A DNA stretch of 64,000 nucleotides from Alphaproteobacteria bacterium (GTDB lineage Bacteria > Pseudomonadota > Alphaproteobacteria > Geminicoccales > Geminicoccaceae). Below the pieces are notes generated by a model. It saw only the letters and a list, made by a program, of their open reading frames with translations. It was not told where the DNA came from and did not search any database. Shown here in pieces: positions 1 to 64,000 of the stretch. Location of the stretch: positions 1 through 64,000 of the forward strand of contig JALSGP010000013.1 of assembly GCA_026982705.1 (NCBI GenBank), given 5' to 3'. Within the stretch, counting starts at the first letter, position 1, and each line of letters starts with the position of its first letter. The translations under genes were made by a program, and so were the position numbers.

Positions 1-202
1 ATCACACGCGCCGATGCGGGATGAGGATCGGGGGCGAGGTGTGTCCCGAGGACGGCGAATGCGGAAAACGACCCCAGAAGCGGCAGCCAAACCCGGCCAA
101 CCATCCGCGAACGCCCCGCGAAACCCTCCCCCGCGACCCCATGCCCCCTCCCGAGCGCCCCAACGGAAGGACGGGGTAGTCGCGGATACATGGCCCACTT
201 CA
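1..202. other. Gene-free left edge
   Basis: This stretch lies downstream of the DUF262 gene, which ends at 203. It is GC-rich like the main chromosome, unlike the adjacent gene. An open frame on the plus strand crosses it but runs on antisense to the DUF262 gene and looks like a shadow. I see no RNA gene or clear terminator here. Confidence 0.4.
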
Positions 203-2026
203 TTATTCGTCTCCCCCCTCCTTCCGCTCGGGGATCTCCCAAACCCTGCGCGCCAGCTTTGCCATCATCTCTTGGCGTCTCTCGATCGCGGACGAATCCC
301 ACTTGTCGAATTGGATGAGATCCTGGACCGCACGATTGAGTTGGGTGTCGATCCCGACCTGGGGCCTTTCGGCAAGCGATTTTGTGAGCAAGAAGGACGA
401 TTGCCTATAACCGGGAATCTTCTCCGCAAAGGATCCGTTCGACACAGACCTGTTGATCGTTTTCTCCAACAGAGTGAGATTGCCCAGCCGGAGAACATAG
501 TCATCGTATTCGTCAGGTTTGTCGAAAGCCGCGCGGACGTCCGGCCGCGGGTTGGCAGGCAAGATGTGCTCGATCTCGACCTCCCTGGTGACGTAGAGGC
601 CGAGGTGGCCGTGGGCAGGGTTGCCCCACGCCTTTTCCTCGATGTACTGGGTGAGCTTGGCGAGGATGTACCGCATGCGGTATTGCTGAATTCGGTTCTG
701 TCTCAGTTCGCGAAAGGCGAAGTCAAAGCCGTCGGCGCGGCTTCTCATATCCGGAACAAAGTATTTAGCGATGAAGGCATCGAGTTCTTCGGAAGTTTTG
801 ACCTTCCGTAGATCGGCGGACCAGCGCGCAAAGTTTCTCTCAAAAATCTTCGTGGGTTCTCGTGTGATTATATAGCAGAAAACGAGGTTTTCTATGTACC
901 GGCAAAGCCGGCTGAACAGTTCCGGCGGAAGCTTCCTTCCTGCCAACAACAGGATATATTGCTGACGCAAGGCGCCGCCCAACAAAGCGAGATTCCTCAG
1001 GTAACGGTTTTCGTTACCTTGAGCATCCTTGCATATCAGAAAATTTCTATAGGACCGAGCACATTCGACAAGATCTTCCACGAAGCCAAGGGGATCAGAA
1101 TCGATACCGGCCTCGACGCTATGCTTGACGAACCAATCATAGATTTCGTCCTCGCGGATGCCCCGGCGGTGGTCGATCTGGTGATGGGCCATGATATAGT
1201 AGCGTAAGAACCGCAAGGGTTTTTCGCCGCAGGAATCGAGAGTGTCCACCAGTTTCTTCCATTGATCCTTGAGCCGTGGATAATTATCCTTTAGGGTCTT
1301 CATGAAGAGAAAGTTCTTAAGAAGATCCATCGCGTTCAGTCCTACGCCCCGGTCGTTGATAGTCTCAAAGACCTTCAGGGCTTTCTCGATGGTGGGTGTG
1401 ACAATCCGGATGAGTTTGACGCGAGTCGTGAGCACGCCGTGGAACTGGCGCAGTCGCTGGGGATCTTCACCCAGATTTGTCACAAGGAATTCATAAATAT
1501 CTCGGTAGGCCGATAGGATATTCCTGACCGATGCCGTCGTTTCCGGTATCTCGTTAAGTTGAACACCACCGGATGCAATTTTCTCCAATACTCCCTCGCT
1601 GTCTTCATATTGAAGGGAGACGCGAAAACGCCGAACTGTCTTGTATGTTCGAGGATCCGTTGTGTAGTTTGCGATCTCCTGAGCAATCAACTGCTTTGTT
1701 TCCTCTTCAACAGAGTCCTTTATCAAATCACGAATGACACAAAGTATAAGGTAAAGAGTGGTCATACGCTGTTGTCCGTCTATAAGTTGAAACCTCCCGT
1801 CTTTATCTTTGCAAACGACAATGCTCCCAAGAAAATACTCAGTATCAGGTCGGATACGTCCTTCTTCGTTATAGAACTCGTCGTAGAGGTCTTGAAGTAG
1901 CTTCTCGACTTGCTCCCGCCGCCAGACATATTCACGCTGGAAGTCGGGGACGGAGTAAAAGTCCTTGAAGAGCGCCCCGACAGTGAGATCCTGAGATTCG
2001 ATCTTTGGGGTGGGGAGTTCCGTCAT
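203..2026 (-). CDS. DUF262/DUF1524 (GmrSD-like) putative nuclease
   Basis: This 607-residue protein has the two-domain layout of the GmrSD family of modification-dependent restriction proteins. The N-terminal DUF262 part shows the ParB-like motif LIDGQQRMTTLYL near residue 80 and FETINDRGVGLNAMDLLK near 220. The C-terminal DUF1524 part carries an HNH-like EIEHILPAN followed by LGNLTLLEKTIN, the usual catalytic and structural signature. The start ATG overlaps the stop of the upstream degraded hsdM gene as ATGA, so the two were once translationally coupled. The gene is far richer in A and T than the rest of the window, which suggests horizontal transfer. DUF262 proteins occur both as stand-alone type IV enzymes and as accessories of type I systems; the coupling favours the second origin. 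The reading frame is intact, although its partner is not. Substrate is unknown. Confidence 0.85.
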   Translation of the reverse strand: MTELPTPKIESQDLTVGALFKDFYSVPDFQREYVWRREQVEKLLQDLYDEFYNEEGRIRPDTEYFLGSIVVCKDKDGRFQLIDGQQRMTTLYLILCVIRDLIKDSVEEETKQLIAQEIANYTTDPRTYKTVRRFRVSLQYEDSEGVLEKIASGGVQLNEIPETTASVRNILSAYRDIYEFLVTNLGEDPQRLRQFHGVLTTRVKLIRIVTPTIEKALKVFETINDRGVGLNAMDLLKNFLFMKTLKDNYPRLKDQWKKLVDTLDSCGEKPLRFLRYYIMAHHQIDHRRGIREDEIYDWFVKHSVEAGIDSDPLGFVEDLVECARSYRNFLICKDAQGNENRYLRNLALLGGALRQQYILLLAGRKLPPELFSRLCRYIENLVFCYIITREPTKIFERNFARWSADLRKVKTSEELDAFIAKYFVPDMRSRADGFDFAFRELRQNRIQQYRMRYILAKLTQYIEEKAWGNPAHGHLGLYVTREVEIEHILPANPRPDVRAAFDKPDEYDDYVLRLGNLTLLEKTINRSVSNGSFAEKIPGYRQSSFLLTKSLAERPQVGIDTQLNRAVQDLIQFDKWDSSAIERRQEMMAKLARRVWEIPERKEGGDE

Positions 2027-2935
2027 GAGCTGGCCTCCACTTCCTCGAGCAATCTCTCGAGTCCGTGAGCGTTCTCGTGCTCGATGGCCCCCCTCTCACG
2101 GATCAACTCCACCGGATCGGCGCCCGGACCCTTTCCGCGATCTGCGGTTCGTGCCGACCGGCCGCGAGATCGGAGCCGTTCTCCGCGACGGTTTCGATCG
2201 CCGCCCACCGGCAACGTGGCGCTACGGAGCCGGGATCGAGCAAAGCGCCGGCACCATATCGGTCGGGTTCTTGCAACCCGCGGCCATCTATTCACCCCAC
2301 TTGGCCAAAAGATCGGAGATCTCGTTTCGCTCTGGCGTCTCGGGCCGGCCGCCGCTCCTGAATCCTTTCCCGAGCAAAACCGTCGGTGCGGATCTCCTAG
2401 AAACAGACCTTTTCCTCTCCTTGGATTTTTCATCTTTTTGATGCCTGCTGTGAGACGTCGAAAAACGAATGATCCAGTTTCGATCCGGGCCTAGAGTCTG
2501 AGCACGCCGGCGGGCAGCGATGCCACGGCCAAGAGGTCGTGGTCCTTCACGAGCTTGCGGCGCAGTGCGAGGTGGCCTCTTGTGGCCCGAACAGAAGCCC
2601 TTCGGGTAGAACCACCACGGCACACCGCCCGCCAGGGGGAGGGCCTCCATCGTCACACCCAGGAATAGCAGTTCACCCTTCTTGGAATTCGTCGGAAAAT
2701 CCATACGCATGCACTTCCTGGACAAGATGCCCGCGAATGGTGGATTGGACAGGGCCACCTCCTCGCAGTGGCTGAGATCGTCCTCGGTGAGGACGCCCCT
2801 CTCGGAGAGGGTGTTGGCTCGCTTGACAGTCCCTCGCGCATGCCGTGGAGCGCCAGGTTCATCACAGCGATGCGCATCATCCCATCCCACGACCGACGCG
2901 TCCCGGAATCCCTTCGCATTCAACACGAACCCCGC
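2023..2935 (-). pseudogene. hsdM: Degraded type I DNA methyltransferase (hsdM) remnant
   Basis: Pieces of an HsdM-like N6-adenine methyltransferase can be read in changing minus-strand frames. First comes RIAVMNLALHG (about 2880-2845), then in another frame NTLSERG and the catalytic motif SNPPF followed by TNSKKGELLFLG (about 2815-2650). In a third frame GHLALRRKLVKDHDLLAVAS and LPAGV run into a stop at 2492. Further on come PETPERNEISDLLAKWGE (ending near 2290), a piece with NGSDLAAGRHEPQIAERV, and finally the C-terminus ELIRERGAIEHENAHGLERL, which ends at 2023. Each piece matches a successive part of the HsdM C-terminal half, so several frameshifts and at least one stop have destroyed the gene. 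The N-terminal half is missing. The order and the ATGA junction to the next gene are preserved. The assignment rests on motif recognition, not a search. Confidence 0.75.
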
Positions 2936-2944
2936 GAAGGGCAC

Positions 2945-3276
2945 GATGCCGAAGACAAGGCGATAGGATAAAGACTTTTATGCTGCAAAATAGGATTGAT
3001 ATTTTAACAAAACGAAGCCAAGAAAATCAATCGAGATTTCCATATTCCACAAGTCACAAATGAGAGCGTATGGCTCCATTGACCTTTCTGACGAGCATGT
3101 TCCATTTTCTCTGGAACATGCCAACCGTCGATGCGTTCACCGCGCAGCCCCTCGACCCCGCCCGTCCGGACCGCCCGGCACCGACCCGGCTCGACGGAGG
3201 AGCCGGTGCGCTGTCGTCGGAGGACCGCGGATGCGTCATCGACGGACCCGCCGGCGAGAGACCGTGGACCGCCGGA
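2945..3276. other. Gene-free junction between the island and the chromosome
   Basis: About 110 bases (2960-3065) are strikingly A+T-rich, unlike anything else in the window. They are followed at once by normal GC-rich sequence. No convincing coding frame crosses the stretch. It contains the perfect inverted repeat listed separately at 3095-3121. The abrupt change in composition suggests the boundary of an acquired segment; no att-like direct repeat was found by eye. Confidence 0.5.
3095..3121. repeat. Perfect 10-bp inverted repeat
   Basis: GCATGTTCCA (3095-3104) is followed by a 7-base spacer and its exact complement TGGAACATGC (3112-3121). It sits just inside the composition boundary, downstream of gcvP and upstream of the hsdM remnant. 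It could be a hairpin or a protein-binding palindrome. There is no U-tract on either side to support a terminator. Confidence 0.55.
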
Positions 3277-6132
<2,856 letters not shown>

Positions 6133-6142
6133 GGCCGCCTCC

Positions 6143-6517
6143 TCAGTCGAGGCTCTCGACGTAGGCCCGATAGGCCTCCGCGTCCATGAGCCCGTCCAGC
6201 TCGCCCGCGTCCGCGAGCTCGAGGCGGAAGAACCAGCCCTCGCCCTCGGGATCGCGGTTGACCAGCTCCGGCTCCCCGACGAGGCGGTCGTTGGCCTCGA
6301 TCACCCGCCCCGAGACCGGCGCGTAGACCTCGCTCGCCGCCTTGACGCTCTCCACCACGGCGGCCTGTTCCCCCTTGCGCACCTCCCGGTCGGGCTCCGG
6401 CAGCTCGACGAACACCACGTCGCCGAGCTGCTGCTGGGCGTAGTCGGAAATGCCGACGGTGCCGATGTTGCCCTCCACGCGGATCCACTCGTGGTCGCGG
6501 GTGTAGCGCAGGATCAT
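6143..6517 (-). CDS. gcvH: Glycine cleavage system H protein
   Basis: This 124-residue lipoyl carrier shuttles the aminomethyl group between GcvP, GcvT and dihydrolipoamide dehydrogenase. The lipoylated lysine is in [16 protein letters not shown] near residue 60, and the fold-typical start RYTRDHEWI is present. The ATG at 6517 overlaps the gcvT stop as ATGA, so translation is coupled. Length is normal for the family. Confidence 0.97.
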
Positions 6518-7626
6518 GGCCGTGCTCCTCGACGACGGTAGCGGTGGGGTACGAAGGGGAGCGGCACCACGCGCACGGCCAGCGGCCGCCCGCGCAGCTC
6601 GCTCTCCAGCAGGGTGTCGGGTGCGGCGAGATCGGCCCGCACATGGCCGAGGGCGACGGGACCGCCGACGGTGGGGCCGAAGGCGCCGCTGGTGACGCGG
6701 CCCACCGGCGTCCCCCGGTGACGGAGCGGTGCGCCTTCCCGCAGCGGCGCCCGGCCCTCCGGCCGCAGGCCCACGAGCCGCCGCGGCGGCCCCTCCCGCA
6801 GCTGGCGCAGGATCACCTCGGCGCCGAGGAAGTCCCCCGCCTCGCGCCGACGGCGACCGATGGACCAGGCGAGTCCCGCCTCCACCGGCGTGGTGTCCTC
6901 GTCCAGCTCGTGGCCGTAGAGACAGAGCCCCGCCTCGAGGCGCAGGGTGTCGCGGGCGCCGAGGCCGGCCGGCCGCACCCGCGGGTCGGCCAGCAGCCGC
7001 CGGGCCAGGGTCTCCGCCGCCTCCGCCGGCACCGACAGCTCGAAACCGTCCTCGCCGGTGTAGCCGCTGCGGGAGACGCGCAGCGCCACGCCCTCCCACG
7101 TGAACCAGGCGGCGTCCATGAAGAACAGCGCCTCCACGCCCGGCAGCAGCTCCCTCAGCACCGCCTCCGCCTCCGGCCCCTGCAGGGCCAGCAGCGCGCG
7201 TTCGGCAAAGAGGGTCTTGAGCGTCACCTCCGCCGGGAGATGGGCGCGCAGATGGGCGAGATCGGCGGTCTTGCGGGCGGCGTTGACCACGAGGAAGAAG
7301 GTGTCCGCCCCGTCGCGGCCGACGATGAGATCGTCCACCACCCCGCCGTGCGCGTTGGTGAGGACCGTATAGCGGCCGCGGCCTACTGCGAGCCCCTCCA
7401 GATCGGCGGGCACGAGGCGCTCCAGCGCGCGCGCCGCGGCGGCGCCGCGGAGACGGAGCTGGCCCATGTGGGAGACGTCGAAGAGGGCGGCGTGGGCACG
7501 GCACCAGCGGTGTTCGGCGACGATGCCCTCGTACTGCAGCGGCATGGCGTAGCCGGCGAAGGGCACCGTCCGGGCGCCCAGTTCCCGGTGGAGGGCGTGG
7601 AGCGGAGTGGTGGCGAGGTCGCTCAT
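6514..7626 (-). CDS. gcvT: Glycine cleavage system T protein (aminomethyltransferase)
   Basis: This 370-residue enzyme releases ammonia from the aminomethylated H-protein and transfers the one-carbon unit to tetrahydrofolate. Recognisable segments are [43 protein letters not shown] and [20 protein letters not shown], all in the order expected of GcvT. It is the first gene of the operon and lies about 45 bases downstream of the tandem glycine riboswitch. The ATG at 7626 was chosen because the conserved N-terminus ([10 protein letters not shown]) begins directly after it. Confidence 0.96.
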
Positions 7627-7671
7627 GGCTCGGGCTCCGGCGCGGGCACGCGATTCCCCTCTCGGAAATCG

Positions 7672-7868
7672 CGCCCCCTCTGTCCCGAGCACCTGAGAGA
7701 TTCCGGAGGCCCGGCCTCCGTCCCCTTCGGTGGGATGCGGCGCACCGCATCCGCTCTCCAGAGGGCCCAACCCGGCGCGGTCCTTTTGCCTGAGAGTTTC
7801 CGGGGCGGTTGCTCCTTCGGCGCCGGCCGCGACCCCGAGGGGGTCCGCCGGTCTCTCCCGCGCGGGTT
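7672..7868 (-). ncRNA. Tandem glycine riboswitch upstream of gcvT
   Basis: On the minus strand this leader contains two consecutive glycine aptamers. The first starts with GGGAGAGACC (about 7860), has CGCCGAAGGAGCAA, and ends with GGAAACTCTCAGGCAAAAGG and a short CTCTGGAGAGC linker stem. The second repeats the pattern with CACCGAAGGGG, GGAATCTCTCAGGT and GGGACAGAGGGGG. The paired CTCTCAGG signatures and the short linker are hallmarks of the gcvT-type tandem riboswitch. It should turn on the gcv operon when glycine is abundant. The edges are estimates. The sequence upstream of it is shared with the divergent acetoacetyl-CoA synthetase gene. Confidence 0.93.
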
Positions 7869-8008
7869 CCCGGACCACCCCGAGGCTAGCGCCCCGCCCG
7901 TCCCCGTCAAGTCCCACGTCGCCCGGCATTTGCGCCGGCGGACCGGCGCACTATGCTCGGAGCCGGACCGGCACGCGGCGGCGGACCTTCGGGGAACGGG
8001 AGGTGGCG

Positions 8009-9952
<1,944 letters not shown>

Positions 9953-10044
9953 TCCCGCACCGCGACCCGCCCGCCTCCCGCCTCGCCGTCCATGCCCTGC
10001 GCCGTGCCCGGGGCCCCTTCCTCGCGGGCCTGCCGGCGCTGGCG

Positions 10045-11376
10045 GTGGCCGCGGCGATGGGCGGGGCCGGCGGTCTCGCGACGGGCGTGGCGGTGCTGGC
10101 GGCGGCCGCGGCGGTGGCCGGCTGGCGGCGGGCGCGCCGGGAGGCGGAGCTGGCCCACTGGCTGGAGGAGCTGGCCCGCGGCCGCCGCGGCCCGCGTCCC
10201 GAGGGGTTCGACGAATGGACCGACCGGCGGGTGGCGGCACCGGTGCTGCAGCTGGTGCGGGCCCGGACCCGCGAGCGGCGCCGTCGGCGCGACCTGCAGG
10301 CGGCCCTCGCCGACATGGTGGAGGCCTTTCCGGATCCGGTGCTGTTCGTCGATCCCGAGTTCCGGGTGGTGTTCGCCAACGCCACTGCCCGCCGCCACTT
10401 CGACCTGCCGGACGACGGCCGGCCGCTGCCGCTGTTCCTGCTCCTGCGGGATCCCGCCCTGTCGGCGGCCATGGAGGCGGTGCTGCGGGAACGCCGGGCG
10501 CAGACGGTGGACGTGGCGCCGCCGGGCGATCCCGTGCGCCGCTACCACGCCCGCATCGCACCCCTGGTGCTGCCGGATGCCGGCGCCCATGGCGTGGTGG
10601 TGGTCCTGCGCGAGATCAGCGAGCAGATGGCCATCGAGCGCATGCGCGCCGATTTCGTGGCCAACGCCAGTCACGAACTGCGCACGCCCCTCGCCGCCCT
10701 GCGGGCCGCCGTCGAGACCCTGCGCGGTCCCGCCCGCGACGATCCCGCCGCCCGGGAAGAATTCCTGGCCCTCATGGAGCGCGAGCTGGCGCGCACCGTA
10801 CGCCTCGTGGACGACCTCCTCTCCCTCTCCCGCATCGAGGCCACCGTGGCCCAGCCGCCGGTCGAGCGGATCGACCCGGGCCGGCTGGTGGAGCGGGTGG
10901 TGGCGGAGTTCCGCCCCCTGGCCGAGCGGGCCGGCATCGCCCTCGAGGTGCGGTGCCCGGAGGGAGTCCCGGAGATCACGGGCGATCCCGAACAGCTCCA
11001 CCAGCTCCTCGCCAATCTGGTGGACAATGCGCTCAAGTACGGCGGCGAGGGTGGTCGCGTGGAGATCGGTCTCGCGGTGCACGAGGCGGCCCCGCCCGAG
11101 GCCGGCCCCCTGGCCGGTGCACCGGCGCTGGCGCTGTGGGTGCGCGACTTCGGCCCCGGCATTCCGCCGGAACACGTGCCCCGTCTCACCGAGCGCTTCT
11201 ACCGGGTGGACGAGGCGCGTTCGCGCGAGGCCGGCGGGACCGGCCTCGGCCTCTCCATCGTCAAGCACGTGCTGCGCCGCCACCAGGGGCACCTCGCCAT
11301 CGACAGCGCTCCCGGCCGCGGCAGCCGCTTTTGCGCCTGGCTGCCGCTGCGGCGCCCGCGGGACGCCGGCCGCTGA
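10045..11376 (+). CDS. Membrane sensor histidine kinase (PhoR-like)
   Basis: This is a two-component sensor kinase. A hydrophobic N-terminus (one or two membrane helices) is followed by a PAS-like segment (VEAFPDPVLFVDPEFRVVFAN) and a HisKA dimerisation helix with the phosphorylated histidine in NASHELRTPLAALR. The ATPase domain has NLVDNALKYG, DFGPGIPPEH and GGTGLGLSIVKHVL. The layout matches PhoR. The start is doubtful: conserved-looking sequence begins upstream of this GTG, but the only earlier in-frame candidates are rare codons, such as CTG at 9949 that overlaps the aacS stop and follows GGAG. A response-regulator gene lies 100 bases downstream. No phosphate-transport genes are nearby, so the stimulus is unknown. 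Confidence 0.88.
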   Translation: MAAAMGGAGGLATGVAVLAAAAAVAGWRRARREAELAHWLEELARGRRGPRPEGFDEWTDRRVAAPVLQLVRARTRERRRRRDLQAALADMVEAFPDPVLFVDPEFRVVFANATARRHFDLPDDGRPLPLFLLLRDPALSAAMEAVLRERRAQTVDVAPPGDPVRRYHARIAPLVLPDAGAHGVVVVLREISEQMAIERMRADFVANASHELRTPLAALRAAVETLRGPARDDPAAREEFLALMERELARTVRLVDDLLSLSRIEATVAQPPVERIDPGRLVERVVAEFRPLAERAGIALEVRCPEGVPEITGDPEQLHQLLANLVDNALKYGGEGGRVEIGLAVHEAAPPEAGPLAGAPALALWVRDFGPGIPPEHVPRLTERFYRVDEARSREAGGTGLGLSIVKHVLRRHQGHLAIDSAPGRGSRFCAWLPLRRPRDAGR

Positions 11377-11479
11377 CGGGGCATTGCAGCGCTCTCGCGG
11401 GGGCGTGAGCGCCCGTGGCCTTCGGATCGGCCCGCCGCCCTGCTAGTCTCGATCCGGGAAGGTGGCGAGGAGAGCGACC

Positions 11480-12163
11480 GTGCCCGTGCGACGCATCCTC
11501 CTGGTGGACGACGAGGAGGACTTCCGCCGCGAGCTCGCCGCCCAGCTCCGTCTCCACGAGGAGTGGGAGGTGGTGGAGGCGGCCACCGGCGGCGAGGCGC
11601 TGGATCTCGTCCGCGAACACCTGTTCGACGCCATCGTCCTCGACGTGGGCCTGCCCGACCAGGACGGCCGCGACGTCTGCCGGCTCATGCGCCGGCAGGG
11701 GGTGAAGGCGCCCATCGTCATGCTCACCGCCCACGCCGAGGACTCCGACACCATCCTGGGACTGGATGCCGGCGCCAACGACTATGTGGCGAAGCCCGTG
11801 CGCCTCGGCGTGCTGCTGGCCCGGCTCAGGGCCCAGCTCCGCCAGTTCGAGCAGTCGGACGACGCCGTCTTCGAGATCGGTCCCTATCGCTTCCGGCCGG
11901 CGGCGAAGATGCTGGAACGACCGGATGGCCGCCGCATTCATCTCACCGAGAAGGAGACGGCCATCCTCAAGTATCTCTACCGCATGGGCGGGCGGCCGGT
12001 GCCGCGGGACGTGCTGCTGCGCGAGGTGTGGGGCTACAATCCCGCCGTCACCACCCACACCCTCGAGACCCACATCTACCGCCTGCGCCAGAAGATCGAG
12101 CCGGTGCCGGGCCGCACCACGCTGGTGCTGACGGAACCGGAGGGCTACCGCCTCGCCCGCTGA
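11480..12163 (+). CDS. OmpR/PhoB-family response regulator
   Basis: This 227-residue DNA-binding response regulator is the likely partner of the preceding kinase. The receiver domain has the acidic pair in LVDDEED, the phosphorylated aspartate in IVLDVGLPDQDG, the switch threonine in VMLTAHA and the lysine in VAKPV. The C-terminal winged helix contains LTEKETAILKYLYR and VTTHTLETHIYRLRQKI, typical of OmpR/PhoB effector domains. The GTG at 11480 was preferred because GAGGAG precedes it; a GTG at 11462 is also possible. Target genes cannot be told from the sequence. Confidence 0.92.
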   Translation: MPVRRILLVDDEEDFRRELAAQLRLHEEWEVVEAATGGEALDLVREHLFDAIVLDVGLPDQDGRDVCRLMRRQGVKAPIVMLTAHAEDSDTILGLDAGANDYVAKPVRLGVLLARLRAQLRQFEQSDDAVFEIGPYRFRPAAKMLERPDGRRIHLTEKETAILKYLYRMGGRPVPRDVLLREVWGYNPAVTTHTLETHIYRLRQKIEPVPGRTTLVLTEPEGYRLAR

Positions 12164-12227
12164 GGCCCGCCCTTGACTCCACCGGCCGGGCGCTCGACCT
12201 CAGGCCGAGCCCCCAGCCGAGGTGACC

Positions 12228-13214
12228 ATGGACCGGGACGACGACCGGGTTCCGCCCCAGCTCCGCCCGCAGCCGCACCATTTCCGGTTCCCGCTGGAGG
12301 CGGCGCTGCGGTCAGTGGTGGCGCTGGAGGCCGAGGTGCCGCCCTCCGCCTTCACCGCCGAGGTGCTGGGCACCGAGCGCGCCGGCAGCGGTGTGGTCAT
12401 CCATGAGAACGGACTCGTCCTCACCATCGGCTATCTCGTGTGCGAGGCCGCGGACATCCGCATCGAGACCGCCGACGGCCGGGTGACGCCGGGGGTGCTG
12501 CTGGCCTACGACTTCGAGACCGGTTTCGGGCTGGTGCAGGCGACGCGGCCGCTGGGCGTGCCGCCGGCGGAGCTGGGACGGGCCGCCGACGTGCGGGTGG
12601 GCGAACGGCTGCTGGTGGCGGCGGCCGGCGGCCGCGAGCAGGCCGTCGCGTGCCGGCTGGTCCGCCGCCGTCCCTTCGCCGGTTACTGGGAATACATGAT
12701 CGAAGACGCCCTCTTCACCGCGCCCGCCCACCCCTTCTGGGGCGGGACCGGCTGTTTCGACGGCAGCGGTCTGCTGGTGGGCATCGGCTCGCTGTTGGTG
12801 CAGAGCGGCGACGAGCGCCACCTCGAGCGCACCAACATGATCGTCCCGGTGGACCTGCTGCTGCCCATCCTCGACGACCTGCGGGTGCACGGCCGCGCCC
12901 GCCGCCGTCCCCGTCCCTGGCTCGGGCTCTATCTGGAGGAGAGCGAGAGCGGCCTTCTGGTGCTGGGCACCGCCCGCGGCGGTCCCGCCGAACGGGCCGG
13001 GCTCGAGGCGGGTGATCGCATCTACGAGATCGGCGGGCTGCCGGTCGCCGACCTCGCCGACTTCTACGAGATCCTCTGGGGCCTGGGCGAGGCCGGGGTG
13101 GCGGTCCCCCTCGCGGTGCTGAGGGACGACCGCCGCCTCGCCCTCACCCTGGTCTCCGCCGACCGCGACCGCTTCCTCGCCCGCCGTCCGCCGGATCGGG
13201 CGGGAGGCTCCTGA
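12228..13214 (+). CDS. Trypsin-like PDZ protein with a degenerate active site
   Basis: This 328-residue protein has the HtrA/DegP-like S1C layout of a protease barrel plus one C-terminal PDZ domain (about residues 225-310, LGLYLEESESG to GDRIYEIGG). All three catalytic positions appear lost. The site of the usual TNAHVV reads TIGYLV, the aspartate region reads DFETGFGLVQ instead of a TDLAVL-like motif, and the GNSGGP loop is replaced by WGGTGCFDGSG. No signal peptide is evident. It is therefore likely a binding or scaffold protein, not an active protease. The ATG at 12228 follows GAGG; a GTG six bases earlier is possible. It lies between the two-component genes and lptM-lysA. Confidence 0.8.
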   Translation: MDRDDDRVPPQLRPQPHHFRFPLEAALRSVVALEAEVPPSAFTAEVLGTERAGSGVVIHENGLVLTIGYLVCEAADIRIETADGRVTPGVLLAYDFETGFGLVQATRPLGVPPAELGRAADVRVGERLLVAAAGGREQAVACRLVRRRPFAGYWEYMIEDALFTAPAHPFWGGTGCFDGSGLLVGIGSLLVQSGDERHLERTNMIVPVDLLLPILDDLRVHGRARRRPRPWLGLYLEESESGLLVLGTARGGPAERAGLEAGDRIYEIGGLPVADLADFYEILWGLGEAGVAVPLAVLRDDRRLALTLVSADRDRFLARRPPDRAGGS

Positions 13215-13227
13215 CGGGAGGAGAGCC

Positions 13228-13368
13228 ATGTCGCGACGCCGTCTGCTCGCCCGGATCCTCGCCCTCACCCCCCTCGCCGCCCTCGCCGCTTGCGGCCGTC
13301 GCGGTGCACCGCGGCTCCCCGGGGAGGACGAACGTGGCGGCGACGACGGCGGCGGAGGTGGCTATTGA
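13228..13368 (+). CDS. lptM: Small LptM-like lipoprotein
   Basis: This 46-residue protein starts with a positively charged, hydrophobic lipoprotein signal ending in LAALAAC, and the lipobox cysteine is followed by GRRGAPRLPGED. LptM (YifL) proteins are tiny outer-membrane lipoproteins with a CGxxGPLxLP-type start. They assist LptD assembly in E. coli and are commonly encoded just before lysA, as here. A strong GGGAGGAGAG site precedes the ATG. The stop overlaps the TTG start of lysA (TTGA). The glycine/aspartate-rich tail is not conserved in the family, so the name rests on motif and position. Confidence 0.75.
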   Translation: MSRRRLLARILALTPLAALAACGRRGAPRLPGEDERGGDDGGGGGY

Positions 13369-14678
13369 TCGCCGAGACCTTCCACCGCCGCGACGGGCGG
13401 CTGTGGTGCGAGGGGGTGGATCTGGCGGACCTGGCCGAACGCTGGGGCACGCCCCTCTACGTCTACTCGGCCACCGCCGTGCGCCGGCGCGTCCGCCGCT
13501 TCCGGACCGCCTTCGCCGGCCTTCCCGTGCGCTTCTGTTACGCCGTCAAGGCCAATCCCCACCTGGCCCTGCTGCGGCTGCTGGCGCGCGAGGGCGTGGG
13601 GGCCGACACCGTCTCCGCCGGCGAGATCCGCCGCGCGGTGCGGGCGGGGATCGCCCCCGCCGACATCGTCTTCGCCGGCGTCGCCAAGACCGACGAGGAG
13701 ATCCGTCTCGCCCTCGAACTGGGCATCCTCCAGTTCAACGTGGAATCGCGGGAGGAGCTGGCGCGCATCGACGCCATCGCCGGCGCACTGGGACGGACCG
13801 CGCCGGTGGCGCTGCGCGTCAATCCGGACGTGGCCGCCGCGACCCACGACAAGATCGCCACCGGCCGCCGGACCGACAAGTTCGGCCTCCCGCCCGAGGA
13901 GGCCGTCGACGCCGTCCGTCTCGCCGCCCGTCTGCCCCACGTGACGCCGGTGGGGATCCATCTCCACATCGGCTCCCAGATCACCGATCTCGCCCCCTTC
14001 CGCACCGCCTACGCGCGCGTCTTCGCCCTCGTCGACCGCCTCGCCGGCGAGGGGATCCGCCTGCGCCGTCTCGACCTCGGCGGCGGGTTCGGCGTCCGCT
14101 ATCGCGACGAGGAACCGGTGGCGCCGGAGGCGGTGGCGGCGCTGGTGGCGGAACTCCTGGCCGGCCGCGAGCTCGAACTCGTCTTCGAACCGGGCCGCGC
14201 CTTCGTGGCCGAGGCCGGCGTCCTCCTCACCCGCGTGGTCTACCGCAAGGAGAGCGCGGGCCGGCACCTGCTGGTGGTGGATGCGGGCATGAACGATCTG
14301 CTCCGTCCCGCCCTCTACGACGCCTGGCACGGGATCCTGCCGGTGACGGCGGCGGACGCACCCGAGGAGACGGTGGACGTGGTGGGCCCCGTCTGTGAAT
14401 CCGGTGACGTGCTGGGGCGCCGGCGGCGGCTGCCGCAGCTCGCACGCGGCGACCTGCTGGCCATCGCCACCGTCGGCGCCTATGGTGCGGCCATGGCCTC
14501 GACCTACAATTCGCGGCCGCGCCCGGCGGAGGTGCTGGTGGCGGGGGACCGGGCGGTTCGCATCACGCCGCGGCGGGAGCCGGAGGAGGACATGGCCCGC
14601 GAGTGCATCCCGGCCTGGCTCGACGGGGCGGGGGCGACGTCCCCGGGAGGTGGCGATGGCGACGGAGGACCACCCTAG
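13365..14678 (+). CDS. lysA: Diaminopimelate decarboxylase
   Basis: This 437-residue PLP enzyme converts meso-diaminopimelate to lysine, the last step of lysine synthesis. The PLP lysine is in FCYAVKANPHLALLRLL; HIGSQI, LDLGGGFGVRY, CESGDVLG and GAYGAAMASTYNSRPRP follow in the order of LysA. I place the start at TTG 13365: GGAGG precedes it and it overlaps the lptM stop. Earlier in-frame starts would overlap lptM in a low-complexity arginine-rich stretch. Its 3' end overlaps the next gene by 23 bases. Confidence 0.95.
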   Translation: MIAETFHRRDGRLWCEGVDLADLAERWGTPLYVYSATAVRRRVRRFRTAFAGLPVRFCYAVKANPHLALLRLLAREGVGADTVSAGEIRRAVRAGIAPADIVFAGVAKTDEEIRLALELGILQFNVESREELARIDAIAGALGRTAPVALRVNPDVAAATHDKIATGRRTDKFGLPPEEAVDAVRLAARLPHVTPVGIHLHIGSQITDLAPFRTAYARVFALVDRLAGEGIRLRRLDLGGGFGVRYRDEEPVAPEAVAALVAELLAGRELELVFEPGRAFVAEAGVLLTRVVYRKESAGRHLLVVDAGMNDLLRPALYDAWHGILPVTAADAPEETVDVVGPVCESGDVLGRRRRLPQLARGDLLAIATVGAYGAAMASTYNSRPRPAEVLVAGDRAVRITPRREPEEDMARECIPAWLDGAGATSPGGGDGDGGPP

Positions 14679-17136
14679 ACATCGGCAGCAGCTCGCCCTG
14701 GGCATCCTCCTCGCGCGGGCGGTGCTGTTCTGGGAACGGCTGTGGCCGCGGCTGTGGCCGGCGCTGGCGATCCTCGCTCTCTTCGCCCTCACCGTCCTGT
14801 TCGACCTGTGGTCGGCGCTGCCGTCGCGGGTGCGGGCCGCGCTCCTCGCCCTCTTCGCCCTCGCCCTCGCCGCCGCCCTGGGAACGGGGCTCAGGGGACT
14901 GCGCTGGCCGCGGCGGGAGGAGGCCCTCGCCCGGCTGGAACGGGATTCCGGTTTCCGCCACGCGCCGCTCAGGCTGCTGGAGGACCGGCTCGCCGCCGGT
15001 CGCGACGATCCCCTCGCCGTCGCCCTGTGGGCGCGCGAACGGACGCGGCTGTCGGCACTGCTGGACCGGCTGCGGCTGCGGCCGCCGCGCTCGGAGCTGC
15101 CACGACGCGATCCCTGGGCGCTCCGGGCCCTGCTGGGGCTGCTGCTGGTGGTGGGGCTGGTGGAGGCGCGGGGCGATCTCGGCCGCCGTCTCGCCGCGGT
15201 GGTGAGCCCGGCGGCGGCGCCCGCAGGACGGGCCGAAGCGGGACCGCGGCTCGAACTCTGGATCGATCCACCGGACTACACCGGCCTCGCCCCCCGCCAC
15301 CTCGACGGGCCGCCGGGCGACGGCGGCCCTCTGCGGGTCCCACGGGGAAGCCGCCTCGTGCTCCAGGTGCACCGGGTGCCGGAGGGGGTCGAGCCGCGCC
15401 TGCGCCCGGACGACGGCGAAGGGGAGGCCCCGCGACCGCTCGCGGCGGGCAGTTTCGAGTGGCGCCGCGAGGTGACGCGCGACGAGACGCTGACCGTGAC
15501 CCTCGGCGACGGCCGGCCCCTCGCCACGCTGACACTCTCGGTGGTTCCCGACCGGCCGCCCACCGTCGCCTTCGCCGGCCCGCCCGAGGTCACCCGCCGC
15601 CGCAGCCTCGAGATCCGCTTCGAGGCCGGCGACGATTACGGCGTCGCCCAGGTGGCGCTGCTGGTGCGGCCGCGGGAGACCTCCGCCGCCATGGCCGACG
15701 GCATCGCCGATCTCGTGCTGCGCCGGGTGCTGACGCGGCCGGCCCGTCGTCCGCGGGCGCTGCAGAGTCGGGCCTTCGTCGACCTCACCGCCCATCCCCT
15801 CGCCGGACTGCCGGCGGTCCTGGAGCTGGAGGTGGTGGACGCGGCCGGCCAGCGCGGCCGGAGCGGCCCCCTCGCCGTGGTGCTGCCGGAGCGGACCTTC
15901 ACCCATCCCCTCGCCCGCAAGGTGGTGGCGGCCCGCCGCCGACTCGTGGAGGATCCGCGGCGCTGGGCGCTGGTGGGACTGGAACTCCAGGCGCTGGGCC
16001 AGAGCGGGGCGGCGCGGGAGCTGGGCGCACCGGTGCCGCTGATGCTGTTCGTGGCCGCCGCCCGGCTGCTGGGCGACCGCAGCCCCGAGGGGCGGCGGGC
16101 GGCGGTGGACCTCCTCTGGGAGATCGCCCTCTTCGTCGAGGAGGGGGCGCTGTCGCTGGCCGAGCGGGAACTGCGGCGGCGCCAGGAGGCGCTCGAGCGG
16201 GCCCTCGAGGAGGGGGCCTCCGCCGAGGAGGTGGAGCGGCTCGTGCGCGAGCTGGAGGCCGCCCTCGACCGCTATCTGCGCGAGCTGGAGCGGCGGGCGG
16301 CCGAGGCCCTCCGTCGGCGGGCGGACCAGGATGTCCGGCCGTCGGAGATCCCCCTCGACCCCGCGCGCACCCTCTCCCGCCGCGACTTCGAGGAGATGCT
16401 GCGGCGGGCGCGGGAGCTGGCCCGGAGCGGCATGCGCGAGGCCGCCCGCGAGATGCTGGCGCAGCTCCGGCGGATGCTGGAGAATCTGGAGACGCCGCCG
16501 ACGGGCTTCGAGCCCTCGCCGCTGGAGCGGGCCCTCTCGGACCTGCAGCGGCTGACGCGTGAGCAGCAGCAGCTCCTGGATCGCACCTTCCGCCTCTCGC
16601 GGCAGCCCCGCGGCGGGGCCGGCGCCTTTGACCGCCAGCCTGGCGGCGATCCCGACGCGGCCCGCGCCGCCCGGGACCAGGAGCGGCTGCGACGGGCACT
16701 CCAGGCGCTCATGCGCCGCTTCGGCGAGCTGGAGGAGTCGCTGCCGCGAGCGCTGGGACGGGCGGAGCTGGAGATGCGGCGGGCGCGGGACGCGCTGCGC
16801 GGCGGCCGCCCCGAGGAGGCCACCGATGCCCAGAGCCGCGCCCTCGACTTCCTGCGCCGCGGTGGCCGCACCATGCTGGACCGGCTGCGCGAGACCATGC
16901 GGCGGAACGGCCCCGGCATGCCGATGCCCGGGGCCCCGGGTCGCGCCGAGCGCGATCCCCTGGGGCGCGCGGTGCGCAACTTCGGCGGCTTCGCCACCGG
17001 CGGCGTGGAGGTGCCGGAGGACTACGACCTGGGACGCGCCCGCGGCATTCTCGAGGAGCTGATGCGCCGCTCCGGCGACTTCCGCCGGCCGCGCTACGAG
17101 CGCGACTACTACCGGCGGCTGCTGGACCGCTTCTGA
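14656..17136 (+). CDS. DUF4175 (TIGR02302-type) membrane protein
   Basis: This 826-residue protein resembles the large alphaproteobacterial DUF4175 family of unknown function. Two hydrophobic helices lie within the first 75 residues, and a third hydrophobic stretch (WALRALLGLLLVVGLVEA) lies near residue 160. A beta-rich middle part includes the family-typical LWIDPPDYTG. The last 350 residues are a strongly charged, arginine/glutamate-rich helical region, likely coiled coil. The start ATG at 14656 follows GGGAGGTGGCG inside the end of lysA, so it is probably co-transcribed with lptM-lysA. An amidase gene begins five bases after its stop, hinting at a cell-envelope role, but no function is established. 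Confidence 0.82.
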   Translation: MATEDHPRHRQQLALGILLARAVLFWERLWPRLWPALAILALFALTVLFDLWSALPSRVRAALLALFALALAAALGTGLRGLRWPRREEALARLERDSGFRHAPLRLLEDRLAAGRDDPLAVALWARERTRLSALLDRLRLRPPRSELPRRDPWALRALLGLLLVVGLVEARGDLGRRLAAVVSPAAAPAGRAEAGPRLELWIDPPDYTGLAPRHLDGPPGDGGPLRVPRGSRLVLQVHRVPEGVEPRLRPDDGEGEAPRPLAAGSFEWRREVTRDETLTVTLGDGRPLATLTLSVVPDRPPTVAFAGPPEVTRRRSLEIRFEAGDDYGVAQVALLVRPRETSAAMADGIADLVLRRVLTRPARRPRALQSRAFVDLTAHPLAGLPAVLELEVVDAAGQRGRSGPLAVVLPERTFTHPLARKVVAARRRLVEDPRRWALVGLELQALGQSGAARELGAPVPLMLFVAAARLLGDRSPEGRRAAVDLLWEIALFVEEGALSLAERELRRRQEALERALEEGASAEEVERLVRELEAALDRYLRELERRAAEALRRRADQDVRPSEIPLDPARTLSRRDFEEMLRRARELARSGMREAAREMLAQLRRMLENLETPPTGFEPSPLERALSDLQRLTREQQQLLDRTFRLSRQPRGGAGAFDRQPGGDPDAARAARDQERLRRALQALMRRFGELEESLPRALGRAELEMRRARDALRGGRPEEATDAQSRALDFLRRGGRTMLDRLRETMRRNGPGMPMPGAPGRAERDPLGRAVRNFGGFATGGVEVPEDYDLGRARGILEELMRRSGDFRRPRYERDYYRRLLDRF

Positions 17137-17141
17137 GACCG

Positions 17142-17846
17142 GTGCGCGCCACCGTCCGCGACCATCCCTCGCCCAATCACGGCCCGCGTCCGCCCGGCGC
17201 GGCGATCCGCTTCGTGGTGCTGCACTACACGGGCATGGCGAGCGGCGCCGCCGCCCTCGCCCGTCTCCGCGATCCCGCGAGCGGCGTGAGCGCCCACTAT
17301 CTAGTGGACGAGGGCGGCGACATCCTCCGGCTGGTGCCGGAAACACGCAGGGCCTGGCACGCCGGTCGCGGCGCCTGGCGCGACTGCCACGACCTCAACG
17401 ACCACGGCATCGGCATCGAACTGGTCCATCCGGGCCACGACTTCGGCTACCGTCCCTTTCCCGACGCCCAGATCGACGCCCTCTGCCGGCTGCTCGAGGG
17501 ACTGCTCGCCCGTCACCGCCTGCCGCCGGAGGCGGTGATCGCCCACGGCGATCTGGCTCCGCACCGCAAACGCGATCCCGGCGAGTTCTTCCCCTGGACC
17601 ACCCTCGCCCGCCGCGGCCTCGCCTTCCACCCCCGCGATCCGGGCCGGCCCCTTCCGCCGGATCCGCTGGCGGCCCGCGCGCTGCTCCTCCGCATCGGCT
17701 ATCGGCCGGATCTCCCGGAGATCGGCCTCGTGCCGGCCCTTCGCGCCTTCCAGCGGCGCTTCCGGCCCGAGCGGGTGGACGGCATCCTCGATGCCGCCAC
17801 CATGGGCCGGCTCGCGGCGGTGGCGGCGGCGGCCCCACCCTGGTGA
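17142..17846 (+). CDS. AmpD-type N-acetylmuramoyl-L-alanine amidase
   Basis: This 234-residue zinc amidase cleaves the bond between N-acetylmuramic acid and the stem peptide. Likely zinc ligands are the histidine in VVLHYTG near residue 28, the histidine in VIAHGDLAPHRKRDPG near residue 145 and the aspartate after it. A C-terminal peptidoglycan-binding-like segment (LVPALRAFQRRF to GILDAATMGRL) follows. No signal peptide is seen, so it may act in cytoplasmic muropeptide recycling. The start is GTG. It ends tail to tail with trpD2, separated by only 7 bases. Confidence 0.9.
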   Translation: MRATVRDHPSPNHGPRPPGAAIRFVVLHYTGMASGAAALARLRDPASGVSAHYLVDEGGDILRLVPETRRAWHAGRGAWRDCHDLNDHGIGIELVHPGHDFGYRPFPDAQIDALCRLLEGLLARHRLPPEAVIAHGDLAPHRKRDPGEFFPWTTLARRGLAFHPRDPGRPLPPDPLAARALLLRIGYRPDLPEIGLVPALRAFQRRFRPERVDGILDAATMGRLAAVAAAAPPW

Positions 17847-17853
17847 GGCACCG

Positions 17854-18831
17854 TCAGCGGCGCGGGCGATCCGCCCAGAGTTCGCGGGCGAGGCGCTCGG
17901 CCGTCTCGGGACCGTCGGCGCGGCCGGCGGCGTGGAGGGCGAGGGCGGCGGTGGCGATCACCGCCGCCTCCGGTCCCGGCAGCGTCGCCTCGCCCCGCCA
18001 GAGGGCCACCAGCGGTGCCAGCTCGGGCGGCTCGTCCCGCCACGGATGGCGCGGGCCGGCATAGGGCACGGCGGGCCAGACCCGCTCCGCCGGTTCCCCC
18101 CCGTCCAGCACCACGACCCGCACCGGCTTGTCGGGATTGCACTGGAACTCGCCGCCCATCCCCTTGAGGGTGACGGCGGCACGGCGGCCCAGCAGCCGCT
18201 GCACCGCCACCTGCAGGGCCACATAGGGCGGATGGAAGACCCCCTGCACCTGGAAGGGAGCGCGCGCCGGATCCAGGGCACGGGCGGCGGTGTGGATCGC
18301 CGTCCGCACCCCCAGCACCGGCCGCAGGGCGAACAGACGGGCGAAGGCGGGCGCCAGCCGTTCCACCGGCAGATAGGCGAAGCCGTCCCGTTCCAGCCGT
18401 TCGCCCGCCTCCTCCGGCACGCGGGCGGGGACGATGCCGAGGGCCTCGAGGGCGGCGCGGGTGGTGGCGGGCCCCTCGCCGGCGAGGCCGTGCATCAGCA
18501 CCCGCACCCCGGCCCGCGCCACCAGCAGGGCGGCGAGCACGAACCAGGGCGGCCGCCGGTGGCGATCGGCATAGGAGGGCCAGTCGAGCACGACGGGGAG
18601 CGCCGGGTCCTCGGGCAGGGTCGCGCGCACCGCGTCCACGAAGCCGGCGATCTCCTCCGGCGTCTCGCCGCGGGTGCGCAGCACCAGGAGAAAGCCGCCG
18701 AGCTGCGCCGGCTCCACCCGGCCGGCAAGGATCAGGCTCATGGCCGCACGCGCCTCCTCCCGCGTCAGCGGGCGCGAGAGGCGCGGGCCGCGCCCCACGA
18801 TGCGGAGGAAACGGACGAATTCCGCGCTCAC
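17854..18831 (-). CDS. trpD2: TrpD2-like (YbiB-family) glycosyltransferase/nucleic-acid-binding protein
   Basis: This 325-residue protein has the anthranilate phosphoribosyltransferase fold. It starts with helical LTREEARAAMSLILAGRVEP and has VLMHGLAGEGPATTRAALE and LGVRTAIHTAARALDP at the positions of the TrpD substrate loops. It lacks the classic TrpD glycine/serine phosphoribosyl-binding signature, which points to the TrpD2/YbiB branch; E. coli YbiB binds nucleic acid and its enzymatic role is unclear. The GTG start follows AAGGGA, 16 bases after the hemerythrin stop, so it is the last gene of the NO-reductase transcription unit. Its link to NO metabolism is unexplained. Confidence 0.8.
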   Translation of the reverse strand: MSAEFVRFLRIVGRGPRLSRPLTREEARAAMSLILAGRVEPAQLGGFLLVLRTRGETPEEIAGFVDAVRATLPEDPALPVVLDWPSYADRHRRPPWFVLAALLVARAGVRVLMHGLAGEGPATTRAALEALGIVPARVPEEAGERLERDGFAYLPVERLAPAFARLFALRPVLGVRTAIHTAARALDPARAPFQVQGVFHPPYVALQVAVQRLLGRRAAVTLKGMGGEFQCNPDKPVRVVVLDGGEPAERVWPAVPYAGPRHPWRDEPPELAPLVALWRGEATLPGPEAAVIATAALALHAAGRADGPETAERLARELWADRPRR

Positions 18832-18847
18832 GGTCCCTTCCGGCGGT

Positions 18848-19246
18848 TCACACCCCGAGCCGGCGATGGAGACGGGCGTCCTGGGTCCGGAAATGTTCGA
18901 CGAACCAGTCGCGCACGCGCCGTGCCAGCTCCTCGCGGGCGTGGTCGTACTCGCCGCGCGCGGCCCTGTCCATGATCTCGCAGATCTCGTCGAGCAGCGC
19001 CTCGTGCTCGGCCTTGTGCTCGGCATAGGCGTCGTAGCCGGCGCGGCGCATGATCGCCTCCTCGAGGGCGAAATGGGCGGCGATCTTCGCGAACACCTCG
19101 CCGAGGAAGGCCTCGATCTCCTCGCGCGAGGGATCGGCCGACAGCCGGTCGGCCAGCTCGTTGAGGATGTCCACGAGCTCGCGATGCTCGTGGTCCACGT
19201 CGGGAATCCCCGTCTCGAACTCGGGACGCCATTCTATGAGGGACAT
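18848..19246 (-). CDS. Bacteriohemerythrin
   Basis: This 132-residue four-helix protein carries a di-iron site that binds O2 or NO. The ligand pattern is visible as HEHRELVDILNEL, AHFALEEAIMRRAGYDAYAEH, KAEHEALLDEI and the late WFVEHFRTQDARL. The start WRPEFETGIPDVDHEHREL is typical of single-domain bacteriohemerythrins. Its 5' end overlaps the preceding unknown gene by 13 bases, so the two are probably co-translated. In this operon it may scavenge, sense or deliver NO; that role is an inference. Confidence 0.93.
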   Translation of the reverse strand: MSLIEWRPEFETGIPDVDHEHRELVDILNELADRLSADPSREEIEAFLGEVFAKIAAHFALEEAIMRRAGYDAYAEHKAEHEALLDEICEIMDRAARGEYDHAREELARRVRDWFVEHFRTQDARLHRRLGV

Positions 19247-19767
19247 CCGGGTCTGGCCTCCAGATTGTGGAACAGGAACCCACCCTTGTCGGCCTTGAAG
19301 TCGATGCCCAGCCGCCCCCGCGGTGGCAGCATCACCGTTACCTCCCGTTCCCAGGCGAAGACATCCTCGCGGCCGCGGTCCTCGAGACGGGCGAGGAGGC
19401 AGTGGGCACCGGCCGGCACGTCGAACTTGGCGTAGACCCGCGACGGGCCGTCGCCCGAGAGTCCGGTGGGGGGCAGCCATGCGTCGTAGAGAATCCGGCC
19501 GTCCAACCGCAGTTGCACCCGCACCGGCCGGCGCTCGCGCCGGCAGGTGCTGGGCCGGCGTTCCGACGGCGGCAGACGGCGGATCTCCTCATAGCTGAGG
19601 CGGCGACAGGCCTCCACCCGGGCGCCGCCGTGGACCAGCGCCAGCACCAGCCGCGCCCGGTCCGGCGGGAAGTTGTGCCAGACGGGATTCTGGGCGAACC
19701 AGCCCACGCCGGCGGCGGCGAGGGCATAGACCAGGCCCTGTCCGAGCCAGCGCAGCACCTCAGCCAT
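19234..19767 (-). CDS. Unknown membrane-anchored protein of the NO-reductase operon
   Basis: I do not recognise this 177-residue protein. It has one N-terminal membrane helix (about residues 5-25, LGQGLVYALAAAGVGWFAQN), which suggests a mostly periplasmic body. The body contains cysteines near residues 53, 75 and 123, a basic middle part and a predicted beta-rich C-terminus (DVPAGAHCLLARLEDRG to GRLGIDFKADKGG). The GRLGIDFKADKGGFLF end looks conserved enough to be a family signature. Its start overlaps the end of the cytochrome b fusion gene by 8 bases, and its end overlaps the hemerythrin gene. The tight placement argues for a part in assembling or partnering the reductase. Confidence 0.75.
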   Translation of the reverse strand: MAEVLRWLGQGLVYALAAAGVGWFAQNPVWHNFPPDRARLVLALVHGGARVEACRRLSYEEIRRLPPSERRPSTCRRERRPVRVQLRLDGRILYDAWLPPTGLSGDGPSRVYAKFDVPAGAHCLLARLEDRGREDVFAWEREVTVMLPPRGRLGIDFKADKGGFLFHNLEARPGCPS

Positions 19768-21325
19768 CGGCGGTCTCCACGGCACGGCTCACGGGCGCCG
19801 GTGCCACCGGCGGCGTCTCGCCCAGCGCCGCCAGCGCCCGGCGGAAAGCGGCGATCTCCGCCTCCAGCCGGGCCCGCCCCAGCGGTCCCGCCCACACGGT
19901 GCGCACCCGCTCGTCCGGCACCCGCCGCCGCAGCCGCGGATCGCGCCGGCGGGCAAGGCGCGCCTCGGTCCAGGCCTGGCCGAAGCGGTGGAGGCAGGAT
20001 CCGGGCGCACAGCCGGTGATCACCACCCCGTCGGCGAGATCGCGCGAGAGCACGTAGTCCACGAACACCGGCGGCAACTGGCCGGCGCAGGTGACGGTGA
20101 CGGCGGCCACCGCCGGTCCGCCGAGACCGGTGAGATCCACGCCCGGCTCGCAGCCGAAGACCATCACCCGCGGCCGTTCCACCAGCCGCGCGGCGGCGGC
20201 GTGGACCCGCTCCCGCAGCGCGCGGATGGTGGCATCGGGCAGATCGATCCCCGGCGACAGCTCGGCCCGCCGGCGGAAGGGCATGGCGGTGGGGCAGGCG
20301 CCGGCGCAGAGGCCGCAGGCGACGCACAAGGACGGGTCCACCCGCGGCTCGCGGGCGAAGGGGCGACCGTCGCTGCGCATCACCATGGTGATGGCGTTGT
20401 AGGGACAGTCGGCGAAGCAACGCGCACAGCCGTTGCAGTTGGCGAGGTCCACCCGTGCCGGCCGGCGGCGGCGCATGGGCGGCAGCCAGGGGACGGAGAG
20501 GAAGAGGAACAGGAGCACGAGGGAGGCGCTCCAGGTCACCGGCCCCGGCAGCTTCTCGTAGAAGGGATAGAGGGGCAGGTAGAACCAGTCGAGGCCGAGG
20601 TCGGCGGGCACCCGTCCGGGGTCGGCCGGCCCCTGGCTGGTGGCGGGATGGACCAGCGCCAGCACCAGCAGCGAGACCAGCACGCCCACGGCGAGACCGC
20701 GGGGCGGGTGGATGCGCGGGCGGGTGATGCGCTGCAGGTGCACCCACAGCACGATGAGGGCGACGAGGGGGACGGCGATGTGGAGGAAGATCATCAGCGT
20801 GAAGAAACGGTCGTTGAGGTGCTCCACGCTGAGGAAGTTGCGGGCGATGGGCTCGCCGAAGATGCCCGCCGCATCGAGCCACTCGGAGGTGACCAGGGCC
20901 ACGTAGAAGGCGAGCCGGTCCCAGACCAGCCAGTAGCCGGTGATGCCCGAGACGTAGATCATCACCATCACCGGCACGCCCGTCACCCAACTGAACCAGC
21001 GCGCACCCCGGCAGCGATCCAGCGCCCACTCGCGGACCATGTGGAGCATCATCACCACCACCATGCCGTCGGAAGCGTAGCGGTGGAGGCTGCGCATGAT
21101 GCCGGCCGCGTACCACTGGTCGACTGTCATGTATTCCACCGAGCGATATGCTTGGAGGATACCCGTATCGAAGAAAATGTACACGTAGATGCCGCTGATC
21201 ACCACGATCCAGTAAAAGAAGAATCCGAGCGCGCCAAGGTTCAGCAGTGGATTCCACGCCGGCGGGAACACCCGCGAGAGGACCTCTTCCGCCGCGGCGA
21301 AGAGCTTCCGCAGCCCGCGCTTCAC
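19760..21325 (-). CDS. Cytochrome b / two-[4Fe-4S] ferredoxin / MvhD-like fusion protein
   Basis: This 521-residue protein fuses three redox modules. Residues 1-280 resemble cytochrome b of bc complexes: four haem-ligand histidines in two helices at 81/95 and 182/196 with the canonical 13-residue spacing, and LDWFYLPLYP where cytochrome b has its PEWY-type Qo motif. Residues 290-350 hold two [4Fe-4S] motifs (C297, C300, C303, C307 and C334, C337, C340, C344). Residues 385-450 resemble the MvhD/HdrA-associated iron-sulfur subunit, with cysteines at 392, 413, 439 and 444. The GTG start follows GGAGG and overlaps the SCO stop as GTGA. Context suggests it moves electrons between the quinone pool or an iron-sulfur donor and the NO reductase. 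The direction is unknown. Confidence 0.9.
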   Translation of the reverse strand: MKRGLRKLFAAAEEVLSRVFPPAWNPLLNLGALGFFFYWIVVISGIYVYIFFDTGILQAYRSVEYMTVDQWYAAGIMRSLHRYASDGMVVVMMLHMVREWALDRCRGARWFSWVTGVPVMVMIYVSGITGYWLVWDRLAFYVALVTSEWLDAAGIFGEPIARNFLSVEHLNDRFFTLMIFLHIAVPLVALIVLWVHLQRITRPRIHPPRGLAVGVLVSLLVLALVHPATSQGPADPGRVPADLGLDWFYLPLYPFYEKLPGPVTWSASLVLLFLFLSVPWLPPMRRRRPARVDLANCNGCARCFADCPYNAITMVMRSDGRPFAREPRVDPSLCVACGLCAGACPTAMPFRRRAELSPGIDLPDATIRALRERVHAAAARLVERPRVMVFGCEPGVDLTGLGGPAVAAVTVTCAGQLPPVFVDYVLSRDLADGVVITGCAPGSCLHRFGQAWTEARLARRRDPRLRRRVPDERVRTVWAGPLGRARLEAEIAAFRRALAALGETPPVAPAPVSRAVETADG

Positions 21326-22146
21326 GAAAGACCTCCGGTGGTGGAACGACGGTGCCCGCCGGCCCGACGCCACTCCCGCCACAGGACCGTGGCCACCAGG
21401 GCGAGGGAGGCGGCGCCGATGGCGAGACCGATGAAGAGGGAATAGTCGAAATAGTAACGTCCGCTGGCGGGATCGTAGACGGTGCACCAGAGGCGGATGC
21501 GGTCGACGAGGTCGCCGAGGTCGCGGACGGGGCGGTCGCGGCCCAGCACCACGTCCTTGAGGGGTTCCACGATCTGCGGCGGGCTGAAGACGTCGCCGTG
21601 GATCTGGCGGACGATGCGGCCATCGGCGTCCACCAGCGTCACCTGGGCCAGGTGCTGGAAGCCGCCGGCCGAGGGCAGGAAGGTGAAGCCCACCGCCTCG
21701 GTCAGCGCCGTGACGGTGGCGGGATCGCCGGCGAGGAAGTGCCAGTCCGGATCCCTCACGCCCTGCCGGCGGGCGAAGGCGCGCATGGCGGCGGGATCGT
21801 CGCGCGCCACATCGAATCCCACCACCACCACGGCGAAGCGTCCCGGTCCCAGATTGGCGTGGGCATCGGCGACGATGGGGGCGAGGTTCTGGACGAGGGT
21901 GGGGCAGACGCTGCTGCAGGCGGTGTAGACGAAGGTGAGAAGGTAGGGTCTGCCGCGCAGTTGGGTGAGGCGGAAGGGCCGGCCGTCGGCGTCACGGAAG
22001 GCGAGATCCGGGACGAGGCGGCCGATGGCGGCACGGCTGCGGTCGAGGGCCCGCCGGAGGGGATCGTCCGGCTCTGCCCGCGCGGCCACGGTCAGGAGGA
22101 CCCCCACCGCCATCAGCACGGGCAGGAGAGCGCGACGCCCGCGCAC
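21322..22146 (-). CDS. SCO1/SenC-family copper chaperone
   Basis: This 274-residue thioredoxin-fold protein has the copper-binding motif TACSSVCP near residue 80 and a downstream histidine in GFQHLAQVTLVD. SCO proteins deliver copper to, or reduce, the CuA site of oxidase subunit II. It starts with a signal-like hydrophobic segment (LLPVLMAVGVLLTVAARA) and, unusually for SCO, ends with a second membrane helix near residue 245 (LFIGLAIGAASLALVATVLW). It lies in the same run as the CuA-containing subunit, which is its likely client. It starts with GTG right after ctaB and overlaps the next gene by GTGA. Confidence 0.93.
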   Translation of the reverse strand: MRGRRALLPVLMAVGVLLTVAARAEPDDPLRRALDRSRAAIGRLVPDLAFRDADGRPFRLTQLRGRPYLLTFVYTACSSVCPTLVQNLAPIVADAHANLGPGRFAVVVVGFDVARDDPAAMRAFARRQGVRDPDWHFLAGDPATVTALTEAVGFTFLPSAGGFQHLAQVTLVDADGRIVRQIHGDVFSPPQIVEPLKDVVLGRDRPVRDLGDLVDRIRLWCTVYDPASGRYYFDYSLFIGLAIGAASLALVATVLWREWRRAGGHRRSTTGGLS

Positions 22147-22147
22147 C

Positions 22148-23017
22148 TCACACCCCCTCCGCCAGCAGCCGGTCGGCCACGGCGCCGCCCAGCAGCAGGA
22201 CCAGTTGGACCAGGGAGGCGAGGAAGGTGCGCAGCGCCTTTCGTCGATCGGGATCGCGCCCGAGGCGCACGCTCTCGATCAGGAACACGGTACCGCCCGC
22301 CAGCGCGGCCGCCAGATAGACGGGGCCGGCGCGGCCGAGGGTCGGCAGCAGCGAGAGGGCCACCAGCGCCACCACGTGGGCGAGGATCAGCGCGGCGCAA
22401 CGGCGGCGGCCCACCACCACCGGCAGCATGGGTACGCCGGCGGCGGCGTAGTCCCGCTCCACCGCCATGGCCAGGCTCCAGAAATGGGGCGGCGTCCAGA
22501 GGAACAGCACCACCGCCAGCACCGCCGCCTCGAAGCCGAGACCGCCCGCGGCGCCGCCCGCGAGGACGGCGAAGGAGCCGGCGAGCCCGCCCACCACGAT
22601 GTTGAGGGGCGTGCGCCGCTTGAGCCAGAGGGTGTAGACGACGCTGTAGGTGAAGGCACCGGCGAACACGAAGAGTGCCGGACCGGCGCCGGCGAGCATG
22701 CCGGCCCACGCCACCGCCGCCAGGGCGAGGAGGGTGAAGGCGGCCGGCCAGAGGGGATGGGCGGACAGCCGGCCGGCGGCGAAGGGTCGGTGGCGGGTGC
22801 GCGCCATGCGCCGGTCGAGGTCGCGTTCGGCATAGTGGTTGAGGGCGCCGGCGGCGCCCGAGGCGAGGAACACGGCGAACAGCAGCCCCGCCATCGTCCC
22901 GGCCGGTGGCAGCGGGCCGGTGGCGAGGGCGAGGCCGCCGGCGGCCGCCAGCGCGATCGCCGCCCCGATGCGCGGTTTGAGGAGGGTCAGCAGGTCGCGC
23001 AGGACGACCGCCGGCAT
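22148..23017 (-). CDS. ctaB: Protohaem IX farnesyltransferase (haem O synthase)
   Basis: This 289-residue UbiA-family membrane enzyme attaches a prenyl tail to protohaem. It has both aspartate-rich signatures, NHYAERDLDRRMARTRHRP near residue 60 and PPHFWSLAMAVERDYAAAG near residue 175, and about eight hydrophobic helices. A dedicated copy inside a NO-reductase operon suggests that the reductase uses a prenylated haem (haem O-like) in at least one site. No ctaA (haem A synthase) is present nearby. The gene sits 12 bases after the subunit I stop. Confidence 0.95.
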   Translation of the reverse strand: MPAVVLRDLLTLLKPRIGAAIALAAAGGLALATGPLPPAGTMAGLLFAVFLASGAAGALNHYAERDLDRRMARTRHRPFAAGRLSAHPLWPAAFTLLALAAVAWAGMLAGAGPALFVFAGAFTYSVVYTLWLKRRTPLNIVVGGLAGSFAVLAGGAAGGLGFEAAVLAVVLFLWTPPHFWSLAMAVERDYAAAGVPMLPVVVGRRRCAALILAHVVALVALSLLPTLGRAGPVYLAAALAGGTVFLIESVRLGRDPDRRKALRTFLASLVQLVLLLGGAVADRLLAEGV

Positions 23018-23029
23018 GGTCCCGCTCCC

Positions 23030-24778
23030 TCAGGAGATGGGCCAGAGTTCGGAGAGGTATTTCCAGTTGACGAAGTAGTAGAGGGCGAAGGCCACGAAGA
23101 AGACTCCCACCAGCACGTAGGTTCCGGGCAGGTGGACCAGCCCCTCGCCGCCGTGACGGCCCACCTGGGCGGACCCCCCGGCCTCCGCCACCCGCGCCGG
23201 CATCGGCCCGAGGGCCGCGAGGGCGTTCTCCTCCGTCACCTTCTCGCCGAACAGCACGGTCCCGACGGTGACGAGGACGTAGAGAATGCCCCCCACCGTC
23301 GCGAGGAGGGCGAAGAGGCCGTTGAGACCCAGCATCAGATAGGCGGCGGGCTGGAAATCGAAGGAGAGGATGGCATCGGAGAGGGTGATGTCCCAGTGTC
23401 GCCGCGGCACGCCGAGGGTACCGGCGCCGAGCATGAACAGGGAGATGCCGGCGGCACCGATGCCGAAGAGATAGGGCTGCCACTTGGCGAGGGTCGGCCA
23501 GATCACCCTGCGGCGGAAGATCAGCGGCAGCACCAGATAGGTGAGGGCCATGAAGGCCAGGGTGGTGCCCGCCACCACCGTGCCGTGGAAGTGCCCCGGC
23601 ACGTAGAGGGTGTTGTGCATCATGATGTTGAGCTGTTCGGTGCCCAGCACCACGCCGGAGATGCCGCCGATGAAGCCGAACATGACCAGGGAGAGGAACA
23701 TGCCGGCGAAAGCCGGATTGTCCCACGGCGCCTTGCGCAGCCACTCGAACATCCCGTGGACGTATCCGTTGCGCCGCTGTGCCGCCTCGATGGAGCCGGG
23801 CACGGTCATGCCGTGGATCATGGAGCCCAGCACGGCGAGATAGAGGGCGTAGGAGGTGTTGAAGACCTTCCACTCGGCCGAGAGACCCGGCTCCACCAGC
23901 AGGTGGTGGGCGCAGGCGAGCTGGAGGAAGAGGATGTAGAGGAAGAAGGCGGTGCGGCTGACCTTCTCCGACAGCGGCTTGGCGCCCAGTAGGATGGCGG
24001 CGATGGCGTACCACACCGCCACGTGGGCGGAGACGTTGATCTGCTGGGAGCTGTGGCCCATGCCCCACCAGACGAGCTTGTACATCAGCGTGTCGATGTG
24101 GCCGATGTAGCCGAGCGACCACAGCCAGGTGGGGATGAGGATGATGGCGCCGGAGGCGATGGTGAACACGGCGATGATGGCCGCGGTGATGGCGCCGAAG
24201 GTGACGAGGGGGACCGAGCCCTCGTAGGTCCGCTCCTCACGGGCGATCACCAGCGTGCCGAAGAAGACCGCGCAGCCGACGAGCGCCCCCACCGCGAAGA
24301 GGATGAGCCCCAGATAGAAGTTGGGGGATGCCTGCATGGGGACGTAGGAGGTGAACATCACGCTCGAATCGCCCTGCAGGACCGCCCAGTCGGTGAGCAG
24401 CGCCCCCATCACCATGAGCCCGAATCCCGCCCAGGCGAGCCGGGGCGTGGCGAGCCGGCAGTTGAGCAGCACCGCCGAGGCGAAGTAGAGGATCGCGATC
24501 TCGAAGAAGATGATCCAGAAGAGCAGTACGTTGAGGCCGTGCAGCGTCAGGACCTGGTAGAAGGCCTCCGAATCCAGCAAATGCACCGCCGGCCAGCGTG
24601 TCAGCGCCACCAGCAGGCCCATGAGACCGCCGATGGCGAGGAACACGACGGCCGCCACCGCATTGGCCTTGATCAGGCGTTCGGCCGCCAGATCCACCCT
24701 GAGCCGGGTCACCGGGCAGGTGCGGAAGCGGGCCGCGATCCCGCCGATGATCCCGAGTTCACCGGATGCCGTGGCCAT
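23030..24778 (-). CDS. Heme-copper NO reductase catalytic subunit (eNOR-like)
   Basis: This 582-residue polytopic protein is a heme-copper superfamily subunit I. The six metal-ligand histidines can be placed: H80 (low-spin haem), H242, H291 and H292 (active-site metal), H396 and H398 (haems). In oxygen-reducing enzymes the residues after the first metal ligand are H-P-E-V-Y. Here they are H242-S-S-Q-Q246, so the cross-linked tyrosine is replaced by glutamine. That loss is expected for NO reductases, and a glutamine is, as I recall, characteristic of the eNOR class. It also lacks the cNOR/qNOR glutamate pattern near the binuclear site. With a CuA subunit II, NnrS, hemerythrin and Dnr-type control, NO reduction to N2O is the most likely reaction. 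Confidence 0.88.
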   Translation of the reverse strand: MATASGELGIIGGIAARFRTCPVTRLRVDLAAERLIKANAVAAVVFLAIGGLMGLLVALTRWPAVHLLDSEAFYQVLTLHGLNVLLFWIIFFEIAILYFASAVLLNCRLATPRLAWAGFGLMVMGALLTDWAVLQGDSSVMFTSYVPMQASPNFYLGLILFAVGALVGCAVFFGTLVIAREERTYEGSVPLVTFGAITAAIIAVFTIASGAIILIPTWLWSLGYIGHIDTLMYKLVWWGMGHSSQQINVSAHVAVWYAIAAILLGAKPLSEKVSRTAFFLYILFLQLACAHHLLVEPGLSAEWKVFNTSYALYLAVLGSMIHGMTVPGSIEAAQRRNGYVHGMFEWLRKAPWDNPAFAGMFLSLVMFGFIGGISGVVLGTEQLNIMMHNTLYVPGHFHGTVVAGTTLAFMALTYLVLPLIFRRRVIWPTLAKWQPYLFGIGAAGISLFMLGAGTLGVPRRHWDITLSDAILSFDFQPAAYLMLGLNGLFALLATVGGILYVLVTVGTVLFGEKVTEENALAALGPMPARVAEAGGSAQVGRHGGEGLVHLPGTYVLVGVFFVAFALYYFVNWKYLSELWPIS

Positions 24779-24781
24779 GGT

Positions 24782-25336
24782 TCACCTCCCCGCCCCGGAC
24801 TCGACGACGCGGATGCGCCCGGTCATGGTATGATGACCGGCACCGCAGTATTCGTTGCACACCACGCTGAACACCCCCGTCTCGGTGGGCGTGATGGTGA
24901 GCACGTGCTCGTAGCCCGGGTGCACCTGGATGTTGATGTTGACCGGCTGGAGCGAGAAGCCGTGCTGCCAGTCCGCCGAGGACAGGTGCAGCCGGTAGCT
25001 CTGGCCCTTCTCGAGCTGCAGGACCGGCCAGAACTCCCACAGACGCGCCAGCATGTAGACGTCGCTGCCGGGCGGCGGCGCCACCACCGGCACCCCCGTG
25101 TCCCCCTCCTCGCCGACCTTGTACTTCTCCACGAAGGATTCGACCTTCGCGACGAAATCATCCGGCTTCACCCGATACGTTTCGGTCGAGAGATTCTGAT
25201 TTCCGTTGATGTGCCAATAAATCATCATGAAAAACATGAACAGCCCCCACAGAAAGGCGATGAAAATCCACAGGAGTTCACCCCGCGCCACGGGCTCGTT
25301 CCACCAGATCCGCACTTCGGGCGATCGTACCGCCAT
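24782..25336 (-). CDS. CuA-containing subunit II of the NO reductase
   Basis: This 184-residue protein has one N-terminal membrane helix (about 21-41) and a periplasmic cupredoxin domain. The CuA ligands are intact: H125 (DWQHGFSL) and C160, C164, H168 and M171 in CNEYCGAGHHTMTG. It is shorter than aa3 oxidase subunit II, having one helix instead of two, like ba3-type subunits. CuA accepts electrons from a periplasmic donor and passes them to subunit I, whose ATG follows 3 bases after this stop. Canonical cNOR uses a haem c subunit instead, which supports a separate class. Confidence 0.92.
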   Translation of the reverse strand: MAVRSPEVRIWWNEPVARGELLWIFIAFLWGLFMFFMMIYWHINGNQNLSTETYRVKPDDFVAKVESFVEKYKVGEEGDTGVPVVAPPPGSDVYMLARLWEFWPVLQLEKGQSYRLHLSSADWQHGFSLQPVNINIQVHPGYEHVLTITPTETGVFSVVCNEYCGAGHHTMTGRIRVVESGAGR

Positions 25337-25348
25337 GATCCGTCTCCC

Positions 25349-25501
25349 TCAGTCGGCGATGGGGATCTGGGTGATCTCGATCAGGCCCCAGAGGATGTAG
25401 AGCACCGTCGGGATGGCCACGCCGAGGAACAGCAGCAGGAAAGGATTGTCGAGCACCCGCTGCATGAACGGGATTCGCTCGCCGCGCTCGCTTTCGGCCA
25501 T
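25349..25501 (-). CDS. Single-helix small subunit of the NO reductase
   Basis: This 50-residue protein has a charged N-terminus and one membrane helix (about 20-42, PFLLLFLGVAIPTVLYILWG). It begins with ATG after GGGAGGCGG and precedes the CuA subunit by 12 bases. Small one-helix subunits are typical of ba3-type and related heme-copper enzymes, where they stabilise the complex. It is the first gene after the 25571-25584 box, so the operon promoter probably lies just upstream. Confidence 0.8.
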   Translation of the reverse strand: MAESERGERIPFMQRVLDNPFLLLFLGVAIPTVLYILWGLIEITQIPIAD

Positions 25502-25570
25502 GATCCGCCTCCCACCGGATTCGGCGTCCACCGGACCGGATGCATTGTCGGACGGCGGGGCAGGGAGGCC

Positions 25571-25584
25571 TTGATCGCGGTCAA
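25571..25584. promoter_or_regulatory. Crp/Fnr-type (Dnr/Nnr) box before the NO-reductase operon
   Basis: TTGATCGCGGTCAA is a near-perfect TTGAy-N4-rTCAA palindrome. Its centre is about 76 bases upstream of the first ATG (25501), overlapping the end of nnrS. Two close variants occur at 26857 and 37268. Such sites bind NO- or oxygen-responsive Crp/Fnr regulators of denitrification. A class II position (-41.5) would put the transcript start near 25536. Confidence 0.75.
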
Positions 25585-26801
25585 GCGGGACCGGCCGCGC
25601 CGGTGGCCGGGGGTCGGTCGGCCCGCGGGGCCGTCAGCAGGGGGCCGTAGCGGAGGGCGAAGAGGAGATAGGCGCCGCCCCAGGCGGCCGCCGCCAGCGC
25701 CAGCAATGAGGTACGGTCGGCGGCGAGGGGCACCAGCAGTCGCAGCAGCGCGCCCGTCACCACCAGGGCGTAGATCACCACCGTGGCGGCATCGGCGGTG
25801 AGGGCGCGGCCGGTGTGGCCGAGCGAGGCGCGGGTCATGACCGCCAGCGTCGTGGTGCCGATGGCGCCGGTGGTGAAGGCGTGGAGGGTGGTGGCGGGAT
25901 CGGGGCCGAGGCCGGCCAGCGCGAGCCCGTGCAGCACCGCCCCCAAGGGCAGCCAAGCGTAGGCGAGATGGAGCACCGACACCAGCGGCTCGGCGAGGGT
26001 GCGGTGGCCCTGCCAGCGCAGCAGCCGGGCCGCGTGGAGGAAACCCGCCACCAGGAACAGCACCCCCACCGGCCGCGCGAGCGGCGCCGCCACCCAGGTG
26101 GCGAGGACGAGCGCCCACACGGCGAGGGTCGCCGCATCCAGGGGGCCGAAGGGAGCCGGCAGCGTCCGCGGTCCGAGGCGGACCATCCAGTTGCGGGTGA
26201 AGGCGGGGACGATGCGGCCGCCGATCAGCGCCAGCAGCAGCAGGATCACGGCGAGGCCGAGCCGGTCGCCGAGGGCGCCGGTGGGAAGGTCCAGCACCGG
26301 CTCCGCCCAGGACAGGACGGCCCCCGTCACGAACAGCGCCACCAGCGCCACCACCGGCCGATTGCGGTGGTTGCCGGCACCGATCACCGCCCGTGCCACC
26401 CAGGCCAGCACGCCGCCGAGGAAGGTCAGTTCGGCGAGGGCCGCGAGCGGGACCAGGGCGGCCCCGCCCGCCAGTCCCAGCAGGCGGGCGGCGAGCCAGG
26501 CGAGCAGCAACAGGAGCAGCGGGCGGCCGCTCAGCGGCGAGGTGCCGGTCCAGCTCGGCACCGCCGTCAGCAGGAAGCCGGCGAGGATGGCGCCGACGCC
26601 GCCGAAGAGGGTCTCGTGGCGGTGCCAGGCGAGGGGATCGAGGGCGAAGTGGGGCGGTACCGCCACCGCCAGCGTCCAGATCCAGACGAAAAGACTCGTC
26701 GGCAGCCACAGCGCCGCGGCCAGGAAGAACGGGCGGAAGCCGCAGGAGAGAAAGGGCGTCACCCCCCTCCCTCCGGCACCGGATGGGGCCCTCGCCGTCA
26801 T
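25581..26801 (-). CDS. nnrS: NnrS family haem-copper membrane protein
   Basis: This 406-residue protein has about twelve hydrophobic helices and NnrS signatures: LSCGFRPFFLAAALW at the N-terminus, WHRHETLFGGVGAILAGFLL, GGRIVPAFTRNW, and LHAFTTGAIGTTTLAVMTRASLGH in the C-terminal half. NnrS proteins bind haem and copper and relieve nitrosative stress, often in denitrifiers. The ATG at 26801 follows GGGAG and lies 62 bases from the centre of a Dnr-type box shared with divergent apbE. Its stop codon lies inside the box that precedes the NO-reductase operon. Confidence 0.95.
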   Translation of the reverse strand: MTARAPSGAGGRGVTPFLSCGFRPFFLAAALWLPTSLFVWIWTLAVAVPPHFALDPLAWHRHETLFGGVGAILAGFLLTAVPSWTGTSPLSGRPLLLLLLAWLAARLLGLAGGAALVPLAALAELTFLGGVLAWVARAVIGAGNHRNRPVVALVALFVTGAVLSWAEPVLDLPTGALGDRLGLAVILLLLALIGGRIVPAFTRNWMVRLGPRTLPAPFGPLDAATLAVWALVLATWVAAPLARPVGVLFLVAGFLHAARLLRWQGHRTLAEPLVSVLHLAYAWLPLGAVLHGLALAGLGPDPATTLHAFTTGAIGTTTLAVMTRASLGHTGRALTADAATVVIYALVVTGALLRLLVPLAADRTSLLALAAAAWGGAYLLFALRYGPLLTAPRADRPPATGAAGPA

Positions 26802-26856
26802 GACGCTCCCGTCGTGGCGATCCCGCTCCAGCTTCCGCGCCGGGGAAGGCCCCTCC

Positions 26857-26870
26857 TTGACCGCCGTCAA
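26857..26870. promoter_or_regulatory. Crp/Fnr-type box between nnrS and apbE
   Basis: TTGACCGCCGTCAA is a palindromic box centred at 26863.5. It lies 62.5 bases from the ATG of nnrS on one side and 62.5 bases from the proposed ATG of apbE on the other. One dimer could therefore serve both promoters. It differs from the box at 37268 by a single base. Confidence 0.72.
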
Positions 26871-26925
26871 GGTGACGGGCGAGGATGGTGCGGCAGGAGA
26901 TGCGGAGAGGCGGGGTACGACGGGG

Positions 26926-27942
26926 ATGCGACGGCGGCGCGCGATGGGGCTGATGGTGGCGACGGCGGCGGTGCTCGCCACCGGCCGACCGCGGGCGGTG
27001 CCGGTCCACCGCTTCAGCACCGCCGCCCTCGGTGCGCGCGTCTCCATCGCCCTCTACGGCCTCGACGACGCGGAGGCCCGCCGGCTCGCCGGGTCGCTGG
27101 TGGACGAACTGCTGCGCCTCGAGGCCATCTTCACCCTCCACCGGCCCGATGCGCCGCTGGTGCGCCTCGCCCGCGAGGGACGGCTCGCCCTGCCGCCGCC
27201 GGAGCTGCTGGAGGCCCTCGCCCTCGCCCGCCTGCTGTACGAGGAGAGCGAGGGCGCCTTTGATCCCACCGTCCAGCCGCTCTACACCACCCTCGCCCGG
27301 CTGGCCGGGGCCGGCGAACTGGACGATCCGCTGCGGGTCGCCCACGCCCTGGACGGGGCGTGGGGGGCCGTGGGCTTCGGTCGCGTGGACGTGACGCCGA
27401 CGGCCGTCCGCCTGCCGCCCGATGCCGCCCTCACCCTCGATGGCATCGCCCAGGGCGTCATCACCGATCGACTCGCGGCGTCGCTGCAGCGGCAGGGACT
27501 CGGCTTCGCGCTGCTGGACTGCGGCGAACTGCGGGCGCTGGGACCGCCGCCGGGCGACGAGGCCTTCGCGGTGGCGCTGCGCAGCGGCGGGCGACTGCGG
27601 CTCAGGGACGAGGCCCTCGCCGTCTCGGCACCGGCCGCCACCCGCTTCGACGTGGCCGGCCGCTGGCACCACATCCTCGATCCTCGCACCGGTCGCCCCG
27701 CCCGGGGGATCCGCCGGGCGGTGGTGCGGGCGGAGACCGCCGCCCTCGCCGACGGTCTCGCCACCGCCCTCTGCGTGCTGGAACCGGAGGCGGGCCGTGC
27801 CCTCGCCGCCCGCTTCGGCGCCTGGGCGCGGATCGAGACGGTGGACGGCCGGATCTACGAGACCGGGACGGCGAGGCGGTGGCGGGTGGCGGCGACGATG
27901 AGATCGGCCATCTCCGGTCGCAGGCCCACCGGACCCGTGTAG
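26926..27942 (+). CDS. apbE: FAD:protein FMN transferase (ApbE)
   Basis: This 338-residue exported protein resembles ApbE, which uses FAD to attach FMN covalently to threonine in target proteins. Family features are STAALGARVSIALYG, LTLDGIAQGVITDRLA, and WHHILDPRTGRPARGIRRAVV near the C-terminus. A hydrophobic signal follows RRRRAMGLM. Its likely target is the FMN-binding domain of NirI at 37345, which has the GATVSS acceptor motif. The start at ATG 26926 follows GGAGAGGCGGGG. The 3' end overlaps the convergent chelatase gene by 88 bases. Confidence 0.92.
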   Translation: MRRRRAMGLMVATAAVLATGRPRAVPVHRFSTAALGARVSIALYGLDDAEARRLAGSLVDELLRLEAIFTLHRPDAPLVRLAREGRLALPPPELLEALALARLLYEESEGAFDPTVQPLYTTLARLAGAGELDDPLRVAHALDGAWGAVGFGRVDVTPTAVRLPPDAALTLDGIAQGVITDRLAASLQRQGLGFALLDCGELRALGPPPGDEAFAVALRSGGRLRLRDEALAVSAPAATRFDVAGRWHHILDPRTGRPARGIRRAVVRAETAALADGLATALCVLEPEAGRALAARFGAWARIETVDGRIYETGTARRWRVAATMRSAISGRRPTGPV

Positions 27943-28544
27943 CGGGCCCGTTCCCCCAGCGGCGCCAGCGCCGCCGCCACGTCGTCGCGGCCGTGGGGTC
28001 CGGCGTCCACGAAGGCGCCCAGCGCCAGCACCCGTCCCTTTCCGAAGCGGGCCGCCCGCTCGGCCAGCCGCGGTGGCTGCTCCAGCCACAGCGTCTCCAC
28101 CGCGAGATCCGGGAAGCGGTACCGGAGGCGCACCGCCTGGGTCCGGAGGGCGACGGTGCTCTCGGCGTGCCGTTCGGTGCCGTGGCCCACCAGCCAGAGA
28201 TGGGTGAAGCCGTCCTCTCCGGCCCGCACCTCACGCACCACCGTCGCGAAGAGATCGGCGCAGGCGGGGAGCGTGCCCACCGGAGGCACCATGCGCAGGT
28301 CGCCGCGGCCGAGGGCGGTCAGCCGCGCGCGCACACGGTCGTGGATCCAGCCGCGGGCGAGCAGCAGCGGGACCGCCACCACCGGCCCCGGGAGGTCGTC
28401 CAGCGCCCGCTCCAGCGACGGCTCGCCGCGCAGACAGCCCACCGCCACCAGCCGGAACAGGCCACGGCGGGCGATGCGGGCGGCATGGACCGCGGCGATC
28501 CCCGGCCCGCCGCGGACCCCGTGGGTGACGATCAGGAGATCCAC
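27855..28544 (-). CDS. CbiX/SirB-like sirohydrochlorin chelatase in the nir cluster
   Basis: This 229-residue protein belongs to the CbiX-type class II chelatases. Two half motifs are present: LIVTHG at the N-terminus, and LWLVGHGTERHAESTVALR in the second half. The family inserts cobalt, nickel or iron into sirohydrochlorin. Because it is the last gene of the haem d1 cluster, 7 bases after nirN, iron insertion on the way to sirohaem, the haem d1 precursor, is the most sensible role. A separate, longer CbiX sits in the cobalamin cluster at 57086. No precorrin-2 dehydrogenase is seen beside it. Confidence 0.8.
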   Translation of the reverse strand: MDLLIVTHGVRGGPGIAAVHAARIARRGLFRLVAVGCLRGEPSLERALDDLPGPVVAVPLLLARGWIHDRVRARLTALGRGDLRMVPPVGTLPACADLFATVVREVRAGEDGFTHLWLVGHGTERHAESTVALRTQAVRLRYRFPDLAVETLWLEQPPRLAERAARFGKGRVLALGAFVDAGPHGRDDVAAALAPLGERARYTGPVGLRPEMADLIVAATRHRLAVPVS

Positions 28545-28551
28545 CGCCGCC

Positions 28552-30054
28552 TCAATGGCTGGTCCCCTCCTCGAAGCGGATCTTGTTGCCGACGTTGTAC
28601 TTACCGGAGGGATGACGGGCGGGGATGCGCGCCACCTCGACGAGGGTGCGGTCGTCGTAGACCACCACCGCGCCGTCCTCCTCCATGATGCTGACGAGAG
28701 CGTGGCGGCCCTCGCGATCGAACTCGATGTGGGCGGACCGTCGCCCCGGCGCCGGCCGCAGGGTGGCCACGATGCCGAGGGTGCGCTTGTCGATCACGTG
28801 GACGGCATCGCGGTGGGGTCCCGCGAACACGTCCACCCACACGTGGGGGCTCGACCGGTGGCTGCGGGCGAAGAAGCCGGGGCCGAGGGTGGGGATGCGC
28901 GCCACCACGCGCCAGTCCTCCATGTCCACCACCGTCACCTCCGGCCGGGTGAGGTTGGGAGTGATCAGCAGGCGCCGTCCGTCCCGCACGAAGGTGACGC
29001 CGGAGGCGAGATGGGGGAAGCCCTCGATGGGGAGGCGCGCCACCACGCGCCCATCCCCGAGCGCCACCACCCAGGCGCCGCGGGAGCTGCGCGAGGAGCC
29101 CACCAGCAGCCGGTAGGCGGGATCGAAGAGGACGTCGTCGAGGGGCTCCGGCAGCGGGATGCGACGCAGGCGGCGGCGGGCCGGATCGGCGGCCGGCACC
29201 AGCTCCCAGGCCTCGGCCACGTCGCGCAGCGCCACGATCACGCTGCCCCGCGGCGGTGCCTGGTAGACGGCGGCGACCCGCGAGACGGTGCCGTCGGCGC
29301 CGCGGGCCGGGATCACCTCCACCGGCCGGTAGTCCACCGCATCGAGCACCACCACCGCCCGCGGCAGGGTGTCGGCCACCACCAGGAAGCGGCCGTCGGG
29401 AGTCAGCGCGATGTTGCGGGTGGCGATGCCGGCCCGCACCTTCACCACCGGCTGCAGCCCCCAGAGATCGTAGCGCAGCAGCCAGCCGTCGCGCGAGGCG
29501 AAATGGACGAAGCGGCCGTCGCGGGTGAACTTGGGACCGCCGTGGAGGGCCCGCGGGGTGGGAAAGCGGGCGAGGCGCACGAAGCGGTCGCCGTCCAGCA
29601 GGCTCGCGTGGTGATCGCCCTTCTCCACCACCAGGAAGAGATCGAGCGGATCCGCCGCGAAGCGCGGGCGATCCGGCAGCGCCTCCTCGGCCACGAAGCG
29701 CCGGTGCGAGGCGGCGATCTCCGCCATGCCGAAGCGGGGCGGCTTGTCGGGCGGTCGGCGCAGATAGCGGACGAGATCGCGGATCTCCTCGGCTTCCAGC
29801 AGATCGCCGAAGGCGGGCATGCGGGTCGCGGGGAGCCCCTCGCGGACGATGCGGACGATGTCCGCCTCCGACCGCCGCCCCAGCGTCTGGGGCAGGAGCG
29901 GCGGGCCGCTCGCTCCGAGCCGGTCGGGCCCGTGACAGACGGCGCAGAGATCGCGATAGAGGACGGCCGCCTCGCGCGCGGCGGCGGGCGCGGTCGCCAG
30001 GACCGAAAGCAGGAACAGCAGGGGGGCGAGGTGCGATCCGGCGCGCTCACGCAT
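28552..30054 (-). CDS. nirN: NirN, dihydro-haem d1 dehydrogenase
   Basis: This 500-residue periplasmic protein combines an N-terminal cytochrome c domain (CAVCHGPDRLGASG near residue 40) and an eight-bladed d1-type propeller. A signal peptide (LAPLLFLLSVLATAPAAA) precedes it. NirN introduces the acrylate double bond in the last step of haem d1 synthesis. Retained haem c and shorter length distinguish it from NirS, and the cytochrome domain from NirF. It overlaps the end of nirJ by 8 bases. Confidence 0.93.
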   Translation of the reverse strand: MRERAGSHLAPLLFLLSVLATAPAAAREAAVLYRDLCAVCHGPDRLGASGPPLLPQTLGRRSEADIVRIVREGLPATRMPAFGDLLEAEEIRDLVRYLRRPPDKPPRFGMAEIAASHRRFVAEEALPDRPRFAADPLDLFLVVEKGDHHASLLDGDRFVRLARFPTPRALHGGPKFTRDGRFVHFASRDGWLLRYDLWGLQPVVKVRAGIATRNIALTPDGRFLVVADTLPRAVVVLDAVDYRPVEVIPARGADGTVSRVAAVYQAPPRGSVIVALRDVAEAWELVPAADPARRRLRRIPLPEPLDDVLFDPAYRLLVGSSRSSRGAWVVALGDGRVVARLPIEGFPHLASGVTFVRDGRRLLITPNLTRPEVTVVDMEDWRVVARIPTLGPGFFARSHRSSPHVWVDVFAGPHRDAVHVIDKRTLGIVATLRPAPGRRSAHIEFDREGRHALVSIMEEDGAVVVYDDRTLVEVARIPARHPSGKYNVGNKIRFEEGTSH

Positions 30055-31201
30055 GGGCCGGCTCCGCCATCCCCAGTTCCGCGTCGCTCAGATAGCAGGC
30101 CGGGTCCTCGGCCCAGGGATCGCCGCGGGTCTCCAGCGCGCGGATGCGGGTGTTGCCGTTGCAGATGGCGAGCATGGGACAGCGGCCGCAGCGCCCCCGC
30201 ACCGGCCGCGGACGGCGGCGCAGGCCGGCGAGGATCGGATCCGTCTCGTCGCGCCAGATCTCGGAGAAGGGCCGCTCGCGGACATTGCCCAGGGAGTGGC
30301 GCCACCAGAAGGTGTCGGGATGGACGTTGCCGAGATTGTCGATGTTGGCGACGCCGACGCCGCTGGCGTTGCCGCCCCAGGCCTCGAGATGGGCGCGGAC
30401 GTGGGCGGCGCGGTCGGGATGGTGTCGTTCCACCCAGCGCAAGAAATAGACGGCGTCGGCGTCGTTGTTGCCGGTGACGAACTCGGTGGACCGTCCCTCC
30501 CGCAGATGGCGCCAGCAGCGGGCGACGAGGGTGTCCACCACCCGGCGGGTGGTACGGTGGAGGGCGTCGCGGTCGCGGTGACGGCGGCCGCGGCCGGCGT
30601 AGACGAAATGGGAGAGATAGAACCTGTCGATGCCCTCGGCCTCCACGAGGTCGAGGAGCGGCTCGAGACTGCCCACGTTCTGCTCGGTGACGGTGAAACG
30701 CACGCCCACCTTGACGCCGCGCGCCCGCAGCCGCCGGAGGGCGGCGAGGGAAGCCTCGAAACAGCCGGGCACGCGACGAAAACGGTCGTGGACCGGGCCG
30801 ATGCCGTCGAGGGAGATGCCCACGTAGTCGTAGCCGACGGCGGCGATGCGGTCGGCGGTGGCCTCGTCGATCCGCGCGCCGTTGGTGGAGAGGGCCACGT
30901 AGAAGCCCAGCTCGCGGGCGCGGGCGGAGATGGCGAAGATGTCCGATCGCAACAGCGGCTCACCGCCGGAGAGGACGAGGGCCGGCACGCCGAAGGCGCG
31001 CAGGTCGTCCATCACCCGGAAGACCTCGTCGGTGGTGAGTTCGCCCGGGAAGTCCACGTCCGCCGACAGCGAATAGCAGTGGATGCAGTTGAGGTTGCAG
31101 CGGCGGATCAGGTTCCAGATCACCACCGGCCCGCGCGGACGCGCCCGGCGCACCGGCGTCGGCTCCAGCAGCTCGCGCATGTAACGGCTCAGTCGGAACA
31201 C
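30047..31201 (-). CDS. nirJ: Haem d1 biosynthesis radical SAM protein NirJ
   Basis: This 384-residue radical SAM enzyme removes the propionate chains from didecarboxysirohaem. The cluster motif is RRCNLNCIHCYSLSAD near residue 35, followed by LVLSGGEPLLR. A C-terminal cysteine cluster (GRCGRCPMLAICNGNTRIRA) resembles SPASM-like extensions. The GTG at 31201 gives VFRLSRYMRELL, the usual NirJ N-terminus, and overlaps nirH by 13 bases. Confidence 0.95.
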   Translation of the reverse strand: MFRLSRYMRELLEPTPVRRARPRGPVVIWNLIRRCNLNCIHCYSLSADVDFPGELTTDEVFRVMDDLRAFGVPALVLSGGEPLLRSDIFAISARARELGFYVALSTNGARIDEATADRIAAVGYDYVGISLDGIGPVHDRFRRVPGCFEASLAALRRLRARGVKVGVRFTVTEQNVGSLEPLLDLVEAEGIDRFYLSHFVYAGRGRRHRDRDALHRTTRRVVDTLVARCWRHLREGRSTEFVTGNNDADAVYFLRWVERHHPDRAAHVRAHLEAWGGNASGVGVANIDNLGNVHPDTFWWRHSLGNVRERPFSEIWRDETDPILAGLRRRPRPVRGRCGRCPMLAICNGNTRIRALETRGDPWAEDPACYLSDAELGMAEPAHA

Positions 31202-31689
31202 GACGGATCCTCCCCCGCGGCGAGGCGGATGCCGGTCTTCTTGAGCACCCGCACGCTGTAGAGCACGTCGTGGCCGCGGCAGGCCTCGCCCATCAGTCCG
31301 GCGATCACCGCCACCTTCTCCTCCACCTCGGTGACGCTGCGGCCGTGGACCATGGCGAAGAGATTGTAGGGCCACACCGGCGGTCGCCGCGGCCGGCGAT
31401 AGCAGTGGCTGACGAAGTCGAGCGCGCCGACCCGCGCGCCCAGCTCGTCCACCCGCGCGTCGTCCACGTCCCACACGCTCATGCCGTTGGCGCGCAGTCC
31501 CAGACGGACGTGGTGGGGGACGGCGGCGATGCGGCGGACGGCGCCGCGCGCACGCATCGCCCGGAAGCGGGCCAGCACCTCCGCGACGGAGAGGCCGGTG
31601 GCCTCCGCCACCCGGTGGAAGGGCCGCACGTCCAAGGGCAGTCCCGCCTGGGTGGCGAGGACGAGCTGGCGGTCGCGCGGGTCGATCAT
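31189..31689 (-). CDS. nirH: Sirohaem decarboxylase subunit NirH
   Basis: This 166-residue AsnC/Lrp-fold protein belongs to the NirDLGH complex, which decarboxylates sirohaem to 12,18-didecarboxysirohaem. It has the NirL/NirH-type substrate segment VSHCYRRPRRPPVWPYNLFA and a helix-turn-helix-like N-terminus that no longer needs to bind DNA. The ATG overlaps the nirG stop as ATGA. Confidence 0.93.
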   Translation of the reverse strand: MIDPRDRQLVLATQAGLPLDVRPFHRVAEATGLSVAEVLARFRAMRARGAVRRIAAVPHHVRLGLRANGMSVWDVDDARVDELGARVGALDFVSHCYRRPRRPPVWPYNLFAMVHGRSVTEVEEKVAVIAGLMGEACRGHDVLYSVRVLKKTGIRLAAGEDPSCSD

Positions 31690-32132
31690 GGCGGCTCCGG
31701 AACGAATTCCAGGAAGTACTCGCGCTCCTTGGGCAGATCCAGCACCGCGAGCCCGGTCTCGCGCTCGATTGCGCGGATCACGGCGTCGATGCGCGCGCGG
31801 CTCTCCGCCGCCACCACGAACCACATGTTGAGGTGATGGGCCCGTTCGTAGTTGTGGGCCACCTCCGGATGGCGCCCCACCGCCGCCGCCACCGCCTCGA
31901 AACGCTCGGGCGGCACCGCCATGGCGCACAGCGTCACCGCCCCGCCCAGCTTCTCGATGTCGAAGAGGGGGCCGAAACGGGTGAGCAGCCCCTCCGCGAG
32001 CCAGCGGCGGATGCGCGCCACGATGGCCTCCTCGCTCGTGCCGAAGCGCTCGGCCAGTGCCCGGAAGGGCCGCTCCTCCGGCTCGATGCCGCGCAGCAGC
32101 GCGGCCAGCAGTTCACGGTCCCGGTCCGGCAT
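31686..32132 (-). CDS. nirG: Sirohaem decarboxylase subunit NirG
   Basis: This 148-residue member of the sirohaem decarboxylase complex has the NirD/NirG-type segment EVAHNYERAHHLNMWFVVAA. It differs from the CYRR-type NirL and NirH subunits. The alternation D-L-G-H in this operon preserves four separate subunits, whereas some denitrifiers fuse D and L. Its start overlaps the end of nirL by 20 bases. Confidence 0.93.
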   Translation of the reverse strand: MPDRDRELLAALLRGIEPEERPFRALAERFGTSEEAIVARIRRWLAEGLLTRFGPLFDIEKLGGAVTLCAMAVPPERFEAVAAAVGRHPEVAHNYERAHHLNMWFVVAAESRARIDAVIRAIERETGLAVLDLPKEREYFLEFVPEPP

Positions 32133-32625
32133 GGGCGGGCGCTCCCGGGGCGGAGAAGTAGCGGGCGCCGGTCTGCTTGAAACAGCGGCGGGAGAAGAGG
32201 ACGCGGCGCGGGCAGGACCGGAGGCCGGCGAGGCGGCTCGCCTCCTCGATCCGCTCCTCCACCGCCGCCCGCACGCGGCCGTGGATCATGCAGTAGAGGT
32301 TGTAGGGCCAGGCCGGATGGCGGCGGCGCCGGTAGCAGAGGGTGACGAAGGGCAGGGCCGCGAGCCGCAGGCCCGCCGCCCGCACCCGCACCTCCGGCAC
32401 GTCCCACACCACCATGGCGTTGGCGCGATAGCCGAGGCGGCGGTGGCGCACCACCAGCCCGAAGCGGCGCACCACGCCCCCATCCCGCAGCCGCCGCAGC
32501 CGCGCCATCACCTCCGCCTCCGGCAGACCCACCCGCGCGCCCAGCAGGGCATAGGGCCGGGGCACGAGGGGCAGTCCCCGTTCCAGCTCGGCCAGCAGGC
32601 GGCGGTCCGTCGCGCTCAGCTCCAC
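32113..32625 (-). CDS. nirL: Sirohaem decarboxylase subunit NirL
   Basis: This 170-residue AsnC-fold subunit carries VTLCYRRRRHPAWPYNLYCM, the NirL/NirH-type substrate motif. The GTG start (VELSATDRRLLAELERGL) overlaps the end of nirD by 10 bases. The C-terminus is slightly extended (APGAPAHAGPGP) and runs into the nirG start. Confidence 0.92.
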   Translation of the reverse strand: MELSATDRRLLAELERGLPLVPRPYALLGARVGLPEAEVMARLRRLRDGGVVRRFGLVVRHRRLGYRANAMVVWDVPEVRVRAAGLRLAALPFVTLCYRRRRHPAWPYNLYCMIHGRVRAAVEERIEEASRLAGLRSCPRRVLFSRRCFKQTGARYFSAPGAPAHAGPGP

Positions 32626-33074
32626 GACAGCGGGAACCCCAGATCCAGCCGGAAGGCCTCCACCAGCGGCAGCTCCACCACGGGGATGCCGGTCCGATCG
32701 GCGATGTCGTCCAGCACCGCCCGCAGCCGCGCAGGGGTGGGGGCGGTGACCACGAACCAGAGGTTGTAGGCGTCCTCGCGCTCGTAGTTGTGGTTGACCT
32801 CGGGATAGGCGGAGACCAGCGCCGCCACGCCCTCCAGCAGCTCCGGCGGCACCTTCATGGCGGCGAGGGTGCTGGCGCCGACGCGCCCCGGCTCCAGCAC
32901 CGCGCCCACTCGATCGACGATGCCCGCCTCCTGCAGCTCGCACAGGAGATCGAGCACCGCCGCCTCGTCGAGGCCGAGGCGCTCGCCGATCACCCGGAAG
33001 GGCCGCGGGTCCAGCGGAAAGTCGTGCTGGAACTCGTCCAGCAGCCGGCGGGTGGTGGGATCGAGACGTGCCAT
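32616..33074 (-). CDS. nirD: Sirohaem decarboxylase subunit NirD
   Basis: This 152-residue AsnC-fold subunit has the NirD/NirG-type motif EVNHNYEREDAYNLWFVVTA. The N-terminal helices (LDPTTRRLLDEFQHDFPLDP) are the family's helix-turn-helix remnant. It starts 11 bases after the nirF stop, within the same operon. Confidence 0.93.
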   Translation of the reverse strand: MARLDPTTRRLLDEFQHDFPLDPRPFRVIGERLGLDEAAVLDLLCELQEAGIVDRVGAVLEPGRVGASTLAAMKVPPELLEGVAALVSAYPEVNHNYEREDAYNLWFVVTAPTPARLRAVLDDIADRTGIPVVELPLVEAFRLDLGFPLSWS

Positions 33075-33085
33075 GGCCGCCCTCC

Positions 33086-34273
33086 TCAGAAGCCGATCCG
33101 CGCCGCGCGCGCGCTCGTGAAGATTCCGGAGGGCGTGCGGGCTTCGAACGCCTTGATCTGGGACAAGCGCGCGGTGTCGTAGACCACCACCCGGTCGGAA
33201 TCGCGGGCGGAGATCCAGACCTGGTCGCCGCGCGGCGTGAACTCCAGGTGCATCACCGCCCGGCCCGGTCGCAGCTCCGCCACCACCGCGAGGCGCGGCA
33301 CGTCGATCACCTGCACCACGTCGTTGCGGGGATGGGCGAAGTTGACCCACACCTGACGGCCGTCGGGCCGGGCCACGGCGAAGACCGGCTGCCCGTGGAC
33401 GGGAATGCGCGCCACCTCGCGGAAGTCGTCGCGGCGGTCCACCACCAGCAGCTCGAAGCGCCCCACCGCCGGCAGGAACAGCAGGTCTCCCGCCTGCGCC
33501 CAGCCCTCGAGATGGGGCATCTTGTAGACGGGCAGCGGCCGCTCGCCGCGGCCGTAGCCGGCGAGGATGCGCCGCGGCCGCGGTTCCTCCGCCCACAGAT
33601 CCAGCAGCACGAGACCGTCCTCGCCGAACAGCCCCACCACGTAATAGCGGCCGTCGGGCGTGACGAGGGCATCGTAGGGCATGCGGCCGATGCCCGGGAA
33701 GCGGCGCTGGTACGGGCGGGCGGGATCGGTGAGGTCGAGCAGGCGGATCTCGTCGCCGTCCAGGAGGGCGTAGGCGAAATGGCGGGGACCCCAGTCCTCG
33801 AGCCCCACCACCCGCGAGCGACCGCCGTCGGCCGTCCCGGCGGGAATGTCGGCCACGGGCGCGAGATCGGCGGCGGCGAAGACGCGCACGCCGCCCGGAT
33901 CGTAGTTGGCCACCGCCACCAGCGTGCCGTCGCCGGAGATGGCGCCGCCGATGGCGTTGCCCGCCTGGACGATGCGCGCCACCACCTCGCCGGTGAGCAG
34001 GTCCAGCTTGGTGAGACCGCCGTCGCGGCCGAAGAGGAAGGCGTAGCGCTGGTCGCGGGAGAAGACGGCGGCGGCGTGGGAGAGATCGCCCAGCCCCTCC
34101 ACCCGGCCGAGGACGGACGGGGTGGAGGTCTCAAAGCGCAGCACCGAGCCGTGGGCCCGCTCCACCACGAGGCCGAGATCGCCGGTCCCGCGGCAGGTGG
34201 CCCCGTCCCGCGCACGCGCCGGCCGCGCCAGCGGCCACAGCCAGGGCAGGGCGAGCAGATGACGGCGGATCAT
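33086..34273 (-). CDS. nirF: Haem d1 biosynthesis protein NirF
   Basis: This 395-residue d1-type beta-propeller protein is required for haem d1 synthesis. It lacks a cytochrome c domain, unlike NirS and NirN. It has a short N-terminal export signal (LLALPWLWPLARPARA) and propeller repeats such as GGAISGDGTLVAVANYDPGG and DALVTPDGRYYVVGLFGEDG. The ATG overlaps the nirC stop (ATGA). Confidence 0.93.
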   Translation of the reverse strand: MIRRHLLALPWLWPLARPARARDGATCRGTGDLGLVVERAHGSVLRFETSTPSVLGRVEGLGDLSHAAAVFSRDQRYAFLFGRDGGLTKLDLLTGEVVARIVQAGNAIGGAISGDGTLVAVANYDPGGVRVFAAADLAPVADIPAGTADGGRSRVVGLEDWGPRHFAYALLDGDEIRLLDLTDPARPYQRRFPGIGRMPYDALVTPDGRYYVVGLFGEDGLVLLDLWAEEPRPRRILAGYGRGERPLPVYKMPHLEGWAQAGDLLFLPAVGRFELLVVDRRDDFREVARIPVHGQPVFAVARPDGRQVWVNFAHPRNDVVQVIDVPRLAVVAELRPGRAVMHLEFTPRGDQVWISARDSDRVVVYDTARLSQIKAFEARTPSGIFTSARAARIGF

Positions 34274-34602
34274 CGGTCCCGTCCCTCGACGAGCCGCTCC
34301 GCCAGCCATCGCGCCTCCTCGGGGGCGATCTCGAAACGCCAGGGCGGCATGGGGGTCCCGGGGATGCCGTCGAGGATGATGCGGGCGAGCTCGGCGGGAT
34401 CGCGGCCGGCGAGGCGTTCCGGCAGCAGCGATGGGCCGAGGCCGCCCCGCAGGGTGAGGCCGTGGCAGGAGCCGCAGTCCTGACGCAACAGCCGCAGCAG
34501 CCACGCCTGCCGTTCCGGCGGCGGCGCCGGGGCCGCGGCGAGGGAGACCGGCGCAAGGGCCAGGAGCAGGGCGAACGCCGCGCACGGGCTCAGGAGGCGC
34601 AT
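34270..34602 (-). CDS. nirC: Small c-type cytochrome NirC
   Basis: This 110-residue periplasmic cytochrome has a signal peptide (FALLLALAPVSLAAA), one haem motif DCGSCHGLTLRGG, and a distal methionine in GTPMPPWRFE. NirC donates electrons to NirS or assists in maturation. Position between nirE and nirF matches the Paracoccus-type order. It overlaps nirE by 13 bases and nirF by 4. Confidence 0.9.
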   Translation of the reverse strand: MRLLSPCAAFALLLALAPVSLAAAPAPPPERQAWLLRLLRQDCGSCHGLTLRGGLGPSLLPERLAGRDPAELARIILDGIPGTPMPPWRFEIAPEEARWLAERLVEGRDR

Positions 34603-35363
34603 GGCGCCAGCGCCGCCTCCAGGGCCGCGGCATGGGGCCGCAGCACGTCCACCACCTCGCCGATCACGAACAGCACCGGCGACCGCAGGCCGGCCCGGCG
34701 CACCGCCGCCGCGAGCCGCCCCAGGGAAGCCCGCACCTCCCGTGCCTGCGGCAGGGTCCCGTTCTCGATGGCGACGGCGGGCGTGGCCGGATCGCGGCCG
34801 TGGGCCAGCAGGCGACGGGTGATCTCCTCCACATGGGCGAGGCCCATGTAGACCACGAGGGTGGTGGCGGGATCGGCGAGACCGGCCCAGTCGAGATCCA
34901 GCCACCATCCCTCGCGACGGTGGCCGGTGACGAACCGCACCCCGCTCGCCACGTCGCGATGGGTGAGGGGCACGAGATGGGCGGCGGCGCAACCGAAGGC
35001 GGCGGTGATCCCCGGCACCACCTCCACGTCGATGCCGTGTTCCAGCAGATACAGGGCCTCCTCGCCGCCGCGGCCGAAGAGGAAGGGATCGCCGCCCTTG
35101 AGCCGCACCACCCGCCGGCCCGATCGGGCCAGATCCACCAGCAGCGCGTTGATGGCGGCCTGATCGACCCGGGGACCGCCCGGCGTCTTGCCCACGTCGA
35201 TGCGCTCGACACCCGGCGGCAGCAGGGCCAGCACGCCCTCGCCCACCAGCCGGTCGTGCACCACCACCTGGGCCCCCTGCAGCAGCCGGTAGGCCTTGAG
35301 GGTGAGCAGTTCGGGATCGCCCGGGCCGGCACCGACGATGTGGACGACGGGGCGTGGCTGCAT
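34590..35363 (-). CDS. nirE: Uroporphyrinogen-III C-methyltransferase (NirE)
   Basis: This 257-residue SAM-dependent methyltransferase makes precorrin-2, the first committed step to sirohaem and haem d1. Motifs are VGAGPGDPELLTLKAYRLLQ, VRLKGGDPFLFGRGGEEA and EVVPGITAAFGCAAAHLVPL, all typical of SUMT (CobA/NirE). It is a stand-alone SUMT, not a CysG fusion. Position between nirS and nirC marks it as NirE; it could also feed the cobalamin cluster in this window. Confidence 0.95.
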   Translation of the reverse strand: MQPRPVVHIVGAGPGDPELLTLKAYRLLQGAQVVVHDRLVGEGVLALLPPGVERIDVGKTPGGPRVDQAAINALLVDLARSGRRVVRLKGGDPFLFGRGGEEALYLLEHGIDVEVVPGITAAFGCAAAHLVPLTHRDVASGVRFVTGHRREGWWLDLDWAGLADPATTLVVYMGLAHVEEITRRLLAHGRDPATPAVAIENGTLPQAREVRASLGRLAAAVRRAGLRSPVLFVIGEVVDVLRPHAAALEAALAPCAS

Positions 35364-35383
35364 GGGGGTGCTCCGCGGGATGC

Positions 35384-35402
35384 GGCGGGCGGGGGGCCCG
35401 CC
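35384..35402 (-). other. GC hairpin between nirS and nirE
   Basis: GGCGGGC and GCCCGCC form a 7-bp stem with a 5-base loop in the 53-base gap between nirS and nirE. There is no U-tract. It may act as a 3' stabiliser or a partial terminator that lets nirS be expressed above the biosynthetic genes. Confidence 0.4.
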
Positions 35403-35416
35403 CGCCTCCTCCGCCA

Positions 35417-37303
<1,887 letters not shown>

Positions 37304-37344
37304 CTAGCGTCGTCCCGGTCCGAAGGGCGGAGACCGTCCACCGC

Positions 37345-39426
37345 ATGGACATTTCCGGCCATCGGCTCGTCCCGCTGCTGGCGATCCCGCTCGCACTGCT
37401 GATGCGGGCGGGCGTCGCGGCGAGCCTCGACCTCGGGACGGCCCGGACCTTCTTTCCCGACGCCACCCGGGTGACGCCGCCCGACGGCGACCCCCCTGCG
37501 GCCACCGTCCTGCGCGACGGCACCGTGTCGGGTTATCTCTTCTCCACCCGGGCCGTGGTCAATTCCACCGGCTATTCCGGCAAGCCCCTCGACGTGCTGG
37601 TGGCCCTCGGGGTGGACGGGCGCCTGCGGGGTGCCCGTCTGCTGGAGCAGCACGAGCCGATCCTGCTGATCGGTGTCCGTCCCGAGGCCATCGAGTCCTT
37701 CGTCGCCCAGTACCGTGACGTGCCGGTGGATCGGCCGGTGCGTCTCGTCCGCGGCCGTCGTCGCCCGGGCGAGATCGAGGCGGTGGCCGGGGCCACCGTC
37801 TCCTCCCTCGTGATCCACGAGGCCATCCTCGCCGCCGCGCGGGCGGTGGCCACCAGCCGCGGCATCCTCCCCGCCGGACGCCTCGATCTCGCCCGTTTCG
37901 CGCCCCTCGACTATGGGACGATGCGGGAGCGTGGTCTCCTCGTCCGGCGGGTCTGGCGCGAGGAGGACGTGCGGGCGCGGCTCGCGGCGCTCGGCGGCGA
38001 TCTGCGGATGCCCGGCGACCCCGATTCGGTGTTCCTCGAACTCCACCTCGCCCTCGCCACCCCGGCGCTGGTGGGGCGCAATCTGCTCGGCGACCGTCTC
38101 TACGACCGCCTTTTCGCCGGCCTCCGCGCCGGTGATCAGCTTCTCTTCGTGGGTGGCCGCGGACGGTGGTCCTTCAAGGGCACCGGCTGGCGCCGCAGCG
38201 GCGTGTTCGACCGCCTGCGGCTGGTCCAGGGCGAGCGGAGCTGGCTGCTGCGGCGCGCGCAGCATCGCCGCCTCGACGGGCTGGCGGCGAAGGGGGCGCC
38301 CGCGCTGCGCGAGCTCGCCCTCTTCACCCTGCCGCGGGAGAGCGGGTTCGACCCGGCCCGCCCCTTCCGCCTGCAGGTGCGGGTGGACGGCGTCCGCTCC
38401 GACGGCGGGACCGTCTCCACCTGGCTGGCGCTGACATGGTCGCCGCCGGCGGAACTGCTCCGCCCGGAACCGACGGCGACGCGGCCGCCGGCCTGGGCGG
38501 ACGTCTGGTGGGCGCGCCGTTTCGAGGTGGGGCTGCTGCTGGTGGCCCTGTTCGTCCTCACCGTGATCCTCTTCCAGCAGGACACCATCGCCGCCGACCG
38601 GCGCCGGCATCGACGTCTCCGCATCGGCTTCGCCGTCTTCACCCTGCTGGTGCTGGGCTTCTGGATGCGGGCGCAGCTCTCGGTCGTGAACGTCCTGACC
38701 TTCGCCCACGCGCTGATGACCGGCTTCGACTGGAACTTCTTCCTGATGGAGCCGGCGATCTTCGTCCTCTGGTCGTACGTGGCCGTGGCGATGGTCTTCT
38801 GGGGACGGGGAGTCTACTGTGGCTGGCTGTGTCCGTTCGGGGCGCTGCAGGAGCTGGTGGGGGTCGTCGCCCGTACGCTCGGCATGCCCCAGACCCCGCT
38901 CCCCTTCGGCCTGCACGAGGGTCTGCGGACGCTCAAGTTCGTGGTCTTCCTCACCCTCTTCGCCGTCTCCCTGGGCGGGATGGAGGCGGCGCTGGAACTG
39001 GCGGAGGTGGAACCCTTCAAGACGGCGGTGGTGCTGAGGTTCGCCCGGCCGTGGCCGTACGTGGTCTACGTGCTGGGCATCCTCGCCGTGGCCGCCGCCG
39101 TTCCGCGCGCCTTCTGCCGCTATCTGTGCCCGCTCGGGGCCGCCATCGCCCTGCCCGCCCGCCTGCGCCAGTTCGAGTGGCTCAAGCGCCGCCGGGCGTG
39201 CGGTGCGGAGTGCCGCATCTGCGAACAGCGCTGTCCGGTGGGCGCCATCCATCCCGAGGGCTTCATCCACCCCGGTGAATGCATCTACTGCCTGGAGTGC
39301 CAGGTGAACTATCGGGACGACGGCCTCTGCCCGCCGCTGCTGCGCCGGCGCCGGCGACGCGAGGCGCGGGCCCGGGCGCGAACCCGGGTGGTCACCACGC
39401 CGCCCCCTTCCCCTTCGCCGCCGTGA
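37345..39426 (+). CDS. nirI: NirI/NosR-family membrane iron-sulfur flavoprotein
   Basis: This 693-residue protein has the NosR/NirI layout. A signal peptide precedes a periplasmic FMN-binding domain with the flavinylation motif AVAGATVSSLVIHEAI near residue 150. A middle domain is followed by five to six membrane helices, with cytoplasmic CGWLCPFGALQELV and CRYLCPLGAAIALP, and then [4Fe-4S] motifs CGAECRICEQRCPVGAI and GECIYCLECQ. NirI is needed for nirS expression or activity. Divergence from nirS and lack of nosZ favour NirI over NosR. The GATVSS threonine is the likely substrate of ApbE at 26926. Confidence 0.9.
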   Translation: MDISGHRLVPLLAIPLALLMRAGVAASLDLGTARTFFPDATRVTPPDGDPPAATVLRDGTVSGYLFSTRAVVNSTGYSGKPLDVLVALGVDGRLRGARLLEQHEPILLIGVRPEAIESFVAQYRDVPVDRPVRLVRGRRRPGEIEAVAGATVSSLVIHEAILAAARAVATSRGILPAGRLDLARFAPLDYGTMRERGLLVRRVWREEDVRARLAALGGDLRMPGDPDSVFLELHLALATPALVGRNLLGDRLYDRLFAGLRAGDQLLFVGGRGRWSFKGTGWRRSGVFDRLRLVQGERSWLLRRAQHRRLDGLAAKGAPALRELALFTLPRESGFDPARPFRLQVRVDGVRSDGGTVSTWLALTWSPPAELLRPEPTATRPPAWADVWWARRFEVGLLLVALFVLTVILFQQDTIAADRRRHRRLRIGFAVFTLLVLGFWMRAQLSVVNVLTFAHALMTGFDWNFFLMEPAIFVLWSYVAVAMVFWGRGVYCGWLCPFGALQELVGVVARTLGMPQTPLPFGLHEGLRTLKFVVFLTLFAVSLGGMEAALELAEVEPFKTAVVLRFARPWPYVVYVLGILAVAAAVPRAFCRYLCPLGAAIALPARLRQFEWLKRRRACGAECRICEQRCPVGAIHPEGFIHPGECIYCLECQVNYRDDGLCPPLLRRRRRREARARARTRVVTTPPPSPSPP

Positions 39427-39764
39427 CCCCGTCCGGGGCGGCGGGTGCTGGTCCCCGGGGCCGCCCCCCCACCGCTCCCGGATCGGTCCGGCAACGGACG
39501 GCGGCTCCCCGCCCGCCGCACTCCCGGCACCGTCCCGTCGCGATCCTCCGGCGGGTTCCGAGCCCGGGTCGCCCCCGCGCCGTCCCGGGCGGCAGGCCCG
39601 TCCCGCACCCTCGTCGGTCCGGCCCCGCGCACGCCGGCCCGATCCCGCCGGCGAGGTGGCCCATCCACCCGGGTCCGGCGCTCCCGGCACCCGTCGGCGT
39701 TCCCACCGGGGCGGTCTCCATCCGCCGCGCGGCTCCCGGGGTCGGCCCGGGCGTCGGAAACGGC
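39427..39764. other. Gene-free gap between convergent genes
   Basis: This GC-rich stretch lies between the ends of nirI and the large motility-cluster protein. It holds a strong inverted repeat just after nirI, GGGGCGGC (39435-39442) with GCCGCCCC (39460-39467), which may end nirI transcription although no U-tract follows. The remaining sequence is low-complexity and open in several frames, but no frame looks like a real protein. Confidence 0.45.
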
Positions 39765-42700
39765 TCACACGCCGGGCGGCGGGCCGCCCTCCGCGCGCCC
39801 TCCGGGCGGCGGATCCGGCCCCGGGACCGAGAGCGACTCGCGCAGGATCCCCACCGTCGCCCGATCCCCGTCCATCTCCGCACGGACGGTCGCGATCAGT
39901 TCGTCGACGGTGGCGGGCAGCGGTGGCGGTGTCTCCAGGAGCGCGAGGCGGCGCCGCCAGGCCTCCGTGGTGGCCCCCGCCCGCAGACGGGTCCACAGCC
40001 TCCGCGCCGTCTCCTCCTCGCCGGCGGCACGCAGCCGTCGCACCGCCCGGAAGAGCAGCGCGAGGTCGCCCTCGTCGGTCGGCATGGCCGCGCCTTCCTC
40101 CAGCCACGGAGCCACCGCCCGGACGATCGTCGTGGGATCGCCGTCCTCCAGGGCCCGATCCAGCCACAGCCTGCGCATCTCCGGATCGGGATCGGCCTCG
40201 GCGAGGGCCGCGAGGGCCTCCGGATCGCCGGCCCGCGCCGCGAGCCGCAGCCGCAGCACACGGGCCCGCTCGCGCACCCCGGCCGGAGCGGTCGCCGGCA
40301 GTTCGTCCAGAAGGGCGCGGGCGCGATCGTCCCGGCCCAGCTCGGCCAGGAGCTCGGCCCGCCGGACCAGCCAGCGCGCGCGGCGGACGGAATCGGTGAG
40401 CCGCGCGAAGTGGGTCTCCAGCAGCGCCAGGGCCGAGGCCGGACGTTCCGGAGCGAGGGCCTCGGCGAGACGGAAGAAGACGTCGAGGGTGTCGGGATCC
40501 CGCGTGAACAGCTCCGGATGCCCCCGCAGGAAGGCGAGGGCCTCGGCCGGCGCCAGCCGCGGCGGCGTCTCCGGATCCACCACCTGCCGGGCGAAGCGGC
40601 GCATGACCTCGGGCAGATCGCGGGCCTCGGGCGCATCGGGATGGCGGGCGAGCAGCTCGCGCCACGCCGCCAGCGCCTCCTCCACCTCGCCGGCCGCGGC
40701 GGCGAGATCGCCCAGCGTGCGCAGCATGGCGGACTCCCAGGGATGTCCGCGCCAGAGACCGCGCTGCGCCCCGAGCCGGGCGAGGGCCTCGCGGTCGGAG
40801 AGCCGCCCGAGATCGCGGGCGAGGCGGATGCGGGCGAAGGCGGCCTGCAACGCCACCCGCCAGCCGGCCGTGCGTTCCAGCTCGCCGAGGATGGCGAGCG
40901 CCTCCTTCTCGGCGCCGTCGCGGGCCACCGCCAGCGCCTCGAGGAAGCGGAGCCCTTCCGCCTCCCGCCGGGACAGCGCCATGCGCGCGAGGCGGTCGAG
41001 CCAGACGAAGGCGCGATCGGGATCGCCCGCCTGCAGCGCGGCGGCGATCAGGGCCGGGCCGAGCCGGCGCTGGAGCGGTTCCGGATAGCGCTTGAGGGTG
41101 CGGTGCGCCCGCTCCAGCGCCGCGGCCGCCTCGTCCCAGCGGCGCCGCGCCGTCGCCACCACCACCCGGAACAGCGCCACCTCCGGCAGTTCCGCCAGAT
41201 CCTCCGCGGCCAGCAGCCGCTCGGCGCGATCCAGCCGCCCCGAAAGGGCGGCGGCGGCCAGCGCCAGCGCGCGGGCCCGCCGCGCTCCACGGGCCTCCTC
41301 CGGCAGCAGGGCGAGCTGGACCGCCGCCTCCGGCCCCAGCGCCTCGGCCAGCAGCAGCCGGGCCAGTTCCATCCGCTGCGCCGTCCGCGCCCCGGCGGGG
41401 CGCGTCACCATGTCCCGACGCACCGCCCGCTCCAGCCGCAGGCGCTCGCCGTCGGCGAGGCCGGCGAGTTCCCCGAGTCCGAAGACCGTCGTCCACGGCG
41501 GCAGGGCCAGGGGCGGCTCCGCCTTCGGTGCGCCCGTCCCCGCGTCCTCCCGGGCGGCGGCATGCGGCGCATCGCCGGAGCGTTCCGCCGCTGCGGCCGG
41601 CCCCGCCATCGCCTCTCGGCTCCGGCCCGGCGTTCCGTCGGCGCTCCGATGGGCCTTCCCGCCGGATCCGTCCGCGCGGACCGCCGTCTCCGGCCGCCCG
41701 GCCGGCGACGGTGGCGGGGCGACGCCATCGGCCGCCAAGGCGTGGACCGTGGTCCCGTCGTCGGGGGATCCGCGGTCCGGCACACGCGGGCCCGTCCCCT
41801 CCGGCGCCCCGGGTGGGTCGGGGGCCGCCACGGGCCCCGACCGCGCCGGCGGAAGCGCATCGGTTGCGGTCGTCACGGGGGACGGTTCGTCCGTCCGGAC
41901 TCCCGCGGCCGCGTCGCCGCCGGAGGCCCCGGCGGGTGGCGCGGACGGGGGCGGGTCATGGGCGGCGGCCGGCACCGCGGGCCCGGTGTCGTGTCCCGTG
42001 CCGCCGGACCGCGCCGAGGGCGGAGGCGCCACGCCGTGGCGCGCGGATGCGCCACCGTCCGGTTTCCCCGTCGCCGTGCGGACACCGGCCGGATCGCGTG
42101 GCGGCAATGCTGCGGCGATGCGGAGCCCGCCCGGCCGGGCGATGCGCCAGCCTCCGGCCACCGGTGCCATCGTCAGATCGTCCCGCAGCGGCCGCCACAC
42201 CACGCAGACCAGACTCGGGAGGAACGCGAGATCCACGAAACGTCGCGGCGCGGCCAGCGCGATCCTCGCCCGCGGGCAGGTGAGGGCGTCGAGCGCGTCG
42301 CCCGCCACCGGATCGGCGAAGCGCCGGTGCGCGCGGCCCGCCGCCACCGTCAGCGCCCCCTCCTGCGGCCGCAGGTCCGGCGGGCGGGGCGGATCTGGCG
42401 TCGCCCCCAGGCGCAGGATCCAGACGCGCCCGCCGCCCTCGATGCGCACGGGCTCGGCTTCCCGCAGTGTGAACCAGAGGAGGGTGGCCCGATCCAGCCG
42501 GTCGATGCGGAAGTCCCGCGCCCGCCCGCGGAAGAGCCGGCCGAGGGCGGCGCGGTCGGCCTCCACTCGTCCGGGGGCGCGGTCGAACAGCAGCAGCACC
42601 CGCCGGCCCCGCTGCAGGGCGGCGAGACCGGTGGGCGCCGTCCAGACGAGACGCAGCGCCCCCGCTTCGTCGACCGCGACCGTCAGATCGGCCGGCCCCG

Positions 42701-44048
42701 TCTCGACCGTACCCATCGCGATCCCCGCCGCCGCCTCCTCCCTCCCGAGCCCGGCGGTGCCGGGCCGCACCTCCACGGCGCGCGCCTCGCCGTCGTCGCC
42801 CCGCATGCCCCCTCCGGACGCGTCCGCCGCGGTGGCATCCGGCCTCGCCTGCGGGGGGAGACGCGCCCCCTCGGCCCGCCGTTCGTCCCCGGCCGCCGCG
42901 GCGTCGCCGGTCCCGCGCGCGGTCGCCACGGTACCGGCCCCGGCAGGCCCGGGGGCCCCGGCCCGGGCGGGTTCCGGGGACGCACCGGCGCCACGCGATC
43001 CGGCACCCGTCGCCGGGAAGGCGGACCGACCGTCGGTCGCCGTCGACGCCCTCGTGGTCCCGTGCGGGACGGGCGCCCCCTGGACGGCGGGGGAGGCACC
43101 ATCGCCTCCCGCGTCGCGATCCTCCGGCCGAGCCGACGCCGCATCCCCGGCCTTTCCGGTCGTCGTGGTCTCCCGGTCCGGGCCGTGCCCGCTCCCATCG
43201 CCGCGCGCGCCGCCGGCCGGCCCGCCACCGTCGGGGGCCGCGGGCGGACCGTCCTCCTCCACCGCGCCGGTGCCCGTGCCGGCCGCCGGCGTCTTCGCCG
43301 AAAGAACACCATCCTCCGCCGGCACCACGTCCACCACCAGCCGATCCGGGGGCAGACGCAGCAGACGCGGACGCCAGCCCGACGCCGACGCCAGTTCCAC
43401 CCGCCGGTCCGCCACCCGCACCGTCCCCAGCACCGGGATCCGCGCGAGTCTCGACGCCACCCCCGCCGCCGCCGGTGCCGGCAGGTGCAGCACCAGCGTT
43501 CCATCCCTCTCCTCGGCACGAGCCGCCGCCGCGTCCGGTCCCTCGAACACCAGCCGGATGCCGCGTCCCTGCCGCCCCACCCGCAGACCGACGTCGGCGA
43601 GCGGGATGCGGACGAGGGTCAGGATGCAGACGCGCGCCCTGCAGTGCGCCTCCGCCCGGACCCCCCGGCGCGGCAGCAGCCGCCATGCGTCGCCGACCCG
43701 CGTGCCGCCGGCGAGATGAGCGGGAAGGCGCGCCACCACCGCCGCCGGATCGGGCGGATCGACGCCCCGGAAGCGCAGGACGATCCGCTCCCCCTCCCGT
43801 TCCAACACGATCCGGAACGGCGTCCCGCCGGTGAAGCGGATCCGCGCTCGCCCCTCCGCCACGTCGAGGCGCACGTCGGGCACCGTCGCCGCCACCGGCG
43901 ACCGGACGGGCAGCAGCAGCGCCAGCAGCAGCGCCAGAAGCGCGAGCCACCGGCCGCCCTCCGGCTCCGTGTCGGGAACGGCGCCCGCCGGCGGGTGCGG
44001 CCGGCGTCCACCGGCCGGAGGTCCGCCGTCACGGCGTGAGCCCCTCAT
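39765..44048 (-). CDS. Very large low-complexity/TPR-like protein of the motility cluster
   Basis: This 1427-residue protein has an N-terminal membrane or signal helix (WLALLALLLALLLPVRSPVA, about residues 33-52). A beta-rich domain, possibly AMIN-like, follows. Next come about 170 residues of Pro/Ala/Gly/Thr-rich low complexity, a second beta-rich part, and another disordered stretch of similar length. The last 550 residues are helical and TPR-like (for example AWRELLARHPDAPEARDLPE). The layout recalls FimV-type envelope hubs, but I see no LysM motif. The ATG overlaps the stop of the MotB-like gene (ATGA), so it is the last gene of cheY-cheZ-motB-like. Function is unknown; a motor or polar scaffold is an inference. 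Confidence 0.75.
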   Translation of the reverse strand: MRGSRRDGGPPAGGRRPHPPAGAVPDTEPEGGRWLALLALLLALLLPVRSPVAATVPDVRLDVAEGRARIRFTGGTPFRIVLEREGERIVLRFRGVDPPDPAAVVARLPAHLAGGTRVGDAWRLLPRRGVRAEAHCRARVCILTLVRIPLADVGLRVGRQGRGIRLVFEGPDAAAARAEERDGTLVLHLPAPAAAGVASRLARIPVLGTVRVADRRVELASASGWRPRLLRLPPDRLVVDVVPAEDGVLSAKTPAAGTGTGAVEEDGPPAAPDGGGPAGGARGDGSGHGPDRETTTTGKAGDAASARPEDRDAGGDGASPAVQGAPVPHGTTRASTATDGRSAFPATGAGSRGAGASPEPARAGAPGPAGAGTVATARGTGDAAAAGDERRAEGARLPPQARPDATAADASGGGMRGDDGEARAVEVRPGTAGLGREEAAAGIAMGTVETGPADLTVAVDEAGALRLVWTAPTGLAALQRGRRVLLLFDRAPGRVEADRAALGRLFRGRARDFRIDRLDRATLLWFTLREAEPVRIEGGGRVWILRLGATPDPPRPPDLRPQEGALTVAAGRAHRRFADPVAGDALDALTCPRARIALAAPRRFVDLAFLPSLVCVVWRPLRDDLTMAPVAGGWRIARPGGLRIAAALPPRDPAGVRTATGKPDGGASARHGVAPPPSARSGGTGHDTGPAVPAAAHDPPPSAPPAGASGGDAAAGVRTDEPSPVTTATDALPPARSGPVAAPDPPGAPEGTGPRVPDRGSPDDGTTVHALAADGVAPPPSPAGRPETAVRADGSGGKAHRSADGTPGRSREAMAGPAAAAERSGDAPHAAAREDAGTGAPKAEPPLALPPWTTVFGLGELAGLADGERLRLERAVRRDMVTRPAGARTAQRMELARLLLAEALGPEAAVQLALLPEEARGARRARALALAAAALSGRLDRAERLLAAEDLAELPEVALFRVVVATARRRWDEAAAALERAHRTLKRYPEPLQRRLGPALIAAALQAGDPDRAFVWLDRLARMALSRREAEGLRFLEALAVARDGAEKEALAILGELERTAGWRVALQAAFARIRLARDLGRLSDREALARLGAQRGLWRGHPWESAMLRTLGDLAAAAGEVEEALAAWRELLARHPDAPEARDLPEVMRRFARQVVDPETPPRLAPAEALAFLRGHPELFTRDPDTLDVFFRLAEALAPERPASALALLETHFARLTDSVRRARWLVRRAELLAELGRDDRARALLDELPATAPAGVRERARVLRLRLAARAGDPEALAALAEADPDPEMRRLWLDRALEDGDPTTIVRAVAPWLEEGAAMPTDEGDLALLFRAVRRLRAAGEEETARRLWTRLRAGATTEAWRRRLALLETPPPLPATVDELIATVRAEMDGDRATVGILRESLSVPGPDPPPGGRAEGGPPPGV

Positions 44049-44593
44049 CCCGTCCCTCCCCGGAAGGTCAGCACCAGGGCGGGACGGTCGTCCGGTACCA
44101 CCAGCCGCAGCGGCATGCGGCCCAGATGGCGGGCGAGACGGGCGGCGGCCCCGTCGAGGGCGGCCCAGTCCACCGCTTCCGGCACCACCGGCCCGATGCG
44201 GTGGCGGGCGAGCACCACCTCCGAGGCCGCCGCGGCGAGGGCGGCGAGCCGCGAACCGTCCCGGGTCAGCGGCCCCGCGCAGCGGGAGGTCGTCACCGCC
44301 GGATCCGCCCAGCGGAGGACCAGCGCCCCGCCGGTGCGCGCGACCCGCGGCCGGCAGGACCCGGGCCAGGCCCTCACCGCGGAGGCCACGAGACCGGCGA
44401 GATAGGCGAAGCGGGTCCCCTTCACCTGCGTCGACGCGCCCTCCGCGCCGGTGCCGGTCACGGGCGCGCCCGCCGGTGGCGGGTCCCGCCACGTCCAGCT
44501 CTCCGGACGGGTCATGGCCAGTGCCAGCGCGAAGAAGGCGAAGAGCAGCGCGGCGAGATCGGCGAAGGTGAGGAGCCAGCCCCGCCCGCTCAT
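44045..44593 (-). CDS. MotB-like membrane protein
   Basis: This 182-residue protein begins with WLLTFADLAALLFAFFALAL, close to the MotB/PomB membrane helix, which carries the proton-binding aspartate in a TFADL context (here FADLAALLF). After it comes a predicted periplasmic domain. I do not see the peptidoglycan-binding NXXLSxxRA-type OmpA motif, so it may be a divergent stator part. It overlaps both neighbours by four bases (ATGA). Confidence 0.7.
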   Translation of the reverse strand: MSGRGWLLTFADLAALLFAFFALALAMTRPESWTWRDPPPAGAPVTGTGAEGASTQVKGTRFAYLAGLVASAVRAWPGSCRPRVARTGGALVLRWADPAVTTSRCAGPLTRDGSRLAALAAAASEVVLARHRIGPVVPEAVDWAALDGAAARLARHLGRMPLRLVVPDDRPALVLTFRGGTG

Positions 44594-45240
44594 CCCGCCG
44601 CCTCCCGCCGCAGCCGGAAGCGCCAGATGCCGTCCCCCGCGGGACGGAGACCGAAGGCGACCCGCCCGGCATCGGCCGCCGCCGCCCGCAGCCTAGCCCG
44701 TACCGTCTCGAAGCGGGCGACGGGAGCCGGGGCACCCGGCGCTACCGGCGCCAGCACCTCGAGCCGCCAGCCGGCGCGGGTGGCGGCGGCGAGGCGCGCG
44801 AACAGGAACCAGCGGCCCCGGGGAATGCGCCCCCCGGAATCGAACAGACGGGATCCGGCGAGGGCGATCTCGAGCCCGTCCCGACCGGGCCGGACCCAGC
44901 GGCCGAGGGGCGGGGCCGCCGCGTCCTCCACGCTCCCCGCCGCCGCCGGCTCCATCCGGCCGAAGGTGGCGACGAGGGAGGCCACCACCGCCCGCGTCCG
45001 CTCCGCATCGGGCCGGGCGCGGGCGAGCAGGCCCGCGAAGAACCCGGCCAGTAGCAGGAAGAGGGTCAGGGTGAGGAGAGGTCCCCGTCCGGATGCGGCC
45101 CCCTCCGCCGGCTCCCCATCCGGCCGCGGGAAGACGCCCCCCGCCCCCTCCGGCCCCGCGCCCGGCGGCACCGCGCGTGGGCCCGCCGCCCCCGCCATCT
45201 CCACCGGGACCATAGCGGAAAGCGGGATCCGCGGGGCCAC
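44590..45240 (-). CDS. Membrane protein paired with the MotB-like protein
   Basis: This protein of about 216 residues has a proline/glycine-rich cytoplasmic N-terminus, one membrane helix (GPLLTLTLFLLLAGFFAGLLA, about 60-80) and a periplasmic C-terminal domain. That domain ends VRARLRAAAADAGRVAFGLR, faintly like OmpA-type segments. It could be a second stator-like subunit. A GTG at 45255 overlaps the cheZ stop; I chose the GTG at 45240 because AGGAGGAGGACC precedes it. No confident family assignment. Confidence 0.6.
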   Translation of the reverse strand: MAPRIPLSAMVPVEMAGAAGPRAVPPGAGPEGAGGVFPRPDGEPAEGAASGRGPLLTLTLFLLLAGFFAGLLARARPDAERTRAVVASLVATFGRMEPAAAGSVEDAAAPPLGRWVRPGRDGLEIALAGSRLFDSGGRIPRGRWFLFARLAAATRAGWRLEVLAPVAPGAPAPVARFETVRARLRAAAADAGRVAFGLRPAGDGIWRFRLRREAAG

Positions 45241-45251
45241 GGTCCTCCTCC

Positions 45252-45824
45252 TCACTCCAGCAGGGCGTCGATCTCCTCCTGCGAGGGGGCCTGATGGGGC
45301 AGGGCCGGTCCGTTCAGCAGCGGGTCACGCTCCCGCTCCTCCCCGTCCGCCGCCACGTCGGCACCGTAGGTGCGGAGCAGCACGCCGAGACGACGCTCGA
45401 TCTCCTTGAGCGTCTCCACCACCTTGCGGATGCGCTGTCCCGAGAGATCGTGGAAGCTGCAGGACTCGTAGATGCGCGCCAGCAGCGCCAGATAGTCGTC
45501 GTGACGGTCCTCCGGCAGATGGGCCGTGAACGCCTCCAGTCCCTCGCAGGCGTTCAGGATGTCGTGGGTCGCCGACTCCAGATGCTGGACCACCGCGTCC
45601 AGCTCGTCGTTGGCGGCGCGGATGTGACGGTGCTTGAGATCGTCGGGCTCGAGACCGCGGATCTCCCGCCGCACATTGTCGACGATGGTGGAGAGCTCCA
45701 GCACCTCGTTGCGCACCCGGGTGCTGAGGGCGTGCACCTGCGTCTCCATCTCGCGCACGAGCTGCTGGAGGGTGTGGAGGACCGTCTCGAAGGTGGGGGC
45801 CCCCTCGATCCTGGTGGAGGTCAT
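45252..45824 (-). CDS. cheZ: Chemotaxis protein phosphatase CheZ
   Basis: This 190-residue helical protein dephosphorylates CheY-P. The catalytic region is ESCSFHDLSGQRIRKVVETL, with the DxxxQ pattern (aspartate and glutamine of HDLSGQ). The C-terminal tail APSQEEIDALLE is the amphipathic CheY-binding peptide. It lies 35 bases after cheY in the same unit. Confidence 0.93.
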   Translation of the reverse strand: MTSTRIEGAPTFETVLHTLQQLVREMETQVHALSTRVRNEVLELSTIVDNVRREIRGLEPDDLKHRHIRAANDELDAVVQHLESATHDILNACEGLEAFTAHLPEDRHDDYLALLARIYESCSFHDLSGQRIRKVVETLKEIERRLGVLLRTYGADVAADGEERERDPLLNGPALPHQAPSQEEIDALLE

Positions 45825-45859
45825 CGCTCGGATCTCCGCATTCGGCTGCCGCGGCCGCC

Positions 45860-46240
45860 TCAGCCGAGGACGGCCTCGACCTTCTGGCGCAGGGTTTCGG
45901 CGTTGAAGGGCTTGACGATGTAGTTGCTCACGCCCGCCTCCTTGGCGGCGAGCACGTTCTCGCGCTTGCCCTCGGCCGTCACCATGATGAAGGGAATGTC
46001 CTTGAGGTCCGGATCGGCCCGTACCGCCTTGAGCAGCTCGAGCCCGCTCATGGGCTGCATGTTCCAGTCGGAGATGATCAGTCCGTAGGGCTTGGTCTTG
46101 AGCTTCTGCAGCGCCATGGAACCGTCGGTGGCCTCGTCCACGTTGGTGTAACCGAGCTGGCGCAGCAGGCTGCGGATGATGCGCAGCATCGTCCGGTAAT
46201 CGTCGACGATCAGGATGGGCAGATTCTTGTCCTTCGCCAT
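45860..46240 (-). CDS. cheY: Chemotaxis response regulator CheY
   Basis: This 126-residue single-domain receiver has the acidic pocket in LIVDDYRTM, the phosphorylated aspartate in LIISDWNMQPMSG, the switch threonine in FIMVTAEGKRENV and the lysine in YIVKPFNAETLRQKV. The WNMQPMSGLELLKAVR stretch is typical of motor-binding CheY. An upstream in-frame start exists, but MAKDKNLPILIVDD is the standard N-terminus. A CtrA-like box lies 65-80 bases upstream. Confidence 0.95.
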   Translation of the reverse strand: MAKDKNLPILIVDDYRTMLRIIRSLLRQLGYTNVDEATDGSMALQKLKTKPYGLIISDWNMQPMSGLELLKAVRADPDLKDIPFIMVTAEGKRENVLAAKEAGVSNYIVKPFNAETLRQKVEAVLG

Positions 46241-46304
46241 CGACCGTGTCCCCCGCTTGGCGACCCCGGGGCCATGCCCCGCGCCCGTTTCTCGCATGCA
46301 ATTC

Positions 46305-46319
46305 CTAATCGACGGTTAA
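46305..46319. promoter_or_regulatory. CtrA-like box upstream of cheY
   Basis: On the minus strand the sequence reads TTAACCGTCGATTAG, a TTAA-N7-TTAA pattern with one mismatch in the second half. CtrA of alphaproteobacteria binds TTAA-N7-TTAA and commonly controls motility genes. The position 65-80 bases before the cheY ATG suits a promoter element. In this very GC-rich DNA an AT-rich match of this type is less likely by chance. Confidence 0.5.
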
Positions 46320-46328
46320 CGGGCACGG

Positions 46329-46350
46329 AAAAGGCGCCCCGCAGGGCGCC
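46329..46350 (-). terminator. Rho-independent terminator after pgm
   Basis: On the minus strand GGCGCCC, a 4-base loop and GGGCGCC form a perfect 7-bp stem (46350-46333) followed directly by TTTT. It lies 30 bases after the pgm stop and before the cheY promoter region, so it should end the galU/ugd/pgm run. Confidence 0.75.
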
Positions 46351-46380
46351 CCTCGACGACGGCCGATCCGTCCGGTTCGT

Positions 46381-47775
46381 TCAGAAGCCGGGCGGGGCCT
46401 CGATGCCGAGTTCCGCCAGTCGTCGACGGATCTCTTCCTTGAGCCGGGCGAGGCCCGCCGCGTCCCGCGCCTCGGCCCGCGCCACCAGCACCGGCTGGGT
46501 GTTGGAGGCCCGGAGCAGCCACCAGCCGTCGGCGGTGCGCACCCGCACGCCATCGGTCCGGTCCACTTCCATCCCCTCGGCGGCGAGGCGCGCCGCCAGC
46601 GCCTCCACCACCGCGAACTTGCGTTCGTCGGGACAGTCGAAGCGCGTCTCCGGCGTGTTGACCACCGGCGGCAGCCGGTCGATGCGCGCGGCGAGATCCA
46701 TCCCCTCGCGGGCGAGGATGTCCAGGAGCCGCACCGCCACGTAGAGGGCGTCGTCGTGGCCGTAGAAACCGTCGGCGTAGAAGATGTGGCCGGACATCTC
46801 GCCGGCGAGCGGCGCACCGAGTTCGGCCATGCGGGTCTTGATCAGGGAATGGCCGGTCTTCCACATCACCGGCCGCCCGCCCATGCGGGCGATCTCGTCG
46901 AACAGGACCTGGCTCGCCTTGACGTCGGCGATGATGGGCGCGCCGGGATGGCGCCGCAGCACGTCCTCGGCCAGGACCACCAGCAGCTGGTCGCCCCAGA
47001 CGATGCGCCCACGGCGGTCCACCACGCCGATACGGTCGCCGTCGCCGTCGAAGGCGATGCCGAGATCGAAGCCTTCCTCCCGCACCGCCGTCCGCAGCGT
47101 CTCCAGGTTCTCGGGCACCGTGGGATCGGGGTGATGGTTGGGGAAGCGGCCGTCCACCCCGGTGAAGAGCAGGCGATGCGCGCCGGGAAGCCGCGCGGCG
47201 AGCCGCTCCAGCACCGGCCCGGTGGCACCGTTGCCGGCGTCCCACACCACCCGCAGCCCGCGCTCCGCGCGGTAATCGGCGAGGAGGCGCGCCACATAGG
47301 CGTCGCGGACGTCGACACCCTCCACCCGGCCGCGGCCGCGGGCGAAGCGCCCCTCGGCGGCGAGCTCGCCGAGGGCGCGGATGTCCCTGCCGAACAGCGG
47401 CCTCTTGCCCAGCATCATCTTGAAGCCGTTGTAGTCGGGCGGATTGTGGGAGCCGGTGACCTGGATGCCGCCGTCGGCGTCCAGATGGTGGACGGCGAAG
47501 TAGAGCATGGGCGTGGGGCCGAGGCCGACGTCGAGGACCTCGACCCCCGTCTCCGCGAGTCCCGCCGCCAGCGCCGCCGCCAGTTCCGGCGAGCTGATGC
47601 GCCCGTCGCGGCCGAGACAGACCCGCAGGCCGCCCTCTTCCCGCACCCGCGTGCCGAAGGCCCGGCCCAGCGCCCGGGCGTCCGCCGGATGGAGGGTGCG
47701 GCCGACGACACCGCGGATGTCATACTCGCGCAGGATGCTCGGATGGAATCGACGCGGTTCGAGATATGTCGTCAT
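46381..47775 (-). CDS. pgm: Phosphomannomutase/phosphoglucomutase
   Basis: This 464-residue alpha-D-phosphohexomutase interconverts hexose 6- and 1-phosphates. The phosphoserine loop is [17 protein letters not shown] near residue 105; the metal loop is [14 protein letters not shown] near 245; the sugar loop contains SGHIFYAD; and the phosphate-binding end is [15 protein letters not shown]. It would supply glucose-1-phosphate for galU, and possibly mannose-1-phosphate. The ATG at 47775 follows GGGAG, 12 bases after the ugd stop. Confidence 0.93.
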
Positions 47776-47787
47776 CCCCACTCCCGT

Positions 47788-49146
47788 TCAGACCCGTTCC
47801 CGTTCGTCGTCGGACGGGGCGTCCACGACCGCCGGTCGTCGCACCGGGCGGCCGACCCCGGTGTAGGCGAAGCCGAGTTCCACCGCACGCACCGGGTCCA
47901 GGGCGTTGCGGAGATCCACGATGACCCGCCCACGCATGAGTGCCCGCGCCCGGGCGAGGTCGAGGCCGCGGAACTCGGGCCATTCGGTGAGCAGCACCAG
48001 CGCGTCGGCGCCCTCCAGCACCTGGTAGGGTCCCTCACCGAACACCACGCCGGGCAGCAGCCGGCGGGCCTCCGGCATCCCCTTCGGGTCGTAGGCATGG
48101 ACCTCGGCCCCTTCGGCCTGGAGGGCGGGGACGACGACGAGGCTCGGGCTCTCGCGCATGTCGTCGGTGTTGGGCTTGAAGGTGAGGCCGAGGACGGCGA
48201 TGCGGCGCCCCTCCACCGAACCGCCGAGGGCGTCCTTGATCTTCTTCACCATGCGGCGCTTGCGCGCCTCGTTGACCTGGACGGTGGTCTCCACCAGCCG
48301 CAGCGGGCTGTCGTATTCCTCGGCGGTGCGCAGCAGCGCCAGCGTGTCCTTGGGGAAGCAGGAGCCGCCGTAGCCGGGGCCGGCGTGGAGGAAGCGGCGG
48401 CCGATTCGCCGATCGAGCCCCATGCCCTTGGCCACCTGCTGGACGTCGGCCCCCACCTTCTCGCAGAGATCGGCCAGCTCGTTGACGTAGGTCACCTTCA
48501 TGGCGAGGAAGGCGTTGGTGGCGTACTTGATGAGCTCGGCCGTCTCGATGTCGGTGAAGAGGATGGGGGTCTCGATGAGATTGAGGGGGCGGTAGGCACG
48601 GGCGAGCACGTCGCGGGCCCGCTCGCTCTCCACACCGCACACCACCCGGTCGGGGCGCATGAAGTCGTCGATGGCCGAGCCCTCGCGCAGGAATTCCGGA
48701 TTGGAGGCCACCTCGATGTCGAGGTCCGGCCGCCTGGCCCGCAGCATGGCCCGCAGCCGCCGGCCGGTCCCCACCGGCACCGTCGACTTGGTCACCACCA
48801 CCGTGGGATGGCGCAGCCGCTCGGCGATCTCGGCGGCGGCGTCGAAGACGTAGGTGAGATCGGCGTGGCCGTCGCCGCGGCGGGTGGGCGTCCCCACGGC
48901 GATGAAGACCGCTTCGGCGCCCTCGATGGCCTCCCCCACATCGGTGGTGAAGCGCAGCCGGCCCGCCTCCACGTTGCGCGCCACCAGATCCTCGAGACCC
49001 GGTTCGTAGATGGGGATCTCGCCGGCGCGCAGGCGGGCGATCTTGTCCGCGTCCCGGTCCACGCAGGTGACGTCGAGTCCGAATTCGGCGAAGCAGGCCC
49101 CGGAGACGAGGCCCACGTAGCCGGTGCCGATCATGGCGATGTGCAT
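47788..49146 (-). CDS. ugd: UDP-glucose 6-dehydrogenase
   Basis: This 452-residue NAD-dependent enzyme oxidises UDP-glucose to UDP-glucuronate. It has the nucleotide-binding start MHIAMIGTGYVGLVSGACFA, SNPEFLREGSAIDDF near residue 155, and the catalytic-cysteine motif GYGGSCFPKDTLAL near 265. Together with galU and pgm it forms a three-gene path from hexose phosphate to UDP-glucuronate for surface polysaccharide. Confidence 0.96.
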   Translation of the reverse strand: MHIAMIGTGYVGLVSGACFAEFGLDVTCVDRDADKIARLRAGEIPIYEPGLEDLVARNVEAGRLRFTTDVGEAIEGAEAVFIAVGTPTRRGDGHADLTYVFDAAAEIAERLRHPTVVVTKSTVPVGTGRRLRAMLRARRPDLDIEVASNPEFLREGSAIDDFMRPDRVVCGVESERARDVLARAYRPLNLIETPILFTDIETAELIKYATNAFLAMKVTYVNELADLCEKVGADVQQVAKGMGLDRRIGRRFLHAGPGYGGSCFPKDTLALLRTAEEYDSPLRLVETTVQVNEARKRRMVKKIKDALGGSVEGRRIAVLGLTFKPNTDDMRESPSLVVVPALQAEGAEVHAYDPKGMPEARRLLPGVVFGEGPYQVLEGADALVLLTEWPEFRGLDLARARALMRGRVIVDLRNALDPVRAVELGFAYTGVGRPVRRPAVVDAPSDDERERV

Positions 49147-49179
49147 GATGTCGCTCCTCGTATCCGCAGGTCCGCGCGC

Positions 49180-50046
49180 TCACACGTAGTGGCGCAGGGC
49201 GGCGTGGAGCCGCGCCGCGATGTCCGGCCGCTCCATGGCGAGCGCCAGGTTCGCTTCCAGATACCCGATGCGGTCGCCGCAGTCGAAGCGCCTTCCCTCG
49301 AAACGCACACCATGGAACGCCTCCTCGGCGAGGAGCCGGGTCATGGCGTCGGTGAGCTGGATCTCGCCGCCGGCCCCGGGCGGCAGGTCCTCCAGAATCG
49401 TGAAGATGCGGGGAGAGAGGATGTAGCGGCCGATCACGGCGAGGCGCGAGGGGGCCTCCTCCGGCTTCGGCTTCTCCACGAAGGCCCGCACCTCCACCAC
49501 CCGCCCGTCGTCGGCGCCGGGATCGAGGATGCCGTAGCGGGCGGTGTGTTCGCGCGGCACCTCCTCCACCGCCACCACATTGCCGCCGCGCTCGGCGTGC
49601 ACCGCCGCGAGCTGGGCGAGACAGGGCGTGCGGGCGTGGACCAGGTCGTCCACCAGGATCACGCCGAAGGGCTCGTCACCCACCAGGTGGCGGGCGCACC
49701 AGACGGCATGGCCCAGACCCAGCGGAGCCTGCTGGCGGGTGTAGACGAAGGTGCCGGCCGGCGGCAGCGCCCGTTCCAGGGCCGAGAGCTCCCGCGTCTT
49801 TCCCTTGCGGGCCAGGGTCTCGAACAGCTCGAAGGCGCGGTCGAAATGGTCCTCGACGAGCGTCTTGCCGCGGCCGGTGACGAAGACGAACACCTCGCAG
49901 CCGGCCGCCGCCGCCTCCTCCACCGCGTATTCCACCAGCGGCCGGTCCACCACCGGCAGCATCTCCTTGGGCAGGACCTTGGTGGCCGGCAGCATGCGCG
50001 TGCCGAGCCCGGCCACCGGGAACACCACCTTGCGAATGCGCGTCAT
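49180..50046 (-). CDS. galU: UTP-glucose-1-phosphate uridylyltransferase
   Basis: This 288-residue nucleotidyltransferase makes UDP-glucose. It shows FPVAGLGTRMLPATKVLPKE at the N-terminus, GVILVDDLVHA, the active-site lysine region VRAFVEKPKPEEAPS and GGEIQLTDAM. The ATG at 50046 begins the conserved sequence. It is the first gene of the galU-ugd-pgm run and diverges from cbiD. Confidence 0.96.
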   Translation of the reverse strand: MTRIRKVVFPVAGLGTRMLPATKVLPKEMLPVVDRPLVEYAVEEAAAAGCEVFVFVTGRGKTLVEDHFDRAFELFETLARKGKTRELSALERALPPAGTFVYTRQQAPLGLGHAVWCARHLVGDEPFGVILVDDLVHARTPCLAQLAAVHAERGGNVVAVEEVPREHTARYGILDPGADDGRVVEVRAFVEKPKPEEAPSRLAVIGRYILSPRIFTILEDLPPGAGGEIQLTDAMTRLLAEEAFHGVRFEGRRFDCGDRIGYLEANLALAMERPDIAARLHAALRHYV

Positions 50047-50186
50047 CGACCCATCCGTCCCCTCGGGGAGATCCGCACCGGGCTGTAGCATCGGCGGCGG
50101 ACGGCGGCCAGAGGCCCCGTGCCGCGCCCCTCGACGGGACGGGGGCGACGGCCAGATTCGCTGCGGTCGCCGCAGGGAGCCGCACC

Positions 50187-51272
50187 ATCGCCCGACCCCC
50201 GGGTCTGCGGACCGGCTACAGCACCGGTGCCTGCGCCACCGCCGCCGTGCGGGCGGCACTGGAGGCGCTGTGGGGCGGGACCTTCCCGGATCCCGTCACC
50301 ATCCGTCTGCCGCGGGGCCACCTCGCCACCTTCCCCCTCGCCGAACGGATGCGGGAGGACGGCCGCGCCCGCGCCGGCGTGATCAAGGACGCCGGCGACG
50401 ATCCCGACGTCACCCACGGCTGTCTGGTCCGGGCGACGGTGACGCCGGCGCCGCCCGGCGCGGGGGTGGTGTTCCGGGCCGGCGAGGGCGTGGGTACCGT
50501 CACCCGCCCGGGCCTGCCGGTGCCGCCGGGTGAGCCCGCCATCAATCCGGTACCGCGGCGCATGATGCGGGAGGTGGTGGCGGAGCTGGCCGCCCGCTTC
50601 GGCCGGCCGGCGGACGTCACCGTCGAGATCGCCGTCCCCGGCGGCGAGGGCTTGGCCCGCCGCACCTGGAACCCGCGCCTCGGCATCGTGGGCGGCCTCT
50701 CGATCCTCGGCACCACCGGTCTCGTGATCCCCTATTCCTGCAGCGCCTGGATCCATTCCATCCGGCAGGCGGTGGACGTGGCGCGCGCCGGCGGGCACAC
50801 CCGCATCGCCGCCGCCACCGGTTCCACCTCCGAGCGGCTGCTGCGGCGGCTCGGCTTCGCCGAGATGGAAATCGTCGAGGTGGGGGGGTTCGTCGGCGCC
50901 CTGCTCAAGCATCTCGCCCGCCATCCGCTGCCGCGGCTGGTGCTGGCCGGCGGCTTCGCCAAGATGACGAAGCTGGCCCAGGGGCGCCTCGACCTCCACA
51001 GCCGCCGCCACGGGGTGGATCTCGCCGCCCTCGCCGTCCGCGCCCGCGCCGCGGGGGCCGAGGCCGGTCTGGTCGCGGCCCTCGCCGCCGCCCCCACCGC
51101 CAAGGCCGCCCTCGACATCGCCCGCCGACACGGCTTTCCTCTGGGCGACCTGGTGGCCGCGGACGCCCACGCGGTGGTGCGTCGCCGGCTCGATCCGCGG
51201 GTGCGGGTGACGGTGCTGGTGTGCGATCGCGAGGGCGAGGCCGTCGGCCGCGCCGGGGAGGTGCTGCCGTGA
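50187..51272 (+). CDS. cbiD: Cobalt-precorrin-5B C1-methyltransferase (CbiD)
   Basis: This protein of about 361 residues is CbiD of the anaerobic cobalamin pathway. The conserved N-terminus LRTGYSTGACATAAVRAALE lies upstream of the first standard start codon in frame (GTG 50247). I therefore placed the start at ATC 50187, which follows GGGAG by 7 bases; CTG 50205 is another option. Either a rare start codon or a sequence error is involved. Later features include RLGIVGGLSILGTTGLVIPY and GFVGALLKHLA. CbiD, not CobF, indicates the cobalt-early route. The stop overlaps cobK (GTGA). Confidence 0.9.
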   Translation: MARPPGLRTGYSTGACATAAVRAALEALWGGTFPDPVTIRLPRGHLATFPLAERMREDGRARAGVIKDAGDDPDVTHGCLVRATVTPAPPGAGVVFRAGEGVGTVTRPGLPVPPGEPAINPVPRRMMREVVAELAARFGRPADVTVEIAVPGGEGLARRTWNPRLGIVGGLSILGTTGLVIPYSCSAWIHSIRQAVDVARAGGHTRIAAATGSTSERLLRRLGFAEMEIVEVGGFVGALLKHLARHPLPRLVLAGGFAKMTKLAQGRLDLHSRRHGVDLAALAVRARAAGAEAGLVAALAAAPTAKAALDIARRHGFPLGDLVAADAHAVVRRRLDPRVRVTVLVCDREGEAVGRAGEVLP

Positions 51273-52012
51273 GCACCGTGCTGATCCTGGGCGGCACGTG
51301 GGAATCGCGCATCCTCGCCGAGCGGCTGCACCGCGCCGGCGTGGACGTCCTCACCTCCCTCGCCGGTCGCACCCGCATGCCGGGTCTGCCGCCGGGACGG
51401 GTGCGCGTGGGCGGTTTCGGCGGGGCGGAGGGCTTCGCGCGGGTGCTGGCGGGCGAGGCGGTGGCCTTCGTGCTGGACGCCACCCATCCCTTCGCCGTGC
51501 GCATGACCACCACCGCCCACCGGGTGTGCCGCGAACGGGGCGTTCCCTATCTGCGGCTGGACCGCCCGCCCTGGACGGCGGAGCCGGGGGACCGCTGGAT
51601 CGAGGTGGCGGACCTGGACGCCGGCCTCGCCCGCATCGCCGCCGTCGGCCGTCGCCCCTTCGTCAACGTGGGGCGCGCCGAGATCCCGCGGCTGGGCGAG
51701 GTGCCGGCCTGCCACTTCCTGCTGCGGACGGTGGAGCCGCCGGACCGGGTGCCGCCCAACGTGGACGTGTTGGTGGGCCGGCCGCCCTATTCGGTGGCCG
51801 GCGACCGCGAGACGCTGCGCCGTTTCGGCGTCGACTGCCTGCTGGTGCGCAACGCCGGCGGCCCCGGCGCCTACCCCAAGATCCGCGCCGCCCGCGAGCT
51901 GGGCCTGCCGGTGGTGATGATCCGCCGCCCGCAGGTGGCGGTGGCGCCGGTGGTGGCCGGGGTGGAGGAGGCCCTCGCCTATCTGCGGCCCTTCCTCGGC
52001 CGCAGGACGTGA
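51269..52012 (+). CDS. cobK: Precorrin-6A reductase
   Basis: This 247-residue NADPH-dependent enzyme reduces (cobalt-)precorrin-6A. It begins TVLILGGTWESRILAERL and has VLDATHPFAVRMTTTAH near residue 75 and VLVGRPPYSVAGDRETL. In the anaerobic pathway the same family is called CbiJ. The GTG start overlaps the cbiD stop, and its end overlaps the convergent cobM by 34 bases. Confidence 0.92.
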   Translation: MSTVLILGGTWESRILAERLHRAGVDVLTSLAGRTRMPGLPPGRVRVGGFGGAEGFARVLAGEAVAFVLDATHPFAVRMTTTAHRVCRERGVPYLRLDRPPWTAEPGDRWIEVADLDAGLARIAAVGRRPFVNVGRAEIPRLGEVPACHFLLRTVEPPDRVPPNVDVLVGRPPYSVAGDRETLRRFGVDCLLVRNAGGPGAYPKIRAARELGLPVVMIRRPQVAVAPVVAGVEEALAYLRPFLGRRT

Positions 52013-52746
52013 TGATGGTCGGGATGATAGAGGCGGCTGTCGGGGAAGTCCTCCGCCGCCAGCACCCGGCCCACCACGATCAGCGCCGTGCGGGTGATGC
52101 CGGCCGCCTTCACCTTGGCGCGGATGTCGGCGAGGGTGCCGCGGAGGATGCGCTGGTCGGGCCAGCTCGCCCGGTGGACCACCGCCACCGGCGCGTCGGC
52201 GCCGAGGACGGGGGTGAGGATGCGGACGATGCGGGCGAGATGGTTGACGGCGAGATGGAGCACGAGGGTGGCGCCGGTGGCGGCGAAGGCGGCCAGATCC
52301 TCGCCCGGCGGCATGGGCGAGGCGCGCCCGGGCATGCGGGTGAGCACCACCGACTGGGCCACGCCGGGAAGGGTCAGCTCGCGGCCCAGCGCGGCCGCCG
52401 CGGCGGCGAAGGCGGGCACGCCGGGGACGATCTCCCAGGGGATGCCGTGGGCGTCGAGGCGGCGGATCTGCTCGGCGATGGCCCCGTAGAGGGAGGGATC
52501 GCCCGAGTGCAGGCGCACCACCTCGAGCCCCGCCCGGTGGGCCCGCACCATCTCCGCCACGATCTCGTCGAGGGTGAGGGAGGCGGTGTCCACCACCCGC
52601 CGCGCCCGCCGCGCCAGCGCCACCACCGCGGGCGGCACCAGCGAGCCGGCATGGAGCACCACGTCGGCCCGCCGCAGCCGGATGCGGCCGCGCAGGGTCA
52701 GCAGATCGGGCGCGCCGGGGCCGGCGCCGACGAAGGAGACCGTCAC
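51979..52746 (-). CDS. cobM: Precorrin-4 C11-methyltransferase
   Basis: This 255-residue SAM-dependent tetrapyrrole methyltransferase (CobM/CbiF) starts with VSFVGAGPGAPDLLTLRGR. It has VVRLHSGDPSLYGAIAEQIR and EIVPGVPAFAAAAAALGREL. The C-terminus is histidine-rich (YHPDHHHVLRPRK). It is the last gene of the minus-strand cobalamin run; its GTG overlaps the preceding stop. Confidence 0.94.
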   Translation of the reverse strand: MTVSFVGAGPGAPDLLTLRGRIRLRRADVVLHAGSLVPPAVVALARRARRVVDTASLTLDEIVAEMVRAHRAGLEVVRLHSGDPSLYGAIAEQIRRLDAHGIPWEIVPGVPAFAAAAAALGRELTLPGVAQSVVLTRMPGRASPMPPGEDLAAFAATGATLVLHLAVNHLARIVRILTPVLGADAPVAVVHRASWPDQRILRGTLADIRAKVKAAGITRTALIVVGRVLAAEDFPDSRLYHPDHHHVLRPRKGRR

Positions 52747-54524
52747 GGCCGATAGCCCCGCGGCGTGACCACCAGCGTGCGGCCGCCCAGCACCAGCCGG
52801 CGGCTCGCCGGATTGCCCACCAGCAGCACCGTCTCCATGTCCACCGTCTCCGGATCCAGCTCCGCCAGAGTGGTGACGAGGATCTCCTCCCCCTCGCGGC
52901 CGAGGCGGCGGGCCACCACCACCGGCGTCTCCGGAGGCCGGTGGCGGGCGAGGACGGCCAGCACCTCGCGCAGGGGCCCGCGCCGTCCCCGCGCGGCAGG
53001 ATTGTAGAGGGCGAGGACGAAGCCGGCGCGGGCGGCGGCCTCGGCGCGGGCGCGGATCACCGACCGCGGGGTGAGGAGGTCGGAGAGGGAGAGGACGCAG
53101 AAGTCGTGGCCGAGCGGCGCCCCGCTCGCCGCCGCCGCCGCCTGCATGGCGGTGATCCCCGGGACGATGCGCAGATCCACCCGCCGCCAGGCGGGATCCT
53201 CCGCCACCGCCAGCAGCTCCAGGAGCGGGCTCGCCATGGCGTAGATGCCGGCATCGCCCGAACAGACCAGCGCCACGTCACCGCCGGCGGCGGCGAGCGT
53301 CAGGGCATGGCGGCAGCGATCCAGCTCCTCGCCGAGGGCGAAGGGATGGAGACGCTTGCCGGCGGTCCGCGGCCCCAGCAGTTCGAGATAGCGCCGATAG
53401 CCCACCAGATGCTCGGCCGCGGCCAGCGCCGCCTCCGCCTCGCGGGTGAGGCGCGCGGGATCACCGGGGCCGATCCCCACCAGCCGCACCATCCCCCGCG
53501 GCCGGCCGATGCGGGCGGGATCGAGGGGGGACGGTGCCCGCGCCACCGCACAGGTGGCCACGGCCTCGCGGCGCTTGGGCACCACCAGCGTGCCGTCGGG
53601 GCCGACCGCCCGCAGGGCCGCCGCCTCCGCCACCGAAGGGGTGCCCACCGCCCGCGCCACCACCGCCGAGGGGTCCGACACCCGCGGCGCCTCCGCCGCC
53701 AGCTCCTCGGCCGTGAAGAAGCGGGCCGGCACGCCGAGGCGTCCGGCGACGGCGTGGATCGCCGGCTCGTCCATGCGGCGGTCGATGGAGACGACACAGG
53801 CTACCGCCGCGGGCGCGAGACCGGCCTCGGCGAGGGTCCGTTCCACCAGTGCCGTCACCGCCTCCGGCGGGGCGCCCCGCACCGTCCCCACGCCCACCGC
53901 CAGCACCCGCGGATGCCAGACCAGACGTCCTCCCGCCGGGGCGAGGGCGCGCCAGTCGACGGCGAGCGTCCGCGGCGCCGCGGGATCGACGGCGAGGGCG
54001 GCGCGCACCGTCGCCGGCAGCAGATCGCCCGGATCCTCGAGCCGGAGCGGTTCGCCCTCGGCGACGGCGCGCAGGAAGGTGGCGGCATCCGGCGGCAGGA
54101 CCGCCACGAAGCCGGCGGGCGGATCGTCGAGGGCGGCGGATCCGCGGGCGGTGGTGACGGGCACCGCCTCCAGAAGCGGCGCGAGCCGTCGCGCCAGCGC
54201 CTCGCCGCCGCGATGGGCGCCCAGCAGCACCACCAGATGGCGGCCATCCGCGCTCACCGCCAGCACCGGCGGCTCCCGCCGCTTGTCGCCCAGCACCGGC
54301 GCCAGGGCCCGCACCAGGATACCGGCGGCGCAGAAACCCACGATGGCCCGGCCCTCGCGGAAGAGGTGCCGCAGCCGCTCCGTCGCCCGGGCGAAGCCGT
54401 GCTCGCCGGGACCGGCGAGGCGCGTCGGCAGGTGCAGCTCGGCCTCCGGCAGGCGGGCGGCGAGATGGCGGGCGCGGGTGGCGTCGCCGCGGGTGAGGGC
54501 GACGAGGGCGACGGGTCGGCTCAC
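52743..54524 (-). CDS. CbiG-CobJ fusion: cobalt-precorrin-5A hydrolase / precorrin-3B C17-methyltransferase
   Basis: This 593-residue protein joins two steps. Residues 1-340 are CbiG-like: an N-terminal part with IVGFCAAGILVRALAPVLGD and a CobE-like part with LAVGVGTVRGAPPEAVTALV and VVSIDRRMDEPAIHAVAGRL. Residues 345-593 are CobJ/CbiH: VRLVGIGPGDPARLTREAEA, ALVCSGDAGIYAMASPLLEL and LRIVPGITAMQAAAAASGAP. CbiG opens the lactone ring in the anaerobic route. The GTG start overlaps the cobI stop (GTGA). Similar CbiG/CbiH fusions are known in other bacteria. Confidence 0.93.
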   Translation of the reverse strand: MSRPVALVALTRGDATRARHLAARLPEAELHLPTRLAGPGEHGFARATERLRHLFREGRAIVGFCAAGILVRALAPVLGDKRREPPVLAVSADGRHLVVLLGAHRGGEALARRLAPLLEAVPVTTARGSAALDDPPAGFVAVLPPDAATFLRAVAEGEPLRLEDPGDLLPATVRAALAVDPAAPRTLAVDWRALAPAGGRLVWHPRVLAVGVGTVRGAPPEAVTALVERTLAEAGLAPAAVACVVSIDRRMDEPAIHAVAGRLGVPARFFTAEELAAEAPRVSDPSAVVARAVGTPSVAEAAALRAVGPDGTLVVPKRREAVATCAVARAPSPLDPARIGRPRGMVRLVGIGPGDPARLTREAEAALAAAEHLVGYRRYLELLGPRTAGKRLHPFALGEELDRCRHALTLAAAGGDVALVCSGDAGIYAMASPLLELLAVAEDPAWRRVDLRIVPGITAMQAAAAASGAPLGHDFCVLSLSDLLTPRSVIRARAEAAARAGFVLALYNPAARGRRGPLREVLAVLARHRPPETPVVVARRLGREGEEILVTTLAELDPETVDMETVLLVGNPASRRLVLGGRTLVVTPRGYRP

Positions 54525-55216
54525 GGTCGTGTCCGGATCAGCAGCAGCGACATGTAGGGCTGGGGTGCGGGCGCGAGGCAGTCGAGGCGCGCCACCGTCT
54601 CGCCCGGACCGTCCAGTTCGCGGGCGAGCCAGCTCCGCGTCAGCAGCCCGCGGGCGGCGAGCCGCCGGTGCCAGTCGGGCAGCCGGGATCCCACCTTCAG
54701 CAGCACCAGCACGTCCACCGCATCCAGCAGCGCCTCGATCCGCGCGGGATCGGCGGTGGCCGGCGCCAGCGCCAGCAGCTCCTCCCCCGCCGCGAGCGGC
54801 AGGAGGACGCGGGCGGCGGCGAGCTGGAGGCTGCTGATGCCGGGATGGACCCGCACCGGCAGCGCCGGATCCAGCGCCGCCAGCACCCGGCTCGCCGTGC
54901 CGTAGAGGAGGGGGTCGCCGAGACACAGCAGCGCCACCTCGTGCCCCGCCGCCACCGCCTCCCCGGCGGCACGGGCGACGGCGGCGTAGACCGCCTCCTT
55001 GGTGCCGTCGTCGCCGCGCATGGCGAGGGGAAAGGTGCGCAGCGGCACGCCCGGCGGCAGGTGCGCGCGCACCGCCTCGAGCGCCCGCGAGCGGCCGTCG
55101 GCGCCGGCGATGGCCCAGATCTCGCGGGCGCGGACCAGCGCCGCCCGGCCTCCGAGGGTGAGGTGGTCGGGACCGCCGGGGCCGGTCCCCACCAGATGGA
55201 GGAGCCCGCGGCTCAT
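54521..55216 (-). CDS. cobI: Precorrin-2 C20-methyltransferase
   Basis: This 231-residue SAM-dependent methyltransferase (CobI/CbiL) adds the C20 methyl group. It shows LHLVGTGPGGPDHLTLGGRA, EVALLCLGDPLLYGTASRVL and VRVHPGISSLQLAAARVLLP. It is coupled on both sides by four-base overlaps. Confidence 0.93.
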   Translation of the reverse strand: MSRGLLHLVGTGPGGPDHLTLGGRAALVRAREIWAIAGADGRSRALEAVRAHLPPGVPLRTFPLAMRGDDGTKEAVYAAVARAAGEAVAAGHEVALLCLGDPLLYGTASRVLAALDPALPVRVHPGISSLQLAAARVLLPLAAGEELLALAPATADPARIEALLDAVDVLVLLKVGSRLPDWHRRLAARGLLTRSWLARELDGPGETVARLDCLAPAPQPYMSLLLIRTRP

Positions 55217-56442
55217 GGCGGTCGTACCCACAGCAGACGGGTGACGGGGGCGAGGCTGCGCCACAGCCGCCGCCCCCCCACCCCGGTGATCCGGCTCACC
55301 GTCTGACGGACCAGCTCGCCGCCGCGGGCCTCGAGGAAGGCGAGGAGCCGCGCCTCGCCCTCGGCGGTGACGGCGTGGGCCACCAGCCGCCCGCCCGGCC
55401 GCAGGCGCTCGGCGCAGGTCTCCAGCAGTCCCGGCGTCGTCAGCCCGCCGCCCACGAAGACGGCATCGGGCGCCGGTTCCGCCGGCAGCGCCGCCGGCGC
55501 CCCGCCCTCGATCACCACGAGCTCCGGCACCCCCAGCCGCTCGGCGTTGCGGCGGATCAGGGCGGCCCGCCCGGGATCGCGCTCGACGGCGACGGCCCGC
55601 CCGCGGGGGGTGATGCGCAGCCATTCCACCGCCACCGAGCCGCAGCCGGCGCCCACGTCCCACAGGAGCTCGCCGGGGCGCGGCGCCAGCGCGGCCAGCG
55701 CCGCCGCCCGCACCTCCGCCTTGGTGAGGGTCCCGTCGTGGGCGAACAGCGCCTCCGGCAGCCCCGGCGTGCGCGGGGGCGGCGGGCGTGCCGGATCGTC
55801 CGGCAGCTCCAGCCCCACCAGATTGAGCTCGGCGAACCGTCCGTCGCGGGCCTCCTGGGCGGTGCCGGACCAGTGGGCCTCGCGGGGGCCGCCGAGATGG
55901 GCGAGGACGTGGACGCGGGCATCCGCATAGCCGTCGGCGCAGAGCATGGCGGCGATGCGCGCCGGCCCCTCCTCGCCGTCGGTGAGGGCGAGGATGCGGG
56001 CGCCCGGCGCATAGGCCCGTCGCAGGCGGGCGACGGGGCGGCCGTGGACGGTGGTGGTCACCGTCTCCTCCAGCGGCCAGCCCAGCCGTGCACAGGCGAG
56101 CTGGAAGCTGGAGAGGTGGGGGATCAGCGCCACCTCCTCCCGCGCGAACACCCGCAGCACCAGCCGGCCGACGCCGTACCAGAGGGGGTCGCCGGAGGCC
56201 AGCACCACCGTGGGCCGCCCCCGATAGCGCGCGAGGTCCCGCACCGCCTGCAGGATGGGCGCCGTCCACACCACCCGGAAGGCGCGGGAGGGCGGCACCA
56301 GGGCGAGATGGCGCCGCCCGCCCACGATCACCTCCGCCGCATCGAGCCGCCGGCAGGCCTCCGCCGAGAGGCCGGCAAGGCCGTCCTCGCCGATGCCGAC
56401 GACCGAGAGCCAGGGTCCGCCCTTCCCCGCCGTCCCGCTCAC
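55213..56442 (-). CDS. cobL: Precorrin-6Y C5,15-methyltransferase (decarboxylating), CobL
   Basis: This 409-residue two-domain enzyme corresponds to CbiE plus CbiT. The N-terminal domain has LSVVGIGEDGLAGLSAEACR and TVVLASGDPLWYGVGRLVLR. The C-terminal Rossmann methyltransferase domain starts near residue 240, with LTKAEVRAAALAAL, LLWDVGAGCGSVAVEWLRI and AVFVGGGLTTPGLLETCAER. The GTG start follows GGAGGAGACGAT and overlaps the cobH stop. Confidence 0.94.
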   Translation of the reverse strand: MSGTAGKGGPWLSVVGIGEDGLAGLSAEACRRLDAAEVIVGGRRHLALVPPSRAFRVVWTAPILQAVRDLARYRGRPTVVLASGDPLWYGVGRLVLRVFAREEVALIPHLSSFQLACARLGWPLEETVTTTVHGRPVARLRRAYAPGARILALTDGEEGPARIAAMLCADGYADARVHVLAHLGGPREAHWSGTAQEARDGRFAELNLVGLELPDDPARPPPPRTPGLPEALFAHDGTLTKAEVRAAALAALAPRPGELLWDVGAGCGSVAVEWLRITPRGRAVAVERDPGRAALIRRNAERLGVPELVVIEGGAPAALPAEPAPDAVFVGGGLTTPGLLETCAERLRPGGRLVAHAVTAEGEARLLAFLEARGGELVRQTVSRITGVGGRRLWRSLAPVTRLLWVRPP

Positions 56443-57089
56443 ATCGTCTCCTCCGCCGTCAGCACCGCGTTGACGGCCGCCGCCGCCAGCGCCGAGCCGC
56501 CGAAGCGGCCCAGAAGCGTGAGATGGACGAGATCGTGGTCCGCCGCCAGCCGCACCAGCGCCGCCTTGCTCTCCGCCGCGCCCACGAAGCCCACGGGAAA
56601 GGCGAACACCACCGCCGGCCGCAGCGCCTCCGCCGCCGTCAGCTCCAGTAGTCGGAAGAGGGCGGTGGGCGCGTTGCCGATGGCCACCACCGCCCCCGGG
56701 AGGAGGGGCCGCCAGTGCTCCACCGCCACCAGCGCCCGCGTGACCCCGCGCGCCCGCGCCTCGCGGACCACCGCCGGATCGTCGATGCGGCAGACCAGGG
56801 CGTTCGCCGCCGGCAGCCGCCGGCGCAGGATGCCGGCGGCGGTGGCCCGGGTGTCGCACAGCACCGGCGCTCCCGCGGTCAGCGCCGCGCGAGCGGCGGC
56901 CAAGGGATCTCCGCGGTGACGCAGATCGCGGGCGATCTCCGGCAGGCCGCAGGCGTGGACCAGGCGGAGGACGAAGGGCGCGAGCGCCGCCGGCGGCACG
57001 ATGCCGAGCTCGTCCAGCGCCGCCCGCACCCGGGCGAAGGAGAGGCGGTGGATGGCGGCGGGGTCGCGGGGAACGTCGCAGGGACTCAC
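56439..57089 (-). CDS. cobH: Precorrin-8X methylmutase
   Basis: This 216-residue enzyme (CobH/CbiC) moves the C11 methyl group to C12 to form (cobalt-)cobyrinate. It has VLRLVHACGLPEIARDLRHR, ALTAGAPVLCDTRATAAGI with the loop before the catalytic histidine region, and VFAFPVGFVGAAESKAALVR. GTG start; coupled to cbiX upstream and cobL downstream by GTGA overlaps. Confidence 0.94.
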   Translation of the reverse strand: MSPCDVPRDPAAIHRLSFARVRAALDELGIVPPAALAPFVLRLVHACGLPEIARDLRHRGDPLAAARAALTAGAPVLCDTRATAAGILRRRLPAANALVCRIDDPAVVREARARGVTRALVAVEHWRPLLPGAVVAIGNAPTALFRLLELTAAEALRPAVVFAFPVGFVGAAESKAALVRLAADHDLVHLTLLGRFGGSALAAAAVNAVLTAEETM

Positions 57090-58090
57090 GGTGCGCCGTC
57101 GCGCCAGGCCCACTCGGCCACCCGCAGCGCGCGTTCCTGGGGATGGGGCCCGCGGGTGTGGTGGAGATGGGGATGGTCGTGGGCATGGGGGTGATGGGCG
57201 TGGACGTGCCCGTCGCCGTCGGTGCCGATGCCCTCCACGTGATGGTGATGGCTCCGCTGGGGCGTACCCACGTCGGCCTCGTAGCCGAGGATGCGCTCGC
57301 GGTATTTGCAGAGGGCGCAGTTCATGGCGACGTCGCCCTCGAGGATGCCGCGGATGCGGCGGACGAAGGTGTCCACCACCCCGGGATGGTCGTCGAGATG
57401 GTGGGCCTTGACGAAGCGCACGCCGGGATGGCGGCGTGCCACCTCCTCCACCGCCGCGTGGATGCGGCGGACCAGGACGCCGGTGAAGAGGAACCAGGGG
57501 AAGACGACGATGCGACGGAAGCCGAGGCGGGCGGTGCGGTCCACCGCCACGTGGGTGCGGGGATGGGCGACGCCGGAATAGGCCACCTCCGCGTGCTGGA
57601 AGCCCAGCCCCTCCCACAGCAGCCGCGCCACCTTGGCCACATTGGCGTTGGCGTCGGAGTCCGAGGTGCCGCGTCCCACCACCACCAGCGCCGACTCCTC
57701 CGGCGACGGGCCGTCGCCGTCGGCGGCGAGCGCCGCGCGGATGCGGTCCCGCGCCGCCTCCAGGAGGCGCGGGTCGAGGCCGAGTTCGCGGGCCATGCGG
57801 ATCTCGAGACCGTGTTCGGCGGCGTAGCGGTTGAGCACCGAGGGGACGTCGTTCTTGACGTGACCGGCGGCGAACAGCATGGCGGGGAGGGCCAGCACCC
57901 GCCGCACCCCCCGCGCCCGCAGCCGGTCCAGCCCCTCGCGCAGGGTGGGGCGGGCGAACTCGAGATAGCCCATCTCCACCGGCCAGTCGGGAAAGTGCGG
58001 GCGGACCGCCGCGACGAGACGGGCGAATTCCGCGCAGGCCTCGGGATCGCGGCTGCCGTGGCCGCAGATCATGACGCCGGTTCCGGACAC
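57086..58090 (-). CDS. cbiX: Sirohydrochlorin cobaltochelatase CbiX with histidine-rich tail
   Basis: This 334-residue protein is the long form of CbiX, with two chelatase repeats. It shows MICGHGSRDPEACAEFARLV, MLFAAGHVKNDVPSVLNRYA and VVVGRGTSDSDANANVAKVA. A CALC pair near residue 265 recalls the 4Fe-4S site of CbiX proteins. About 15 histidines crowd the last 60 residues (HVHAHHPHAHDHPHLHH), likely cobalt storage or delivery. It is the first gene of the minus-strand cobalamin run, preceded by only 70 bases with no room for a cobalamin riboswitch. Confidence 0.94.
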   Translation of the reverse strand: MSGTGVMICGHGSRDPEACAEFARLVAAVRPHFPDWPVEMGYLEFARPTLREGLDRLRARGVRRVLALPAMLFAAGHVKNDVPSVLNRYAAEHGLEIRMARELGLDPRLLEAARDRIRAALAADGDGPSPEESALVVVGRGTSDSDANANVAKVARLLWEGLGFQHAEVAYSGVAHPRTHVAVDRTARLGFRRIVVFPWFLFTGVLVRRIHAAVEEVARRHPGVRFVKAHHLDDHPGVVDTFVRRIRGILEGDVAMNCALCKYRERILGYEADVGTPQRSHHHHVEGIGTDGDGHVHAHHPHAHDHPHLHHTRGPHPQERALRVAEWAWRDGAP

Positions 58091-58161
58091 GGTCGGGCTC
58101 CCTCGGTGCGAGGGGCGAGCTAGCATCGCCCCCGCCGGCCGCCAAGGGGTGGGGCGGGCGC

Positions 58162-58584
58162 TCAGGAGAGGGGCAGGAGACCGGCCACCACCAGATAGCG
58201 GGCCCCCTTGCCCGCCGCCACCAGCGGCACGAACAGCCACAGCGGCGTGCGGAACACGCCCGCCACGAGGGTGAGGGGATCGCCCACCACCGGCAGCCAG
58301 GCCAGCAGCAGCGCCGGCGTGCCGAAGCGGCGGAACAGACGCTCGGCCCGTGCGAAGCGCTGCCGATCGACGGGGAAACGGGGATGATCGCGGAAACCGG
58401 CGAGGAGGCGGCCGATGGCCCAGTTCACCACCGCCCCCAGCGTATTGCCGAGGGTGGCCACCGCCACCAGCGGCCACAGCCGCGCCGGCTCCAGCCACAG
58501 CGCGCCGGCCAGCGCCGCCTCGCTGGAGAACGGCAGGACGGTGGCGGCGAGAAAGGCCGCGAGGAAGACGGCGGCCAGCGACAC
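58162..58584 (-). CDS. YqaA/DedA-like small membrane protein
   Basis: This 140-residue protein has three to four hydrophobic helices and resembles the YqaA branch of the DedA/SNARE-associated family (LPFSSEAALAGALW, ATLGNTLGAVVNWAIGR and the VVGDPLTLVAGVFR loop). DedA-type proteins are implicated in lipid flipping and membrane homeostasis; the YqaA role is unknown. The GTG start lies 6 bases after the DUF302 stop. Confidence 0.85.
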   Translation of the reverse strand: MSLAAVFLAAFLAATVLPFSSEAALAGALWLEPARLWPLVAVATLGNTLGAVVNWAIGRLLAGFRDHPRFPVDRQRFARAERLFRRFGTPALLLAWLPVVGDPLTLVAGVFRTPLWLFVPLVAAGKGARYLVVAGLLPLS

Positions 58585-58590
58585 GGCGCC

Positions 58591-58980
58591 TCAGACGGCG
58601 GCCACCACCCGTTCCAGCCGCTGCCGCACCTCCCGCCCCACCTCGTGGACCACGGGATTGTCGATCATGCGCATGGCGGCCTCGGGATCCATGGCCGAGA
58701 CCTCGACGCGACCGTCCTCCAGCTCCCGCACCACCACATTGCAGGGAAGGAGCACGCCGATGTGCGGCTCCGCCTCCAGCACCCGGTGGGCCAGCGGTGG
58801 ATTGCAGGCGCCGAGGATCAGATAGGGGCGCATGTCGAGGCCGAGCTTCCGCTTCAGGGTGGCCTTGACGTCGATCTCCGTGAGGACGCCGAAGCCCTCC
58901 TTCGCCAGCTCCTCGCGGGTGCGGGCCACCACCTCGTCGAAGCCGCGTCCCTCGACGATGCGGTCGATGCTGTAGGTCAT
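58591..58980 (-). CDS. DUF302 protein
   Basis: This 129-residue protein matches DUF302: TREELAKEGFGVLTEIDVKA, YLILGACNPPLAHRVLEAEP and IGVLLPCNVVVRELEDGRV. DUF302 proteins are small cytoplasmic proteins of unknown function, often near sulfur, copper or redox genes. It lies 16 bases after the cytochrome gene in a unit preceded by a CueR-like operator. Confidence 0.9.
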   Translation of the reverse strand: MTYSIDRIVEGRGFDEVVARTREELAKEGFGVLTEIDVKATLKRKLGLDMRPYLILGACNPPLAHRVLEAEPHIGVLLPCNVVVRELEDGRVEVSAMDPEAAMRMIDNPVVHEVGREVRQRLERVVAAV

Positions 58981-58996
58981 CGCATCTCCTCCCGGT

Positions 58997-59422
58997 TCAG
59001 CGGATGCCGTTCGCCCGCTGCAGTTCCCGAACATAGGCGATCACCGCGGGAATGTCCTCGTCGGCCACCCCGGGGCGCGGCGGCATGTCGCCGAAGTACC
59101 AGTGGTGCTGGCGCACGCCGAAGCGGATCGCCGAGGCGAAGGCGAGATCGGCGTGGTGGGCGGGCCGGTAGATGGGATGGACGAGAGGCGGTCCCCGGTC
59201 GCTGCCGCCGGCGGTGGCGCCGTGGCAGGACGCGCACTCGGCCTCGAACACCGCCTGCCCGCGCAGCGCCTGCGGCGACAGTTGCCGGGGCAGCCGCACC
59301 TCCACCAGCGGCGCGTCGCCGCCCCGCCGCGTCCACCACCAGGCGCCGGCCGCCACCACCGCCACCGCCAGCAGCAGCAGGACGGCCCGGCGCCGGTCGC
59401 GCCGTTCCGGGGTCTCCGTCAT
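58997..59422 (-). CDS. Membrane-anchored mono-haem c-type cytochrome
   Basis: This 141-residue protein has one N-terminal membrane helix (AVLLLLAVAVVAAGAWWW) and a haem c domain with ECASCHGATAGGSDRGPPL near residue 70. Distal methionine is in GDMPPRPGVADEDIPAVIAY. It is probably anchored and periplasmic. The ATG at 59422 follows GGGAAGG. The CueR-like operator at 59459-59477 lies about 37 bases upstream, so copper-induced expression is predicted. Confidence 0.9.
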   Translation of the reverse strand: MTETPERRDRRRAVLLLLAVAVVAAGAWWWTRRGGDAPLVEVRLPRQLSPQALRGQAVFEAECASCHGATAGGSDRGPPLVHPIYRPAHHADLAFASAIRFGVRQHHWYFGDMPPRPGVADEDIPAVIAYVRELQRANGIR

Positions 59423-59458
59423 GGACCTTCCCGCACACCGCACCTCGCCCCACATGGA

Positions 59459-59477
59459 CCTTCCCGCGGGGGGAAGG
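59459..59477 (-). promoter_or_regulatory. CueR-like operator before the cytochrome c/DUF302 unit
   Basis: CCTTCC-N7-GGAAGG is read here in the promoter TTGACCTTCC...GGAAGGTC on the minus strand. Spacing and half-sites equal those of the E. coli copA operator of CueR, and TTGACC sits exactly at the -35 position. The -10 hexamer at the 19-base spacing is poor (CATGTG), as usual for MerR-type promoters. A third half-site with the same flank recurs at 59421-59434. Confidence 0.7.
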
Positions 59478-59561
59478 TCAAGCGACCGCGACACGTGCCC
59501 ACGCCTTGCCTGCCGACGTGCCGGCGTTAAGCTCAAGGTTGGACGAGCGGGCCCGAGCGTC

Positions 59562-60425
59562 ATGCTGCCCTGGATCCTCGGTGGTGCCGCGGTCTACGGA
59601 GCGCTGGTGGGCGGACTGTACGTGCTGCAGGACGGCCTGCTGTTCCCGCGCAGCGTCGCCCGGGTCGCCCGCTATCCGCTGCCGCCGCACGCCGAGCGCC
59701 TCACCCTCGTGAGCGAGGACGGCGAGCGGATCGTGGGCCATCTGGTGCGGGCGGAAGGCCGTTCGCGCGGGCTCGTCATCGGCTTTCCCGGCAATGCGTG
59801 GAACGCCGACGACTACACCGTCTTCCTGACCCAGCGGCTGGGCGACTTCGACGTCGCCGTCTTCCACTACCGCGGCTACGCGCCCAGCGAGGGCGAGCCG
59901 AGCGAGCGGGCCCTCTTCGCCGATGCCCGGCTCGTCCACGACACGCTGGTGGCGGGTCTGCGCCCGCGGCGGGTCTATGCCGTCGGCGCCAGCCTCGGTT
60001 CCGGCGTCGCCGCCCATCTCGCCCGTGCCCGCGAGCTCGACGGGGTGGTGCTGCTGACGCCCTTCGATTCCGTCTTCGCCCTCGCCCGCCGCCGCTATCC
60101 CTTCGTGCCCGTGCGCTGGCTGCTCAAACATCCCTTCCGCAGCGATCTCCATCTCCAGGGACGCGACGTGCCGGTGGCGCTGATCGCCGCCAGCGACGAC
60201 GGGGTGGTGCCCCGCGCCCACACCGACGCCCTCCACCGGGTCCTGAAGCGACCGGTGCTCTACGAGATCGTCGAGGGCACCCACAGCGGCCTCTACGACA
60301 ATCCCCGCTTCGACCCGGTGCTGCGGCGGGCGATGGAGGCCCTGGAACGCGCCCGCACACCGCGGGCCGCTGGCGCGCGGGCCACGGTCGAGGCGATCGA
60401 CCTCGGTCGCGAATCCACCCCTTGA
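59562..60425 (+). CDS. Alpha/beta hydrolase (membrane-anchored)
   Basis: This 287-residue protein has one N-terminal membrane helix (PWILGGAAVYGALVGGLYVL) and an alpha/beta hydrolase domain. It has an oxyanion segment GFPGNAWNADDY, nucleophile elbow VGASLGSGVAAHLA (serine in GASLG), acid region IAASDDGVVP and the terminal histidine in EGTHSGLYD. It resembles YfhR/BEM46-type hydrolases. The substrate is unknown. It lies between the two copper-responsive units and ends just before the second operator. Confidence 0.87.
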   Translation: MLPWILGGAAVYGALVGGLYVLQDGLLFPRSVARVARYPLPPHAERLTLVSEDGERIVGHLVRAEGRSRGLVIGFPGNAWNADDYTVFLTQRLGDFDVAVFHYRGYAPSEGEPSERALFADARLVHDTLVAGLRPRRVYAVGASLGSGVAAHLARARELDGVVLLTPFDSVFALARRRYPFVPVRWLLKHPFRSDLHLQGRDVPVALIAASDDGVVPRAHTDALHRVLKRPVLYEIVEGTHSGLYDNPRFDPVLRRAMEALERARTPRAAGARATVEAIDLGRESTP

Positions 60426-60437
60426 TTCACCCCCTGC

Positions 60438-60456
60438 CCTTCCCGTAAGAGGAAGG
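60438..60456 (+). promoter_or_regulatory. CueR-like operator before the methanethiol oxidase unit
   Basis: CCTTCC-CGTAAGA-GGAAGG has the same half-sites and 7-base spacer as the site at 59459. It overlaps the larger palindrome GGAAGGTCGACCTTCC (60451-60466). It lies 50 bases before the ATG of the SBP56 gene, after the stop of the hydrolase. The -35-like sequence (CTGCCC) is weaker than at the other site. Confidence 0.62.
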
Positions 60457-60504
60457 TCGACCTTCCGGACCCCACCGACGACCACGAACGAGGGAGGCGA
60501 AAGG

Positions 60505-61821
60505 ATGAAGCGCCGCGATTTCCTCGCCGCCGGCGCGTTCGCCGGAGGGGCTCTGCTTCTGGGCCCGCGTCTCGCCCGCGCCGACGAGACCTGCCAGTCC
60601 CCCTGGCTGCCCAAGATCACGGGCGAAGAGGAATTCGTCTACGTCTGGACGCTGGGCATCGAGGGGCTCGGCGACGGTTCCGACAAGCTGGTGACGGTGG
60701 ACGTGCGCGAGGGCTCGCCCACCTTCGGCCGGGTGATCCACACCGTCTCGGTGGGCGGCCGTCACGAGGCCCATCACGGCGGCTTCACCGACGACCGCCG
60801 TCACTTCTGGTGCGGCGGCCTCGACGATAGCATGATCTTCGTCTTCGACGTGGCCACCGATCCGGCGGCACCGCGGCTGGTGCGGGTGATCGACGACTTC
60901 GTGGAGAAGTCGGGCGGCGTCGTCGGTCCCCACACCTTCTACGCCATCCCCGGCCGCATGATCATCAGCGGCCTCTCCAACGACCGCGACCACGGCGGTC
61001 GCACCGCCCTGGTGGAGTACACCAAGGACGGTGCATACGTGGCCACCTACTGGTTGCCCACCATGGACGATCTGCAGGGCGCCGAGCTGGCCGACGGCGC
61101 GGTGGCGGACGGCTACGGCTACGACGTCCGCGTGAAGCCGGAAGTCAACGCCATGTTGACCACGAGCTTCACGGGATGGTCCAATTACATGATGGACCTC
61201 GACAGGATGCTCCAGGATCCCGAGGCGATGAAGCGCTTCGGGAACACGGCGGTGATCTGGGACTTCAAGGCGCGCAGGCCGAAGAAGGTCTTCCACGTCC
61301 CCGGCGCCCCGCTGGAGATCCGCTGGGCCTGGGGCGAGGGCAACAACTACGCCTTCACCTCCACCGCCCTCACCTCCAAGCTGTGGCTGTTCTGGCTGGA
61401 CGAGGGCGGGGAATGGCAGGCGAAGGCCGTCGCCGACATCGGCGATCCCGCCGACGTGCCGCTGCCGGTGGACATCTCCATCAGCGCCGACAACCGCACC
61501 CTGTTCGTGGACTCCTTCATGGACGGCAAGGTGCGGGTCTACGACGTCTCCGATCCCTTCCGGCCGAGGCAGATCTACGAGCGGGTCATCGGCCGCCAGC
61601 TCAACATGGTCTCCCAGAGCTGGGACGGCCGGCGCGTCTATTTCACCTCCTCGCTGCTCTCCCGCTGGGACAAGAAGGGCGAGGACCACGAACACTTCCT
61701 CCGCGCCTTCACCTGGGACGGCCGCGAGCTCCATCCCCGTTTCGAGATCGACTTCCTGGCGGAAGGGCTGGGCCGGCCGCACATCATGCGCTTCGGCTCC
61801 ACCGCCCTCTACCGGAGCTGA
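60505..61821 (+). CDS. mtoX: Methanethiol oxidase (SBP56/selenium-binding protein family)
   Basis: This 438-residue protein belongs to the SBP56 family, whose bacterial member MtoX is a periplasmic copper enzyme. MtoX oxidises methanethiol to formaldehyde, hydrogen sulfide and hydrogen peroxide. A twin-arginine-like signal (RRDFLAAGAFAGGALLLGPR) begins the protein. Conserved segments are GGRHEAHHGGFTDDRRHFWC, VGPHTFYAIPGRMIISGLSN, SFTGWSNYMMDLD, LPVDISISADNRTLFVDSFM and GRPHIMRFGS. The strong GGGAGG site supports this start. A SCO-type gene follows 4 bases after the stop, as in Hyphomicrobium mtoX operons. Confidence 0.9.
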   Translation: MKRRDFLAAGAFAGGALLLGPRLARADETCQSPWLPKITGEEEFVYVWTLGIEGLGDGSDKLVTVDVREGSPTFGRVIHTVSVGGRHEAHHGGFTDDRRHFWCGGLDDSMIFVFDVATDPAAPRLVRVIDDFVEKSGGVVGPHTFYAIPGRMIISGLSNDRDHGGRTALVEYTKDGAYVATYWLPTMDDLQGAELADGAVADGYGYDVRVKPEVNAMLTTSFTGWSNYMMDLDRMLQDPEAMKRFGNTAVIWDFKARRPKKVFHVPGAPLEIRWAWGEGNNYAFTSTALTSKLWLFWLDEGGEWQAKAVADIGDPADVPLPVDISISADNRTLFVDSFMDGKVRVYDVSDPFRPRQIYERVIGRQLNMVSQSWDGRRVYFTSSLLSRWDKKGEDHEHFLRAFTWDGRELHPRFEIDFLAEGLGRPHIMRFGSTALYRS

Positions 61822-61825
61822 CACC

Positions 61826-62512
61826 GTGCGGAGGCGGGTGCTGCCGGCGGCGTTGACGGCCGCCATGGTCACCGCCGCCGTCGCCGCCGGCGAGCCGCCG
61901 CGGTTCGAGGAGGATTTCGGCTTCCACTACCGGCCGCCGCCGCCCGGCAGCTACGTGCTCCATCGCCTGCGACGGATGCCGGACGGGTGGCTGCTGGACG
62001 TCCGGGGTCGTCGCGTGCGCCTTTCCGAGGTGGTGCGGGGCCGCATCGCACTGATGGGCTTCGCCTACACCCGCTGCGGCGATCCCCAGGGCTGTCCGCT
62101 GCTGCTGGACCGGCTCTTCGCCGTCCACGATCTGGGGCGGCGTGACGCGGAGCTGCCCCGCCATCTCGTCATCGTGCTGATCAGCCTCGATCCCGCCCAC
62201 GACCGCCCGGAGCTGCTGCGCGCCCTCGAGGAGAGCGTGGATCCGGGCGGTCCGCCCTGGCGCTGGCTGACGGTGGCGCGCCCCGAAGCGCTGACTCCAC
62301 TGCTGGAGGCCTTCGATCAGCCGGTGATGGTGACGCGGAGCGGCCGCTTCTACCACCTCCTGCGCCTCTATCTGGTGGACCGGACGGGCTGGATCCGCGA
62401 GATCTACGGGCTCGGCTTCCTCGATCCGCGGGTGCTGGTCAACGACGTGCGCACGCTGCTGCTGGAGGAAGAACGGGCCGGCGCGGGCCGGCCCGTCCCC
62501 TCGTCCCGCTGA
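61826..62512 (+). CDS. SCO1/SenC-like protein with unusual CX5CP spacing
   Basis: This 228-residue exported thioredoxin-fold protein resembles SCO copper chaperones. The cysteine motif is TRCGDPQGCPLLL, with five residues between the cysteines instead of the usual three. A downstream histidine (FYHLLRLYLVDRTG) matches the SCO metal ligand. The signal peptide is VLPAALTAAMVTAAVAAG. Position directly after mtoX suggests it loads copper into the methanethiol oxidase. Confidence 0.85.
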   Translation: MRRRVLPAALTAAMVTAAVAAGEPPRFEEDFGFHYRPPPPGSYVLHRLRRMPDGWLLDVRGRRVRLSEVVRGRIALMGFAYTRCGDPQGCPLLLDRLFAVHDLGRRDAELPRHLVIVLISLDPAHDRPELLRALEESVDPGGPPWRWLTVARPEALTPLLEAFDQPVMVTRSGRFYHLLRLYLVDRTGWIREIYGLGFLDPRVLVNDVRTLLLEEERAGAGRPVPSSR

Positions 62513-62527
62513 CGCCACCGGTGACGG

Positions 62528-63013
62528 TCAGGATCCGCCGGCGCCGGCCGCCCGCACGGCCACCACCGACACCCTCAGCGTCACCGCGCCGGCGCGGGCG
62601 AAGCGGAGGGTGAGCGGCACCGTCTCGCCGGGCGCGAGGGGCCGCGTCAGCCCCATCAGCATCACGTGGAGACCGCCCCGCGCCAGCACCACGCGCCCGC
62701 CTGCCGGGATCGCCACCCGCCCGGCGGGATGCATGCGCGCGATGCCGTTCTCGAACTCGGTGCGATGGATCTGCACCATCTTCGCCACCGGCGAGTCGGC
62801 CCCCAGCAGGACCTCGGCCTCCCCGCCCCGGTTCTCGATCTCCATGAAGGCCCCCGTCGCCTTCTGACCCTTCACGGTCGCGGCGACGCGGGCGGCGCGG
62901 ATCACGAGATCGCCGTGGCGGACCTCGCCGGTGCCGGCGGCGAGGGGCAGGGATGCCGCGGCGAGCACGGCGCCCAGCAGGGCGCGACGGGAGATGGACG
63001 GGATCGCGTTCAC
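62528..63013 (-). CDS. Periplasmic copper chaperone PCu(A)C
   Basis: This 161-residue exported protein carries the PCu(A)C signature of histidine and methionine ligands: VQIHRTEFENGIARM, and GGLHVMLMGLTRPL after it. PCu(A)C delivers copper to CuA sites together with SCO. A possible twin-arginine-like signal is SRRALLGAVLAAASLPLAAG. The GTG start overlaps the SCO stop (GTGA), so the two chaperones are co-translated. Confidence 0.93.
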   Translation of the reverse strand: MNAIPSISRRALLGAVLAAASLPLAAGTGEVRHGDLVIRAARVAATVKGQKATGAFMEIENRGGEAEVLLGADSPVAKMVQIHRTEFENGIARMHPAGRVAIPAGGRVVLARGGLHVMLMGLTRPLAPGETVPLTLRFARAGAVTLRVSVVAVRAAGAGGS

Positions 63014-63657
63014 GAGGAAGCCTCCGACGTTGCGGGCAGCGCCTCGCCCATGGCCTCGGCGATGGCCGCGGCGACGCGCTCGGGATCGCTGGCGTGGGGG
63101 AAGACCTTCACGAAGGTGCCGTCCGGTCCCATCAGATAGAGCCAGGCCGAATGCTCCACGAGATAGGCATCGGCGTCCTCCCCCGCTTCCGGTTCCACCT
63201 TGCGGTAGAAGGCGCGGTAGGCCCGCGCGGCCGCCCGGACCCGCTCCGGCGTGCCGGTGAGGCCGACGATCCGCGGATCGAACTGGCGGACGTAGGCGCC
63301 CACCACCTCGGGCGTGTCACGCTCGGGATCGATGCTGATGAAGACGGGGGCCAGCCGCTCGGCCAGCGGCCCGAGGCGCTCCAGCACCAGCGCCACGTTG
63401 GCCAGCGCCGTGGGACAGACGTCCGGACAGAAGGTGTAGCCGAAGAAGACCAGCATCCACCGGCCGCGGAAGTCGCGGTCGGTGACGGTGCGCCCGTCGG
63501 ACGCCACCAGGGTGAAGGGACCGCCCACGGTGGGCCCTTCGGCCACCTGGCCGTCGTCGCCGTCGCCGCCGGGACGCGTCGACCACAGATGGCCGGCGAG
63601 CCCCGCCAGCACGGCGGCGAGCACCGCGAGCGGGATCAGCAGCGTGGATCGTCGCAT
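63010..63657 (-). CDS. SCO1/SenC-family copper chaperone
   Basis: This 215-residue membrane-anchored thioredoxin-fold protein has the classic motif FGYTFCPDVCPTALANVALV and the distal histidine in YLVEHSAWLYLMGPDG. An N-terminal helix (LLIPLAVLAAVLAGLAGHLW) anchors it. It is the third SCO protein in the window and pairs with PCu(A)C, so a CuA site of a terminal oxidase or of the NO reductase is its likely client. Confidence 0.94.
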   Translation of the reverse strand: MRRSTLLIPLAVLAAVLAGLAGHLWSTRPGGDGDDGQVAEGPTVGGPFTLVASDGRTVTDRDFRGRWMLVFFGYTFCPDVCPTALANVALVLERLGPLAERLAPVFISIDPERDTPEVVGAYVRQFDPRIVGLTGTPERVRAAARAYRAFYRKVEPEAGEDADAYLVEHSAWLYLMGPDGTFVKVFPHASDPERVAAAIAEAMGEALPATSEASS

Positions 63658-63688
63658 GATCCTCTCCTCCCCGTTCCGTGGAAGCGGA

Positions 63689-63716
63689 GCACGGTCCCCG
63701 CGGAAGGGGACCGTGC
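63689..63716 (-). other. Strong hairpin between the DUF2946-like gene and SCO
   Basis: An 11-bp perfect stem, GCACGGTCCCC with GGGGACCGTGC, encloses a 6-base loop. It lies 11 bases after the DUF2946-like stop and about 32 bases before the SCO start. No U-tract follows. It could be a terminator without poly-U, an attenuator or an operator. Confidence 0.5.
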
Positions 63717-63726
63717 GTGCAGGCGT

Positions 63727-64000
63727 TCACCCGCGGACGGCGGAAGGGGGAGGCGCCCGCGGCGGATGGGCGCGGGGACGGCGGCGACGCGGAACGCGCC
63801 GCGGCGGTGGCGGTCGGCGGCGGAGGCGACGGGCGGTGGGGACGGCCACGGCCGGTGGCGCCGGCAGGGCCATCGCCCCGCCGGGCCAGCCGCAGCAGAG
63901 ACCATGACGGCAGCACTCGGGCCGCGGGGGTGGAGGAAAACCGTCGTCCCCGGCCGGATCCGGGAGCAGTCGCACCAGCCCCCGGGCGGTACACACCGGC
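63727..64000 (-). CDS. Partial DUF2946-like protein (N-terminus beyond the window)
   Basis: Only the last 90 residues are present. They read VCTARGLVRLLPD, a cysteine-rich loop (ECCRHGLCCGWPGG), a proline-rich hydrophobic stretch and a tail of arginine and proline (RAHPPRAPPPSAVRG). This plan matches the C-terminal part of DUF2946 proteins, which often accompany PCu(A)C and SCO genes. The high arginine/proline content is also what random high-GC frames produce, so the call is tentative. Confidence 0.45.
   Translation of the reverse strand, partial: PVCTARGLVRLLPDPAGDDGFPPPPRPECCRHGLCCGWPGGAMALPAPPAVAVPTARRLRRRPPPPRRVPRRRRPRAHPPRAPPPSAVRG

Follow-up and report, generated by a model that had tools for sequence, protein, structure and literature searches.

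Why should a bacterial operon for nitric oxide (NO) reduction encode a cytochrome b that carries, in the same polypeptide, a dicluster ferredoxin and an MvhD domain, and in which direction would electrons pass through such a protein? The question arises from a stretch of 64,000 nucleotides (the window; positions 1 to 64,000 of contig JALSGP010000013.1, here C13) from an alphaproteobacterium of the Geminicoccaceae. A first-pass annotation had described a fusion of cytochrome b, two ferredoxin clusters and MvhD inside an NO-reductase operon. The single polypeptide was recovered here with every residue named at the time, and its neighbours were confirmed as reductase subunits II and I, CyoE, SCO, a protein of 177 residues that we call P177 and a hemerythrin.

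The fusion protein and its predicted topology

The fusion, which we call CBFD, has 521 amino acids and is encoded on the minus strand, with a GTG start at 21325 and a stop at 19760; a plus-strand frame over the same positions was rejected as a gene. Its parts are as follows.

19760..21325, minus strand: CBFD, a cytochrome b–dicluster ferredoxin–MvhD/FlpD fusion (sequence, Pfam, AlphaFold2, homologues)
20468..21298, minus strand: cytochrome b core with six transmembrane helices, residues 10-286 (Pfam, AlphaFold2, fold match, positive-inside pattern)
20576..20593, minus strand: L245-D-W-F-Y-L250, the putative equivalent of the PEWY Qo motif with Glu replaced by Asp, in the p-side loop between helices E and F
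20276..20458, minus strand: 2x[4Fe-4S] ferredoxin domain, residues 290-350, with eight cysteines (Pfam and conservation)
19811..20167, minus strand: MvhD/FlpD domain, residues 387-505, predicted to hold a [2Fe-2S] cluster (FlpD above the gathering cut-off; aligns to solved MvhD chains)

Pfam places Cytochrome_B at residues 18-200, Fer4_7 at 296-347 and FlpD at 404-502, the last with 41.6 bits against a cut-off of 22.3 and with its four cysteines present (C392/413/439/444). The haem ligands form two bis-histidine pairs (H81/H95 and H182/H196), and the ferredoxin cysteines are C297/300/303/307 and C334/337/340/344. The AlphaFold2 model has a mean pLDDT of 90.4, and residues 10-286 match bc1 cytochrome b over about 250-260 residues (VIA-align Z 20-24, rmsd mostly 2.3-3.9 Å). 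LDWFY aligns with the PEWY of b6f subunit IV and of plant cytochrome b, and the corresponding residues in CBFD homologues read LDW(F/Y)Y, again with Asp for Glu. Across the homologues, the distribution of Lys and Arg among the loops follows a positive-inside pattern with the N-terminus and iron–sulfur domains inside and the LDW loop outside; the N-terminus and the C-terminal domains are predicted to be cytoplasmic.

CBFD shares helices A-F, two bis-histidine haems and the cd1 region with the cytochrome b of bc1 and b6f complexes, and it has a PEWY-like motif. By contrast, the helices after F are replaced by the ferredoxin–MvhD module (or, in the variant CBFN described below, by an NAD(P)H-reductase module), the motif is LDW rather than PEWY, and the operon contains no gene for a Rieske protein, cytochrome c1 or cytochrome f. 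With the hydrogenase- or Hdr-linked MvhD/FlpD proteins it has in common the FlpD domain, the alignment to solved MvhD chains and the four conserved cysteines, whereas here the domain is part of one polypeptide with a bc1-type cytochrome b, the genome is that of a denitrifier with aerobic oxidases, and no HdrA match in it exceeds the NF040770 cut-off, the only matches being weak and confined to short stretches. HdrA is the usual partner of MvhD; an HdrABC partner for the CBFD domain was rejected, none having been found in the genome, in which CBFD is the sole FlpD gene at the level of a Pfam search.

The four haem histidines, the eight ferredoxin cysteines and D246/W247 are conserved in 100% of 130-131 homologues and the four FlpD cysteines in at least 98%, and Pfam found all three domain families in 83/83 members of a non-redundant set. 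Because the fusion recurs in more than 120 loci, it is neither a chance event nor an assembly artefact. Its closest named relatives come from Geminicoccaceae and other alphaproteobacterial genomes. The NCBIfam model for ExtP-type b cytochromes (NF040969) scores CBFD at 94.7 bits, below its cut-off of 290. Selenocysteine was rejected for the in-frame TGA codons seen in five distant homologues: they are ordinary stops at or near the C-terminus. Tandem duplicate CBFD genes occur in four loci (L169, L172, L174 and L175) of genomes of 1.2-1.9 Mb, where the two copies possibly form a heterodimer.

The operon, its reductase and its distribution

CBFD lies between SCO and P177 in an operon whose genes overlap or nearly touch, and denitrification genes adjoin this operon on the same strand (25581..37291, minus). 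The operon genes are given first, in gene order with CBFD omitted, followed by the adjoining genes.

24782..25336, minus strand: eNOR-like subunit II with CuA ligands (Pfam/NCBIfam and CuA motif)
23030..24778, minus strand: eNOR-like haem-copper subunit I with Gln in place of the cross-linked Tyr (Pfam and GHSSQQ motif)
22148..23017, minus strand: CyoE/CtaB haem O synthase (Pfam/NCBIfam)
21322..22146, minus strand: SCO1/SenC family protein (Pfam)
19234..19767, minus strand: P177, one transmembrane helix and a beta-sandwich domain predicted to be periplasmic
18848..19243, minus strand: hemerythrin-family protein, the final operon gene, present in 78 of the best 80 named loci
25581-27047, minus strand: NnrS (Pfam/NCBIfam)
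27855-28544, minus strand: CbiX-like protein (Pfam/NCBIfam)
28552-30054, minus strand: protein with cytochrome c and d1 domains (Pfam/NCBIfam)
30047-31474, minus strand: NirJ (Pfam/NCBIfam)
between NirJ and the d1-propeller gene, minus strand: nirD/L-like genes (sequence reading)
33086-34633, minus strand: d1-propeller protein (sequence reading)
before 35417, minus strand: SUMT-like gene (sequence reading)
35417-37291, minus strand: cytochrome c/d1-type NirS-like protein (sequence reading)

The type of NO reductase called eNOR, represented in Thermus, Thermomicrobium and Rhodothermus, is little known. A Gln in place of the oxidase Tyr in subunit I is its hallmark (PMC8756737), and subunit I of the CBFD operon has this Gln, within GHSSQQ. 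The pattern xxQQ is present in 103/106 subunit I sequences, the remaining three being unscored by the pattern, and the CuA motif C-x3-C-x3-H-x2-M in 104/105 subunit II sequences, 99 of which also have the upstream His. Judged by these motifs, the reductase of the CBFD operon is of the eNOR type. Haloarchaeal plasmid matches to subunit I were rejected as eNOR, the oxidase Tyr being kept (GHPVVY). Thermus and Thermomicrobium plasmids carry operons (46-47% identity, GHGAQQ) that resemble the CBFD operon in their CuA subunit II and Gln-for-Tyr subunit I but contain neither CBFD nor P177; since these eNORs manage with no CBFD nearby, CBFD is not essential for eNOR catalysis as such. The genome under study has three haem-copper subunit I genes, the eNOR type being represented only by the copy in the CBFD operon; the others are a strong match on contig C46 and one on C12 that reads as cbb3-type. 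No Rieske gene lies on C13: the four Rieske matches are all on other contigs, and one of them, on C42, adjoins a separate cytochrome b gene.

Two side observations concern the haem-copper subunits. The eNOR subunit I match of genome G031 (L130, G031:C20:14647-16347) contains one in-frame TAG. In eNOR operons of the order to which genome G695 belongs and of the small genomes with tandem CBFD genes, P177 or CBFD is followed by a second haem-copper-like subunit of about 460 amino acids that shares about 25% identity with eNOR subunit I (L173:5124-6512, minus; L174:11490-12869; L169:466-1908, minus).

The link between CBFD and eNOR extends well beyond this genome. Among the best 80 CBFD loci in a scan of named genomes, mostly from Alpha- and some from Gammaproteobacteria, the 72 with enough contig all have eNOR subunit I immediately upstream; in the other 8 the contig ends within about 2 kb. 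Three genome samples, with few genomes in common, gave the same picture, with matches to both proteins scattered over many families and with Fisher p values that ignore shared ancestry: NOR in 15, CBFD in 16 and both in 15 of 60 relatives (2e-13); 20, 21 and 20 of 337 genomes of the class (3e-31); and 30, 34 and 29 of 398 genomes of the phylum (8e-38). In four mismatch genomes (G003, G304, G467 and G488) the sequence ends in or near the operon, and in another (G421) NOR and SCO lie at the end of a contig and CBFD is missing. The first-pass annotation had proposed tabulating the fusion against the reductase; far from occurring mostly without the reductase genes, the architecture is linked to proteobacterial eNOR close to one-to-one. 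Phyla outside Pseudomonadota were covered through plasmids only. CBFD identities also correlate with those of subunit II, SCO and CyoE (r 0.72-0.80), but linked genes give such correlations trivially, and operon-wide co-divergence was therefore rejected as evidence.

Several genomes contain both CBFD and NOR on different contigs or at a distance from each other. Where CBFD and P177 lie away from the NOR operon, SCO and usually CyoE remain with NOR; in one such locus (L176), CBFD has as neighbours genes for a NirS-like cytochrome c/d1 protein, a small cytochrome c and a further d1 protein, together with nirDL-like genes. The whole eNOR–CBFD operon is found on a 165-kb plasmid of Defluviimonas sp. 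SAOS-178_SWC (L115, NZ_CP156080.1), which suggests horizontal spread, and also in Hyphomicrobium sp. CS1BSMeth3. In the Defluviimonas record, CBFD appears as 'cytochrome b N-terminal domain-containing protein' and P177 is a 'hypothetical protein', generic labels that make the system easy to overlook.

P177, already mentioned in the first-pass annotation as a 177-residue protein, is a near-constant companion of CBFD and directly follows it in 120/128 loci, including those where CBFD has left the NOR operon, and in several of the remaining 8 CBFD is the first gene of a tandem pair. The AlphaFold2 model of P177 (pLDDT 96.5) consists of one helix and a beta-sandwich domain, which is predicted to be periplasmic. 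No Pfam or NCBIfam family and no PDB match was found for it, Foldseek returned nothing at E below 0.001, and the VIA-align matches (Z up to 9) were to generic beta-sandwiches only. H46, R77, R79 and G102 are invariant in a set of 91 members, and C54 and C75 nearly so. A role as a redox protein, with the His and two Cys as a metal site, was considered and rejected, the cysteines being absent from two members in tandem-copy genomes (L169 and L174), where P177 follows the tandem CBFD genes.

Module exchange on a conserved cytochrome b

In genome G695, the slot after SCO is occupied by a 659-amino-acid protein, CBFN, in which a cytochrome b of the CBFD type is joined to Fer2, FAD-binding and NAD-binding domains. 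The best NCBIfam matches of its reductase half are BenC and MmoC, which oxidise NADH. CBFN shares the Fer2–FAD–NAD module with these oxygenase reductases, but they serve an oxygenase, whereas in CBFN the module is fused to a cytochrome b of six helices. In 16 CBFN sequences, which form a monophyletic group (support 0.999), the ligands of the haems and the D-W motif are kept, and P177 follows CBFN as it does CBFD.

CBFN loci (among them L173:8637-10616, minus, L210 and L223) lie in eNOR or nir clusters of the G695 order, a second order of proteobacteria. Across 200 genomes of this order, CBFN occurs in 19, eNOR in 19 and both in 18 (Fisher 2e-23), and CBFD and/or CBFN was found in 19/19 eNOR genomes sampled. 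Two genomes have CBFN alone in the NOR operon: in G742, a single contig, it occupies the CBFD position and no second cytochrome b match was found, and G811 is a draft. Most other genomes of the order carry CBFN in tandem with CBFD; two (G828 and G756) have CBFN in nir clusters and CBFD in NOR operons, one (G734) has CBFD and lacks CBFN, and three more (G835, G748 and G877) have CBFN, their NOR operons being interrupted by contig ends. The reductases to which the swapped module belongs oxidise NADH, so electrons most likely enter on the cytoplasmic side. FNR-type flavoproteins can also run towards NAD(P)+.

Proposed electron entry and its alternatives

On balance, our results make it somewhat likely that CBFD serves the eNOR respiratory chain as a dedicated module of electron entry, through which electrons probably pass from the cytoplasm to the breakdown of nitric oxide. 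The first-pass annotation had raised such an entry module as one possibility, and the replacement of the iron–sulfur half by an NAD(P)H reductase on the same cytochrome b supports it. For the direction of flow, the donor, the quinone step and the contact with subunit II or P177, we infer the following. The MvhD ([2Fe-2S]) and ferredoxin (2x[4Fe-4S]) domains would take low-potential electrons from a soluble cytoplasmic donor, for which a ferredoxin, an NAD(P)H enzyme or an MvhD partner are candidates, and pass them to haem bH of the Rieske-less, bc1-type cytochrome b. From there they could reduce quinone near the n-side, cross via haem bL to the p-side, or both. The acceptor on the p-side may be P177 together with the CuA subunit II, or a carrier in the periplasm that also serves cd1 nitrite reductase, and would then supply electrons for NO reduction. 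CBFD and CBFN genes outside the NOR operon adjoin cd1-type genes, which suggests that the output is a pool common to nitrite and NO reduction. The invariant DW motif, in turn, suggests quinone chemistry on the p-side; a conserved Qo-like motif would be superfluous in a simple conduit. This counts against electron entry, as do the lack of an HdrA match in this genome, the ability of FNR-type flavoproteins to run in reverse, and the eNORs of Thermus and Thermomicrobium plasmids.

Two variants differ in the fate of the quinol. CBFD may be a Rieske-less complex that merges a cytoplasmic dehydrogenase with complex III in one polypeptide plus P177, with quinone entry on the n-side, re-oxidation of quinol at the Qo-like site by the NOR CuA subunit or P177, and an input module exchangeable between lineages (ferredoxin–MvhD or NAD(P)H reductase); we consider this unlikely, but, if true, NO reduction would be energy-conserving without bc1. 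Slightly less probable is a ferredoxin or NAD(P)H:quinone reductase and nothing more, with quinone entry on the n-side, an ordinary bc1 complex and cytochrome c serving eNOR, and a vestigial Qo-like motif. The Rieske gene on C42, with its neighbouring cytochrome b gene, would fit such an arrangement, as would the lack of a Rieske substitute in the CBFD operon, yet a general enzyme need not track eNOR almost one-to-one, nor would a vestigial motif be expected to keep D246/W247 on the p-side in 100% of homologues.

The opposite direction of flow had also been envisioned, with quinol oxidation split, or coupled for energy, to a soluble iron–sulfur partner. In a Q-cycle-like bifurcation of this kind, quinol would be oxidised at the Qo-like site, one electron going to the NOR CuA as a stand-in for Rieske and the other via bL and bH to the ferredoxin and MvhD domains and on to a soluble low-potential acceptor. 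The invariance of both haem pairs and of the DW motif is consistent with it, and reduction of NAD(P)+ by the swapped module is conceivable in principle. MvhD domains, moreover, work with flavin bifurcation in Hdr complexes (PMC9012536). HdrA, however, was not found in this genome. Modules of the BenC/MmoC type are NADH oxidisers, and rough potentials make the scheme look energetically hard: with CuA as the only driving force, passing the ubisemiquinone electron on to ferredoxin or NAD+ would be unfavourable against the membrane potential. The module swap, the HdrA result and these rough thermodynamics together disfavour the split-quinol reading, which we regard as improbable. Equally doubtful, though a serious rival on account of SCO and P177, is a role in assembly, in which CBFD would carry electrons from the cytoplasm through the membrane and reduce Cu(II) or SCO thiols during CuA/CuB loading, with P177 as a periplasmic chaperone. 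CcoG is thought to pass cytoplasmic electrons for copper reduction in the case of cbb3 oxidases. Assembly would account for the strict linkage to eNOR, for the position of CBFD directly after SCO, and for a membrane-anchored beta-sandwich protein whose family conserves a His and, for the most part, two Cys. Yet two P177 relatives from tandem-copy genomes lack the Cys, a Pfam scan found no FixG/CcoG-type domain in CBFD or 82 homologues, two b haems and a conserved Qo-like motif would be superfluous, and CBFD with P177 parts from SCO and usually CyoE in some genomes, in L176 standing beside a nirS-like cluster.

Each part of CBFD is known. MvhD joins a membrane quinone or cytochrome b system to soluble carriers in Hdr/Qmo-type membrane systems, which use HdrE/NarI-type cytochromes. 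In these systems, and in the MvhD–HdrCBA–MetVF membrane chain proposed for Sporomusa ovata (PMC9430772), an example of the nearest parallels described, the components are separate subunits, whereas CBFD is one polypeptide tied to NO reduction. What appears undescribed is their combination, together with the almost obligatory link to eNOR, the accompanying P177 and the exchange of modules; no description of CBFD was found in the literature searched, where the electron source of eNOR is nowhere stated, and an earlier mention in Murali et al. 2024 (PNAS, eNOR diversity) is possible. Many proteobacteria may have a dedicated route by which cytoplasmic reductant supports NO reduction; if so, accounts of its energy yield and of N2O production would change, and the cytochrome b family would gain a new type.
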